64,000 nucleotides of DNA from contig JANBQC010000006.1 of NCBI GenBank assembly GCA_027576995.1, forward strand, positions 1 through 64,000, given 5' to 3'. Of this stretch, positions 1-64,000 are shown in pieces (within the stretch, counting starts at the first letter, position 1; each line of letters begins with the position of its first letter). The DNA is from Dimargaris cristalligena. Taxonomy: Eukaryota > Kickxellomycota > Dimargaritomycetes > Dimargaritales > Dimargaritaceae. The position numbers and the translations under genes were made by a program. The notes beneath the pieces were generated by a model. That model was not told where the DNA came from, did no database searches, and worked only from the letters and a program-made list of their open reading frames with translations.

Positions 1-1
1 G

Positions 2-49
2 AAAAGCCGCAAAGAGATTCAGGAGAACCTCTTCACTTGGTTTTATTGA
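2..49 (+). other. Possible 3' end of a gene cut by the window edge
   Basis: An open frame from the first bases encodes about 15 residues ending in QENLFTWFY before a TGA at 47-49. Its composition looks coding, but it is far too short to identify and could be chance. Listed only so the edge is not read as empty. Confidence 0.15.
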
Positions 50-2397
50 GTAATGACTGAATAGTTGATAATAGAATATAGACGAAGTCAGGTGAGTAAG
101 ATAAGTATGAACGTGCCCCAAGCTGTGAGGTCTATTTTCTAATAATATATCCTTTAAATCATATAGCATCTAGGCATGTCAGAACCACCACGGCTAGGAT
201 TTTTTTTCGACAATTGATAATTTAGTATCAAACTGAGAGACCTGGTTGTCCATAACTACCAATTACCAAATGGTCATTGAAGCGTGTAAGCGATTATTTT
301 ACAAGCAATGGCTATTGATCAACAATAACACCACTAGATGAATAATTTCATAAGCAGGATATAACATCTAACCTACACATCCTCACGTATAGACCAACCA
401 CTCTACTACGCAATAAATTTTATAAATAATAATAGCCATGTCCTTAGCGGGCCAGTTGCATAATTCTAAACGGCGTGTGGATCAGCAGAATTCTTGGCGG
501 CCCCAATACCTAAAAACAGCGACTAAATAGATTTGGGGATATATGTCCAGGGATGGCCACGCGGCGGAATCGATAAAAGGGACGGGGGGTCCAGTACCAA
601 TCCAAAGACTTGACTTTCCGCCTGACCTGACACCTATAATCGAATGTATTAATAGTAAGTAGGGAACCTCTTAAGGGATGGGGAGAGGGCACCACATGTG
701 AAGGGCCAATAATACCGAGCGTAAAGAAACAATTTACTAGGAACAACACGTAAGAGAAAAAGCGATACTAAAGTGGACAATTCTTTGTTTTACAATAGGA
801 ATCATCGCAGGCACTTCTATATACATCGTCCCGATAGGCTGATAACCCTCATAAGGCCTTGATATGCGCTATAAGTCATAGTATCTTGTGGCGAGTAAGT
901 GAGCTATTAAGAAAAATGTTGGTTTGGTGCTTTAAATATGCATGGATTTATCACCCGGTTATGGTAGCGACCAAGTGGAAAATGAACATTGCCTGGAGCA
1001 ATGCAAAGTTGCATAGGCCCTTATCAGCGTGTGCATGTCTAAATAATCAGAAACAATGACACTAATATCACCATTCAATTGAATAAAAATGAACTTGTAC
1101 TCCCTTATTGGAACTTTATCTTGGCTTGGGTGTTCAGTCAGTTAGGCTTATTTTACCGAGTCCTTCGCACTGGCACTTTGGACCGATACTTGGTTGAGTT
1201 TTTACACGAATTGGTGACCCCATTTTTTCCGTAGTTTATTACTGACTTTATATCGACTACCACACTAACATAATCCTAGGCAGTACTATCCTTACCACTC
1301 AAGCCCTTTACACTAGTGTATTTCGTTCAACCATCTAAAACCACTGCAAGGAGTACATATAATTAGGTAAATCATTCCCTTAGGCCTCTTAATAATATTC
1401 TCATCCTACATAACTGTCCCTATTTTTTTTTGTAAAACGGCTTACGCAATTATCTTGCGGCTCTTTTAAACCAATCACTGTAACTACGGTCTATTCCAAG
1501 GATTTAGTGGCTCAATGAGAATGCATGTGTACAATCCGATTTCATAATTATGGCCGGTATTTTAATATGCAACGCCCCCAGAACTACAATTACTTTCGTC
1601 GCTGGCAACCAGAGGTACCTCTAAGTCAATAGTAAATTCATTCTTTTGGCAACGTAAACTAAATAGGATTCGCCGCCGCGGATACAACAGGGACCATGCT
1701 CCAAGAGTCGGAGCGAAGTCAAGCGAGGGTTAGATGTTGGCAGTTAACTTATCTTATACGTTTTCAATTCGTTAAGTTAGTGTACATTATAGAAGTGACA
1801 ACATGAATGTCAATAATATGCGTACCATTAACCGGCCGTACTTTTTGATGTTACACAAATCCATTTATCAATGGTGGTCTATGTCGACGAAAAGATTACT
1901 TGCAAGGGCGCAGTTCCAGATTAGCATATTCCCTCTAAGCTTGCCCAAAATCGGTCACGGGACCCGGATAAAAGCACTGAGCCTTTGTTTTCGGCAGATA
2001 AGGAAATATCCCAACTACACTTTGGCCCAGGTATATAGATAGGCCACTAACCATCCTTGGTTAGGGAATGCCTTCTTCACAACCTATCAGGTTGATGGAA
2101 ACAACTATTCGCTCTTGCCTTTTGCCTTATCACATGTACTCCTTGAATTAAAGTAATAATGTATTTTGATATATTATAATGGGTACATATTGTAAGCCTG
2201 CACCCCCATGCTAATACATATCCACTAGATATATTTATGTATATAATATCATTATGGGCAATCCTGTATAGTTAGGTCTTACAGTGTACTACTTATATAT
2301 ACGATAGACACAGTTGCCGCAATTTACAGGGGGAATATAACCGCTTGCTCGATTGATGGAAATGGGCTTAGGGGCGTTATCAGCGCCCATCTAGTCC
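50..2397. other. AT-rich stretch with no recognisable gene
   Basis: Both strands were read. Only short open frames without domain-like composition occur, and no tRNA, rRNA or clear repeat was seen. The downstream end (about 2200-2397) is the 3' side of the minus-strand gene that stops at 2398. Degenerate transposon remnants cannot be excluded by eye. Confidence 0.5.
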
Positions 2398-3744
2398 TCA
2401 CTGTTTCTTCTGGATCTTGAGGGAGAAGTCAACGTGAGGAACGCCCTGTGTCACAGACCCCAAGCTGATGATGTTGATATCTTCGGCAGGGGAAGCGAGT
2501 GAATGGTTAATAGTGGCCGTAGCGAAGTTATACAAAGGTATTAGAGATGGTGAGGACCCAGGTATATCTTCGTAAGTCCAATAACCTCGTCGTGGGTGGG
2601 GTGGTAATAGAAACCGGTGAAATAACGAACTATAAAAGTGAAACTTACGGGGTGAGAAATAGTCGGCGATGGTCTCTTCGGTAATACCCCCACTTGCCTC
2701 AATGAGGACATCGGGGCGACCTTGGCGGGTCCAGCGCTGGCGCAGACTTTCGGCGGCCGCCTGGAGTCCGGGGCCGTCGAAGTTATCGAGCATGACAATG
2801 TCGGCACCGGCGGTAATGGCCTCATCGGCCTCCGCCTCGGACTGGCATTCCACTTCGATTTTGATGGAGAACCCCCCGGCCTGGCGGGCCTTGTGGACAG
2901 CCGCGGTGATGGAACCTTGGCTCCAGATGTGGTTATCCTTGAGCATGATACTGGAGGACAGGTCCATGCGGTGCGTATCAATTCCGCCGACCAGCATGGC
3001 GTATTTTTCGACAATACGGAAACCCGGAGTGGTCTTGCGGGTACCGGCGATAATGCCCTGGAAGCCGTGGGCCTCTTTGATGGAGCGAAGGCGACGCGCG
3101 CGAGTGGCAATCCCGCTGCACCGGGCCAGCATGTTGAGGGCCACCCGTTCGCCCATCAAAAGCTGGCGAGCGGGGCCGTAGACGTAGGCCACTTTGGTGA
3201 TGGGCTCAAAGGACTCCCCTTCGGGCACTATCCATTCGACACTGAGGATAAGTTGAAAAGGGAGTATGGTAATGAATGTTACATAGGTATTATAGGTAAG
3301 AGTGGGTAATCGGTGGTTCAGGCCCAGGATCACAGGTTACCGGTAAAGAGGTTGGCATGATCTGGTGAATACACTGGGGGGCCTGGAAATGGTGGGCAGT
3401 TTTGTCAGGGCTCATTCTGTAAATAATATAAGGAACCCGTGTCTTAAATACACAGAAGTCACGCAAGCCCTATTAAGCATGTTTGGCAGTTCTACCATCA
3501 TTATTATTCGGAAGACTCACCGACAGCCCAGCTGGCTAAAGACCTGGTCAAAAAAGGGTTTGCCAGCCACAACACCCGGCGACTTGCCCAGCAACACGGC
3601 GGTTTCTTCTTTCTCGCCCACAACGAAGCCTCCGTAGTCAAAGGAGGGGGTGTCCTCCTTAAGCCATTCGGTGACTAGGGTCGACCAATGCGGGGGCAGT
3701 AGGTGTTCAAAGCTGGGGGAGGTGGACTGATTGGTGCTGCTCAT
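2398..3744 (-). CDS. BNA6: Nicotinate-nucleotide pyrophosphorylase (quinolinate phosphoribosyltransferase)
   Basis: Converts quinolinate and PRPP to nicotinate mononucleotide, CO2 and PPi in de novo NAD synthesis, downstream of the kynurenine pathway. Three exons on the minus strand, 3744-3521, 3241-2649 and 2480-2398, sum to 900 nt (299 residues), the usual family length. The first junction restores an Arg codon (CG|T). The second restores [11 protein letters not shown], using a GAAG acceptor. Visible motifs: [13 protein letters not shown], the [10 protein letters not shown] loop that binds substrate phosphate, KDNH, IEVEC, MLDNFDG, EASGGI and the C-terminal [17 protein letters not shown]. 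The N-terminal region (residues 1-75) has the expected lid/alpha-beta sandwich layout with no targeting peptide, so cytosolic action is inferred. The ATG at 3744 is the first in frame after a pyrimidine-rich leader. Intron boundaries are inferred from splice consensus and family continuity. Confidence 0.93.
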
Positions 3745-4793
3745 TTCGTTTACTTCAGGGAGCTGGGAGGTTAGACCATGGGGGTTATAAGGGGGGAGGG
3801 GGTTCAAATAGCACCAAAATATGTAGGGTATATAAATAAGGAACAAATGGTAGGGGTGGAGGAAATGCCAACCAAGCGGGTTTGTCTTGGGACAGACCAG
3901 ACTGGACTGGTCTCAGCCTGGTTCCATTGGGGGCATTTCGGTAGTAAATGGGTGGTTGATAGTCCAAACCGTATGGGGCGGATAAGCCTTGTGAACAGTA
4001 TTGTGGTTGGATCCCCCCATCATCATCCACTCAACTTTGTGTGTGGGAAGCTGCTGAATAGAAGCTTTTCCCCACAAAGCCGATGAAGTGGGCTTAATGT
4101 CTGCCTTTTACACCGCCAGCCTAAAATCTAGATCTAAATATAAATATCCGTGTTATGAGCGACTCCTTCATCTTTAGGCAAGCGACATCGACGTGGCTCA
4201 TATTTGGGTCGATTAGCCGCACTTTTTCCGCCCATCTACTTGTGGGGCCCAACGACGTAATTTACTGGCAGTGAAGTATTAAACCATTCTGCACGCCATG
4301 AGCTGGCCTGTTTGCCCCGTCACTATGGAATCAGTGCAATCAATGAAATGTGTTGACCGAATCAATGGCACTCCTGCCCAACGGCTAAGCTCCCCTGACG
4401 ACACTTGTCTTTTCCTCCCTTGCTGGGCAGCTTGGTACAGGGGCAAGCGGACCATCTTTCGGCCGGCACGGGGTAACGGTGGGGACGGGGCTGAATGGCC
4501 ACGGTCTATCAAAGGCTATAGCTACCCCGTTCCCTGGGCCAAGAGGACACGCGCACACAGCCAATACACCGGAATGGCATACCCACCCCACCGTTCTCCA
4601 GGGGCACTCATTCACGCCAGGATGGCGAAGCCCATAAATACCCCAGGATCAGATCCCCCTTAATTACCATAGTATTTACTTGTCATACGTGCCTTCTGCT
4701 ACATCATTGTCGTTGAGGTTGCTGTAGCCGGCTGCCGCCTTCGATCTAATCCTCCCCCTTTTACTTTTGTTTATTTATTTATCTGTACCTAAT
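3745..4793. other. Divergent intergenic region between BNA6 and the S9 peptidase gene
   Basis: The two genes start away from each other here, so the stretch should hold both promoters. The side next to BNA6 is pyrimidine-rich on the minus strand. Open frames at 4298-4663 on either strand lack domain-like composition. No repeat or RNA gene is seen. Confidence 0.5.
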
Positions 4794-6932
4794 ATGCGCC
4801 TGACCCTGATTTGTTGTTTGATTGTCGGTGTGGCCGTACGGGCCCAGGACGGAGGTGACCAAATCCCCTTGGACATTCGCCTATCCACCACCCTCCAGCG
4901 AGTAGGCCCACCGGCGGTGTCCCCCGATGGTCGCCGAGTGATCTACACTGTGACCTCCGACAATATCGACGGCAACAATGGCCGCACCCAACTCTACCTC
5001 AGTCCTTTGGTGGGAGCGACCGATAGTCCGCAACAACTGGCCCCGCCCGAATCCACAGTGACGTCGCAAACCAACCCGTTCTGGATTACCAATCAATTGG
5101 TCGGCTACGCCGTTAAAAGCAAGACTAACGGGACCGTGCTCTGGTCCCAGGCCATCGACAGCTCCGCCGCCCCGGTTCGTCTGGGCTCCTTCCCCACGTC
5201 CATTCGCTCCCTCCGATACTCGGCCGCCGCCCAGCGGTTGGTGATCCTGGCCGACCTTTACCAGGGAACCACCATGGAGGAGACTGTAGCTCGTGATCTC
5301 CAGGAAGCCAGTCGACTAGACACGGCCAAGGTATTCGACCAGCTCATGATCCGGCACTGGGACAGTTGGACCACCGAAAAGTCCGCCACCCTCCTGGCCG
5401 TCCCTCTGACCCACGGTGACGGCGACGACAACGCCGACGACGACAGCAGTCCCCCGCAACTGGGCGAAAATCCGGTCAATTTGCTACAGGATTCAACCCT
5501 CGGTCGCCTGGACATTGACTCTTTCTCCCTGTCCCCCGACGGCCAGTGGGCCGCCTTCAACGCCAAGTATCCCAGCCCCACAGTTTCTTGGACCACCGAT
5601 ATCAAGGTATTCCTGCTATCCACCACGGGCACCGGTGCCGCCCGTCCCACTGTTCCCAGCCTCCGGTCCCTGACCGATCATCACCACGGCGCCACGTCAA
5701 GTGCGGTATTCTCCCGCGACAGTCGCTTTATGGCCTGGTTGTATATGGATCGCCCGCAGTACGAGTCAGATCACAATAATATTATCGTCTACGACCTGAC
5801 GACCGGCAGCCGTCGGGCAGTGGCCGCCGACTGGCCCATCAGTCCTTCCCGCATTGAATTCTCCCGCGACGGACACTATTTGATCGCCTTGGCAGAGAAT
5901 CAGGGGAAACGGGGACTCTACACCATCGACCTGCGGCCCAAAGCCGAAAATGTGGTAGCCATTCCCGTTGATCCTTCGGTCATATCGTTTGCCCCAACCG
6001 CGACCGGATCCATCGCTTTCACCGGCTCCCGCTGGGCCCACCCTACGGAAATGTTCGTCGTCCACTTCACCGATACCGAGTCGGACGTACACCGGTTGAC
6101 TACCTTCAATGATGCCAAATTGGCCCCGACCTTCCGGCCCACCGTGGAAAAATACTGGTTCCCGGGCGCCCGTAATGCATCGATCCAGGGCATGTTGATC
6201 AAGCCCCTGGACTGGAGCGCTGAAAAAACCTACCCTCTGCTCGTGATGGTGCACGGTGGGCCCCAGAGCTCGTGGTCCGACACGTGGTCCAACATTTGGA
6301 ACCCTTACCTGTACGCGGGCGCCGGCTATGCGGTATGGCTGGTCAATCCGTCCGGGTCTACGGGCTACGGCCAGAACTTGACCGATTCTATCCACGCCCA
6401 GTGGGGGGGAACGCCCTACCAGGACTTGATGCACAGCGTGGACTTTTTGGCACGTGAATTCGCGTGGATCGATACGGACCGCATGTGCGCCATGGGCGGT
6501 AGCTACGGCGGCTACATGGTGAACTGGATCAACGGCCAGACCAACCGATTCAAATGCTTGGTTAACCACGCCGGCCCCTTCTCCATGATGAGCATGTACT
6601 ACACCACCGATGAACTGTGGTTCAATGAATACGAATTCGACGGTCCGCCCTTTGAAGCCCGTAGTCGGCCCTTCCACGAGCGCTGGTCGCCCATTAATTT
6701 CGTGCAGCGCTGGCGCACGCCTACTTTAGTGTCCCAGGGTAGTAAGGACTACCGGGTACCCGAGGGGGAAGGCATTGCCTCGTTTACGGCTCTTCAGCGG
6801 CGTGGGGTGCCGTCTCGTCTGATGTATTTTGTGGACGAGGGCCACTCCATTACCAAACCCCCCAACATGGTCAAATTCGTGGACGAGGTGCTGCAGTGGA
6901 TTTCCACTTACAACCCCATTTCCCAAGAGTAG
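4794..6932 (+). CDS. Secreted S9 prolyl-oligopeptidase family peptidase (dipeptidyl-peptidase V-like)
   Basis: Serine peptidase of family S9C, related to fungal Dpp5, expected to release dipeptides from peptide N-termini outside the cell. The 712-residue reading starts at the ATG at 4794, which opens directly on a hydrophobic signal peptide (MRLTLICCLIVGVAVRA). An in-frame ATG at 4767 would add nine residues ahead of it and spoil the signal. Residues about 25-430 form the beta-propeller region, with repeated SPDG / SRDG motifs. The alpha/beta-hydrolase part carries HGGPQSS, the nucleophile elbow GGSYGG (Ser570), the Asp region GSKDYRVP (Asp652) and the His region DEGHSIT (His684), so the catalytic triad is complete. 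No intron is needed. An acylaminoacyl-peptidase activity is possible, as S9C members overlap. Confidence 0.92.
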   Translation: MRLTLICCLIVGVAVRAQDGGDQIPLDIRLSTTLQRVGPPAVSPDGRRVIYTVTSDNIDGNNGRTQLYLSPLVGATDSPQQLAPPESTVTSQTNPFWITNQLVGYAVKSKTNGTVLWSQAIDSSAAPVRLGSFPTSIRSLRYSAAAQRLVILADLYQGTTMEETVARDLQEASRLDTAKVFDQLMIRHWDSWTTEKSATLLAVPLTHGDGDDNADDDSSPPQLGENPVNLLQDSTLGRLDIDSFSLSPDGQWAAFNAKYPSPTVSWTTDIKVFLLSTTGTGAARPTVPSLRSLTDHHHGATSSAVFSRDSRFMAWLYMDRPQYESDHNNIIVYDLTTGSRRAVAADWPISPSRIEFSRDGHYLIALAENQGKRGLYTIDLRPKAENVVAIPVDPSVISFAPTATGSIAFTGSRWAHPTEMFVVHFTDTESDVHRLTTFNDAKLAPTFRPTVEKYWFPGARNASIQGMLIKPLDWSAEKTYPLLVMVHGGPQSSWSDTWSNIWNPYLYAGAGYAVWLVNPSGSTGYGQNLTDSIHAQWGGTPYQDLMHSVDFLAREFAWIDTDRMCAMGGSYGGYMVNWINGQTNRFKCLVNHAGPFSMMSMYYTTDELWFNEYEFDGPPFEARSRPFHERWSPINFVQRWRTPTLVSQGSKDYRVPEGEGIASFTALQRRGVPSRLMYFVDEGHSITKPPNMVKFVDEVLQWISTYNPISQE

Positions 6933-8092
6933 GTTGACTAACTTGCTCGGGGCTGTTACAAGGGTTATCTCTAGCTGTCGTTTTAATTGTATTGTCTATA
7001 GCTTAGTCTATTTATTCTGATACGATCAGCTTTGAAAATCCGTCGTTCTTAAGTTGTTTAATAATAAAGCAGAACCCTGCAATTTAACCGAAGGGTATTC
7101 CAATGATACAGTGTTCATGTTCATGAATAGTCTACTCTGGCGGTGTAGTCCAATCGTTTCTGGTGCATTTTGAGTCGAGGAACGGAGCATCCAGCGCTAT
7201 CACCGGTCTCGGGAACACAGCGTCGCCACTATTTGGACAAATGTCCGTATCTGCGGGCGCAATGGAGCGGGATTCCCACCATCACGACCAAACGAAAGAT
7301 GCTTTGATAGGATTGGCCTATTCCCTTCGGGACTTGACCTAGTCCAGATTACGATAGGTCCCGCCGACAAATATGCGAAGTCACTGTCATCCAATAGCTA
7401 TCGAATAGCAGTCCTTATAACCCACTACAGTTTGATTTGACCGGCACAGTTAGGACGGTCGGGACCAAATTTGGATCCAATATTACTACCACCACTGCTA
7501 TTCTAATGGGACAATGGCATGTGTGCCACTAGTTGCACAGCCTAAGCCGGGTGAATCCATCCACCCTGCTATGCACTACTACACTGTGGGACAGGGGGGG
7601 GGTGGAGACGGAGGCACATGGTGAAGGCGCCGAAAAGTGACCATTTATAGATGGGCAGCACTTTAATTAGAGCCGTTGATATATATAAATATCTAAGCAA
7701 TTCAGGCTATCGCCCCCTCGCTACTCCTTGCCTGACCAGTCCCCCCTCCTCCCCTTGGCCTATTGAAGAGAGACGTTTTTTGTCCGTATTAAAAAAACCC
7801 CCCAATCGTGTGTGATAGCGGCAATAGCGTCCTATCAGTCCATTATTTTGTGGCTGGGTGTTCCCAAGGGTGAGAATATCGCTGCACCCTTGTTATTCCC
7901 CCACTCTGAGCGGATGCGTGTGGCTCCCACTGGTCCATTCTGACCATACCATTCCTTTATTACGAAACTCTTGCCACCCTTTGCACCTTTTCTACTCTCC
8001 TTACCCACTGTTTCATTCCTCCATTTCCCCAGTCTGCTATTTTTGTGACTTTATTTCGTTTGTCCATTTTCTCCATTTACCCAATTGTCGCC
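6933..8092. other. Intergenic region with pyrimidine-rich leader before the acyltransferase gene
   Basis: Contains the 3' flank of the peptidase gene and the 5' flank of the next. The last 170 bp before 8093 are strongly C/T-rich on the coding strand, as in front of other genes in this window. TATA-like ATATATAAATA lies near 7680. No gene seen. Confidence 0.5.
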
Positions 8093-10462
8093 ATGGTCAA
8101 CAACGACCAGCCCGACCGCGGGGACCAGGCCCCACCACCACCACCGTCGCCCCCAAAAACCCCAAAACCCACCTGGACCTCCCACCTGTTATACGACCTG
8201 GCCGTCTGGTTCTTCTGTCAGGTCATTGGTATCTTTTTCCGGGAAATCGGCGAGCGCAATGCCCATTCCATCCCTGAGGAGGGCCCCGTCTTCTTCGTGT
8301 GCGCCCCCCACCACAACCAATTCGTCGACCCCATCGTACTCCTCCGGCACTGCCGGCGTCGGGTCTATCTCTTGGCCGCCGCCTTGAGCATGAAACGTCG
8401 CTACGTGGGAGCCTTTGCCCGGGCCATCAAGTCCATTCCTGTCTCGCGGGCCCAGGACTACGCCAAGCGGGGCGAGGGAACCGTTAAACTCGCCGATCGC
8501 TACCACCAGCCGACCCATCTAACCGGCCTCGACACCCACTTCCGGCGGGACCTGCGCCCGGGCGATTCCGTAACGTTGGTTGACTCGTCGTCGGGCCCCG
8601 TGGAAGTTACCGAGGTGGTATCCGATACCGAATTAATCATTAAGCGGGAGTTTAAGGACTTATCCGCTCTAGGGGCCTTGACCCAACCCGAAGGGGCGGC
8701 CTATAAGATTACCCCTCACTTGGACCAGTCCGGCGTGTACGACGAAGTGCACCGCCGCCTGAACATCGGCGACTGTATCGGTATTTTCCCCGAAGGGGGT
8801 TCCCACGACCGGGCCCAAATGCTGCCTCTAAAAGCCGGGGTGGCCGTCATGACCCTGGGGGCTATGGCCGAGAACCCCGACCTGAACGTCAAGATTGTCC
8901 CCTGTGGGCTCAACTACTTCCACCCGCACAAATTCCGGTCCCGGGCGATGATCCAATTCGGCGACCCTATCACCATCGATCCCAAACTGGTGGCCCAATT
9001 CAAGGAAGGCGGCCCCCAGAAGCGGGAGGCCTGTGCTGCGCTACTGAAAACGATATCTGACTCCCTACAGATTGTCACGATCAACACCCCCGACTACGAG
9101 ACCCTGCAGCTAATCCAGGCCGGCCGGCGGCTCTACCGACCGGACGGCCGCCGTCTGTCCATGGGCCAGGTGGTGGAGCTGACCCGCCGCTTCGTCAAGG
9201 GCTATATGATTTTCAAGGACCACCCCGAAGTGGAAGAACTGCGGGTGCGCTTGGCCGAATACAACCAGGACCTAATCTACTACGGCTTGCGGGACCACCA
9301 GGTACCCCGGATGACCCTCACCCGGGCGGACGCCCTGGTCCTCCTGGTCTGGCGCCTGGCCTGCCTGGGTATCATGGCCACCCTGGCCCTGCCGGGCGTG
9401 ATTCTCAACGCCCCGATTTTCGTGGCCGCCAAACTCATTAGTAAACGGAAAGCCAAAGAGGCCCTGGCCAAGTCCAGCGTTAAAATCGAAGGGCGGGATG
9501 TCCTGGCCACCTGGAAAATCCTCGTCTGCCTGGTCCTTTTCCCGGCGCTGTACATTATCTACGCCATCTTCGCCGTCTACTGGCGCGTCACCCGGCCCCA
9601 TTGGTTCACCCGGTCTTCGATTCATGTTCTGCAATTCGTCGGAGCCGGCCATCCCCTCTGGGCCGCCCTGCTCACGCTCGTGTGCTTGCCCATCCTCAGT
9701 TTCGCTTGTCTCTGGTTCGGCGAGAGCGGCCTCGACATTTATAAGTCCATCCGCCCCCTCTTCCTGGTCCTGCTGCTCGGCGCAGATTCGGCGAAGCAGC
9801 TGGCCCGTCGCCGCGAGAAATTGTCCGACGACGTGACCGAACTCATCAATGAACTGGGCCCCAAAATCTACCCCGACTTCGGGTCCCAACCAGGCCCCAC
9901 CGCTTCGGGCGACACATCGACCGCCGCCGGCCTACGTCACCGTATCCACGGCGTCACCGATGCATCCACCTCGGGATCCCGATTCAAGTTCCCCTCCCTG
10001 ACCCCCACCACCATGTCCCGTCTCAACTGGGTATCCCCGTTGGAATTCCTAGGAACCTACGTCGGGAACGATAAACCCACCACCCCGGGCGAATTTACCC
10101 GGCACGTGGGCGATTTCTTCGGAGTTTCCGACTGGCAATGGGATAAGGTCGACCCCAAGGAAACCGAAGACGACGTATTCTTCTTCCGCGATCACTCCTC
10201 CGACGAACTCACCGGCCGGAATGCGCATTCAAATCGGCCGTCGTCGGGAGTAGGCAGCCGTTCGCTATCGCGCCAGTCCAGTCATATTTCGTTGAACGGC
10301 CGGAGATTAAGTAATTTTGCCGGCTTCCCGGGCACTACGGGGGGGCTGACTGCGCTAACGCAGCTCAACCCCGAGAAGGCTGAGGTGGATGAAGATACCC
10401 CGGTGGTGGCGGATGATGCGGAGACTGCCAGCGATACACCTCCCCTCTCCCTCGGCCAATAA
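8093..10462 (+). CDS. Glycerol-3-phosphate O-acyltransferase (Sct1/Gpt2-like)
   Basis: Catalyses the first acylation of glycerol-3-phosphate (or dihydroxyacetone phosphate) in phospholipid and triacylglycerol synthesis at the ER. 789 residues, a single exon. The start at 8093 has a good context (gccATGG); an upstream in-frame ATG at 8045 lies in the pyrimidine-rich leader. PlsC-type blocks are visible: HX4D as His74-Asp79 within APHHNQFVD, and FPEGGSHDR at about 232-240. An insertion of roughly 100 residues separates these blocks, as in yeast Sct1/Gpt2. Three to four hydrophobic segments follow between about residues 405 and 570 (LVCLVLFPALYIIYAIFAVYW is one). The C-terminal 170 residues are Ser/Thr-rich and probably disordered, a place where yeast homologues are phosphorylated. 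Assignment to the Sct1/Gpt2 branch rather than Slc1 rests on length and the insertion. Confidence 0.93.
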   Translation: MVNNDQPDRGDQAPPPPPSPPKTPKPTWTSHLLYDLAVWFFCQVIGIFFREIGERNAHSIPEEGPVFFVCAPHHNQFVDPIVLLRHCRRRVYLLAAALSMKRRYVGAFARAIKSIPVSRAQDYAKRGEGTVKLADRYHQPTHLTGLDTHFRRDLRPGDSVTLVDSSSGPVEVTEVVSDTELIIKREFKDLSALGALTQPEGAAYKITPHLDQSGVYDEVHRRLNIGDCIGIFPEGGSHDRAQMLPLKAGVAVMTLGAMAENPDLNVKIVPCGLNYFHPHKFRSRAMIQFGDPITIDPKLVAQFKEGGPQKREACAALLKTISDSLQIVTINTPDYETLQLIQAGRRLYRPDGRRLSMGQVVELTRRFVKGYMIFKDHPEVEELRVRLAEYNQDLIYYGLRDHQVPRMTLTRADALVLLVWRLACLGIMATLALPGVILNAPIFVAAKLISKRKAKEALAKSSVKIEGRDVLATWKILVCLVLFPALYIIYAIFAVYWRVTRPHWFTRSSIHVLQFVGAGHPLWAALLTLVCLPILSFACLWFGESGLDIYKSIRPLFLVLLLGADSAKQLARRREKLSDDVTELINELGPKIYPDFGSQPGPTASGDTSTAAGLRHRIHGVTDASTSGSRFKFPSLTPTTMSRLNWVSPLEFLGTYVGNDKPTTPGEFTRHVGDFFGVSDWQWDKVDPKETEDDVFFFRDHSSDELTGRNAHSNRPSSGVGSRSLSRQSSHISLNGRRLSNFAGFPGTTGGLTALTQLNPEKAEVDEDTPVVADDAETASDTPPLSLGQ

Positions 10463-11443
10463 TTTAAGGCATTGGATTCTCAATCCGGATATCCGCAGTT
10501 GGGTTTCAGAGTTGGAATTGGGGGCGAATAGACACATTCTGGTTTTAATTAGTGAGCTTTTTTATTCTGGATCCGTTATACCTCCCCCCCTCCCCTTCCA
10601 TCCTCTCGCCCCCAGTAGTTTTTGGTATGGCTGTGTACGGCTTACTTATTGCGATGTTGTCCAGCTATTTTAGCAATATCCTAATATTTTGCTGTGGGTG
10701 GCGTGATTCTTCTTGCTGACGCCATTTTCGAGATTGTTACCAGCTCGTCAATATATACGTCAACTGTTTGTGATGTATCCGTCCCTTCTAGCCTCCTCCC
10801 CCGGCCTAATAGACTAGTTGGAGTATCCATGCACACCGCTCTGCCCTATACGTGCCTATTGAAAAGGCCTTTTTACTCTATACCTATTCCCTGTTTCCAT
10901 AAATACCAAATACATCATAGTATATATCTAGTATTTATCCCCCATGCTTGCATTATTGCCTGATTGGGTTTGGACTTTAGTTGCTGTCATCGTTTAGGTA
11001 ATCCGTACCATTATAATCCCGGCTGGATGAATCCACGACTTATTAGGCAATGACTGGCTGTTACTGTCCATGCTGCCATTAGCCAAAAATGTAAGGATAA
11101 ATGATTATAAATGTATGTATTAATAGATGACGCTAGTATCGAAAATAGGGCATTGAGTGTTTCACCATGGTTGATTAAAAAGTTGAGCGTGAAAGAAAAG
11201 GGGGTGGGATAGATTAAATATAATGTGAAAAGTGCGATGCAGATACAGTACAAATCAAATTCGAATCATCGTGACAATTATATGAGTGCAAAAAAGCCAA
11301 TGGGATTCAATGCAGTCAAATGATATTGGTATTAGATAGGGTAAGTCGACGGGGCGTTGCCATACCCCTACTTGGAATGCTGGGCGATTCCGGGCTAGTG
11401 CAAACTAAAATGGTGGTGAGTCGAGGCAGTGTTGGAGAACAAC
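10463..11443. other. Convergent 3' intergenic region
   Basis: Lies between the stop codons of two convergent genes. AT-rich with scattered short frames and no repeats or RNA genes recognised. Because the last exons of the minus-strand neighbour are very short, part of this stretch could still be transcribed. Confidence 0.45.
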
Positions 11444-14400
11444 TTAGAGCATGGTCAGAGCTAGTTGAATAATATAAAACCACAATGGCAACATTATTGA
11501 AGATTAGTTACAATGGTTCAGTGACCCGGCGTTCCGTTGGTAATCAATAAAAACCACCACAATAATGAAAATGCACAAATAAAATCGGACAATACTTACA
11601 TTCAGTCATGATTTGAATCTGTTCCTCGTAACCTCGCTTGGTTGTGCTCAATTCATCCTAAAGGAAATATAAACCCAATATAGTATAAATTGGCATACGG
11701 TTTTAAGTAAAATGTTCTTTGGTAGAGCTGGTGATATATTTCTTTAACCAGTACCAATAAAATTCGGCCAGCCTCATAAAAATGTACATATCGATAGGAT
11801 GGCCTCTACGGGTTAATGGTAGGGCCTACACTATTAACGGCATACCCATAGCCAACAAAGCCAGCGGTACATATAGGATAATCTGTCATAAGCTTACCTC
11901 TAATTCGGCAACTCGGGACTCCATCTGGTCTATCCGGGATTCCAGGGCCGATTTTTCGCTGTTAGCCTGCGAGAGTTGACGGTTGGCGAGATCCCAGGCT
12001 TTATGGAATTCCACCGCCTTGCTATCGGCAATTTCCAACTGTCGATTTGGTATGATAATTACGCGGAGCGGTATAGACATTATTAATAGGGTTAGATATG
12101 GGTGTGAAAATATCCCAAGATGTTCCGACATGGGTAAACCCGTGGCATTAATGGCCTATTATAATATTCGTACGAATGACTTTGGTAAGAGTCGCAATGG
12201 TAGATTGGATTGGGTATTTACCTGGACATTTAATCGGGCAATCTGGGCCTGGAAGTAGGCAGCAGTTTCCTGCTCGCGGAGCATAAATGCCTAAGGGATA
12301 ACGCAGAGAGTAGCGTATGTATGAAATGTTTGGGGATATAAGGTAAGTCTCCGGGGTATGTCTGTGCGGATCCAATGGCATTGCAATAGTCAGAAACAGC
12401 TAATAAATGTAATACAACTGGGCATAATGGTGGCATTAGAATAGTGCTGCACTTACCTCTGCCTGCTGCTCACTGAGTGCAGAAGACTGGGCCTGGGTGT
12501 CAGGCTGCACGCATAGCAACCATAACATAAATTCAAAGGACATAATTCAATTCAGCGTAGTTAGATTAGAGTCTCGGGGGGGGGGGGTTTGAATTGGCCA
12601 ATAACGGGAATATAACGGGCGATAATCCACGAAAGACTTAACGAGAAATTGAGCCTAGAGCCAGTCTACCACGTTTTGACCTCTTTGGTTAGAGACTCGA
12701 AGGAGAAATAAAAGCTGTCATGTACTTACATTAGTCGAGGGTAACTCGGGTTTGTTATCGACATCGACATCGGTATTAGGTTGGGGCGACAGTGATGCTG
12801 GCTTCTCCTCAAGGACCACGTCGGTGGGTTCGATATACCCATTACTATCGGTATTTTCCGGCACCGCCGGCAAAATTGGGGAGGCGTGCTCGGAGAGGGT
12901 ACCAACGTCACCCTCTTCGGTTGGAACCGGGGACACTTGGGATCGGGGTGTATTGACCGCATTAACGTTCGCCTTGCCATTAGCCATCGGCGTAGTGGGA
13001 GTGGAGCGACTCAACTCACCGGTGCCATTGGGCACGGGGAGAGCGGTGACAGTGGCGGCGGTGGCGGCCGCCGACTTGACCATAGATTCTTGAAGATCCG
13101 TCAATTGCTGGGTCAGCTCGGTAATAACACTCGTTAATTGCTGGCGTTCTCGGTTACGTTGCTGCTCTTGGTCCTGGTGCAGTGCGTCAAACTGGGCCTT
13201 TTGCTTACCCAAGGCCAATCGGGTCTGTTCCACGGTTTGCTTCTCCAATTCCTGGTAACGACGCTGGGCTATGTTCAGCTCATTCTGCAAACGTTGCTGG
13301 ACTTCGGCCTGGTGTCGCTTCTCATCATCAAATTGGTCAATATGGAATTGGAGAGCATCCTGTAGTGATATCGGTAGATAGGAGTGAAGTGGAGGGGAGT
13401 ATATGTGGTTAGGACTATACCAGGCAGTGGTGTCCAAATAATGGGTGAGCAGTGTTGGTGGGAATCCCTATTACTCAGACGGTAATCAATCAAGGATCAT
13501 CCGACCTTCACTAAATCCAACCCCGATTCTAAATTAACCGGTGATAAGGCAATTATCCTAATCGGTCCTTCAGATTTAATAATAATAATAATAATAATAG
13601 GTAACACATGAACATACCTTAAGGTCCGCGTTGGCCCCCAACTGCCGATTCATCCGACTTTCGAGGCTTGCGATATTCTGGTCTTTGGTGGCAATTTCGG
13701 TGGACAGCTGTTGTAAAGTAGCGGTCAGTTTCTCCTGTTTCTGGTTGGCGAAGCGCTCGGCGGCCTGGGCCTTCTTTTTATCTTCATCGAAGCGTCGCTG
13801 CCACTGGCGGCAATCGGCCTCGAGCCGATCACGGTCACCTTCTGCCTGCTTCAACGACTCGGTGGTTTTCCGGTGGTTGGCCCGGAGGGTAAGGTAGTTT
13901 TGGCGCCAGGCGTCGTACAGTTGTTGGGCAGCGGTGAGTTCAGTGGGCCAGGGTCGGATTTCGAAGATATCCATGGCCGTAGGTGGTCGGGACGGGGTGG
14001 TCGAATCCACCCAAGGGTAGAGCTTCCAGAGGCATACTGCAGTCAAGGATCCGATGAGGGCGGCGATTTCCCGGAGGGGGGAGGCCTGGACCTCAATGAC
14101 CTTGTCGGCGATGATACGCTGGGCCTCCTCTAGAGCGAAGTAGGGGGCGAAGTCCGGATGGCCGTCCCGCTGAGTGAAGCGGGAGGCACACTGCAGAAGC
14201 TGCTGGTAAGTATCCCGGTAGAATTCGGTAGTGGAGGCTGTCTCCAACAGGAAACCAAAATACCACTGCAGGAACTTGGCCAGGTGATCCAGAAGCTGCG
14301 GGCGAAAGTCCAGCGGCACGGTCAACATGGAGCCACCCAGGGAATCGATACAGGCTTGCATAAGGGCCTCATGGCGCTGGGCCACTTCGGGAGGTAAAAA

Positions 14401-15309
14401 CGCCGAGGCGCGGCCAATCTGCTTGCGGAGGGCGTCCCAGGTCTGTTTGAGAGTGGTGATGGTGGTCAGAAAATGGTTCTTGATGGCCATGGGAAAGGCC
14501 AGAATGTTGGAATCAAAGCGCTGGGTATTGTCCATGACTGAGGAAAGCACAGTGATGATGTGACTAACGAAGCGTTGCTTGATCTGGAGCTGGCCACGGG
14601 TATACGCCAGCGTGGTTTCGGAGTGCCGCAAACTGGTCTGCAGTTCGGCCTGGCTAGCCTGTAACGCATCCAGCTCCCCCGTCAATTCTGTGACCCGTTT
14701 CTGGTACTGTTTGAGTTTAGGGCGGTCGGCCCCTTCGGTCTGTTGAATCTGCTCCTGGAATTTCGTCTTGTCGTTGTTCAACGTGGCGATATCCCGGCGG
14801 AGCGTGCTTAGCTGGCGCTCAAATGCGGCGCGAGTCTCGGATAGTTCGGAGTGAAGCGACTCATTCTCGTTGATTTTGGCCTGGAGTTCATGGCTGATGG
14901 CCTCCAGGGCCTCACGGGTGCTGGACAGGTCACGCCGGGTACCCGTTCCAGCGAAAAGCCAGCCCCGCTGGGACTTGGCCTGTTGAGCCGCGGCGGTCTG
15001 TAGCACGTCGAGACGTTTGATGAGCCGGCGGTTGTTGAATTCGAGGGTGTCCATCTGATTGCGGTACTGACGGCTCTCGGCCCGCTGAGTAGAACATTCC
15101 TGAGCGAGGAGTTCATTCTTCTGCTGGACTTGTACCACAGCCTGTTTCAGGACGGCCTGCTGGGCTTTGATACGGGTGTAGTCGGTGAACAGGCGCTGGT
15201 ATTTGGAAGCCAGGGTATCGCCGGACAAGACGTCGGTCGAGAGTACGGTGGAATGAGGGGGAGACCGGGGAGTCTCTAGAGGCGGCGGGCCCCGGACGGA
15301 GTTTGACAT
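11444..15309 (-). CDS. PPP1R21-like coiled-coil protein (KLRAQ domain; FERRY complex subunit 2 homologue)
   Basis: Homologue of animal PPP1R21, a Rab5-effector FERRY subunit linked to endosomal trafficking. Seven exons on the minus strand: 15309-13618, 13359-12730, 12504-12457, 12290-12222, 12038-11898, 11657-11600 and 11460-11444. They total 2655 nt (884 residues) and keep frame throughout. The N-terminal KLRAQ region (about residues 30-110) contains KYQRLFTDYTRIKAQQAVLK and a MDTLEFNNRRLIKRLDVLQ heptad stretch. The middle (about 240-430) is a helical domain with the TTKRS-N-type layout. Residues 560-680 and the small exons encode further coiled coil. The penultimate exon carries LSTTKRGYEEQIQIMTE, matching the TTKRSYEDQL box near the end of PPP1R21. 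The last 17-nt exon is the least certain. Residues about 680-770 are a low-complexity linker. All junctions are inferred. Confidence 0.82.
12576..12587. repeat. G12 homopolymer in an intron
   Basis: Twelve consecutive G (C on the transcribed sense strand) inside intron 2 of the PPP1R21-like gene. Homopolymers of this length also occur in the small-gene array at 42-50 kb, so they are a general trait of this genome's noncoding DNA. Confidence 0.9.
13576..13599. repeat. (TAA)n microsatellite in intron 1 of the PPP1R21-like gene
   Basis: About eight TAA units in tandem. It lies 18 bp beyond the donor site of the first intron and does not affect coding sequence. Confidence 0.9.
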
Positions 15310-15921
15310 TGCTCTATTATTCTATTATTTTACTCAACAGTCTAGTGGGAAAACCCGGAACGGGGGAATTGAGAAGGTTGGTGGGGACTGTGAATTAAAA
15401 AGACAAGCAAGCAAACGAATAATGTAAGCATGCAAAGTTAGGAATGCGGTAGGTGGGATGAACGCACTCCAAGCCAGAAGGAAAGAGGGACTAGGCAGGT
15501 ATTGTGGAGGTGGAGGAGGGGCGAGTGGTTTCAAGCGAGGGGGAATGGACTGAACGGATGAAGCCAAGGGAAGGGCATATAATAAAAGGATAAAAGGGCA
15601 GTGTTAGTGAGGGAGTTCCCACTATGTATGCTACTTACAAGGGTTTGTTGTCTTGCTGCCTTTCCACGCCTGTCGTCGACTCTTCGTTTCATCTTCTCGT
15701 TAATCTCTCTTCCTTTACCCACTTTAGTAGAAAGCCGTCGACCTCTCCAATACCCCCTGGCTTGTTACACCTTCTATACTTCGTTTACCTCTACACAGCC
15801 GCTCGCCGTCTGTTTTGCTTCCACCCCCCAGGCTGCTTTGTAGCCCCCACTGTCTTCTTCCCTAGGCCCCACCCTCTACTGTACCACACGCACTTCTACC
15901 CCACCCCACCCTGCTTCTTAA
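15310..15921. other. Divergent promoter region with pyrimidine-rich leaders on both sides
   Basis: Between the starts of two divergent genes. From 15620 to 15921 the plus strand is dominated by C and T; from 15310 to 15560 the minus strand is. Each gene is therefore preceded by a C/T-rich leader in its own sense direction. A short TATA-like ATATAATAAA is at 15578. Confidence 0.5.
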
Positions 15922-17295
15922 ATGTCCCACATGTCCGCCTCACCCATCACTTCGGTACAGCCCCAGGGCGGTATGGGTTCCCCTCTGCATAACGGCTATG
16001 GTCCCAACGGCCAGCCCGTTGAGCCCATGGTCTTGCCCAGTCGCCTCTACCTCGATGTGCGCGGCACCGAGTTCATCGTCGAGCGTGATTCACTAGGCAG
16101 CTTCCCCGAAAGTATCCTGGCCGCCATGTTCCCTAACGGTATGTCCGTGGTGGCCCGCACCACCGCTACGGTTGACGAAGCAGCCGCTAAGCCCCGGACC
16201 AGCAACGTCAGTGACGCGCCCTCGGACCTCTCCACCGGTAGCCAGTCCACGGACACCGATCCCCACCTCGTTGATTCGACCGCCCCTACTTATGTCGCCA
16301 ACCCACCCATGGATTTGGTCCGGGTCGATTTCCACCCGGCTATGCTGCGCTATATTTTGGACTTCTACCAACGCCTGGCCACCCTGCGCTCCCAGCTTAG
16401 CCAAAGCTTCTCTGCGGACTCACAGCTCGAAGACCCCGAATATTTGGGCGCCAGCTACGATGAGTACCCGTCGACGGTGGATATGAGCGACGCGTCCATG
16501 GTGACCGCCCAGACGTCCCTGAGTAATTCGCGGGACGGTCTCCCTGCAAACAACTCCACCGTGAACCACTCCCAGGTCTCCAGCCAGGCTACCGAGCCTT
16601 CCGAGACGCCCCCCTCGTTCGCGTCGTCCACGTATATGCTCTTCGGCAACATCGCCCATCCGTACTTCTTAGATAAACAGGCCGTGATTGTTTTACGTGA
16701 AGATCTAGACTATTTCACCATTGTCAAACCCTACACGCCCAAGTCCCAAATTACCCCCAATGGGCCCCCACCCCCCACTTCCACGCTGATTGCCCCCCTG
16801 ACGGTGGGTGAACTCAAGACTCGCTGCGGCGATGTACTCCTTGAACAGCGCCAAGTCTTCTCCGCCCTGGAACGCAATATGCATCAGCACCAGGGCCCCA
16901 ACGACGGTGACGACCAGTCGTCGTCACCCCCGGCCGAAGAGGGGGGAAATAGTACGCTCCCGGCGAGCCAGCCCATTCCCAATATCACCGGCGGCGTGGA
17001 GCAACAGCTCATCGATATGCTCTGCGTGTCCGGTTTCTCCCGGAACGCCAACTGGGGCTGTCGGGTGCGGGAACCCAACCGCTCCACCGTCTCCAGCCTG
17101 GCCCTGGTGCGCCTGGAACCCACCGGTCAGCCCGCCCAGTCCGCTGCCGCTCAGAAACTGCTGCTCTTCTGGAAGAAACCCGCTCGCAAATGCTGGTGGG
17201 ACGGTATTGACATTTACGTCAATAACACCATGGATGATATCCCTGTGCGCATTTGGTGTCGCCGCATGTGGACCTTAGAGCTGGTCCTTGTGTAA
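15922..17295 (+). CDS. Whi2-like BTB-fold stress-response regulator
   Basis: Resembles the fungal Whi2 family. Yeast Whi2 partners Psr1/Psr2 phosphatases, is needed for full general stress response and dampens TORC1 under low amino acids. 457 residues, no intron. A KCTD-like BTB/T1 domain opens near residue 38 with RLYLDVRGTEFIVERDSLG followed by FPESILAAMFPNG. The domain is interrupted by an acidic Ser/Thr-rich insertion (about residues 80-125) and resumes at VRVDFHPAMLRYILDFYQ. A second conserved block follows low-complexity sequence, with NIAHPYFLDKQAVIVLREDLDYF at about 235-257. The C-terminus has NANWGCRVREPNRSTVSSL and KKPARKCWWDG, which I associate with the family. A second in-frame ATG four codons downstream is also possible. 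Function is inferred from family resemblance only. Confidence 0.78.
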   Translation: MSHMSASPITSVQPQGGMGSPLHNGYGPNGQPVEPMVLPSRLYLDVRGTEFIVERDSLGSFPESILAAMFPNGMSVVARTTATVDEAAAKPRTSNVSDAPSDLSTGSQSTDTDPHLVDSTAPTYVANPPMDLVRVDFHPAMLRYILDFYQRLATLRSQLSQSFSADSQLEDPEYLGASYDEYPSTVDMSDASMVTAQTSLSNSRDGLPANNSTVNHSQVSSQATEPSETPPSFASSTYMLFGNIAHPYFLDKQAVIVLREDLDYFTIVKPYTPKSQITPNGPPPPTSTLIAPLTVGELKTRCGDVLLEQRQVFSALERNMHQHQGPNDGDDQSSSPPAEEGGNSTLPASQPIPNITGGVEQQLIDMLCVSGFSRNANWGCRVREPNRSTVSSLALVRLEPTGQPAQSAAAQKLLLFWKKPARKCWWDGIDIYVNNTMDDIPVRIWCRRMWTLELVLV

Positions 17296-18448
17296 TAGAT
17301 TGAGAGAAAGAGAGCATCCCCCTTCTATTTCATAGTTCATTGTTATCCATTAGCGTTGCTTGTTTTCGCGTATTTTTATAACATTCCCCTCGTGTCTCCA
17401 ACGTTTCTTCTACCCAACTCCTACTCTTACACTTAAATTTATTGCCTAATTTTACTTTGGGGCTGGCTTCTATCACCACCTTCTCCCGTTTTGGATACTT
17501 TACTTCGCCTGTAGTCCTAATTCCTTCACCTGCGCCCATTCAGCCCAAACGGCTTCCTCCCCACTCTGGAATGGACTGCCTTTGGGCGAAGGACTAGGCC
17601 CGGTTTAGAGTTGTTGCATCGGCAGTTTTCGTTTGGCCATGTCTCTTTTTTCTATATTCAAATCCTATTCCGCCCTTGCTTACTCCGGTCATCGCCTTCC
17701 ATTACCCATTCCCAAAAAAATATTAATGGGCCCTATTTCCTGTGACTGCCATTCTATACCGCCCATTATTCCTTCCTTCTCTACTTTATTACCTTCCATC
17801 ACTTATTATTTATTTTTTCTCCTTAGCTATTACAACCCTACTGTACGCTATGCTCCATTTCCACCGTATTTCACCTGCATTCGTTTCCCTACTGCGTTCT
17901 TATTATATCTTTTTTTTAAAATTCATTTTTATTTCCTTATACCAGATATCTTATTATTCAATCATTACCAATTTTTAGTATTAGTTAAATTTGATTGATT
18001 TGAACGGATATACGCTGTCTCGACCGCTCCTCGCTGATCGTGTGCCGTAACCGTCAAATGCCATTGTCGAATTTTCGTCTCTCGCCTACTTTAAGTATTC
18101 TATATGTGAGGCCTATTTACTCCTACTTGCTCGGCCATGTATTTCTTTTGCATTTGGAGGATACCCCCTATTTTCCCTCCTTCAATGTACTTTTAATACA
18201 CTGGGATCCCCTCTTAAAGTATTAATCAGTACCCTCTTCTCTCTCTCTCTTTTTAATTTGAAGCCAATAGAAATGTCCAACCATGCAGGTACAGAGTGAT
18301 GGAAAATGAGTCATGCTGGATATAAGTAGGGGTAGGGGGTACTCAATTTTAATATGTCCCCCCCCCTCCGATATAATAAGCAGGGGGATCTACGCTTAGA
18401 ATAGTGACCGCGTATCTCTCCCTCTACTATACTACACCCACGTACGAT
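17296..18448. other. Convergent 3' intergenic region, T/C-rich
   Basis: Lies between two converging stop codons. 17600-17990 is very T/C-rich with a run of short tracts, and 18236-18256 is a CT microsatellite. No gene, RNA or duplicated segment recognised. Confidence 0.5.
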
Positions 18449-20449
18449 TCAGTACTGCTTGATGACCGTATCTCGCCCAGCGACCGCTAATCCTGGGTAT
18501 GAAGGCTGATCAGATGAACCTAGGTACTGCGACGCCTGGGGCAGGACGCGAATCGTATAGAGTGGATCAATATCAGTACCCGTCAGTTCGTGTGTCACGT
18601 ACACGTCGGCCGGACCGCTTAAAGTGTTATTGGCACCGGTACTGTAAGGGATTGAGAAGACGCTGGCTAGACCGTCGGCTGAAGAATAATGGCATGGGTA
18701 GAGCATATTTAAATACACCATTGGTTAGATGAGACCCACGGCATCGGGGAAAACCATATGAGATGATGAAACACCTACATGTATTTAACAATAAACTACA
18801 TTAATCTTATGTGAAAACCCATATAAATGGTGAACTTACCCGTGGCTAATGCAAGGCTGGTCCGCCCCGGTGCAAACTCCCCAAGAAACACCATGTCATG
18901 GATGCTGGCCCTGTTGCGCCGGAAAGAACCCAGTGGTTGGCTAGAGTGGATAGTTCCAATAATCATATTATATTGATAGTGTGAGGTTCAATATAAGGAC
19001 AGTCGCCAAAACGTGATGGGGCCGGATTATTAATGGACATCTCAGAAAATGGGGAACATATCGACTTACTTCATGGACTTCGTATCCCAGTATTCAACGA
19101 GACCATCGTCCGACCCAACCACCAATAGAGAATGGTCGGTGTCAAAGGCAACAGCAGACAGGTCGCCGGTGGCTCCGGCGGATTGAACGGCGAAAACGGG
19201 CTTATATTAAATAAATAAAATGTAAAAAAAGTTCAATGGAGCGCATGGACTAATACCGTTTACCCAGGCACTTAGAAATGGTGTATATTCTTATGTCCGA
19301 ATCTTGGTAAAGGAGTGTGATTTTGGTGCATGTACCAAAATTTGATTATTGCATCCCTATTAAAAGGGGATGGGGGCTTACCTTGGCAGACGGATCACTG
19401 GTATCGAGACCATAAATCATCCCATTTTTCGTAACAGCTACACAGAGTGTGCCCTGGTGGCCCGCTCGGGGGTCGTGGCCCGTAAAACTCTGACCCAGGG
19501 TAATTTTACAGACCTGATCGTCTGGTTTCGCCGAGCCCCCCTCAGCAGTTACCGTTCGTGAAAGGTCCCAGAGGGCCAATTCCCGTTGCGTGCCGCACTC
19601 CCATAGCCGCACAGAGCCATCGGACGAAGCGGATAGGACGGTTCGACCTACACCCCGGATGGCGACATCGGTGATGGCAGCCGTATGGCCCCGCAGGACG
19701 ACGGGGTTACTACCATCCTCGGCTGACCAAATCCGAAGGGTTCCGTCCATGGCACCACTGAGCACGACTTGGCCCGAGGGGAAGAGCCGGCAAATGGTGA
19801 TGTCCCCCTGGTGGCCCCGCAGGGTTGCCCGGGTGACCCCACCCTCGGCGGCGTCGATCACCTGCATTTGACCATGGTCACCGCCTAACACGATGGTATT
19901 GGGGTTGGTCGGAGCAACATCGAAAGAGCGCACGGGGCCCGTCATGGACGACGTGGTGAAGCGATAAGGTGCGCATACCCGGACAGCGGGGGCTGGCCCG
20001 GGACTAGCCGGGGCGACTGCGAAACTAAGCGGGGTCAATGGGGTCAGATTGCGTGGAAAGTCCTTCCCGGTTAGCCGGTAAAGTGCTTGGGGAGCACGCT
20101 TAACATGGATAGTGCCGTGGATGGCAGGTTCGCCTGGGAAGTCGAGTTGGAAAGCAAGCGATTAGAAGCATCGAGTATCATTTAGTATTTTCATATTTAA
20201 AAAAGGGTAGGAGATATTGGGAAATGCTCACTTTAATCAGTCGTATTTGGCGGAATCCATACCAATCTAGGCAGGTTGGTTGTACCACTATCATATTGGA
20301 TGCTTGCGGTTAATAAACTTACCTTCCTGATACTCCGAAAGCCAGAAGGAGGCTTGATGTTTGGGAGTTTGGGCAATGTCCAGTATGTCCTTTTGCCAGT
20401 CGGCCTGGACGGTCAAGCAGGGCAGGTGTTGGGTAGTGCGGGTGGACAT
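18449..20449 (-). CDS. PAAF1: Proteasomal ATPase-associated factor 1 / Rpn14-like WD40 protein
   Basis: WD40 chaperone that binds Rpt ATPases of the proteasome base during 19S assembly (yeast Rpn14, animal PAAF1). Five minus-strand exons: 20449-20323, 20133-19382, 19200-19070, 18940-18840 and 18678-18449. They sum to 1341 nt (446 residues), in frame at every junction. The N-terminus has VQADWQKDIL, and the first junction yields EYQEGEPAIHGTIHVKR, matching the family's pre-propeller segment. WD blades are clear in exon 2: LRGHQGDITICRLFPSGQVV with GAMDGTLRIWSAED, then LRGHTAAITDVAI with SASSDGSVRLWECG. Later blades end in VGSDDGLVEYWD and RRNRASIHDMVFLGEF. Residues 55-70 are an Ala/Pro-rich stretch absent from yeast Rpn14. 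The protein is slightly longer than usual (about 390-420). The next gene starts divergently 700 bp away. Confidence 0.9.
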
Positions 20450-21156
20450 GGCGGGCGGAGCTTCGAAGAACACCGGCGGAGAGGGGTTTTTTGGGCCTGG
20501 ACAGGGGAACGAAGGGGTTGTGGGCTACTGGGCCGGGGTCGCTTAAGGAACGAGGGGTAGCGCGGCGAATAAAGGAGCAGTAGGCGCAGAGTGCTTCGCA
20601 AATAGGAAGGGGTTATGGGCAATGGTCCAAAGAGAAGTATGGACACGGCGCATTTACACGTGGGACAGGAATAATAAAGGAGAATAGGAATAGGAAGACC
20701 AAGTTGCGAAATATAGGCATATATACTATACTACTACTACTACTATAAGCCCCCCCCTGCCTAGCATATATGGTATATAGGAGGAAGGTTCCGTTACCCA
20801 GCCTAACTGAGGAGATGGCCCTTTCCGCTGGTAGACTGACCAACCCACTCAAGTGCGGGGGGATCTTGTGACTCTTGGGGGCTCAAAAAACTAGCCAAGT
20901 TGGGAAACCCTCGTGAGGGGAAGAGGATCCCAAGACCAGTAGTAGCAGTAGTAAGAATACTATTCTTCATATTGACGAGCCTTCTGTCGGGAACTCTAGA
21001 CTACCTCTAAACTATATATACTCCATTTGGCCGCCAAAGCTCTGGCCTCCCATTCCCGCGCTATTCGTCCCGAGACCGGCAGACCCTCCCCATTCCCCGC
21101 ATTTCTGCTACCCAGTTCTTTACCCAGTTACACTCTAGCATTTGGATCGTTTAGCC
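20450..21156. other. Divergent promoter region between PAAF1 and NUC1
   Basis: Both genes start outward from this stretch. It holds a CTA triplet repeat near 20729-20745, a TATATATGCCT-like element, and C/T-rich leaders toward each gene. No coding frame of interest. Confidence 0.45.
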
Positions 21157-22290
21157 ATGAACCGCAACGCCGCCAAGGTCACCTTTTTCGTCGGGGGCTC
21201 TATGTTCGGGGCACTTTTGGCCAGTGTGTATCACCAACGTGCCCGGCCCACGCAGACCCCACCTCCACCCCCACCGAGTGTCAACCCACCACCCGCTTAC
21301 CAGCCCCCGGCCCCCCTACGCCCGGCTCCACCAGTGGCAGTGGTTCCCGGTACTCCCCCTCCCTTCACCGGGCCGAAGGCCACCCCTGTAGCCCATCTGC
21401 CACCACCACCACCGTATACCCCGGCTCCCGCCACTGACGAAACAAAAGTCCCCGTCAAAAACGAGACGGCCCGCGTCCTCGAAGCCCTCGGGCACCCGGG
21501 ACCTATTGCCGATACCGGGTACTTTGGGTCCTACGTGAGCAATTTCAACCGGCAGTTGCGGAACCCTAACTGGGTTTTTGAGCATTTAACGGCAGAAAAC
21601 CTGCGCCGCGAGGCGGGTGAAAAAGATCCCGACCGGTCCAACTCGGCGTTCCGGGAGGATACGCGTATTCCCATGTTATTCCGCGCGCGCCTCAAGGATT
21701 ATTTCAAGAGCGGTTACGATCGTGGTCATATGGCCCCCGCGGCTGACGCCAAACGGTCCCAGGGCGCCATGGACGATACGTTCCTCCTGACCAACATGTG
21801 CCCCCAGGTCGGGATGGGCTTCAACCGCGACTACTGGTCCCATTTCGAAACTTTTACCCGGCGCCTGACCAAATCCTTTTCGGATGTCTACGTGTTCACC
21901 GGCCCGCTGTACCTGCCCAAACCCATCCCCGGCTCCCCGAACAAATATAAGGTGGAATACGAGGTCATTGGCAGTCCCCCCAATATCGCCGTGCCCACCC
22001 ATTTTTATAAGGTGATTCTGGTCAAGAACGCGGTAGGTAAATATTCCGCCGGTGGGTTTGTGCTACCCAATGCCGTGATTCCCGACGATGCCCCTCTGGG
22101 GTCGTTTGTCCTGCCCATCAGCGCCATTGAAAAAGCGGCTGGCTTGACCTTTTTCGATAAAGTGCCCGAAATCGCCATCCCGGGCGCATCGGCCCCATTA
22201 TGTGCTTCCACCCTATGCTCGCTGACCGAGAGCCAGGCCTACGTCACGGCGGTTAAGAAACGCAAGGCCCTCAAGGCACCTTCTTCGTAA
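21157..22290 (+). CDS. NUC1: Mitochondrial EndoG/Nuc1-type endonuclease
   Basis: Beta-beta-alpha-metal (DNA/RNA non-specific) endonuclease of the mitochondrial intermembrane space; in yeast it acts in mtDNA recombination and cell death. 377 residues from the ATG at 21157, chosen over an ATG five codons upstream because it opens directly on RNAAKVTFFVGGSMFGALLAS, a membrane-anchor/targeting segment. The catalytic motif DRGHMAPA (His191) is intact, preceded by RARLKDYFKSGYDRGHM and followed by LTNMCPQVGMGFNRDYW, which includes the metal-binding Asn. NPNWVFEHLT and FTGPLYLPKP are also typical. Between anchor and nuclease domain lies a proline-rich linker of about 80 residues, much longer than in yeast Nuc1. 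No intron. Confidence 0.94.
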   Translation: MNRNAAKVTFFVGGSMFGALLASVYHQRARPTQTPPPPPPSVNPPPAYQPPAPLRPAPPVAVVPGTPPPFTGPKATPVAHLPPPPPYTPAPATDETKVPVKNETARVLEALGHPGPIADTGYFGSYVSNFNRQLRNPNWVFEHLTAENLRREAGEKDPDRSNSAFREDTRIPMLFRARLKDYFKSGYDRGHMAPAADAKRSQGAMDDTFLLTNMCPQVGMGFNRDYWSHFETFTRRLTKSFSDVYVFTGPLYLPKPIPGSPNKYKVEYEVIGSPPNIAVPTHFYKVILVKNAVGKYSAGGFVLPNAVIPDDAPLGSFVLPISAIEKAAGLTFFDKVPEIAIPGASAPLCASTLCSLTESQAYVTAVKKRKALKAPSS

Positions 22291-22688
22291 TCCAGCTCCC
22301 CAGTTCCCTGTATAGAGTGGCGAGTGGCACCCTTCCCTAGAGTGGAGGGGTACCTCAATTATTTAATTGTAGAGAATTCCTTTTACATGAACACCATCGT
22401 ATCTGTTTTTTTTTTAGATGGACCAAACAGCATCCTGCAGTCTACCCATTAGTCTCCACTAACCTATTTATGAATATAAATTTCCGTTTTCTTAAAATAC
22501 TAACATCGCTGGAACTGACCCATGATCCGAGTAATGACTATGCAAAGTGAATTTATTGCCTACTAAATTGTGTATTATGAATGATCAGGGTTGAACAATG
22601 CACCTAAGCTAAACCCATGTTTATATTTATTAGACAGCGGTACTCAATCCATTCGTTACAAGGTTATCGACTTGAATGGAAGCAAAAT
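22291..22688. other. Convergent 3' intergenic region
   Basis: Short AT-rich spacer between the stop codons of NUC1 and the bL21m gene. Contains a T9 tract near 22407. Nothing else recognised. Confidence 0.5.
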
Positions 22689-23288
22689 CTACTCTAGTTT
22701 TTTAACGTCCAGTTTCGATACCCGCAGCAGCGTGTACTTGTGTTGGTAGACAATCGTCTTCTTGTAATCCTTGCGCTTCTTGAATTTAACGACGGTGATG
22801 GGCGAACTCAGGGTATGTTCCATCACCACGGCCCGGATAGTGTAGTATTCGGGGGACACGTAGGGCTTGCCAACGATGGAAAAATCGCGGGACCCGATTT
22901 CCTTCACGCGGTCCAGCTGGAGTACGTCACCCAAAGCTAGGTCAGCCATACGCTCCGTGACAATCATATCCCCTTCCGTCACGGTAAACAGACGGCCCTT
23001 GATTCGGACGGTGGCGAAGTAGTTGATTTGGTTGCGGAGTCGGTTGACTAGGGCCTTGGTATCGGGGCCAAAGGTCTGGGGAGTGGTAGCGGAGTCACTG
23101 GTGGATACAGTGGAAGTGGGGGTAGGGGTGGCGACCGCTGAGGTGACGGGGGCGCTGGTGGTGGTCAGAACCCGGATTCCACCCCACGAGTGCGAGGCAA
23201 GGCAGGCATTAGGAGTGATTGTGCCGGTCAGACGAGCGGCGGTCGTACCCCGAAGGAGGACGGCACGCGTTGTGAAAGGCGACAGCAT
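22689..23288 (-). CDS. MRPL21: Mitochondrial large ribosomal subunit protein bL21m
   Basis: Structural protein of the mitochondrial large subunit. 199 residues from the ATG at 23288; the reading frame is open further upstream but this ATG starts an Arg/Thr-rich presequence (TTRAVLLRGTTAARLTG). A Thr/Ser-rich linker follows to about residue 85. The L21 domain covers about 100-195, with YFATVRIKGRLFTVTEGD, the GDVLQLDRVKEIGSRDF turn and VKFKKRKDYKKT near the C-terminus. Yeast calls this protein Mrpl49. The upstream gene (ATP1) is divergent and also mitochondrial, but the 1.3-kb spacing makes shared control only a possibility. Confidence 0.93.
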   Translation of the reverse strand: MLSPFTTRAVLLRGTTAARLTGTITPNACLASHSWGGIRVLTTTSAPVTSAVATPTPTSTVSTSDSATTPQTFGPDTKALVNRLRNQINYFATVRIKGRLFTVTEGDMIVTERMADLALGDVLQLDRVKEIGSRDFSIVGKPYVSPEYYTIRAVVMEHTLSSPITVVKFKKRKDYKKTIVYQHKYTLLRVSKLDVKKLE

Positions 23289-24611
23289 TGTAAAAGGTGG
23301 AGGGGGAATATTAAAAGAAAAAATACAATATTCGTCAAAGATAGTGCGGGGTTCGGTCCAATCAAGGTGTGTATAGTCGAGTAGGCAGTTAGTTGAAGGC
23401 ACGCACAGGGAATCTTCGTCGCCTAGTGGGGGGAGATCGCATGAATGGTGCTCTCAGGGCATTTGCTCGCTGGACTGGGCGATATACTTAAATGGTGGTA
23501 AAATTACCGTTGGCCTATATCATCTCTTTTACAGGACCACTCTTCTTTACCTAGTGTATCCGGCGACTTATAGTATCCACCACAGGCTCTGTCTCCTTTT
23601 ATTATCCGAGCCAGTAGTAGTAGGACCACCGCCACAATACCTCTCATTTACATTCACCAAGCCCTCGTCCAAGGGCACGTGATTGAGTACGTAGTCACGG
23701 GGTTTGGATGGCCGGTGTTGTACACCAGGCCTCCCATTTCGCCCCACCTGCACGTGGGGGTTGCTGACGACGCAACTGTTATAGTCCTCTCTCTCTGCCC
23801 CCAGCCCAGCATATACAGCCGGCGGGAGGTTAAGTACCAGTGTACACTACAAGGCGGACTGCCCCAATCGACGGAAGCCACTGAGTGGGACCCCTTCGTT
23901 CCTGCTGGCTTGTTCGTCCAACCTAATTAGTATCTCACCCCACGGTGGTCCGCTGTATGCGCTTATCTACTACTAGTAGTCTGACCCCCTCCCCTCCCAG
24001 CAGCATATATCCAACCAACCACCGATACCCAACCTCCCGCCCACCCCACCCAACGTTTCTTACTCAACGCTAGTGTAGACCACCGTCCGCTGCTCCCCTT
24101 TACTTCTGGACCGTTGCTCTGTTTCGTACCTTTCCTTGTCCTTTCCCTTAGCTTTGTTTTGATTCCTTTAGGTATTTCTTATACCAACTCCCATTTCGCT
24201 TTGATCCATCGTCGGGTAAAGTAAGGCCTCTTCACTACCTTTACCACTATCCTCGAGGAGATACCCCCAACCTCCTTCGCACTATTACCCATCTCACTAT
24301 CCCACTGTTCGCCCTGGCTTGGACTGATCCTAGTCTACCGAACCACCTCTTCCGCTCCCATACAGTAGTGGGGGGGGCACAGCTGCTAGGAATCCCCATA
24401 GCCCTACCTATTGTCACTGATCCACCCGAGATTGGTCCACTTTACCTCTAGGCACTAGAGGCCTTCTCTTGGATTATCCCAACTCAACCCAGCCAACTAA
24501 CCTACCCTGCCATTATCTAAACTTACTTTGTCCACCCTCTCCTGTTCGGATTACTCTCCCTGCCGATCTTGCCTTTTACCCTTGTCTAGCCCTATATTTA
24601 ACGTAGCCACA
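23289..24611. other. Divergent promoter region between bL21m and ATP1
   Basis: Holds both promoters. From about 23960 to 24611 the plus strand is C/T-rich, a leader of over 600 bp before the ATP1 start codon; a 5'UTR intron could hide in it. No coding exon recognised. Confidence 0.5.
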
Positions 24612-26461
24612 ATGCTTAGAAACGCTGCTCGCCTGAGCCTTAAGACTAAGGCCCCCCTGGCCGTAAGTACTATTTTATTTAATTGTGCCCGAGTGCCACA
24701 ACTCTGTTCCCCTATTGGAGTGGCGCCTATCCAAACTTAGCTCCAAACAGTTGGGTGGACCGCTCAACTGGCCAACCCTATCCCTCCTATTCCCTGAAGG
24801 GCTGATATACTAATCGATCCACTTTTGTATCCCTCCAACTCTTGTCACACCCTTTCCAGGTCCGCCCCTCTGTCGCCGCCGTCGGTGCCATGAGCCGTGC
24901 CTTCTCCACCGCTTCCGTGCAGTCCGCTGCCGCCAAGCCCGCTGCCTCCGAGGTGTCCTCCATTCTGGAGGAGCGCATTCTTGGTCTGTCCAACGCCGCC
25001 GACATCCAGGAGACCGGTCGTGTCCTGTCCGTCGGTGACGGTATTGCCCGTGTCTACGGTCTCAAGAACGTCCAGGCCGAAGAGATGGTGGAATTCTCCA
25101 GCGGTGTCCAGGGTATGGCCCTGAACTTGGAAGCCGACAACGTCGGTATTGTCGTGTTCGGTAACGATCGTCTGATCAAGGAAGGCGATACCGTCAAGCG
25201 TACCGGTTCCATTGTGGATGTCCCCACCGGTGCCGGTTTGCTCGGCCGTGTGGTCGATGCCCTCGGTAACCCCATCGATGGCAAAGGTCCTATCCAGGCC
25301 AGCTCCCGCCAGCGTGTCCAGGTCAAGGCCCCCGGTATTATCCCCCGTCAGTCCGTGCACGAGCCAATGCAGACCGGTATCAAGTCCGTCGACTCTATGT
25401 TGCCCATTGGTCGTGGCCAGCGTGAGTTGATTATTGGTGATCGTCAGACCGGTAAGACCTCCGTCGCCCTCGACACCATTCTGAACCAGAAGAAGTGGAA
25501 TGACGGTCAGGACGAGAGCAAGAAGCTGTACTGTGTGTACGTCGCCATTGGCCAGAAGCGTTCCACCGTCGCCCAGTTCGTCAAGACCCTCGAGGAATAC
25601 GACGCCTTGAAGTACACCATTATCGTGGCCGCTACCGCCTCCGATGCCGCCCCTCTGCAGTACATCGCCCCCTACTCCGGCTGTGCCATGGGTGAGTACT
25701 TCCGTGACAACGGCAAGCACGGTCTGATCATCTACGATGATCTGTCCAAGCAGGCCGTGGCCTACCGTCAGATGTCTCTGCTTCTGCGTCGTCCCCCCGG
25801 TCGTGAGGCCTACCCCGGTGATGTGTTCTACCTTCACTCCCGTCTGCTCGAGCGTGCCGCCAAGATGAACAAGGACTTCGGTAGCGGTTCTCTGACCGCC
25901 CTGCCCATCATTGAGACCCAGGGTGGTGATGTGTCCGCCTACATTCCCACCAACGTGATTTCCATTACTGACGGTCAGATTTTCTTGGAAGCTGAGCTGT
26001 TCTTCAAGGGTATCCGTCCCGCCATTAACGTCGGTATCTCCGTGTCCCGTGTGGGTTCCGCTGCCCAGACCAAGGCCATGAAGCAGGTCGCCGGTTCCCT
26101 GAAGCTGTTCCTGGCTCAGTACCGTGAAGTCGCTGCCTTCGCCCAGTTCGGTTCCGACTTGGACGCCTCCACCCAGTTCCTTCTGAACCGTGGTGCCCGT
26201 CTGACTGAGCTGCTCAAGCAGCCTCAGTACTCTCCCATGTCTGTGGAGAACCAGGTCGTGATCATCTTCGCTGGTGTCAACGGTTTCCTCGACAAGATCG
26301 ACGTGAACCGCATCGTCGAGTTCGAAGCTGCCCTGATCCCCCACATGGTCTCCAACCACAAGGACATCCTGGATGCCATCCGCACCGAGGGTAAGGTCTC
26401 TGAGGACCTCGAGAAGAAGCTCCGCCAGGTCCTGAACGACTTCGTCAAGACCTTCGTGTAA
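24612..26461 (+). CDS. ATP1: ATP synthase subunit alpha, mitochondrial
   Basis: Non-catalytic nucleotide-binding subunit of the F1 sector of ATP synthase. Exon 1 (24612-24662) encodes the start of the presequence ([17 protein letters not shown]). A 197-bp intron with GTAAGT donor and CCAG acceptor follows. Exon 2 (24860-26461) continues with [17 protein letters not shown] and the mature protein. Total 550 residues, the family norm. Walker [10 protein letters not shown], the [14 protein letters not shown] segment, ALPIIETQ and the alpha signature [17 protein letters not shown] are present. Codon use differs from its neighbours: Arg is nearly always CGT and Gly GGT, with almost no rare codons, as expected of a very highly expressed gene. 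Confidence 0.98.
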
Positions 26462-27682
26462 AGGTATAGGGTGACTCTTATCTCTCCACCCTTTTACATA
26501 GTGTTCCCCCACTGAACAAACACCTGGGGATGCCGTTGGTGTGCGCGCGTGGTGTAATTCCACCCACGGCTGCTGTGCCAGCCACTATTTTTCCTATTTT
26601 CTAGAATAAAACCAACGGTTAGTTGTGCGTCTCACTCTCTCTATCTATCCATCTCTCTCACTCCCTTCCTTTGTGCGTCAAAGCAATAAATGCGACCCAG
26701 TGCTTCTGGAATTTATTTATTTATATACGCTTTGGTTTTCAATTAGCTTGGTACAAGGGGTCTGGTTAGATCCTTTGATTGGTGTCTATGATGTAATTCT
26801 TATATATATATGGTAAGAGGGACAGGGAGATAGGCTCGGATCAATTTCAAACAACAAACAATGCTGGCTTGTTTAATTATATCGTCTTTGGCAACAGTAG
26901 CCCTTGGGGCAATGGCTTCTAGATGGCCCTGGTTTGTAATGTGTAGCGTCAATTGATTGCCTTGCTTCAGAGTCCCTCCTCAGTGCATTGTGGTGCAAAT
27001 GAAAAAAAAATTGGGGTGAATGGGGGGGAGGGGTAGAAGTCTCTCTATTCGTATTCCAGACATCTTAGCCGGGGCGTTGTGGTATAAAACGATTGGAGTG
27101 ATTGGAGCACACTCAATTTGGGTTGAATCTTATTGGAGCAACTTCCCAATGTCACGAGGCAGGTTTTATAGCATTTCCCATGTAATATATATTACTCCCC
27201 TTTCCCATTGAACCTGTATGAGACTGGTTGTGTCGTTTGAGCAATAGCTCGGCACTGAATAGTATACTGCCTTGATATTCCTGCCGATTGAATCTGGGGT
27301 ATGGTATATTTATATAGTGCAATTGATTGAAATGATTCAGAAATCTCACAACAAAGCCTAAGCTAAAGGCCGAAATCAAACGTGGATTTCAAACACTCAA
27401 AGTAACAGTGGTGTATTTAAAGTCAGTAACATTATCTACCAGGTGTTCCTTTACAAAAAATACGGGATAATGAGGGTGACTAAGATTAGGTATTAGGGAC
27501 GAGTGCACCGGGGAGTGCTTTAGCGAAGAGCCGAGCTCTCCTCACGACGGACCCGGATGCCAAAAAAATAAAAACTATCAATATGAATTAGGAGGAAACA
27601 AATCACTTCCCCATCTACGCTCTGCTGAAAACTAATGAAAAAAAGAGAGAGATAGGGAGAGACAGAGGGTTGCAGAGCCCAA
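26462..27682. other. Convergent 3' intergenic region
   Basis: Lies between the ATP1 stop and the stop of the GH16 gene. The ATP1 side has AATAAA-like motifs at 26606 and 26684. No gene, RNA or repeat found, only AT-rich sequence with an A9 run near 27002. Confidence 0.5.
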
Positions 27683-28936
27683 TTAATGAGCAAAGGCGAG
27701 CAGGGCCGACAGCATGGTAGTGGTCATGGCAGAGAGAAGCAAGCCATGGGACGAAAGAGCGCCAATGTGAGAAGCGGCACTAGTGTCCTGCCCCGATCCC
27801 ACCAGAGGGACCGTATTGCCGCTGCTAGAGCTGGACGAAGAGGACGACGAAGTGGAGGAGCCACCGTTAATGTTACTGCTACGGCTACTACTGCTAGAGC
27901 TAGTGCTGGTACCACTGCTACTGCTACTACTACTACTACTACTATCGCCATCGGTGCTGGTGCTGCTGCTACTGCTCTTGGCCCCGGTCATGGCAGCCAT
28001 GTCATCCCAAGGCCAGGCCTCCCCGGACTGATTACCCTTGAAGTAACACTTGATATCCACATCGTCGACGTACATGGTGTAGCGGTCAGTGTTGGCCCAA
28101 TCGGTCGGCGTACCGGCCCACTGTTCGGTCCAATGCTCGCCGTCGTTTCCGCCGTCCCAAATGGACAGTTGCACCCGGGCCGGACGGGCGGGGAAATGGA
28201 ATTGGTTATCGGCCGTATTCCAGGTATCTTTCTTGTTGAGGCGCCGCACGGTTTGGCCGTCGACCCGCCATTCGATAAACGCGGGGTCCCACTCGATGGT
28301 GTAATGGTGGTAGGTGTTAACCGAATCCCCACCGGGTACGTCGTACTCGATCATGTTTTCCCAGTTGAGAACCCCGTTGTAATAATAGTTGGTCTGGACT
28401 TTGCCGGGGGTTAAACCGACCCATTCGAAATCGATTTCGTCGCCCTGTTCGTTTTTGATGATAAGCGCCGATACGGCCCCCAGTCCCGTGGACGCGGACT
28501 TGACGCGCGCCGACAGGGTACCGTAGTCCAGGTACCGTGAGGAGGAAACCCGGGCCCCAAACCCTTTGGAATCCGCCGGGTCGTTCTTGGTCATGTACAG
28601 CTGCAGTTCCCCGTTGCTGATTTCGGATTTGCTAGGGGTGAAGTCGTTGACCCACATGTACCGGTTGGGATTGCCCGTGAAGTCAGCCGCTTCCACGAGG
28701 GACTGGCCCGAGAAATTATCGCTTTGGTCGACGCAGACGGGCTCGGGCTGGCAGCTGCCGGATTCGTAACTATTGCCCGGTTCGCATTGGAGACCGCAGG
28801 CGGTGGCCTCGTTGGAGCACCAGCCCTGGTTACAGCAGGGGACTTCCTTGGGGCAGTTTTTGCCCAGTTTGGCGCAGATGGCCGAGGTGTAGGTAAGCAG
28901 GGGGCTCAGGGCCAGAAACAGTAAGGGTAGCTGCAT
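27683..28936 (-). CDS. GPI-anchored chitin transglycosylase, CBM18 plus GH16 (Crh1/Utr2-like)
   Basis: Cell-wall enzyme expected to cross-link chitin to beta-1,6/1,3-glucan. 417 residues, no intron. Signal peptide about 1-19. Residues 21-62 form a cysteine-rich chitin-binding (CBM18) module with NCPKEVPCCNQGWC, as in Utr2. The GH16 domain runs from about 70 to 310 and contains the catalytic DEIDFEW (nucleophile Glu167, acid/base Glu171), IEWDPAFIEWRVDG and a WAGTP-containing C-terminal strand. Residues about 325-385 are an almost pure Ser/Thr linker encoded by AGT/AGC triplet runs. The final 30 residues, hydrophobic after a small-residue stretch, fit a GPI-attachment signal. All parts of a functional Crh protein are present. 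Confidence 0.93.
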   Translation of the reverse strand: MQLPLLFLALSPLLTYTSAICAKLGKNCPKEVPCCNQGWCSNEATACGLQCEPGNSYESGSCQPEPVCVDQSDNFSGQSLVEAADFTGNPNRYMWVNDFTPSKSEISNGELQLYMTKNDPADSKGFGARVSSSRYLDYGTLSARVKSASTGLGAVSALIIKNEQGDEIDFEWVGLTPGKVQTNYYYNGVLNWENMIEYDVPGGDSVNTYHHYTIEWDPAFIEWRVDGQTVRRLNKKDTWNTADNQFHFPARPARVQLSIWDGGNDGEHWTEQWAGTPTDWANTDRYTMYVDDVDIKCYFKGNQSGEAWPWDDMAAMTGAKSSSSSTSTDGDSSSSSSSSSSGTSTSSSSSSRSSNINGGSSTSSSSSSSSSSGNTVPLVGSGQDTSAASHIGALSSHGLLLSAMTTTMLSALLAFAH

Positions 28937-29754
28937 GATGAACCCGTCGATAGGAAAGGGGTGTGGGATGTGAGAAGGAGAGAGGAGGGGGGGTGTATAT
29001 TACGCAAATAGTAATATAGTGTACAGTCCAAGGTAAATAATGTAGTATCGATGTGAAAACTGGTCGTAATCGGATCGGTATGGAAATGGTGTTATATATA
29101 GGGAGGAAAGAAACGGTCAGGGTATTGAAGTCACCGATGGGATATTACAGAGCGACAGAAAAGTTGCACCACGACGTGTTTCTCTACTGTGTGTGTAATG
29201 CCTAAACGGTTTACTGGAAGTAACGGATAAATTAGATCGGTGGTGGTTATAAGTAGGTAAACATATAGGTAAAGGTCAATTAAATATGAATATAAATATA
29301 TACAAATGTATAGCAAAGCGACTCAATGGCCTTGCTGAGCGAACCGCCGGTGGTCTTCGACTCGGCGGGTTCGGAATTTAACGTGGAAATGTGTGATTAG
29401 GTGTAGGGAGACTAGTAGTATGGATATGTGGGGCCAGCGCCGGATTATATACAGGGTATCTCCAGAGGAATAGGAGGCTGCCTTGTGCTAATTTATACAG
29501 AGGTGTTCTGCGTGGTCCTTACCTTTTTGAAGGGAAATCTAAATTTATACTCGATGTAGTGCCGTACGCGGAATGAGTTACGCCAAGCAAAACCGGATAC
29601 CTTTAGACGGGGGGGGTAAAATAAAACAAGAATTCTGGAAAACTGCAGGGGAAAGGGCAGTGGTAGTAATCCGGATAAATTCCCGTGCAACGCTGTGGCG
29701 GAAGAATGGGGCGTAGTGCAGACGAATAAAAGCAAGGCCCAAGCGGGTCTATAA

Positions 29755-29773
29755 TAATATATATATATATATA
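29755..29773. repeat. (AT)n tract left of the gap
   Basis: Alternating AT dinucleotides running directly into the N block. Confidence 0.95.
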
Positions 29774-29783
29774 NNNNNNNNNN
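29774..29783. other. Assembly gap (10 N)
   Basis: Ten N flanked by (AT)n tracts. The uniform length suggests a scaffolding placeholder rather than measured missing sequence, so true distance across it is unknown. Confidence 0.97.
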
Positions 29784-29834
29784 CCGCCGGCCTCCACACG
29801 AAGAAAAGCCCGCCCCCCCCGCGTCTCTAAAAAT

Positions 29835-29861
29835 AAATATATATATATATATATATATATA
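29835..29861. repeat. (AT)n tract right of the gap
   Basis: About twelve AT dinucleotides, 50 bp beyond the N block. Together with the left tract it probably explains the assembly break. Confidence 0.95.
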
Positions 29862-32433
29862 AACCTTGGCCAGAGCAGTAGAGCGGGCAGTTTGGCCAGC
29901 GGAATGGACGGAGAGAGGCGCAGAGCACTGCAGGCAAACTAAGTGGTACACAGAACTATCGGATCGAAAATACTGCGTTAATAGAGGGGCAATTATGGTC
30001 TAAGTAGACCGGGGGGCGAGAATATCAGGGTAACGAAAGGAATCCAAGTGAATAGGCGCGGGCTGCCGGTGAGGGTTAAGTTATACCCATTTATATATAT
30101 ATTTATATAGGCAATGTAGCTCGTAGACCAGGAATGCATGTGTGGAGGGGGAAAAAGACACGGGGGACCACCAGATGTGCTGACCGCTTGGATGGAGTGT
30201 GTGCCATTTGTCCATTACCCTGCTACGCACACCCTACCCTATACTACACCCCACCAGCGGCTATCTTTATTCAATTATCGCCTTCTACCCGCGCGATCCA
30301 GCGAATGTGGTGGTCAGGGGTGAACTGGGCCAACATGCTATTCGTGCTTGGGGGGATCTCGCATGGTATACTGATTGGTTCTTTTGCAATCCAACAGAAG
30401 CCGTATGACTCCCCATCAACAAGCCGCCAATGCCAACAATGGCCTCCTCGTCCTTTACCCGACGACTTCCAGTTGTGCACAACGCAGCCAATTAGCTTCC
30501 GGTCCTAAAATAAGGGGAGCCGCCGCTCCTCCGTCAACCATCACGGCCCGGGATTCGAGGAACAATTAGAACCAATCGCAAAGATATTATATTCTGACCA
30601 AACGATGGTGGCCAATGGCTCTGTGGAGAGTGCGCCGGAGGAAGAGAGAAGAGGACATTCTATAGATAGATGGGGGAAACGGATCCACTATTGTGTGGTG
30701 CTTTTAATAATAGACCCGGACAGTTTGGTGGGAGATGATTTTTGTCTTGGGGGGAAAGGCGTAGTGTGCGGTTGAAGCAACCATTGGCGAGTTGAAGGAG
30801 ATAGGCGGGGGCAATGGGAGAGAGTGAGAGAGATGCTGGAAAAGACAGTAAAGGGGGTACGGTAAAGGGGTGATGGGCCGCACTAATTAAGCCCTCCATC
30901 TCGAATTCTATTAATCTGCCTCGTGCATAGAGCACCCTGGCGTCAGACCCGGCGGTTCATCTTACTATATTGCCCACGCACACAAGGGCTCGAGGGTCCC
31001 GAGTGCGAGTCTCTTGCCAAAATGCAATTCAAGATGCTGATGATTATTTCATTCCATCACCTTAATTAACTTGGGCATAAATGGCTGCTGCAGTCGACGG
31101 ATACTCTGTCGTCATACGGCTGCTTGGCCAACATTCCGTTGATAGTCGGCCCAGGGTGCAGTTCATTTGTTAATAAAGGGGAACAGGTAAAAGAGTACAG
31201 GAGGAAGACAGGGTTTGCACCAGAGAACTGTCAGTCAGGGAGGTTGGGGTAATATAATCCGACTGTTCAGCCTACTCAATGACTGCCCCTGAAAACAATG
31301 GGGGGGGGGAGTGTGGTCCACCAAACCCAATTTATAATGATAAACAGTCACTAACTGAATAACCTTCGGGGGCTAGCAGGGACGAGGACCAGCTTCGATG
31401 GTTAACAAAGAAATGGGGGGGGATGGCCTCCCCTTATTGGAACACCAGTAACGGGATGAATTATGACCATTCATCCGCCAGCCTCGAGTTTCTGAAACAG
31501 TTGGTTCGATCCTAGTTTGGAGTATATTATAGTTAAGGTACCTGGAAAGTGCCAGCCAGACAGACTTAGTCCATATACCAGTTCCATAATCCGACCTTGA
31601 CGGCTAATTATAAAGATTGACTTGGCCTCAGTTGCCCTAAAAGATCAGGCCTATAGGTTGCCGCCCATTCGGGTAAATATAGCGAGTGTTGTAATTTCCC
31701 AAAATGCAAATATTCGTCTCATTTATTCAGCCCCGATTAGGTCATACTGCCTTTAACGCCAATTTCTCATTTCGAAGCAACTCGATTTATGACACATTGT
31801 GTTCGACTTGCTTTATTTGACCCCATCAATCACTGCATTTTTATTACTACCTTATATGAATGTTCTTTGCGACACCCATATCATTTAACGATGACCAAGG
31901 GGAGTAATATACAAGCTATAGTGTTCAATGAAAAGCCGGGATTTCTGTGTGGCGGGCTCAGATGGTCCAAACGCCAACAAGGGGCCATTTTATTGCTCAG
32001 CTAAATATAGATCATTGAATGAGCAGGATGACCTCTCCACCTGGTGGTGATCATGGATTCTCCCCACCCCTTTAACACATAATACTATCCCCACCCGTAA
32101 AATAAATTACCTCACATAGCCTACTCTAGCCCATGACCGGATTGTTATTGGCAAAATAATTCCCATCATTTAGGAGCGCCACGCCCTTTTCTATCCACCA
32201 CCGGCACAAATAATAATTAACCAACTTGGTATTTTTGACATCACTATGATTCACCGGCTGCATACTGCAGTCCCCTATTGTTCACTGCACCAGTCTCTTT
32301 CCATTTTGCATCCAGTAAGGAATGGTTAGATGAGGAGTATCAAGTTACGAAATTAAACGTATATATGAAAGATGCAGCATATAAATAAAAATGTCTGGAA
32401 GTGGCGATTCGGGCCACGTGGCCCCAGGTATGT

Positions 32434-34413
32434 CTAAAGGCTCCGGACTTGCTCCACACGGCCCAGATTCAAATAGGTCCAAAAACCACATTCCCGCCGA
32501 GGCAGATTGGGTTTGCCTTTGGCCTTCGCGGTGGCCGAACCACCGTCCGTTCGCCCGGCAGCCGCTTTACTGTCAGGCTCCGAGTCACTTACGGAGCCTT
32601 CGTCATCGGTCAGATTATCCAATGTATAATTGAACGAGACATGCAAGGGGATAATAAGGTTGGGGACGGGCTGGAGTGGGGTAACTTCCAGCACAATGGC
32701 AGTTTCATTGGCTTTGCGGTCATAAATACCCGTAGTCAGTAACCGTTTTTGGCGCTGGCGTTTGCGACGGTAGTCAGCCAGCGGGAATCGTGTTCCCGTT
32801 GGGGGCGGAAGAAAGTCGGGCCCGTCGCCGTAGTCCACGGCAGCTTCGGGGAACTTGGAGGCGCCACTGGCCTGCTGGGCCGATTGGAATTCCGGATCGT
32901 CGTCGTAATCGACGTCATCATCCCCGTCCAACCCGTCGATGGAGTCTTGGTCCGACCCACCGTCATCACCGCCGTCCTGGTTTTGATCGTACTCCCAAAT
33001 ATCGTTATAGGCACTCACGTCGAAGCTGGGCGCCAGGATGGTAACTTGGGCCAGGCGGTTAGGGTAGTCGTCGGGAATGGCCAACTGGATGCGGGTTTCA
33101 TGGTACTGGGGGTTCACAAAGCGAATGGCGCATCGGTGACGCCGTTGGGGAGTGTATAGAATGGGGTTACGCACAATGGTGATGGTGGGCACGAAATTCA
33201 TGGCGATGAATTTGATTTTAAAGCGGGTTACCTGGGCCTTTTGCTCCGGTTTAATGAGAATGTGGCGACAGCCCCGGCAACGCTTAGACCGTTTCGACCG
33301 TAGAGCTACCCGCTGCGGGGCATGTTGCCGGATCAGGTAGTTGCCGGCCTGGCTCTGACGGACCCGTTGGGCGACGGTGGCAATATCGTCGACTGTCCGA
33401 AGATTCATGAGTTCGTTGACCATATCGTCGTCCTCCGGGGAGTGGTGGAGGGCCTCGTATGTAGGGGGACCGGACGAAGCATCCGTACCCGGCTGGTTGA
33501 GGGCGGTGAGGCCACGCGTCGAAGAGGAATACAAACCTGACGACGATCGAGGATCGGACCCGGAGCCGAAGCGGAGGGAGGCCAGCAGAGCGGCCGACGA
33601 CGAACCCGAGCCCGAGGCCATGGGATGCGGGGAGCCATGGGCCAGACCCATTCCTAATCCGCCTGAGTGGTGGGAGCCCGCCCCGGGTCGGTGCGAAGAT
33701 CCACCGGCCTGGTGGGTGCGCAGCATGGATTCGAGGTGAGACTTGAGGTGGTCAAACTCCCGGAGGGGAGCTTGGAACTGGTCCAGTTTTTGCATCTGGC
33801 CGGCTAGCCCAGTCTGTTTTTCAAAGGCCATCCCGATATCGCGGGAACTCCAGCGACAGAGCGTGCATTGTAGGTAGTACGGCTGGACCGGGGGGGAGTT
33901 TGCCCCACCACCACTGCCTCCTCCTACACTTCCTTCGCGGGGGGAGGAGGCGGTCGAGGACATAAAAGGCGGTGCGGTCAACTGGTCCGTATCTTCCACG
34001 ACCAGTAAGTTATGGAAGCACCGGGGGCACTCGAAGCAGTTTCGAGCACAGCGGTTCTTTTCGGCCTTGACGCTCGCACTAGGAACCTCAAATAGACAGC
34101 TGGGGCAGTAGTAGCTGGCGATTTCCTCAAAGACACAGCCGCCACAGCGGAGTTGGAGGCAATCCTCGCAGAAGTACAGGTCGCAGAGCGGGTGGGTGTG
34201 ATGCAGTAGGTCGTCGGACAAGGGATCGTAGGGAAGGCCATCTTCCTCGAGTGGTTCGTCGTCCACCGGGGCACCCTCGGTGAGCGCATCGGCCGGGGTT
34301 TCCGGCGAGGCTGCGCTAGCGCCATTCGCCGGGTCGGCTTTAGGCTCCAACTGTAGCGGGTAGCATGGGCAATGGTACTGGACAAAAGGAGGGAGAGGTT
34401 CGGTAGCGGCCAT
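32434..34413 (-). CDS. DCTN4: Dynactin subunit 4 (p62)
   Basis: Pointed-end subunit of dynactin, the dynein activator. 659 residues from the ATG at 34413 (gccATGG context). An in-frame ATG at 34500 would add 29 residues, but CACAG directly precedes the chosen start and suggests a 5' leader intron. The zinc-binding N-terminal part has paired CxxC-type clusters: YFCEDCLQLRCGGC, YYCPSCLFEVP, NCFECPRCFHNLLV and LQCTLCRWSSRDIGM. A KLRSKRSKRCRGC-like cluster (RSKRSKRCRGCRHILIKPE) and FKIKFIAMNFVPTITI mark the C-terminal domain. Human p62 is about 460 residues; the excess is a Ser/Gly/His-rich insertion (about 240-330) and acidic insertions near the C-terminus. Budding yeast has no clear p62, so the gene indicates retention of full dynactin. 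Confidence 0.93.
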   Translation of the reverse strand: MAATEPLPPFVQYHCPCYPLQLEPKADPANGASAASPETPADALTEGAPVDDEPLEEDGLPYDPLSDDLLHHTHPLCDLYFCEDCLQLRCGGCVFEEIASYYCPSCLFEVPSASVKAEKNRCARNCFECPRCFHNLLVVEDTDQLTAPPFMSSTASSPREGSVGGGSGGGANSPPVQPYYLQCTLCRWSSRDIGMAFEKQTGLAGQMQKLDQFQAPLREFDHLKSHLESMLRTHQAGGSSHRPGAGSHHSGGLGMGLAHGSPHPMASGSGSSSAALLASLRFGSGSDPRSSSGLYSSSTRGLTALNQPGTDASSGPPTYEALHHSPEDDDMVNELMNLRTVDDIATVAQRVRQSQAGNYLIRQHAPQRVALRSKRSKRCRGCRHILIKPEQKAQVTRFKIKFIAMNFVPTITIVRNPILYTPQRRHRCAIRFVNPQYHETRIQLAIPDDYPNRLAQVTILAPSFDVSAYNDIWEYDQNQDGGDDGGSDQDSIDGLDGDDDVDYDDDPEFQSAQQASGASKFPEAAVDYGDGPDFLPPPTGTRFPLADYRRKRQRQKRLLTTGIYDRKANETAIVLEVTPLQPVPNLIIPLHVSFNYTLDNLTDDEGSVSDSEPDSKAAAGRTDGGSATAKAKGKPNLPRRECGFWTYLNLGRVEQVRSL

Positions 34414-35028
34414 GGTACCTGTGAATAGATTGGTAACAAAGCAGTGAGTAAAGGATAAACAATTAGCAATAAGAAGGGCCTCCACTTTCGCCTGACTCAT
34501 CCAGGCTGAAGGGGTTGCGGCTCGGACTTCTAATTGAACCTGGCAATGGGAGCTGCTGCATATACTTCGGTCTTATTAGGCAGGCCATTCTCTCTGTATT
34601 AGAGTAGGCAAGGGCGGTCAGTTTGGTTGGCTGGCTCCAGCACCTGACCTGCGCCGGGTCCATCTAGGCCAACTTATTCGCCAAGGAAAGTCTTGCGGGG
34701 GCTGAACCTTGGAAATAGGAAGAACGCTGGCTTCATTCGTTGCCTTTCCCTTATAAGGCCTCATGGCAGCCCCCTTGGTTTAGTCCCTGCTCTTTATTCT
34801 GCTTCTCCTTTGCCACCCTTAATCGCTTACGTCGCCCCACTGCTCAGTCTCCTCTTGTCCAGTCCATTACGTTACACCCGCCCACCCGGTCCCTGTAAAA
34901 GCATACTCACCCAAACTAACCGCTATTTCCCCCCTGCCATTCCCTGACTTTCGGCTCAACAGCGTCGTTCGCCCCTCCCCTGAACCCTACCACGCCTTCT
35001 ATCACCTCCCCCTTTATTTTGGCCCCGC
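34414..35028. other. Divergent promoter region between DCTN4 and the CHIP gene
   Basis: Starts of two divergent genes flank it. The right half (about 34740-35028) is C/T-rich on the plus strand, forming the leader of the CHIP gene. No coding feature apart from the alternative DCTN4 start at 34500. Confidence 0.45.
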
Positions 35029-36865
35029 ATGAATGACACTGCTGAACAGTTCAAACGCAAGGGTAACATTTTCTTTTCCGAGAAAAATTACTATGCCGCC
35101 GTTACTGAATATACTAAGGCAATAGTAAGTAACACCCCTCCTCCTCCTATTTCCCCAATGGCTTGGCATAACCCGTGGTAGATGAATGAATGATAATATC
35201 ACTCTGTTGGACAAAGCAGCGGCCACCAAAAATAATTCTGCTTAGCTATACTATGTGAATTGGACACGTAATTACCATTACTAGACAGCCAGTCCAACCC
35301 ACGACATTTACTATACCAACCGTGCACTGTGCTATCTCAAGGTAAGTTATCTGCCGAGGAACAGCCAAATCCTTTCGCAATTGAAGGACCTAGGGGTGGC
35401 TTATCAGGCTATACTGACCCTTGCGTCGCAACCCGGCGCATCTGAACCATTTTGTGCCTCGCCACCCATACCGCGGTATTGCCAGTACACGACCCACTCG
35501 CAATGCCAGAGTGCCTCCCTCTGTGTCAGCGTGGGTACATTGTGACCAGTGTACACGTTTTTGTAAATGGGTGATAGTGCCACCCCATGGCCGATTTGCC
35601 GGAACAATTGCCCCCTAACCATTGGCCTTGGCCATGGTATTGCATATCAGCCTATTCTACGCATCAAAGTATACCCCGAATATCCTTTGATCGGAACAAC
35701 AGTCCTCATGACTCATGGTGTTTGTATGAGTATTTTTTTAACAATTCCGCATACCCCATGGCATCCATTTCTACTAGATGAAACACTACTCCAAAGTTAC
35801 GCTTGACTGCGATAAAGCCCTCTGTCTGAACCCCAAGTCTACCAAGGCGCATTATTTTTTAGGGCAGGCCCTTACCGAGGAGGGGAAACACCTGAATCGG
35901 GCCGTGGGGCACCTCGAGATTGCCTATAAACTCAGTCAGGAACAAAAGCAACCCTACACCTTTTCCGCCGACATTATTGCCAAGGTGCAGCAAGCCAAGA
36001 AACTGCGTTGGAAACTGAAGGAGACTGAGCGCATCGAAAGACAGTCCGAATTGCTTACGTATTTGCGGCACTTGGTCAGTGAGGATTTCAAAGAGTAAGT
36101 GTAATGAATGTCTAAATTAATTGAGCCCTACCCCTACCCCATGGGGCTAACTGGGGTGGTATAAGGGATAGTATCATTCTAACCGCCTATACTGTCCGCG
36201 CCACATCAGCTCCGATTCACCAACATTACGACATTGATAATGGGGAACCCTGAACTGTACCCTTTGCCTGTACTGCATCATTACCAGCAAATTCCAAATG
36301 ATCGAGACGAATGTTTCAGCAAGTGACAACCCGAAGGATAATGCTTACCTTTTAGAGAGTATCCGTGAAGAAAAGGTATGCCAATTACTGGTTCAATCCA
36401 GCCCAACCCAATGAGCCTGGATTCCTAACTATTTAAAAGCCCAAGTTAATCTTTGACTAGGAGCCTCCATGAAATACCGAATTGACCCGTTATATATACA
36501 CCATATCCCCGGTATATATTTTATTAACTTCACCTATACCTTTTTTATAACCGATGCGATTCTATACTACCCTGCTTTTTCGATAGGAAAGTACCTACTC
36601 CCGCATGGAGCAGATCTTTGCCCAAGCTGATGCCAATAGCGCCGAACGCGAAGTGCCCGACTATTTCTGCGATAAAATAACATTCAGTATCATGTATGAC
36701 CCAGTGTTAACCCCCAGCGGCATTTCCTACGAACGAAGTGCCTTGACCGAGCACTTGCATAAAATTGGACACTTTGATCCCCTTTCCCGGAAACCTATGA
36801 CGACAGAGGATATGGTCCCCAATCTAGCCCTTCGGGAGGCCATCGACGAATTTGTTAAGAAGTAA
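35029..36865 (+). CDS. STUB1: CHIP/STUB1-type TPR and U-box E3 ubiquitin ligase
   Basis: Chaperone-dependent ubiquitin ligase: the TPR domain docks on C-terminal EEVD tails of Hsp70/Hsp90 and the U-box recruits E2. Five exons: 35029-35124, 35285-35341, 35778-36094, 36288-36375 and 36587-36865. They sum to 837 nt (278 residues), in frame throughout; human CHIP is 303. TPR repeats: EQFKRKGNIFFSEKNYYAAV, then DIYYTNRALCYLKMKHYSKV, then CDKALCLNPKSTKAHYFLGQ. A charged helical linker covers about 105-185. The U-box (about 210-278) has PDYFCDKITFSIMYDP, the SGISYER turn and DPLSRKPMT. Intron 2 is long (436 bp). Junctions are inferred from splice consensus and domain continuity. Budding yeast lacks a CHIP gene. 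Confidence 0.92.
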
Positions 36866-37654
36866 GCGCTATTTTAATCTGGTAAAATGAAAGGGTGTAA
36901 AGGCAATGGGTCCAGCTGGTACTGTGGCCATTGGTGGTCGTGTATCAGGAATACCCGGAAATATATACCCTTACCTCCAATGCTTTACACCTGACGTTAT
37001 TTAGCAGGTCAATTTTTAGTGTGAATATTGAATGGCGTATCGAATCATTAACCAACTACTCCAATTTTTCTTATTTCAAATACAGAAACGAATGGGCCGC
37101 GGATTATTAAACTGCCATATGCCGCTATCCTCACTAACTGTCGTTCCCCAAGTCCATGTCGGTATTGGGAACGCCTGTACCAGCGTTGCTTCCATATCCT
37201 TCGATTCTTATTGTATTCCAATTTCAAGCCCAAGGTTTATTACCCTATTTATCTGCCCACTATACCGGTGGTATCACTTTAATCCAACTAAGTGTAATAA
37301 GTCGCCGTAGTCAATGATCCTTATCCGCTGGCCATTCGATAGTTTTGCTATCTCTCCAATTAGGAAGTCCGTGTCTATTCCCACCATGTTGTTTCCCTTT
37401 GAGTCTTGCCCTTGGCTGACCGGAAACTCTGTTGATTCGAATGGTCGATTCGAGTGGAAAAAATGGCATTCTCATTTGCGACGTCACCACATTTATCTAC
37501 TCACGGTTATTTATTGTATCAACATCAAAACTGGTTGGAGAGAGGCTGGAGGTAAACCTATTTTGTAAACCTATATAAATAATTTGAACTATGTACATAT
37601 ATTACAGGGAATTGTTCAAGTAAATCACGAGCCCGTGTCCGTGTCAGTGTCTGT
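36866..37654. other. Convergent 3' intergenic region
   Basis: AT-rich spacer between the CHIP stop and the stop of the secreted-protein gene. Short open frames at 37032-37310 and 37314-37568 have no domain-like features. No repeat noted. Confidence 0.45.
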
Positions 37655-38425
37655 TTAGTGGGCGGGTGCGGTGGCAATGTTCTTGCTGGGCGCGACAGTC
37701 ATGTAGTTACCCGGAGTACACTGGGCCTTCCTGACCCCTTTGGCGGGTCCCCCGTTAAATTTGGTGAATAGGAACTGGTACTTTGGACTATAAATATAGA
37801 TGGTCAGGTTACCCGGCTCGGTGCCTTTCCCTTCGATTTTCAAACAGCCATTGTGGGTTTGGCCATTACCCAGTGCTAAGCCCACTATAGCAGCAACCAG
37901 TAGGGTGTCGCCAATCGCGTAGTCGTGACCAAACGCGCTTACAAAGGGGTTCAGAACCGCCCCACTCTCGCCCAGCGGACCCCGGGTGACGGCGAAGCAA
38001 CCGTGGGGGTACTGGGTGCTTGGGCCTTGCTCAATGGTCAGCCACGTCCCTGCAAGGGTGTAGCCCGCTCCCGTTGTGACGAGGTCCTTGGCGAAATCGG
38101 ACTTTACTCTTATTGCACTATTGGATGCATTGGAACACAGAGATATACCAACTGAGTCGGTGGCGGCATATGTACTTTCAAAGACACTGTACTGCACAAA
38201 TACTTTCTTGGTAGTGGCGGTGCTGGTGCCCGAGGGTGACGGAAGAGTGCCGGTACTAATGGTGGTGACGGTGGGTAGGGTTTTGTCCCCAGGAGTCGGG
38301 TGTGGAATGGGTTGGTCGTTCCCGTAGATGGAGGTGGTCTGGACCGGGTGGGTGAATCCAGGGGAAGCAGTAAACACTACCAGAGTCACGGCCAAGGTCA
38401 AGACCGAAAAAGACGAATAAAGCAT
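37655..38425 (-). CDS. Secreted protein with a double-psi beta-barrel (3D-like) C-terminal domain
   Basis: 256 residues, no intron. Residues 1-25 form a signal peptide (LAVTLVVFTASPGFTHP region). Residues 26-72 are a Thr/Ser/Pro-rich, probably O-glycosylated linker. The C-terminal 170 residues include GESGAVLNPFVSAFGHDYAI, then IGDTLLVAAIVGLALGNG and THNGCLKIEGKG. This G-x-L-x-PF-x-S...G-D-x-L...THNGC order resembles fungal secreted double-psi beta-barrel proteins related to expansin/RlpA and the 3D domain. The usual acidic residues after HNGC (xxDxG, IDxF) are replaced (EGKG, TIYIY), so any lytic activity is doubtful. A carbohydrate-binding or inhibitor role is possible. Identification is by pattern only. 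Confidence 0.6.
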   Translation of the reverse strand: MLYSSFSVLTLAVTLVVFTASPGFTHPVQTTSIYGNDQPIPHPTPGDKTLPTVTTISTGTLPSPSGTSTATTKKVFVQYSVFESTYAATDSVGISLCSNASNSAIRVKSDFAKDLVTTGAGYTLAGTWLTIEQGPSTQYPHGCFAVTRGPLGESGAVLNPFVSAFGHDYAIGDTLLVAAIVGLALGNGQTHNGCLKIEGKGTEPGNLTIYIYSPKYQFLFTKFNGGPAKGVRKAQCTPGNYMTVAPSKNIATAPAH

Positions 38426-39089
38426 GGCTCAGGAATGGAGTGGGTGAAAAACACGATGGAATTCACTGAGACAGTCAACGGATAGTAAAATAAATTGATA
38501 ATTGGCTGAGCGTGAGGATCAGTGGGCAGCACTGTGGTATTGACCAAACCAGGGAATTGATGGAATGGCGGAAATATGAGAATATGGAAAAAGCGGCTAC
38601 TAAAGCAAATTCATTGGCAATATAATGGTAAAAGGACTTGCCAGTGTCTTTTATATACAGTTGACCATTCCTAGCTGTATAGGTTTGGCGATGACGGTTT
38701 CCAATTCCTTGGTTCGGGAGCGGGGAATCGCTGAAAAATTATGGATTAGGGCTTTGGTATCCACACTTCGCCACTTAACAATAGTCCAATGGGTAATTGC
38801 ATTGTCTCTCCGTTCAGGCTCCACCACAAGTGGAAACAATAGTAAATATACCTTGAAGATTTCCCTTCTTCGAGTCTCTTTCCCTTTAAGGCACAATGCC
38901 GCGTCGCTTGTTTTGGGTGCCATGGTGATAAAATAGTACTGCCACCTTGAAGTTGGGGAAGCAATCTGTATCGATATAATGACCCCGACAATAGCTGGTA
39001 AAGTAATACGTATATTAGGGTAGTGAATGTGCCAATATTGACTTAGTAATTGAACAATACCATTGATTGGGTAACAGTCAGACACCTAA
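38426..39089. other. Intergenic region left of the repeat array
   Basis: 5' flank of the secreted-protein gene followed by AT-rich sequence. A minus-strand open frame (38651-39085) has a plausible basic composition but no recognised motif, splice context or homologous copy in the array. Left unassigned. Confidence 0.4.
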
Positions 39090-39641
39090 ATAGCCCATTG
39101 AGGTTTGGATATGGGTGGGTAATTGGTATTGGAAGCGAATATCTTTTGTTCGTCGGATTTATCTACCTACTATGCATATCCTGGAATTTGATATCATCTG
39201 ATTTACATCGATTTCCCGTTAGTCACCATCTATACAATAACGAGGCTATCCCCAAGTTCAGCTTTGGCGGCTATCCGCATGATACTCGCCAACAATACCT
39301 ACAAACCATTGAAATAGTCTAATAACTCCGCAAGCCACCATTGGCTATATTGGCTTAATATAATCCCATAGGTGACAACGATGGCTCCAGTCAACAACGG
39401 TTCGAATATAAATACCATTCAAAAATATAAAAAATTGTAACACTTGCCTGATTTTAACCAGGGCTTCACAATAGCCAAATTTTGCCATATGGCCATATTT
39501 AAACACCAGTTACTACATCACTATTGCCGAAATTAAATAAAAAAAACACTTTATTAAAACCGGTGTCAGGCCTACTAGCAATTCACGGACAAAGTGAGCC
39601 GTCTACTGGTATACCAATCGGAACAAGGTATAGCATATAAT

Positions 39642-40087
39642 TCAGCTGAATAATTTGGGGCAGGGATTGACATATATATCTTCGGCTTTCGCGCAGATAG
39701 TTCCTACCACGGTACCTTCAAAAGTCACTAGCTCCTCGTCCTCGTCAATGTTTGCGATGCTACCTTTGTAAATCGTATCGGGAGAAGATTTAAAGACAAA
39801 ATAATACAGCTCTAATCAAAATAAGAACAGTAAATACATAAAAGCCGTGTTAATAAGTGGTAAGTAATCTAGGTGCCCCTAGAAGTTATTCAGGGTTGGG
39901 ATATGGGCGCTTATGAATAGCTATATAACTATCTTATCAATCCGAAGGCTAGATAAATGTAAGAGAGGCAAAAGGGGGATGTAAACCATGGGATGTGCGA
40001 ATCGACTATTTGGCGTTTACCGAACCTAGGTTACTCACCGTGCAATTCCAAAATCGCGTAACCGTCCTCGAATAGTTCAACTTTCAT
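39642..40087 (-). CDS. Array copy A: small two-exon protein, 72 residues, unknown family
   Basis: Exons 40087-40039 and 39811-39642, intron 227 bp (donor GTGAGT, acceptor TTAG, phase 1 after codon 16). The deduced protein starts MKVELFEDGYAILELHE and contains FVFKSSP, IYKGSIA, VTFEGT, VGT and AEDIYVNPC. It has no signal peptide or membrane segment. Alternating hydrophobic stretches separated by glycines and short polar turns suggest an all-beta SH3/Tudor-like small barrel; that is inference. It is 35/72 identical to copy D but only 17/69 to copy E. TATA box at 40219-40226, AATAAA on the sense strand at 39555-39550. Short length and lack of a known family are offset by conservation across six copies. 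Unlike other copies it lacks a long C-tract before the ATG. Confidence 0.75.
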
Positions 40088-40218
40088 GGCTAGGGTTGAT
40101 TGGCGGCGGGAGCTAAGGTCAGCGGAATATATCAAGTCCGGTACAGAAATTGCTAATGGCAAATAGCTAGTTGTTTGAGACGGAAATTGTTGAAGACAGT
40201 CGAATGGATAATGTGTAA

Positions 40219-40226
40219 TATTTATA
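40219..40226 (-). promoter_or_regulatory. TATA box of array copy A
   Basis: TATAAATA on the minus strand, 132-139 bp upstream of the ATG, in a conserved context (CTTTCAAA on its upstream side). Confidence 0.7.
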
Positions 40227-42434
40227 CATTTGAAAGGGGGGCTATAAAACCTAAATCATTACAGTATGGCAAGAAGATTCTGTGCGACCTGAAGGTTCCT
40301 GATCTCCTAATCCGCTGTTTCTTTTACTTTCATCAAGTCCCGAGTGATTAGTGTCGAAATTGAGATTTTTAAATAGAAATGCGGCATTGCATTGGCGGGT
40401 TCCGCTAGATATTACTGCCAAGGTTGATAAAATAAAATGATTGAATGTCACAGTAGTCATTAATTGAATGTTTAACAATAATCCATAAATTATCAGCTAC
40501 ACTTATCGTTTTCCCTCTATGCTAGGTGTTGGTATGTCACTTAGTTGATGGACAGCGGTCGTCCAATAGGCCCTGTTATTATATCATCTGGGGTGAACCA
40601 AACAACTTCTAATCCGATGAAGTTGATAGATTACACTGAATTAACTTGGACTCCAATATAGTGATTTCCATCGCCAAAACCGATGCCAATTTTTCCGATA
40701 AACCCATTTCCGTAAGACTGATCCGATATACTGGTTGCCCACATCACCATCTTGGTCTACTCCCCATCAGAAACACTTACACCATTCAGACGTTGGATGA
40801 TTAGGGTTATTGTTGCAGACTCGTCGGGCATTGGAGAACCCCATTCCTAGTTGCCATTTTTCTAAAAAAACACGTAACACACCGAGTACTATTTACCCAC
40901 AGCCAGACTTATTGTAATAATCACCCTTCGGATATTGACATCTGTTAAATGTGAGCACCATGATCACTTTAGTTTGTGAACCTCTGGTTCTTTCCTCATT
41001 ATTCCTATAGATTTTTATGTAAATTAGGGCATTATGACCAGCTGTCTTTTTAATCCGATTTTAACTATTTCACAAACAGATGGGGCATTGCAATAATAAA
41101 TATAATATCGCACAAGATCCGACCTGCATTATAGTAATAAGCAATTCATCCTCCATTACTTATTTATAAAATTGGAGTTTGCGGGGGGGGGGGAGTTTTG
41201 TAGCTATCACGAAGTACCTAATGGTCGGTAAATTTATATATTCTAGCAGGAGGAAAACTGTAAAATTTCCTACATATAAAACTATAGTATTTTTAGATAG
41301 TGTTATAATGTATATAAACAGCATTTAAATAATACTGACAAGGACGGTATTAGTATTATTCTGGAATTTACCCACTAGCTTGACTTGAACGCTAATTGAC
41401 GTATAAAATAACATCAGAAAAGTATGGTTTATTCTGATAATCAGTAATGATTTTCCATTGCCAACCACGACAAAATAAAATCCACATCAACTTCCAGCAA
41501 GGAGCTGATGCATATGTAAGATTATATCGCAATCGTTGGTTGAATCCTGATTATAATCATCTGAAAAGGTGCCATGGCTGCAAAAGACTCCGTCTTTCTT
41601 ACTATAGTTTAATTCCAAACCCGAAGAAATCATGTGCAGCAATTTTGTTACTACTCCGGCGAGGCTGAAAATAAAGCCCCACGGGTGGAGACGATAATGT
41701 GATAAAAACAATGAGTTATTAGAACCTCAAGGCAGTTATAGTAAACATGTGCCTATTCCAAGGACGACAATTTAAGATGTAAACGCAGGTGCAAGTAAAG
41801 ATGAGATGCGAGAGACTTATATTCAAGTTTTACTCTTTGTCGTACATAATAATCCAGATAATGTCTCAAGCACCTACGCCTAGAACGAGTTATGAGACAT
41901 AACACATGAGCAGCTGATGCGAAGGGCGTTTGATAGAATACAATACAGGAGATACTAAATAGGTTGAGTTCATTATTGAAAAGGGTATAGAACTATATGC
42001 TAATTAACTAATGAACGGCTGTAGGAATTAGCCCGGTTTTATATAGTCGAGAAGACTGATGATATAGATGTCGAACAAGCATGGAGGTTGCTGGAAGACG
42101 CTACTGAATATTAATATGAATGTTAGATAATTGTAGACATGTATAAATGATAGAATGTATAGAATAGATGAATCGAGTGGTGATGCATAGCTGAAGAAAG
42201 GTGAACCTTCAATAAGGCCAAATTCCCGCGGCTCGTTGATGGAACTGGGCAACGATGTTGCCTGGTTCTTCGTGTTTAGTCGGCTTTAATATTGTTGGTT
42301 ATTAGACACAACGTAAATTAAAAAAAAAAGTAATTTATTAAAGCCAGAATTGGGCTTACTAGCAATTCGTGGTCCAAGTGAGTCGCCTACTGGTATACCA
42401 ATCAGAATAAGGTATATTATAGATTTTATCTGGC

Positions 42435-42868
42435 TCAGTTGACGAAGGGTCTGATATATATATCTTTAGCCATCACGCGGAAGGTTCCCATTGAAGTTCC
42501 TTGGAAAGTCACCACACCTTCGTACTCGTCGAGTTTCGCGACACTACCTTGGTATATCTTATTGGGATAAGCTTTAAAGGCGAAATCAACCAACTCTAAT
42601 CAAAATAATAATAATCATTAAAAGATCCGCGTTAATAAGTAACGAGTAACTTAAGTGTTCCTAGAACCTATCCAGTGTCAGGATATAGGCGATGATGAAT
42701 GGCCATATTACTAACAAATCGATTGAAAGGTTAGTATAATATAAGAGAGGGAGACGTTGGATATCAAATATGGGAAGGGCGAATCGCCTAATGGGTTTAG
42801 GGATAGTCTGATTACTCACCGTACATTTCCAAAGTCACCAAATCCCTGTTAAATGTTTCGGCTATCAT
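42435..42868 (-). CDS. Array copy B: small two-exon protein, 69 residues
   Basis: Exons 42868-42820 and 42595-42435, intron 224 bp, same phase-1 position as the other copies. Protein begins MIAETFNRDLVTLEMYE and continues with FAFKAYP, IYQGSVAKLDEY, VVTFQGT, MGTF and AKDIYIRPF. It groups with copies A and D (33/69 identical to D), sharing the ELxxFxFK, GSVA, DEY and GT..GT pattern. TATA box at 43010-43017; AATAAA at 42339-42334 on the sense strand. A C10 tract (G on plus at 42894-42903) ends about 25 bp upstream of the ATG. In this copy it is followed by CTCCCCACAG, which would also serve as a 3' splice site of a leader intron. A MITE-like element sits 530 bp upstream. Confidence 0.75.
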
Positions 42869-42890
42869 GTCTAGGCTCGAGTAGCTGTGG

Positions 42891-42903
42891 GGAGGGGGGG
42901 GGG
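42891..42903. repeat. Pre-ATG G/C tract, copy B
   Basis: GGA followed by ten G on the plus strand (C on the coding strand), 23-35 bp from the start codon. Confidence 0.9.
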
Positions 42904-43009
42904 TCAAGGACGACGTAGGAATTCAAGTCGGGTGTAGAAATTACTAATGGCGAATAGTTAGTGGTTAGAGACGGTAATTATTGAAGACAGTCGAATGGAT
43001 AATGTGTAA

Positions 43010-43017
43010 TATTTATA
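43010..43017 (-). promoter_or_regulatory. TATA box of array copy B
   Basis: TATAAATA on the minus strand, about 145 bp upstream of the ATG, preceded by TCCCTTTCAAAA as in other copies. Confidence 0.7.
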
Positions 43018-43399
43018 ATTTTGAAAGGGAACCATATACCTCAGTTTATATCAGCAGGGCTGATCGAGTCAGTGCGAACTGAAAGTTTCCTGGTGTCCTA
43101 ACCCACTGACTTGCTTTTTTCTCCATCAATTTCCGAGTGATTAGTGTCGAAGTTGGGTTTTCCGAATAGAATAGCGGTATTAAATTGGGATTTTCCGCTG
43201 GATAAGATTACCTAAGGTGATAGATTACAATGATTGAATGATGCGTAGTAAGATGTGTAATTCTTGGCACTAGTACATCGATCATCTACCACCCTAACCG
43301 GTTCCCCGCTACGTTAGCTGTTTACATGACATGTGTAGTTGATGGGAAGCATTCGTCTAATAGGCGCCATTATTTAATCGCTTAGGGAGCATTAAACAT

Positions 43400-43540
43400 A
43401 TGGGAGAGGTTCAGCTGAGCTGTATAACGAAAAGTCCGTTAAATGAAGTAAAAATACTGGATAAAAATAAATCTCCCATATATTATCCCATACACTTATC
43501 ATTTAAACCCTTATACAGCTGGGCCGAATTTCACCCACAT
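43400..43540. mobile_element. MITE-like element in unit B
   Basis: About 141 bp present in units B and E only. Its ends (ATGGGAGAGGTTCAGC... and ...GGCCGAATTTCACCCACAT) form an imperfect inverted repeat of about 28 bp, meeting at TATACAGCT on the inner side. Comparison with units A and C shows the empty site: 'accaaac..tctaatcc' continues directly there, whereas here the element interrupts it, with a possible ACAT duplication. No coding capacity, so it would be non-autonomous. Confidence 0.65.
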
Positions 43541-43739
43541 TCTAATCCCACGAAATTGATAAATTGTGCCAAGCTAACTTAGTTCCCAATATAGTGGCAC
43601 CTATCTTTTATACTGATGCTAATTTTTCCAATAAAGCCATATCCGTAAGACCAATCCAATATATTTATTGCCCACACCATCATCTTGATCCATATATTAT
43701 CAATAACTGTCATGCTTCATAATTAACAGGGGTAAAGCT

Positions 43740-44720
43740 GACTATTCATGAAGGACTAGGCACCATAATCACCTAGTTTTACCAACAAGATGTGGGAATT
43801 CCGCCTTATTGAAGGGTCACATACCATTAGCCATCCACCACCACTTGATTTGTCTTTTTTACATATCATATTCTTTTTACTCATCTATTATGAGTTATCA
43901 TTCATTATATCTCTGAGTAGTATCTTCTAGCTATCAGCACTCCTAATCTGACTTAATCCAGACCTAATGATTGCCCATCCTTATTAGGCCTTGTAGTACC
44001 CTTTTAACCTTCCCATAGTCACCCCTAGTACTATGGGTCATCATTTATTATATACCCCTACTCATTCCAACCCCAATACTTTGCACCCCAAACACTCAAC
44101 TTGTGGATCCAAGACTTTTCCTATTCTTATGAGAGTCTTCCCAATGTGAAGCTATCTGGTCAGACTCTTTATCTACCTATACCTTAGTCTTAGTAGTATT
44201 TCCCTTGGGACCTCCCTCTGGAGCCATCCCTGCATATATATAACCAGGCCCCACTGGGACTAATTTAATTCCTAAGCTTATTCTTCCCCCCTTAGTTTAT
44301 CCCAATAAACTCTATATATATTTAACCCCCTTGTATTTGACTAATAAGTGTGCTTACTGCATGTCCCTTGCTTATACCTGCATTCATAGCTTTTATTAGT
44401 TAGTACCATGCCCCAACCTAATACTAAGACCTGCTTAGCCATATCTAGGCTCCATCTACCATTAGAAGCCTACCTCTGGGATTCTTGACAGACTAAGAGC
44501 AGTTAACCCAGGTGACAAGCCATAAGCTTTATTGAATAAAGATATAATCATTAGTAGAAATAGTAATGAATAAAGAAGAAAGCCACAAAATGAAAACAAC
44601 AACTCCGGTTGAGTTGTTTTTTTTCTTAGTAGAGGACACACCCATAAGAATGAAGGGGACGTGGCTATAATAGGGTGAATAAAATACTGCTTACAAGAGC
44701 TAAAAGAGAATCATGATAGA
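43740..44720. other. Unit-specific 1-kb segment between copies B and C
   Basis: No counterpart seen in the other units. Strongly pyrimidine-rich on the plus strand from 43870 to 44500, ending in A-rich sequence. Could be a retroelement LTR or remnant, but I found no coding frame, clear terminal repeat or tRNA-primer site. Confidence 0.35.
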
Positions 44721-45037
44721 TCATGCAATTTCTAACAAAGACACCTTCAGCTATATTGACCAAATATAACACCATAGGTGATAATGGTTTGAATATAAAT
44801 ACTATTCATAATTACAGAAATCGTAACACTTGCCTGATCTTAACAAGGGTTTTACAAGAGCTACATTTTGCCATATGGCCATTTTTAAACACCAACTACT
44901 GCATTGCTATTGCCAAAATTAAATGAAACAAAATATACACTGTATTGAAGCCGGAGTCAGATTTACTAGCAATTCACGGGTGAATTGTGCTGCCTACTGG
45001 TATGCCAACCGGGATATGGCATATTACATGTCTAGGC

Positions 45038-45479
45038 CTAATTAAAATGTAAGTAGGGTGTAACGTAGATAGTATCGAAAGTCAAGAGGATTTCTCCATC
45101 TTCGACATCGTCGATAAGAAATGTATATTGGCTCTCCCTAATTTCCTTGACAATGCCTTCGCTTGTAATTCTGGGACACGATTTAAAGGCCCAAACAACC
45201 CTTGCTAAAAGAAAAAAAGAACAATATTGTGAAGTCCGTATTAATTAGGGGCAGTTTCTTTAAGTTATCCTGCAAACTATACAGCAACAGGATATAGGCA
45301 CTGGTGAATATATATATATAACTTTCTGATCAATTTGAAGATTAGGGAACTGTAAGAGAGGCAGCAGGGAAATTTGAATTATAAAATATGCGAATCGACT
45401 ATCTGGAGTTTACCTGATCTAGTTACTTACTGTTCAATATCAAAGTCGTGTAATCTCCTTCGAATGTTTGAATGATCAT
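45038..45479 (-). CDS. Array copy C: small two-exon protein, 71 residues, most divergent
   Basis: Exons 45479-45431 and 45204-45038, intron 226 bp (GTAAGT, TTAG). Protein starts MIIQTFEGDYTTLILNT, then VVWAFKSCP, SEGIVKEI, a TFLIDDVEDGE segment and IYVTPY near the end. It keeps the family frame, intron phase and the WxFKxxP and IYVxP anchors, but has lost the YKG and GT..GT residues of copies A, B and D. The frame is fully open, so it is not an obvious pseudogene. The poly(A) motif is degenerate (AATACA on the sense strand at 44946-44941). TATA box at 45615-45622; C9 tract (G on plus at 45500-45508) about 20 bp before the ATG. Confidence 0.68.
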
Positions 45480-45499
45480 AGCTAGGGTAGATTAGCGGT

Positions 45500-45508
45500 G
45501 GGGGGGGG
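45500..45508. repeat. Pre-ATG G9 tract, copy C
   Basis: Nine G on the plus strand, 21 bp from the start codon of copy C. Confidence 0.9.
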
Positions 45509-45614
45509 TTAAGGTCGGCGGAATAAATCAAGTGTGGCGCAGAAGTTGCTAACGGTCAATAGCTAGTGATTGGATATAGTAATTGTCGAAACCAGATGAA
45601 TGGATCAAAATGTA

Positions 45615-45622
45615 TATTTATA
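45615..45622 (-). promoter_or_regulatory. TATA box of array copy C
   Basis: TATAAATA on the minus strand, about 140 bp upstream of the ATG, with the conserved TTCCCTTTCAAAAG upstream. Confidence 0.7.
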
Positions 45623-46394
45623 CTTTTGAAAGGGAACCATAAAAACTATACGACTACAGTAGGGATAAATGATTATGTGCGACATGAAAGTTCCTGATCT
45701 ACTAATCCAGCGTCTCTCTTACTTTCATCAATTCCCGAGTGATTAGTGTCGAAGTTGGGTCTTATAAATGTAATAGTGGTATTAAACCAGGGTTATCCGG
45801 CGGATAAGTCCGCCTAAGGAAATAAAATACCGTAGTTGAACGTCACACAGTCAGACACATCATTTTTGAGACTAGCGCGTCAATCACCTACCAACCTAAT
45901 CGGCTCCCCACTATGTTAACTGCTTACATGTCATGTGTAGTTGATGGGCAACAGTAGACTAAGAGGCCCTGCCATTTAATCAGCTTGATTTAATCACCCG
46001 GGGTGCACCAAACATTTTCTAATCCAATGAAGCTGATAAATTATACTTAACTGACTTATGCCCCAATATAGTGACCCCTATTTACTATACTAACACCAAC
46101 ATTTTCAATAAACCCATTTCTGTAAGGCCAACCCAATGTATTGGCTGCTCATCCTACCGTCTCGAGCCTTTGCTTATCGGTAACCCTCACAACATTTCAC
46201 AACTGATTGATCAGGGCTCAAAATGTGGACTTTCTAGGCACCAGAGGACGTACCTCCTAGTTGCCACTTTTATATATAATAGATAACATACTGAGACCAA
46301 TAAACCCGTGAACCCATTTATTACAGCCACGGCCAGAAAAAGTGTGATAATAGCTTGGCTTACTGGGGGGATGAATATTGTGTTGGAATAATAA

Positions 46395-46610
46395 ATTGAA
46401 TGGTAAATGCAAGTGCCTTCAGATACAACTAAAATGATTTAAAGAAGAGAGAAAGAACCGCAAAGGACAGATCTAGATGCCCGTGGTTGACTTTATTGAG
46501 TTGGATAATAGGAGTAATAGTGACAAAAACGAAGTCCCGAGTACAGGACAAACCAATTAGAGAGATGGAGTCAGTGGGACGGGGGAAATGAATTTCCAAC
46601 ATAATTTTCA
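46395..46610 (-). repeat. Inverted duplicate, left arm
   Basis: On the minus strand this matches 48605-48850 read on the plus strand (for example ATTCATTTCCCC, CCATCTCTCTxATTGG, CTCGGGACT and TGCGGTTCTTT in the same order). It interrupts the direct-repeat organisation between units C and D. Confidence 0.8.
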
Positions 46611-46965
46611 ACAACGACTCCCGCAAACCCTTAAATATCTCAATATCATCTCAGACCACTGCCAGTTACACCAGCCAAATATAATCCCACAAAATACAAT
46701 GATAGCTGTTGTGGACAATTTTTTTAATAAAAATACCCTTAATAAACACAATTGAAACACCTGCCTGATCTTAACGAGGGTTTTACAATAGCCACATTTC
46801 GTCATATAACTATATTCAACCACTAACTATTACACCACTTTTGTCGAAATTATATATATACACAAATAAATTCTTTATTAAAGCCGGAGTCAGGCTTTCT
46901 AGAAATTCACTGATCAAGCGGGTCGCGTACTGGCATACCAATCGGAATAAGGTACATTGCATATT

Positions 46966-47409
46966 TTATCTTAATAAATTGCGGGAGGTTTTTACATATA
47001 TATCTGTGGCCTTCGCGTGGTAGGTTCCTAGAGCGGTACCTTCGATGGTCACAACATCTGAGTACTCGTCAATTTTCGCGACACTGCCTTTGTGTATCAT
47101 TTTGGGAAAAGATTTAAAGGCGAAATAGATCACTTCTAAATAAAAATAAGAGCAATAATTAAACATTCCGCGTGAATAAGTGGCGAGTAATTTATGTGTC
47201 CCTAGAATTAATTCAGCGTCAGATTATAGACACTAATGAATGGCCAGAGTACTATCTAAACAATCGAAAGGTTGAGAGAGTATAATAGATGAATGGGTTG
47301 AATGTGGAATATGGGATGTGCGAGTCGGATAATGGGTTTAGAGTATATCAAATTACTCACCGTGCATTACCAAAGCCACAAAATCCCCTTTGAATGTTTG
47401 CACTAGCAT
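46966..47409 (-). CDS. Array copy D: small two-exon protein, 72 residues
   Basis: Exons 47409-47361 and 47135-46966, intron 225 bp (GTGAGT, TTAG). Protein begins MLVQTFKGDFVALVMHE, then IYFAFKSFP, IHKGSVAKIDEY, VVTIEGT, LGTY and AKATDIYVK. Best matched by copies A (35/72) and B (33/69). Its intron resembles copy B's more than those of A, C, E and F, so coding similarity and intron similarity agree here. TATA box at 47543-47550, AATAAA at 46879-46874 (sense strand), C9 tract (G on plus at 47429-47437). Unknown function; no targeting signal. Confidence 0.75.
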
Positions 47410-47428
47410 GTCGAGGTTGAGTAGCGGT

Positions 47429-47437
47429 GGGGGGGGG
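47429..47437. repeat. Pre-ATG G9 tract, copy D
   Basis: Nine G on the plus strand, 20 bp from the start codon of copy D. Confidence 0.9.
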
Positions 47438-47542
47438 TGACAAGGTCGGCGGATTAATACAAGTCGGGTGTAGAAATTACTAATGGCGAATAGCCAACTA
47501 TTAGAGACGGCAATTATTGAAAGTCGAAAAGATAATGTGGAA

Positions 47543-47550
47543 TATTTATA
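47543..47550 (-). promoter_or_regulatory. TATA box of array copy D
   Basis: TATAAATA on the minus strand, about 138 bp upstream of the ATG, with TTCCCTTCCAAAAG upstream. Confidence 0.7.
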
Positions 47551-48604
47551 CTTTTGGAAGGGAACCGTATGCCTGAAATTAGATCAGAAGGGCAAATTGA
47601 TTCAGTGTGGACAGTTGATTCCCTGGTCTACTAATCCATTGCCTCTATTTTTCTCGTCAATTCCTGAGTGATTTATGTCGAAAATGGGTCTTATGAATGG
47701 AATAGTAGTATTATACAAGGGTTATCCGCTGGATAAGACCGCCTAAGTCGATAAAATACAATGATTGGATTCCACAGCAGCCGATTGTTTGACGTTTGGC
47801 ACTAGCACATCGATCACCTACCACCCTAATCATTTCCCCGCTACGTTAGTCGTTTACATGCCACGTGTAGTTGATAGGCAAAATGTGGTCCAGAAGATCC
47901 TGTTATTTAATCACTCAGGGTGCACCAAACATCCTCTAATCCCATGAAATTGATAAATTATGCTAAACTAACTAGATACACTGAATACTGTTTCCTATTT
48001 ATTATACCGACACCAACTTTTCCAATATAGCTATTTCCGTAAGTCTGATCCGATAAATTGGTTGCCCACACCACCGCCTCGAGCTATTCCCTATCAGTAA
48101 CACTCACAACATTTAGCCATTGAATAACTAGGGTTCAACTTGCGGATTTGCCATGCACTAGAGAACCCAACTCCATGCTGACTCCTTTCCAAATAATAAG
48201 TAACAGACCGATGGCTATTTACCAGCGAATACATCTACTATCATATGATCCAACTACCCGGATAATCACGACCAATATTTCCCGTGACCTGATATCAATA
48301 GGGGAGTTCATGACCCACCAAAATATAATTATCAGATAAAAACCTAAGTAGCACCTTGGGGATTGAAAAGAGGTAGAAAATAGGCATGGGAGTTCGATAC
48401 ATTTTGTTCTTGGGAGTAATTTACCTGCTATGCAGATCCTGAAATTTGGTATCATCTGATTTATATCGAATACCCGCTAGTCTCTATTTACATCAACTGA
48501 GGTTACATCCAAGATTGGTTTGGTGAACATTCATCTGAAACCCAACAACAATACTCACAAGTACCTGAATATTCCAAAAACGCCTTAAATCATCACTAGC
48601 TATA

Positions 48605-48850
48605 TCTGTTGGAAATTCATTTCCCCCCGACCACCGATCCCATCTCTCTGATTGGCTCGTCCTCAACTCGGGACTATATTCTAGCTATTACTATATTATT
48701 CTATACTTGGGACTTCGTCCTAATCTTGATTACTACTGTTATCCATCTCAATAAAACTAACTGCAGGCATCTAGCTCTGCTCCTTGCGGTTCTTTTTCTC
48801 TTCTTTAAATTATTTCAGTTGTATTCGAAGGCACTTGCGTTTACCATTGA
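48605..48850 (+). repeat. Inverted duplicate, right arm
   Basis: Counterpart of 46395-46610 in opposite orientation, with about a 25-bp extra insertion in the middle. Both arms have an open frame with a hydrophobic translation, but different stop positions and no start conservation, so no gene is called. Confidence 0.8.
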
Positions 48851-49171
48851 ATTTATCATTCTAACAATATCATCCAAATATAAGCCCACAGGTACCAATG
48901 ATGGCCAATGTTTGCAATTGGTCGGGTCTTACTACCATCCACTGATACAGAAGCCGTAATACTTGACTGATCATAACCAATGTTTTACAATAGCCAAACT
49001 TTTGTATAGTCATTTTTAAACACCAGCTATCGCATCACTATTGCCGAAATTGAACGAAAAAAACATGTACTTTATTGAAGTCGTAGTCAAAAAAATTCCC
49101 AATTGACGGGTCAAGCCAATCGCCTCACAGAATGCTGACCGGAATAGGGCATTGTATATGTTTCAGCCGAA

Positions 49172-49604
49172 TCAAAGTGAACAGGGTCTGAAATAGATAG
49201 CATCATAATACATGCTGACCTCTCCGAGAACGAAATCGTCGATAACCAATTTGCTTTGTTCCTCCATAAAGACCGTGACCGTGCCTTCGTATACTCTGTT
49301 AGGTGTCGTTTTAAAGGCCCAGTAAATCCTCGCTAAACAAAATAAGAATAGTTTTGGGAAATCCGTGTTAATTAGCGATGGGTTATTTAAGTGTTTTTGA
49401 AAATTATTCAGCAACGGGGTACAGGCGCCGATGAATAGCTATATAACTATCTGATCTGCCCGAAGGCTAGGCCAATGTAAGAGAGGCAATAAGGAGATAT
49501 GGAATATGGGATGTGCGAATCGACTATTTGGCGTTTATTGGATCTAGTTACTTACAGTTCAATTCCACATCCTTCCAAACTCCGTCGAATGTTTGAATGA
49601 ACAT
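49172..49604 (-). CDS. Array copy E: small two-exon protein, 69 residues
   Basis: Exons 49604-49556 and 49332-49172, intron 223 bp (GTAAGT, TTAG). Protein begins MFIQTFDGVWKDVELNS, then RIYWAFKTTP, VYEGTVTVF, KLVIDD, LGEVSM and AIYFRPCSL. It shares the C-terminal PCSL with copy F (26/69 identical) yet keeps an intron and upstream flank closely matching copy A. TATA box at 49754-49761; AATAAA at 49076-49071 on the sense strand. The pre-ATG C tract is the longest plain one: G8, then A, GGG, A, then G10 on the plus strand (49625-49647). A MITE-like element lies 610 bp upstream. Confidence 0.75.
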
Positions 49605-49624
49605 GGTTAAGGTTGATTGGCGGC

Positions 49625-49647
49625 GGGGGGGGAGGGAGGGGGGGGGG
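49625..49647. repeat. Pre-ATG G-rich tract, copy E
   Basis: G8-A-G3-A-G10 on the plus strand, 21 bp from the start codon of copy E; looks like an expanded tract broken by two substitutions. Confidence 0.9.
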
Positions 49648-49753
49648 TTAAGGTCGTAGGAATAAACCAAGGCTGGTTCTGAGGTTGCTAATAGTGAATA
49701 GCTAGTTGTTTGAGACGGTAATTGTCAAAAACAGATGAGTGGATGGAAGGGCA

Positions 49754-49761
49754 TATTTATA
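49754..49761 (-). promoter_or_regulatory. TATA box of array copy E
   Basis: TATAAATA on the minus strand, about 154 bp upstream of the ATG. The extra distance relative to copy A is roughly that added by the longer C tract. Confidence 0.7.
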
Positions 49762-50218
49762 CTTTTGATAGGGAACCATAAAACCTAAATAATTACAGTA
49801 GGGATAAAAGGTTATGTGCGACCTGAAAGTTCCTGATCTACTAATCCTCTGCCTCCCTTACGTTCATTGATTCCCGAGTGATTAGTGTCGAAATTGAGAT
49901 TTTCAAATAGAACAGCGGTATTTAATTGTGATTTCCCGCTAATTAGGACTGCCTAAGGTGATAAAATATAGTGATTGAACATCACGCAGTCAGACGCATA
50001 ATTTTCTAAACTAGCGCGTCAATCACTTACCACTCCAATCGGTTCCCCGCTACGTTAGCTGTTTACATGCCATGTGTAGTTGATGGACAACATTTGCCCA
50101 GTAGACACTGCCATTTAACCCGCTCGATTGAATCGTCTGGGGTGAAACAAATACCCCGTAATCCCACAAAGTTGATAAATTACACTAAACTCAGGCACCA
50201 ATATAGTGTTTCCTATAT

Positions 50219-50358
50219 ATGGGAGAGGTTCAACCAGATTATATAACATAAAATCCGTTGGATGAGGCAACTACTATTGGCCAACAACGAATCACCCTCC
50301 CATTTCCCCATTTGCGTATCGTTTAAAAGCTTATACGGCTGGTCCGAATCCCATCCAT
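50219..50358. mobile_element. MITE-like element in unit E
   Basis: About 140 bp, related to the element at 43400-43540 and in the same orientation, with the same imperfect terminal inverted repeats. It sits at a different position relative to the unit: between 'atatagtg..tcc' and 'taccgatgccaa', which are adjacent in unit A. A TAT/ATAT duplication is possible. Insertion at two different sites supports mobility rather than shared ancestry. Confidence 0.65.
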
Positions 50359-51449
50359 ATTATACCGATGCCAACTTTTCCTAACAACCTATTACCGTAA
50401 GGCTGCCCGAATGTATTGGTTACCCACACCACCGCCTCGAGCTTTTCTTTATCAGTATCCCTCAGAACATGCAAACGTTGGACGATCAGGGTTCAAGTTG
50501 CGATCTCGCCAGGCACCAGGGAAATCCACTCCTAGTTACCGACTTTCCATATAACAAGTAACATACTGACAACCATTTACCCCCAAACGGATTTATTATA
50601 AGAGTCATTCCCGACTTCTATTATCTGTTAAATTTGAGTACCTTGGTCACTTTTGTTTGCGAACACTTGGTATTTAACTCACCCTGCCTACGGAGTTCTA
50701 GGCCAATTGGGCCATTATGACCAGTGGACAATTTAATCCGCCTATAATCATTCCACAAAAAGTTGGAACATAACAGGAATAAATTTAACATTACAAAAAA
50801 ACTAATCTACATGATAGTAAACACCAATAGTTTCTCCATTACCCATTTATAGAATTGAAGTTGGGGGGCCTAAGTTAGTAGCGACTACAAAGCACCTGAT
50901 TGTCAGTAAATAGGCTGGCTGGCAGGAGGAAAAGGCCATCATTTTGTAACCGCAGTACTATCGTGTTTTCTGATAATATTGTAGTGTTTCTAAATTATCT
51001 TGATAAAATATATACAATAATCCACCTGATTATCGTTGTGACATTCATCCACTAGTTAGAAATGTATACGAATTGATATATGGAACACCATTGGTAAAAT
51101 ATAGTGAATTCTGATGATCAGCAATGACTCGGCATTGTTATCAACAACACTGGAAAATGTACCATTTCTTTAACCATGGGGCTGATCAATATGCTTATTG
51201 GATGTGAAGTCATCGTGTAATTGTTGGTTTAATTCCATTTAAAATTGACATAATGTGCGAATTGGCAGCAAAATTCATATTTTTTTCTGACCACGGCTTG
51301 ATTCTAAAACTAAAATAAGTGTAAGTAATAAAGTAATAAGTATTCCGACAGGGCTGATAATAAAGTCACATTGATTTGGACACGCATAGAATATCAGAAA
51401 GAGGTCTTCGAAACCCAAATTGGTTGTAGTAAACATGGTCCTATTATAA

Positions 51450-52674
51450 CATATAAGGCGAGTAGGTCCTAATAAGTAACCGAGCTTCCAAATAGGACAG
51501 AAATGGAAGTAATGAAATACCAGGTTGGGTGGATAGATTTCTAAAAGAATTATTTACACATTATTAAACTGAAGGCTAATTAGCCAGGTTTGAGGTATAT
51601 ATAGTGATTTGGGAACTCACAGCGTTACCTACTAGGTAGCAGCCCCAGTTACGAATTTCATATTGGGATTCTTAAATAGCCCTTTAGGTTGTCATGTCTG
51701 ACTTTGGTCAGGTCTGATCATAAAGTCTCTCCCTGTCTTCGTTAGTGACATTCAGATACTGACACCCCTGACTGACCTTTTTACCTAATCATTAGTATCC
51801 TTCAGTATTCCTGCCCAGGTGCTTCCTACAAATGGACTCTATATATAATGATTAGTCAAGTTATGATACATTTGTTACTCAGCTTACTTTTTCCCCTTGT
51901 TTATCTAATGAATCCCCTATATACTCACCTACTTATTCTAGTGAGTAAGCTCTCAGCACCATTCCTATGTTATCCAGTCCTGAATACCTATTTCCACACC
52001 TATCAAGTGCTGATATCACTGGCCAAGTGCCCCCCTGGTCATGGTTCTCATTCAACACCCATCTATGGGACCATTGATAAGCCAAGTGTGGGGTTAACCG
52101 GGACAACAACGAGATCTATTGGGGGCGAATCCATTTTGACCATCGGATTTACCAAGCGGCTATATGGATTCCGTAATTTTGCACCATCATATTTGTATTA
52201 ATTTGTGGTATTGTCCAGTATGTCGTGATTGATTGTTAGTAGTTGAAACTATACCCTGCTTATAGCCCATTCACTAGCTCTATTTTTAGCTTGCTTTTAT
52301 CCTTTCAACGTCTATTGTGATAGCATTTATTACGTGATTCATATGATTAAAAATATTGCAATTCGTTTATCGCTAATATATTACCAATGAAATTACTCAC
52401 CATAGCCTTACTTTCAATACCTTTATACCCGTCCTGTGTTTATATGGACATAGTAATAATAATCGAATAGGAATATAAAAAGACGTTGGGGCCCTGCAAA
52501 AGAAAACCAAGAGTCGGTTATCAATTGAAGTTCAAACTTCTCGAAACTATTATTCATTTTAATCAAACCTTTAATATTTTTCCGAGTATTTCTAAATACT
52601 TGGGCAATTGTATTTCCTTGTTCCCTACTATCATAACTGGTGCCCATCTTGAGTTCCAGCGCCCCTGAAATTAC
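51450..52674. other. Non-repeated spacer between units E and F
   Basis: AT-rich segment accounting for most of the extra distance between copies E and F. A plus-strand open frame (51848-52201) is hydrophobic at its N-terminus but has no recognised motif, and no homologous copy elsewhere in the array. No gene called. Confidence 0.4.
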
Positions 52675-52676
52675 TC

Positions 52677-52894
52677 AAGCTGTGTCCTTGAGCATCTCCA
52701 GGCCTGTCAAGTTCGGGCCCTTCATTGTGACATCGAAGCAGTCCGGGAAGGATGTCAGGGCCGTTTTGTAGCTTCTCATGCCAGGCACACTGAAGGTGTG
52801 GTTACCATGCACTGCAAATTCACTGTTGGTCACCATATATTCAATAATGAGGCTATCTGCGCGCCCAGTTTTGGTGTTCATACACACGATAACT
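52677..52894 (-). pseudogene. Orphan 3' exon or gene fragment of unknown family
   Basis: Minus-strand frame with clearly higher GC than its surroundings and protein-like composition: TGRADSLIIEYMVTNSEF, then HTFSVPGMRSYKTALTSFP and FDVTMKGPNLTGLEML, ending at a TGA at 52677. Just upstream on the same strand are splice-acceptor-like TTGCAG and TTCTAG motifs, so it looks like a last exon. No 5' exon is visible before the downstream flank of copy F begins at about 52970. Interpreted as a gene fragment left by array rearrangement, or a small gene with an unfound first exon. I do not recognise the family. Confidence 0.4.
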
Positions 52895-53264
52895 GACAAC
52901 AATAACTGCAAATCCTTCCTAGAATAGTCAAACAAGACCCTAACCCACTACTGGATATATTAGCTAAATACAATCCCACAGGAGATAATGATAGTCTTTT
53001 TGGACAGTTGTTCAATTATAAATACCATCAATAAACATAGATCCTATAACACTTGACCAGTATTAACCAAGGCATTATAGTAGCCAAATATCTCCATACA
53101 GCCATTATTAAACACTAAATAATACAGCACTATTGCCAAAATTGAATGAGAAAGATATGCACTTCGTTGAGGCCGGAATCGGTCTAACTCCCAGTTGGCA
53201 GGCCAAGCCAATAGCCTAATGGTAAGCCAAATCGGAATAGGGCATAGTATATGTTTCAGCTGAA

Positions 53265-53699
53265 TTAAAGTGAACATGGTTTGATAAGGATATCCGCGGA
53301 CTTCACGGTGACATTTCCAATAGGGGTATTTTGGATAATCACCAAGTTTTGGTCCTCGAGAATGTCCGTGACGGTGCCTTTGTACAGCACATAGGTTGAG
53401 AATCTAAAAGTCCAATAAATATTTGCTAAACAAAATAAGAACAAAATTTATAAGTACACGTTGGTTAGTGATGGGTTATTTAAATGTTCCTGAAAAACAA
53501 TTCTCCAACGGGGTATAGGTGCTGATGTATAGTCATGTAACAATCTAATCAACTGGAAGGCCAGGTAAATGCAAGACAGTCGAAATGGGGGATGTGAAAA
53601 ATGGGATATGCGAATCAGCTGTTCGACGCTTATCAGATAAGGCTACTTACCGTGAACTTCCAAAGTCTCCCAATCCCCATCTAATGTTTGGACTAGCAT
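53265..53699 (-). CDS. Array copy F: small two-exon protein, 69 residues
   Basis: Exons 53699-53651 and 53425-53265, intron 225 bp (GTAAGT, TTAG). Protein begins MLVQTLDGDWETLEVHA, then NIYWTFRFS, LYKGTVTDI, LVIIQN, IGNVTVKSADI and IKPCSL. The conserved Pro after FK is replaced and the Lys is Arg, so it is diverged but open. The poly(A) motif has decayed (AACGAA on the sense strand at 53168-53163). TATA box at 53852-53859. In place of a homopolymer C tract it has a 45-bp degenerate GGGTC/GGGGTT-type repeat (53716-53760). It is the copy nearest tRNA-Gln and farthest spaced from its neighbour. Confidence 0.72.
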
Positions 53700-53715
53700 G
53701 ACTAGGGCTGAGTAG

Positions 53716-53760
53716 CGGTAGGGTCAGGGTCAGGATTGGGGTTGGGGTCGGGGTCGGTGG
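53716..53760. repeat. Pre-ATG degenerate G-rich repeat, copy F
   Basis: Repeats of the type GGGTCA, GGGGTT and GGGGTC on the plus strand at the position where other copies have plain G runs. Superficially telomere-like, but its orthologous position argues for local expansion. Confidence 0.85.
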
Positions 53761-53851
53761 AATAATTCAAGTATAACGTAGAAATTGCTATTGACGAAAC
53801 AAGTATTTATAAACAATAGTTATTGAAAACAATCGAGTGGATGTAGGTGCA

Positions 53852-53859
53852 TATTTATA
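53852..53859 (-). promoter_or_regulatory. TATA box of array copy F
   Basis: TATAAATA on the minus strand, about 157 bp upstream of the ATG, again offset by the expanded G-rich repeat. Confidence 0.7.
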
Positions 53860-55003
53860 CCTTTAAACGGGAACCGTGAATTTTATGTTTGAAGCAGGGC
53901 AAATTGAATACGTGTGAACAGGTGATTCCCTGGTCTACTAATCTATTACCTATCTTTTTCTCATCAATTCTCGGGTAACTAGTACTGAAATTGGGCTTAT
54001 CGAATAGAATGGGGTCATAAAACTGGGGTGTGCCGTTGGATAATATTGCCCAAGGGTATACAATTCAATGATTAAATACCGCGGTAGTCAGTAAACTGAT
54101 GTCTGACACAAACACATAAATTATCGGCTATCCAAATGGCTTCCCCACTACGTTGGTTGTTTACATGACATGTGTAGTTGATGGGAAAAAGTAGTCCAAT
54201 AGACCTCGGCACTTAATCAGCCTGATTTAATCACCCTGGGTGCAACAAACACCCAGTAACCCCTCAAGGTTGATAAATTACAGTAATCTAACATGGGCCC
54301 CAGGGTTTTGTTTCCTATCTACTATACCTATGCTAACCTTTTCATATAATAGGTAACATATTGAGACCTATTTGACCTCGAACACGTTTATTGCAATAGC
54401 CGCTTCCCCGACTTCCATCATCTGTTTAATCTGGGTTTCTCGGCCACTTTTGCATGTGAGCACCCAAGATTTTCCCCGCCTTGCCTCCGCGGCTTTAGGC
54501 GTATTGGGATATTTTTACCAATAGCCTAGTGAACCTGCCATAAACAATTCTTCAATTAGATAGGGTATAGCAGAAATAAATATTACCTCCCGCAAAAACC
54601 AACCTACAATTTTGTAAACATCATTTCCTAAACGCAAACCTATAATGTTTTCAAATAACATTGTGGTGTCCCAAAATAACTTTAATATAATATAGGCAGA
54701 TACCACCTGAGTAGGGTTTTGTTGTTCACCCACTAGTTTGACTTGAATACAAATTGATATATGAAATAAGATTGGCAAAATATGGCTAATTCTAATAATC
54801 AGCAATGATTCAATAATACAAACAGCGACAATAAAAAAAACTACTAAATTCGACCGTAGAGCTGGTAAATTTACCCATTAGGTGCGAATTCATAATGCAA
54901 TAGGCGGTTTAAACCTAATTAACATCACCTTAAAGGATGGAACGGTTACCAAAGATTTCTAAATACGGAATAGGACCTGAATCCAAATTTGACATATCAC
55001 AGC

Positions 55004-55076
55004 GGTTCCATAGTGTAGTTGGTTATCACATGGGGTTTTGATCCCCGCAACCCGAGTTCGAATCTCGGTGGGACCT
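55004..55076 (+). tRNA. tRNA-Gln: tRNA-Gln (UUG anticodon)
   Basis: Full cloverleaf without intron. Acceptor GGTTCCA pairs with TGGGACC (one T-G wobble). D-arm with TAGTGTAGTTGGTTATCA (A box). Anticodon stem GGGG/CCCC encloses loop TTTTGAT, anticodon TTG. T-arm CCGAGTTCGAATCTCGG carries the B box. The discriminator is T and an oligo-T terminator follows at about 55080-55085. It reads CAA codons and lies just outside the right edge of the small-gene array. Confidence 0.95.
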
Positions 55077-56199
55077 GTATTTTTTAACATGTTGGTTTTT
55101 GATGCTGCCACGCAGTTCGTTAGAATTCTCTTAAACGCTAGTCTGATAATGATAAAGATAATGCGTTATATTGCTTTGGCTAGACACGATGTGATTGTGT
55201 TGGTAGTAAATAATATGCATCCCAAATTTAAGATATTTTGTAGTTCGAATTATAAGTGAAAAACAGCGAACGTTTTTTACTATCTCAGGTTGTAGTAGTG
55301 AGTGACAGACATTTGAATTAAGGATATTACAGTTCATATTGTCTGCCGAGCCAAAGATCCTAAATTCTAAAATACACATTTGTATATCGGCTTCGCCATG
55401 GGCATATATTTGTAGGAAAGTTTCTTTGCGGAAAAAGGGTATTCTAACCTGACCGAGTCTGTTGGGAAATCCGGTACATTGTTTTGTCACTAAACCCTGG
55501 GGTGGGTATTGGAATTGCATGCTTGGCCTGCCTACCAGCCGATGTACCTATTTTCCTCTTTTTAATTACGTATTGGCAGGGCCACGTAGACAGCCAACAC
55601 ACCCACCCAGCCACCATGCCATTATCTCAAATAAACAAAATAACAAATGTATTTACCTTGATGTACACAGCTGGCAATAAGGCACAGCATCTACTCGCGC
55701 AATTTTAATCATAAATGGACCCGTCAATGGTTCTCGTAATTCCAAAGGCACCCCACCTCGGGTTGCATAACCCCCTCATCTCAGCCAGACTGGAACCGTC
55801 TACAGCGGAGTAAATGGATCGACAGACTGCTTCTTAAATAACATACTAGCATAGCCAATGGAAAGAGCTATCCTCACAAGGGACTCTAGCGTGTCATTAA
55901 ATGAAATTTATTAAGGCATGGTCATGAATGGCTAAAAATGGCGAAATGTCATAAAAATCAGGGAAATATAGTGAGTTCCAGCTCCCGTATTACAATGAAG
56001 TGTATTATTAGGGTATACGGAGCAGTAGAACTATAACACGTAGTCCCAAAAGATGAGCCCTGTGAGGGTGAGCTAGCCCTTCATTCGTAACAACTTAACT
56101 GAACCCTCGCTTAGTTACACACCGAAACAAATAAGTAATTGTAGGGAAACAAGAAGAGAGACTCCTAGTGAGAAAGGCGTGCGATATAGAGCCCTAAGA
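55077..56199. other. Intergenic region between tRNA-Gln and the EST1-like gene
   Basis: AT-rich. A minus-strand open frame of 129 codons (55131-55520) has no domain-like pattern and unusual composition; not called. No array-type repeat was recognised here, so the array ends before the tRNA. Confidence 0.45.
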
Positions 56200-59100
56200 T
56201 TAATTACCAGTTGCGTGGGTTGTCACAGGGGGTCCAGCCGGATGGGCATTTGAGGCCGCGATGGAAAACAAATCATTCAATTGAGACACACTCTGTTGCG
56301 GTGAGCCCAGGGGTAGATATGGGATGGATGAGGTAGCTGTGTCAAATTTGACAGTCGAATTCGGTGACCAAAATGACATACCACCAAGACGGGTATGTCC
56401 ATCCATGAAAGGGCTGGTTAGATGGTTGCGGGGATTCCCGGGGTAAAAGAGGGAAGGGGCAATCAGAACTGACCCAGGTGCGGGGAGCGGACTTAGTGCT
56501 CCAAATGCAAACACATCGGAGTTGCTGGTCTGTCGACGGACTGCCGGAACAGGTGTGAAATCCGCAAGGGCTGCAGTCGGAACCTGGTTTGATCCAATTG
56601 GCGTAGCGGATAGCGCGGCTGACAGCTGGGCGAGAGATCCAGGTGTGGCACAGACGCCCAGGCCAGATAGACCCAAGGAAGATGCGTGTGGTTCGGGAAG
56701 TCGTTGAACGGGATATTTAGCTACTAATTCGGCTAAAATGGAAGGTTGGGAACCGGGTACCGGAGCGAGGGAAGGCTGACTAGCTGCAGCATTCGTGGTC
56801 ATAAAACCCTGAGGAGCATGTTCAAGCATTTGGGCTGAGTACAACGGCCTGGATAAAGCCGCACCATTGGCGGGAGGTGCGAAATTGGGCCCATTGGGTC
56901 GATTGAATTGGTGATTTAACGGGTGGTCGGCCAGTGAAGGTTGGACAGTAGGTAGTGTAGTGGCCATTACAGTGGGGTTAGGGGCCATTGGTACACCGGG
57001 CTGGACCGACGGGCCCTGAGAAAGCGTACCCAATAGTATATCTAGGGCGGTCCCCCCCAGGGATACAGGCGATTGCTGATTAAGGGGTGCGCTAGGCGGA
57101 GCTGCTTGGGGCTGAAGTGGATACGGCCCAGCGTAGGGACCGGAAGGACTAGCTGGGAAACCAGCCAGCCCTGGCAAAGCCGGATCGAAAGCCACCGATG
57201 ATGCTGGGGATACCCGAGTCGCTAAAGGCCAAATCGGACTCGGCTGATTACCCATCGTAAAGACTCCAGTACCGGGCTTCATCGATAGGTCAGCGCCTAT
57301 TCCTCCCAGGCCAGGAGGTGGCACGCATTTCGGCTTGAGACCCATCGATACATCCGCAGCAGCCGATAAGGGGGGCGGTGGGGGCCGGAAGCCAGACAAT
57401 CCCACTTGCCCAGCGAAGAAGCGCATAATATTGGTACTAGGGTCCCCGGCAGACCCTGTCCCAAAGGGAGCGAGCGGAAGACGGGACACCCGGCGTTCGA
57501 TAGGTGGCCTTGTCACAGCGGCGGGTTGCTTGGGGGAGCGGGCGGGGGTAATACTCGCGGAGGGCTCAGTGGGTGGACCTTCCCGAGGGGGTGAGTCAGT
57601 TAGAAATGAACCAGAAGTGCATGAGATACGGGAATGGTCGTGGTACCATTCCGGCAGCAATTGGGAATCCCGGTACGACAAGGACCGAGAGACGGATGGC
57701 GGGGTATAGTTATTAGTGATGCCCAGGGCCATATCTAAAAAGGCGGTATCAAGCGGTTCCTGGTTGGACGGCCCAACGTAGTGAGAGCGAGACCGGGTGA
57801 TTATGGGGTGACTGGCATTGATTGGGTTTAAGTTAGCTTCCGCTGGAAAGGGCAGATGCTGGGGCAGGTTCGGAACCGACAAGGCGGGACCCGAGGACGG
57901 CAGGTCTTTCATATACTCGGTTATACCATCTCTCAAGATACTCTCGGCTTCTGCGTCCTCGTTGAAATCACCGTTGGCAAAGGTCGCGGATAACTTTTCG
58001 TTGGAGAGGTTAGTGAACGGATTGTTGTCGCCCTGCGCCAAGTCTTGCGCCCATAAAGAACGATTGGTATCGACCAAAGTGGGGCGACGGCTAAAGCGAG
58101 GGAAGGTGTTCTGCATGTAAGGGGACTGGGCCGAATCATTAGTAGGAGTCCACAAGCCAGATGGGTCGGCAAATGGTGAGAGCAGAGAGGTGGCAGCGAT
58201 AGTTGAGTCTCGCGCGACTGCCGTGAGAGTCAAGGTTTTAATTGGCTGGGTTGTCGGAGGCGCGGGGTCCGAGACTGTCCAACCCCGGGCAAAGGCGCTT
58301 GGCTGGGGATTCGAGGGCAACCCTGGGGGCGGAGCGGTTACATTCAGGCCCCCGCCGAGAGCTAAAAAAGGTTGGGCCAGGCCGGACGTTGAGGGCACCG
58401 ATCGCTCCGCGGGGAGGAGGGGGGATACGGTTGCCATGGGACCACGGGGGCCCGCCGGCTCAGCGGGCGGCATCATAACAGGTGGCTTGGGGGATATGGA
58501 CCTCGTCTGGAGACCAGGGGGCGGGGCCAGTAATCCCCCCGAAAAGTTAGCCTGAGGAAGTTCAGGAGAGAGGCAGGGGGCCCGAGGAGAGCGATCGACG
58601 GGCGGCTCCCAGGGCAGTGGCGACTGGGCGACTTCTTTCCGGCGGGGAAGGGGCCGAGGGGTAGACTCGGAGCTCAGGAATTCCAACGGATCCTGGTCAG
58701 CGCTCCAGGGGTGGCAGATCACGGTAAGCGGTGCGGGACAGTGTCGCGAGTTGGTAAGGGCGATACCAAAGGTAAGTAAGGACCACACCCGCTTCCAGGA
58801 GGCAAGGCATTCAGTTTCTAGTCCGCCCACCTGGGCAATGGTCTCCGCAGTGGGGTACGGGGGCTGCCGAGGTACCTCGATATCAAAGGACCGGAGAATA
58901 CACCCTACCAAGGACGGCAAGGGTACATTAAGCGGAGTAGTACGAGGCTCCTTCAGGGGCGGTCCTGCGGCGGCTTGCTCCCCCGGCTCGAACCCCCACG
59001 AACTACTATAGGGGTTTCGGCCGGGAAGCAGGAGCCCGGCGTATTCCTGGTCCTCCCAAAGGTTAATGGAACCCAGTTCGGCGTGAAGGGCCACCAATAG

Positions 59101-61122
59101 ACTTGGCAACTCAAGTCGGGGCTGCGCGGCCAAGTATCGCCAAATGGGCTGACACCAATGCACCAGGTGATTCAAGAGCCCGGCAACCCGATCCCAGAAG
59201 GCTCGGTTCAGCAGGGGAGAGGCCAGTTGATCCTCGCGGCTGGCGAGTTGCAAGGGCAGCATGGAAAAAAGGTTATCGGATTGTAAGATATTGGGCTGAT
59301 TGGCATTGGGTGAGCCCTGGCCATCGTCAGACGTGGCGGAGTCGGGTCCGGAGGACGAGGATTGGGGGCCAGCCAGCGCTTCGCCTGAAATACCGCCTAC
59401 ATTACGAACCAGGCTGTGCAGCCAAATGAGAGTCAGTTTAAGGGTAGGGAGAAGTCGTCGCAAAGCTGGCAACTGGCCCTCTCCAAAAACCAAGTTAACC
59501 TGGGTAGCGTATGTCGGTTCCGGTGGCTGGGAATCGCCACTAGGGCGATGAAGGCGTCGAGAAGCGCCCCATGCTGTCCCATCTCCCGCCACTTGGGAAT
59601 GGCTGGCCCCGGAGGCAAGGTGACTATCCAGTTGGGCGGTAACTAAGCCTAGGATGGTGGTGAAGATGCCTAGATTCAAGTCCCGAGCGCAGGCTAGCAC
59701 TTGGGGTAGAGGACGGTCGGTGGGCCAGAGAGCCTGGTAGGCCGTCGTTCCAGGCTCAGGATTATCAACTGGGGTAGCCTCCCCGGAGCCCGCTAGACGG
59801 TCGCGTAGCCGAAAGGCCAGAATCTGGAGGGCACCCATGCTAATAGCGGCCATTTGGGGCAGATTATCGTGAGCCACCAAGCGATGCTCCAGGAGGGTGC
59901 GTAGGTCATTTAGCCAGACCGAAAGGACAGTAGGAAAGTGATCAAGGTCCCACTCCAGGAAAAGGGCCGTATGCAGGAACATAAACTTGCGTTCGAAGTT
60001 GGTGCATGCGAGATGCTCCATGTCTTGGCGTGTACCGGGGGTCAATGGAGCATCCGCGGCAGAGGGGGCTTGTTTACTACCGGCACCGAATGCATTTCCG
60101 GCTCGGCGGTTCTTATGGCTGAGTGAGTTTGGGATGGTATCCCGGGCAGCCCTCGGGCCACTACCGCGAACGGAACGCTGGGATTTGAGGCTGCTGGCTG
60201 ACCCAGTTGAATCCGATATCACGACCAAAAGGTCCCGGCGGGGGCGAAACCCACTGAGATGGTTGGGGAAATCGCGCTGCCATTTTCGCTGGAAGCCCTT
60301 GAGGGATATCTTGATGTTCTCATGGGCTGTGGCGAATGGGTGGGGTAGGGTTAAGCTGCGGTAGTAGTAATAAAGCGAAAGAAACTCATTACTAGAGTAA
60401 GCAGCCAGCACGGCCAGTTGGTTGTAAGGGTGACCATGCTGGGGCAATACTTTAAGCGCTTCTCGATAGTGTAGGGTGGCGGTTAGCCAGTTCTTAGTGG
60501 CGCGGTCACTGTGCTGGTCCCGATAACGGGACAGGTCGCCCAAGATAATGAGACACCGGTAATAAGTCTGGGTGGCCAGGCCCCGCAACTGGGAATCTTC
60601 GACGGGGAGTACGTCGGAGGGAGGGTCGAACGCGACCAGGTGGCCGGTCGGGGGGTGGAGCACTAGGGCGGGGAGGTCCTGAAGTCCGTAGTGGATGCGC
60701 AGGGATTGGATAAGGGCCTGGTAATAGCCGGTGGCCTCTTGGAGAACGGTACGGAAGGCACTTTGTAGTTTGCGCAAAGCAGCGTACTCGGACTGCAGCG
60801 AAGGCTTAGGAAAATGGCGCAGTTCGCGTCGATAGTGGTCAATCACCCGGTAGAAGCAGGTTTTCCAGAGGGCGGTCTCTAAATCGCGGGCGTGGGCAAA
60901 GACGAGATCCCTGAACAACATGTCGCTATAGTGTTCCCGCAAGCGCAGACGCAGAGCCTGGGTGTCTTTATGAATAGCGCCCAACTGGGAATGCTGGGCC
61001 CGGAGGTCCTCGTCCAGTTGACCTACGGTGGCGAGCCAGGCCCCGTGCCCCACCGAGCCGGAGTGCGGGGAGACGGGCAGTGGGCGGGCACCGCCGGTTT
61101 TGACTAAGATAGCGGGGTCCAT
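56200..61122 (-). CDS. EST1/SMG7-like 14-3-3-fold protein (nonsense-mediated decay or telomerase associated)
   Basis: 1640 residues in one exon. The N-terminal 14-3-3-like/TPR region (about 55-300) matches the EST1 family: ALRLRLREHYSDMLFRDLVF, then ALWKTCFYRVIDHYRREL, a long LGDLSRYRDQHS helix, and the diagnostic ALKVLPQHGHPYNQLAVLA with SLYYYYRSLTLPHPFATA. A helical EST1 DNA/RNA-binding domain follows, roughly 370-830 (EHLACTNFERKFMFLHTALF is near its start). Residues about 850-1640 are Pro/Ser/Gly-rich and probably disordered. No PIN-domain acidic motifs are seen, so it resembles SMG7/EBS1/Est1 rather than SMG5/6. In fungi such proteins act in NMD or telomerase recruitment; sequence alone does not separate these. 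The start at 61122 follows a leader that is pyrimidine-rich on the sense strand. Confidence 0.88.
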   Translation of the reverse strand: MDPAILVKTGGARPLPVSPHSGSVGHGAWLATVGQLDEDLRAQHSQLGAIHKDTQALRLRLREHYSDMLFRDLVFAHARDLETALWKTCFYRVIDHYRRELRHFPKPSLQSEYAALRKLQSAFRTVLQEATGYYQALIQSLRIHYGLQDLPALVLHPPTGHLVAFDPPSDVLPVEDSQLRGLATQTYYRCLIILGDLSRYRDQHSDRATKNWLTATLHYREALKVLPQHGHPYNQLAVLAAYSSNEFLSLYYYYRSLTLPHPFATAHENIKISLKGFQRKWQRDFPNHLSGFRPRRDLLVVISDSTGSASSLKSQRSVRGSGPRAARDTIPNSLSHKNRRAGNAFGAGSKQAPSAADAPLTPGTRQDMEHLACTNFERKFMFLHTALFLEWDLDHFPTVLSVWLNDLRTLLEHRLVAHDNLPQMAAISMGALQILAFRLRDRLAGSGEATPVDNPEPGTTAYQALWPTDRPLPQVLACARDLNLGIFTTILGLVTAQLDSHLASGASHSQVAGDGTAWGASRRLHRPSGDSQPPEPTYATQVNLVFGEGQLPALRRLLPTLKLTLIWLHSLVRNVGGISGEALAGPQSSSSGPDSATSDDGQGSPNANQPNILQSDNLFSMLPLQLASREDQLASPLLNRAFWDRVAGLLNHLVHWCQPIWRYLAAQPRLELPSLLVALHAELGSINLWEDQEYAGLLLPGRNPYSSSWGFEPGEQAAAGPPLKEPRTTPLNVPLPSLVGCILRSFDIEVPRQPPYPTAETIAQVGGLETECLASWKRVWSLLTFGIALTNSRHCPAPLTVICHPWSADQDPLEFLSSESTPRPLPRRKEVAQSPLPWEPPVDRSPRAPCLSPELPQANFSGGLLAPPPGLQTRSISPKPPVMMPPAEPAGPRGPMATVSPLLPAERSVPSTSGLAQPFLALGGGLNVTAPPPGLPSNPQPSAFARGWTVSDPAPPTTQPIKTLTLTAVARDSTIAATSLLSPFADPSGLWTPTNDSAQSPYMQNTFPRFSRRPTLVDTNRSLWAQDLAQGDNNPFTNLSNEKLSATFANGDFNEDAEAESILRDGITEYMKDLPSSGPALSVPNLPQHLPFPAEANLNPINASHPIITRSRSHYVGPSNQEPLDTAFLDMALGITNNYTPPSVSRSLSYRDSQLLPEWYHDHSRISCTSGSFLTDSPPREGPPTEPSASITPARSPKQPAAVTRPPIERRVSRLPLAPFGTGSAGDPSTNIMRFFAGQVGLSGFRPPPPPLSAAADVSMGLKPKCVPPPGLGGIGADLSMKPGTGVFTMGNQPSPIWPLATRVSPASSVAFDPALPGLAGFPASPSGPYAGPYPLQPQAAPPSAPLNQQSPVSLGGTALDILLGTLSQGPSVQPGVPMAPNPTVMATTLPTVQPSLADHPLNHQFNRPNGPNFAPPANGAALSRPLYSAQMLEHAPQGFMTTNAAASQPSLAPVPGSQPSILAELVAKYPVQRLPEPHASSLGLSGLGVCATPGSLAQLSAALSATPIGSNQVPTAALADFTPVPAVRRQTSNSDVFAFGALSPLPAPGSVLIAPSLFYPGNPRNHLTSPFMDGHTRLGGMSFWSPNSTVKFDTATSSIPYLPLGSPQQSVSQLNDLFSIAASNAHPAGPPVTTHATGN

Positions 61123-62851
61123 CTGGGGGGATCAAGGAATAGACTGCAGCGGAGAGGCGGGGGACCTTTGGGACCACAAAGGGGTACCGAAGAAGGGGAG
61201 AGGGACCGAGTTGGCTGACAGAGTCGAGCAAAAAAAAAAGTCCGGACAAAGTAAACCCCGATAGACCCAACGAAGCCCAAAACGGAAGGAGGAGGGGGGG
61301 TATGGAAGCGGGTGGAGGAGGGGAAACCGACTCACAGGTACACGCACGCGCACGCACTAGTTTGCTCACCCACAAACGCACATGCGAGACCCAAACCAAG
61401 TGGAGTAGCACGCGGAACGGAGGGGGGAGAAAAGGAGAGGTGGCAGCCCGGAACGCCCAGGAAATGCGACGGGGACTCGAAAGGAATCGGCAACCGCAGA
61501 AGGCTGATAAACGAGAACGAGCGTTGGGGGAAAGGAGAGTAGAGTAGAGAAGAGAAGGGGGAAAGGCAGGGCGAACAGCCAGCTATATCCACGGCGAAGG
61601 GGAAAATGCAAGGGAAAAGGGCGCACACCGCATACAACCAATCCCCACGGTGAAAAAGGTGTAGTGGAGCAGTGGGAGAGAGAGACAGAGGCAGCCAAGG
61701 GAATAAGGGCGCGGGGGTGACGACTGGTCAGCCCTAAATATATCAAGAGAGAGACCATATGGGGGGAACACTCAACGACACCCCCCGGTTCCATCCATAT
61801 ATGCGCATGTGTCCTTCCCTCGCATTTGTAGCCCGAACGCCTGGGAGACTTTAACAAGGATACTTTGGAAATTTTTCATGGCCGTTACACCTTCCTTTAT
61901 TACGCGACTGTTGACGATTTGGCATTGTCCTTTTGTATTGGAAAATTCGAACCCCCCTCCTCCTCGCCATGCCTTTGACAGGTAGGTCACATGATTGACC
62001 TGCTTAGTAAACATGCCATATTAACCCCAACTACACTATTCCCCTGATAAAATCCACACAGCAGCATTCTAGTGGAAAAGACCCCCTCCTCCTCCCTCTG
62101 AGCAGCCAAAAGGCAGAGGGAAAGTCCCAAAAGCACCCCCTCCCACACCTCAACGCTGCTCACCAACAAACAACTGACCCAACCCTTGCTTTGATAGACT
62201 ATACCCCTCCCCACACGAGGTTTCCATTTCGCCACAGTCTAAAGGGGGTTGAGTTACTTCTGTAGTGTTTTGGCCAGAGTGCCCATTAGATACTTCTACA
62301 TCACACGGATGCTGCCCCTTCCTCCCGCCTCCGCTTTTTATCACCGGGCTCGGCTATATCATTAGCCCGCCATGGCCATCTAAGAAGTTTGATAAATAGG
62401 GGCCTATTTAATAACCAACGAACGACTGAACCTTAAACTGAGCCTTAGCCACGGTTATTAAATAGTCCCAAGAAGAAAATAATACCATGCACCGTGATGG
62501 GGATGATCAGCAGGGGAGGGGGGCACAGTCCAGCTAAAATTACCCGTGGTTCTAGCAACCCCCCAGGCAAAAAAACTGGCTAGCAGTCTGTGCGACCGGC
62601 AGTTCCAATCAGAACAGGGCTGTGTTTAACCATCCGCGGACTGGTGTATCCTAAATAACCTATGCGGCTTCCACCAATCCTGCCTGATTCACCGCCATTT
62701 AGCTGCCATACTGGCAACCACCACATGCGGACTGATATATGAATGACGAGGTTTATATAAACGAGCGTATAACAAACTCCTTTGGTCCAATATATATATC
62801 TAAATAAAAAATAAGAGCGGTCCAATCCTCCCATGAGCATCACACATCCAT
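61123..62851. other. 5' region of the EST1-like gene and 3' flank of uS5m
   Basis: Purine-rich on the plus strand from 61130 to 61720 (so C/T-rich in the sense of the EST1-like gene), forming an unusually long leader of about 600 bp. The rest, to the uS5m stop, is AT-rich. Open frames in the purine-rich stretch are low-complexity and not called. Confidence 0.5.
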
Positions 62852-63702
62852 CTATGGCATACCGCCGTAGTAAATGTGGTGGACATCCACCAGCTTCTTG
62901 CCCCGGGCCATGGCGATTTCCCCGGGAGTACGCTGAGTCTGCAGGGCCTCAAACATTCCCTTGATGACGTTCATGGGGTTACGTGATCCGTTCACCTTAC
63001 CGGCAATATCCTCAATACCGGCACAGTAGCAAATTTCGTAGAGGTAAGGGTTGACGCGCTTCCCAAAGCCGGGTGGGCGGGCAAAGAGGTCAATATGGGT
63101 CGCCTTAAACTTGTGCTTAATATCATGGAAAATCGTCCGGTTGTCGTACCGGGGGATAAACTCCATCGCCTTGATGGCCCGAACGGTCGCCTTACGCACG
63201 GCATCGGCCACTTCCTCGCTCTTGGCCTCTCCGTAGCCAGCGGCCCCTTCGCCGTTACCCACCACTACCAGTGCGTACATACTGGGCATCTTACCCTTTC
63301 GGGTCATGTTGGACGTGCGGCGAACGTGCAGCACTCGCTTCTTGAGCCGCTGGAACTGCTTCATCGAAATACCCATGCTCTCCGACCATAAAAGTTCATC
63401 CTCTTGGAATACCACAGAGATATTACCCATGTCCCTCTGGCTGGGTGTGGGGATCGTCAGCATTTCGATTATGGGCGAGGTGCCCGCCTTGCGGGTGTGG
63501 TCTCCGTGCCAGAGGTTTTCTCCCTTACCGGCCAATTCAGCAACCGTCGGCTCATCTTTAGAGGCAGCGACAGGGGCCTTAGGGGTACTAGGCTCCGCGG
63601 CCGACTCAATGGGGGTTTTATCCGTAGGTTCATTGAAAGCCGGGCGAGAAGTGATAAGGGTTCGGGAGGCCGGCACTAGGAATCTGGGGGTGGCAGTGGC
63701 CG
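62852..63702 (-). CDS. MRPS5: Mitochondrial small ribosomal subunit protein uS5m (5' exon not found)
   Basis: Mitochondrial S5, part of the small-subunit decoding region. The long exon encodes about 283 residues ending at the TAG at 62852. The S5 double-stranded-RNA-binding N domain is visible from about residue 135 of this exon (MYALVVVGNGEGAAGYGEAK, EEVADAVRKATVRAIKAM). The C domain follows: ARPPGFGKRVNPYLYEICYC, AGIEDIAGKVNGSRNPMNV and AMARGKKLVDVHHIYYGG. Upstream residues RFLVPASRTLITSRP look like the end of a presequence, but no ATG starts it in frame; only non-ATG codons precede. An acceptor (TTTAAAG) at 63703-63704 suggests a further 5' exon in 63705-64000 or beyond. The family identity is secure, the start is not. 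Confidence 0.9.
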
Positions 63703-63704
63703 CT

Positions 63705-64000
63705 TTAAATGTAAAATATATGATTTTTGAAGATACGTTGATATACAAATATAAATAATGTTAGTATATCAGATTGGGGTTAGATAGTTATGGTTACGGC
63801 GGTATGATATTCATAGTACAATATGAGCAGTACCGGTGGTAGAGGCCAAGTCCATTTGGTCGAATTGAACAATGCCGCATGTTCATCAGTATTTCGATAA
63901 AATGTTATTATAGAGCAGCCATTCCTAGCCCCGCGAATAGCATATGATTATACTATTATCGATTTTCACATGTAAGGCATCGATTTCGCGTTCGAGGACC
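63705..64000 (-). other. Presumed intron and 5' region of uS5m at the window edge
   Basis: AT-rich. No donor site could be matched in phase to the uS5m acceptor with confidence. At the very edge the minus strand reads VLEREIDALHVKID, which has coiled-coil-like composition and may belong to another gene or exon cut by the window. Confidence 0.3.

Follow-up and report, generated by a model that had tools for sequence, protein, structure and literature searches.

The window, a stretch of 64,000 nucleotides at the start of contig JANBQC010000006.1 of Dimargaris cristalligena, carries six small two-exon candidate genes on its minus strand, here called g1 to g6. Each has a putative promoter box and, downstream, a polyadenylation-type signal or a degenerate version of it.

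40087-39642, minus strand: g1, exon 1 40087-40039, exon 2 39811-39642; 72 residues; subfamily A
42868-42435, minus strand: g2, exon 1 42868-42820, exon 2 42595-42435; 69 residues; subfamily A
45479-45038, minus strand: g3, exon 1 45479-45431, exon 2 45204-45038; 71 residues; subfamily B, divergent
47409-46966, minus strand: g4, exon 1 47409-47361, exon 2 47135-46966; 72 residues; subfamily A
49604-49172, minus strand: g5, exon 1 49604-49556, exon 2 49332-49172; 69 residues; subfamily B
53699-53265, minus strand: g6, exon 1 53699-53651, exon 2 53425-53265; 69 residues; subfamily B
40219-40226, minus strand: TATAAATA box of g1, 139 nt 5' of the ATG
43010-43017, minus strand: TATAAATA box of g2
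45615-45622, minus strand: TATAAATA box of g3
47543-47550, minus strand: TATAAATA box of g4
49754-49761, minus strand: TATAAATA box of g5
53852-53859, minus strand: TATAAATA box of g6, the first of two
39550-39555, minus strand: AATAAA polyadenylation-type signal of g1
42334-42339, minus strand: AATAAA of g2
44941-44946, minus strand: AATACA, degenerate, at the homologous place of g3
46874-46879, minus strand: AATAAA of g4
49071-49076, minus strand: AATAAA of g5
53163-53168, minus strand: AACGAA, degenerate, at the homologous place of g6

The first-pass annotation had described six minus-strand genes of identical structure with outer limits at 53699 and 39642, and the same models were recovered independently by a script that requires a 49-nt exon 1 ending at GT, an AG acceptor and an open exon 2. 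Chance models given by this script elsewhere have no sequence similarity to the six genes. Exon 1 (49 nt) is followed by a phase-1 intron of 223-227 nt, which starts with GTGAGT or GTAAGT and ends with TTAG, and by an exon 2 of 161-170 nt; the deduced proteins have 69-72 residues. The copy number of six was too low. Searching the genome (27.1 Mb, 779 contigs) at the DNA and protein level brought up two further intact copies of the same structure, g7 (contig C217) and g8 (C80), each close to a contig end, and two relics. The total of ten loci is a lower bound because the genome search scores only the best candidates. The relic on C541 has lost its start codon (by eye) while its exon 2 is still open over ~54 codons, and its intron carries a 565-bp solo-LTR-like insert with a TCTAT duplication; the relic on C773 consists of the 3' end only. 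All evolutionary counts below refer to the eight intact copies, which divide into subfamily A (g1, g2, g4, g7) and subfamily B (g3, g5, g6, g8). The ATG, the splice sites and the frame are kept in all eight. Their first 66 codons align without gaps, as had been noted for the six, with anchors at positions 23-24, 33 and 62: F23, G33 and I62 are invariant and position 24 is K or R. No hydrophobic N-terminus is seen by eye in the family proteins, a feature from which an intracellular location may be proposed.

The TATAAATA motif, a TATA box, lies 139-160 nt upstream of the ATG in 8/8 intact copies. AATAAA is found 87-96 nt past the stop codon in six of the eight, with AATACA (g3) and AACGAA (g6) near the same place. 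This pairing of promoter box and 3' signal argues for candidate genes that are complete two-exon units rather than parts of a longer gene.

The GC content is 0.38-0.40 over 40-56 kb, against 0.43-0.60 in the preceding 20 kb and the following 8 kb. Each gene lies inside a duplicated unit of up to ~2.2 kb; the units are ~65-75% identical in DNA.

39218-41480, minus strand: duplicated unit around g1 (BLAST)
~42315-43707, 44783-46323, 46673-48223, 48867-51130 and 52825-54838: homologous units, limits from BLAST pieces

The genes are thus not islands in unrelated DNA. When the upstream part of the unit (~40600-41480 and its homologues) is inspected by eye for a second gene, no frame shared by the copies is seen. 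The copy g1 is a mosaic when its upstream DNA is compared with its coding sequence, which suggests gene conversion. The window also contains a CRH2-type glycosidase; the Tieghemiomyces parasiticus protein is 63% identical to it (over 76% of the query) and the Dimargaris verticillata protein 49% (over 79%).

The structures predicted for exon 2 of g4 and g3, which are 26% identical, show the same five-stranded Sm/LSm-like barrel (pLDDT 90). A small beta-barrel had been guessed beforehand, and the structure predictions support this. Exon 2 would encode the barrel and exon 1 a short lead ahead of it, which by eye probably provides further strands. Among aligned PDB chains the LSm domain of LSM14 (Scd6/LSM14, PF12701; PDB 6f9w) ranks second for g4 (superposition at 1.3 Å) and first for g3 (1.1 Å), both over 48 residues, in ties with other Sm/Hfq chains all within 1 Z. 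The named rows of these second comparisons with g4 and g3 are mostly Hfq, LSm or Sm chains, with Tudor rows also present. Foldseek with g4 placed the EDC3 LSm domain (PDB 2vc8) at rank 2 (TM 0.65, E 0.26, 14% identity), while its best 50 chains include the PHF1 Tudor domain (TM 0.58-0.64), the SMN Tudor domain, Spt5 and integrases. The viral structure library returned uncharacterised, mostly phage, proteins, with E of at least 0.064 among the matches listed.

At the sequence level the earlier statement that the family has no recognised relatives stands, profile and PDB sequence searches giving weak matches at most. Two profile searches, with six and with eight sequences, of 5.8 billion proteins, in which shared 5-residue words are required, yielded 21 and 37 candidates with shared short words and no match at E 1 or 10. 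Among PDB sequences neither of the profiles nor g1 has a match, and g8 has two weak ones (E 0.46, and NusG at E 1.5). NCBIfam gave four families, each matched by a single one of the eight proteins (best E 0.017), and PHROGs gave three, the best being phrog_28922 to g5 (E 0.0012 over 22 residues). Among the papers listed as naming Dimargaris or Dimargaritales, titles and abstract openings mention no such family.

The sequence link that emerges, to LSM14/Scd6, is suggestive. Pfam LSM14 appears below cut-off in 2/8 members, at best with 16.1 bits (g8) against the PF12701 gathering cut-off of 30 bits, and a PF12701 search of the genome retrieves only the true Scd6 on C105 and no family member. Shuffle tests were directed at Scd6/LSM14 and at canonical Sm/LSm proteins. 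The eight-member profile scores z 5.4 against the fungus's own Scd6 (reached by 0/300 shuffles), which falls to z 3.8 once the two best members are dropped. Taken singly, g8 scores z 6.0 and g7 4.0, and the lowest member, g5, is at -0.5. With human and fly LSM14 the z of the profile is only 2.5 and 2.0, and hhalign gives a probability of 5.7%. In the control against 15 canonical Sm/LSm loci, for which the centre of each locus was read in three frames (44 segments, 60 shuffles each), the highest z is 1.68; by eye the true Sm frames are limited to L052, L056, L063 and parts of L065 and L066, so that this control is weaker than the figure implies. Both g8 and the profile align in register with the Y-x-G-x-h-x-x-h-(D/N) region of Scd6/LSM14. 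Of the residues invariant in LSM14, checked at 11 of 29 columns of a four-sequence alignment, G is kept in 8/8 members, Y in 6/8, S in 4/8 and the others in 0-2/8. The FDF motif and the RGG-rich tail are absent, as the proteins end after the barrel at 69-72 residues. Unlike Scd6/LSM14, they are stand-alone proteins without any further domain or tail, present in eight divergent copies, and by eye they seem to lack the long stretch that LSM14 has between strands three and four. Because the Pfam cut-off is missed, invariant residues are lost and the tail is lacking, the domain may be said to work like that of LSM14, not to be one. EDC3 differs from the family by its YjeF_N and FDF regions. Canonical Sm/LSm and Hfq proteins (PF01423) differ as well: none of the 15 genome matches falls at the eight loci, and a Pfam scan of the eight proteins finds none.

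The same barrel can be read otherwise, as a functional small beta-barrel of the SH3, Tudor or KOW type that is LSm-like by fold only and has another ligand (a methylated peptide, a polymerase or DNA). The PHF1 and SMN Tudor domains (small barrels, TM ~0.56-0.64), Spt5 and integrase chains in the Foldseek list and the Tudor rows of the second comparisons are in its favour, as are the weak NusG match of g8 and a Tudor match (PF18336) on g6, the one member concerned, at 13.5 bits against a cut-off of 25.9 (E 0.074). We consider it unlikely, since Hfq, LSm and Sm chains dominate the named rows and LSM14 takes rank 2 or 1, albeit in ties within 1 Z, and the sequence link goes to Scd6 in a shuffle test that covered Scd6/LSM14 and Sm/LSm.

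The family is selected to stay translatable. All eight copies are open in the real frame of exon 2, against 1, 0, 0, 0 and 2 of 8 in the other five frames, and the noncoding 150-nt windows tested are open in at most two copies (the far-upstream windows covering seven copies). Neutral substitution along the family tree, indels, start codon and splice sites not being counted, was simulated in 50,000 runs from each of nine starting sequences and left all eight frames open in 0 to 0.046% of them. The earlier claim that the frames are kept beyond chance is thereby upheld, though not its argument from otherwise decaying AT-rich DNA: introns and flanks share 67-69% identity, and it is exon 2 alone that falls below this, at 61%. 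Averaged over the 28 pairs, identity is lowest in exon 2 (60.7%), followed by exon 1 minus its ATG (65.1%), the intron (67.1%), the downstream DNA (67.9%) and the upstream DNA (68.8%). Exon 2 is less alike than the intron in 21 of these pairs, than the upstream DNA in 24 and than the downstream DNA in 23. Rate tests give p 0.035 against the intron, 0.0016 against the upstream and 0.13 against the downstream DNA; leave-out tests give p 0.010 (without g1), 0.033 (without g3) and 0.065 (without g5). Exon 2 also has a weaker transition bias, with kappa at 0.9-2.2 compared with 3.2-4.3 in the DNA outside it. The excess is confined to pairs within subfamily B and between subfamilies, and within subfamily A exon 2 and intron do not differ. 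Introns and flanks being more alike than exon 2, the pattern points to diversifying change, not plain conservation.

The one-ratio dN/dS is 1.13, without difference from 1, and site models that allow a positive class do not reach significance. A branch test of the two subfamilies gives 1.42 for B over 65 codons (p 0.094) and 1.67 over exon 2 (p 0.031). When tips and internal branches are separated, the 65 codons give 0.91 for tips and 2.94 for internal branches (internal = 1, p 0.016) and exon 2 alone gives 0.87 and 4.25 (p 0.009); the split came post hoc from a free-ratio fit, so that these p values are nominal. In a parametric bootstrap 1/199 replicates reached the statistic observed over 65 codons, and with three topologies and removal of g1 the nominal p is 0.007-0.034 and tips are at 0.79-1.01. 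Note that fixing kappa at the noncoding value of 3.4 gave internal omega of 3.6 and 5.5 (p 0.005 and 0.003); this variant was set aside because its fit is ~10-12 log units worse. Internal-branch dN/dS above 1 (nominal p ~0.01, post hoc split) and the less conserved exon 2 point to diversification after duplication rather than decay. The contrary reading is that of relaxed or dying duplicates whose ORFs were left by chance or recency. An overall dN/dS near 1, tips at 0.79-1.01 and the two relics, one with exon 2 still open, agree with it. It is nonetheless quite improbable given the chance of at most 0.046% that eight frames survive, the noncoding windows open in no more than two copies, NG86 dN/dS of 0.52-0.63 in three subfamily A pairs (g1, g2, g4) and the same fold predicted in copies 26% identical.

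Three of the genes lie between inverted copies of dispersed repeats: g2 and g7 between copies of a ~480-bp repeat and g4 between copies of a second one.

41835-42312: ~480-bp dispersed repeat (~40 genome places), left copy flanking g2
43707-43931: ~480-bp repeat, right inverted partner flanking g2
46369-46601: second dispersed repeat (~260 bp, ~40 places), left arm flanking g4
48607-48875: second repeat, right inverted partner flanking g4

The first-pass annotation had allowed that the segments might belong, as exons, to a longer known gene or to a transposon. The genes have a TATA box and a polyadenylation-type signal of their own, which speaks against this, though g2, g4 and g7 do have inverted dispersed repeats on either side. 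That the genes are passengers of a mobile element (Pack-type), moving between terminal inverted repeats, is very improbable: there are eight intact genes for ~40 places per repeat, no arms of this kind were seen around g1, g3, g5, g6 and g8, 19 other loci of the ~480-bp repeat have no inverted partner within the 1.5 kb examined (on C452 the two copies of a pair are 3.4 kb from each other), and for no arm-gene-arm unit could a target-site duplication be established. A noncoding RNA from the locus or intron with an incidental ORF, which an intron more conserved than exon 2 might suggest, is scarcely credible in view of the conserved frame, of an intron rate equal to that of the flanks (relative speeds 1.00, 0.96 and 0.92) and of the single tRNA that passes Rfam thresholds in 36000-56500.

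We therefore favour, with a probability of about 60%, a lineage-specific, unannotated family of stand-alone miniature Sm/LSm-like barrels spread by segmental duplication, each copy acting as a putative protein-binding module. Dimargaritales are haustorial mycoparasites with hosts mostly among the Mucoromycota, according to a review (PMC10386755), and the family would have spread in this mycoparasite with the duplicated segments. According to PMC8984151, the Edc3 LSm domain is divergent, forms no ring and binds proteins, not RNA, and both Edc3 and Scd6/LSM14 use their LSm domains to bind Dcp2 motifs, Dcp1 or 4E-T. Each copy may be a module of this kind. Since the Edc3 and Scd6 domains bind decapping factors, a free LSm module could activate or compete; without the disordered tail of Scd6 it might compete with, or bypass, Scd6/Edc3 on their partners in decapping and translation repression. 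The role of adaptor or decoy in decapping or translation is proposed by analogy. Duplicates would have diverged to meet different or changing partners, and a changing partner would fit the faster exon.

New here are an exon 2 that evolves faster than its intron and flanks, with internal dN/dS above 1, and a predicted Sm/LSm-like barrel. Coding exons that outpace their own introns are best known in venom and immune genes. An exon faster than its own intron is a sign of conflict-driven evolution, and the fast exon 2 hints at an evolutionary arms race. It would be a long shot to see here a new class of free-standing mini-LSm proteins that arose in mycoparasitic fungi and diversifies under conflict. 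Such proteins would serve as decoys in mRNA decapping and translational repression, or as activators that bypass the usual route, and their targets would be mycoviruses, mobile elements or the inside of the parasitised fungus. Spliced genes of 70 residues can be missed by annotation. Tiny proteins with no obvious secretion signal and a fold of the mRNA-decay type, in an early-diverging mycoparasite, make this family a concrete candidate case of an arms race fought inside fungal cells.

The array of six small genes (g1 to g6) lies in an AT-rich stretch between the following neighbours and contains, together with the piece L013 of contig C217 that carries the intact copy g7, several repeated segments:

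37655-38425, minus strand, 256-aa ORF neighbouring the array
40088-53760, C-rich leader tract, 20-60 nt 5' of each ATG
41835-43931 and L013 6280-7837, regions of g2 and g7 with sequence in common
43398-43544, 50217-50364 and L013 4467-4611, mini-element of ~148 bp
43940-44517, L013 7837-8067 and contig C541 (L049), 565-bp family of solo-LTR-like repeats
55004-55076, plus strand, tRNA-Gln (TTG), located where the AT-rich DNA ends on the right
56200-61122, minus strand, EST1-like gene adjoining the tRNA

The 256-aa ORF has no match in Pfam; by eye, its amino terminus resembles a secretion signal. Inspection by eye also shows a C-rich leader tract of variable length in seven of the eight gene copies, that of g6 being reminiscent of degenerate telomere-type repeats.

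The genes g2 and g7 share 78.7% identity across 1247 bp, a region that includes, on one side, a dispersed repeat found at ~40 places in the genome and having, in both cases, an inverted partner on the opposite side. The mini-element is present in two of the duplicated units of the window and in a third copy on C217; the copies are 69-71% identical to one another and their insertion points differ between units. The solo-LTR-like repeat has TG...CA ends, and its C541 copy, which features a TCTAT duplication, is 95% identical to the C217 piece and 66% identical to the window copy.

The g1 locus (40550-39642) is a mosaic whose upstream DNA groups with g3/g5 and whose coding sequence groups with g2/g4/g7. 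This discordant grouping suggests gene conversion within the array.
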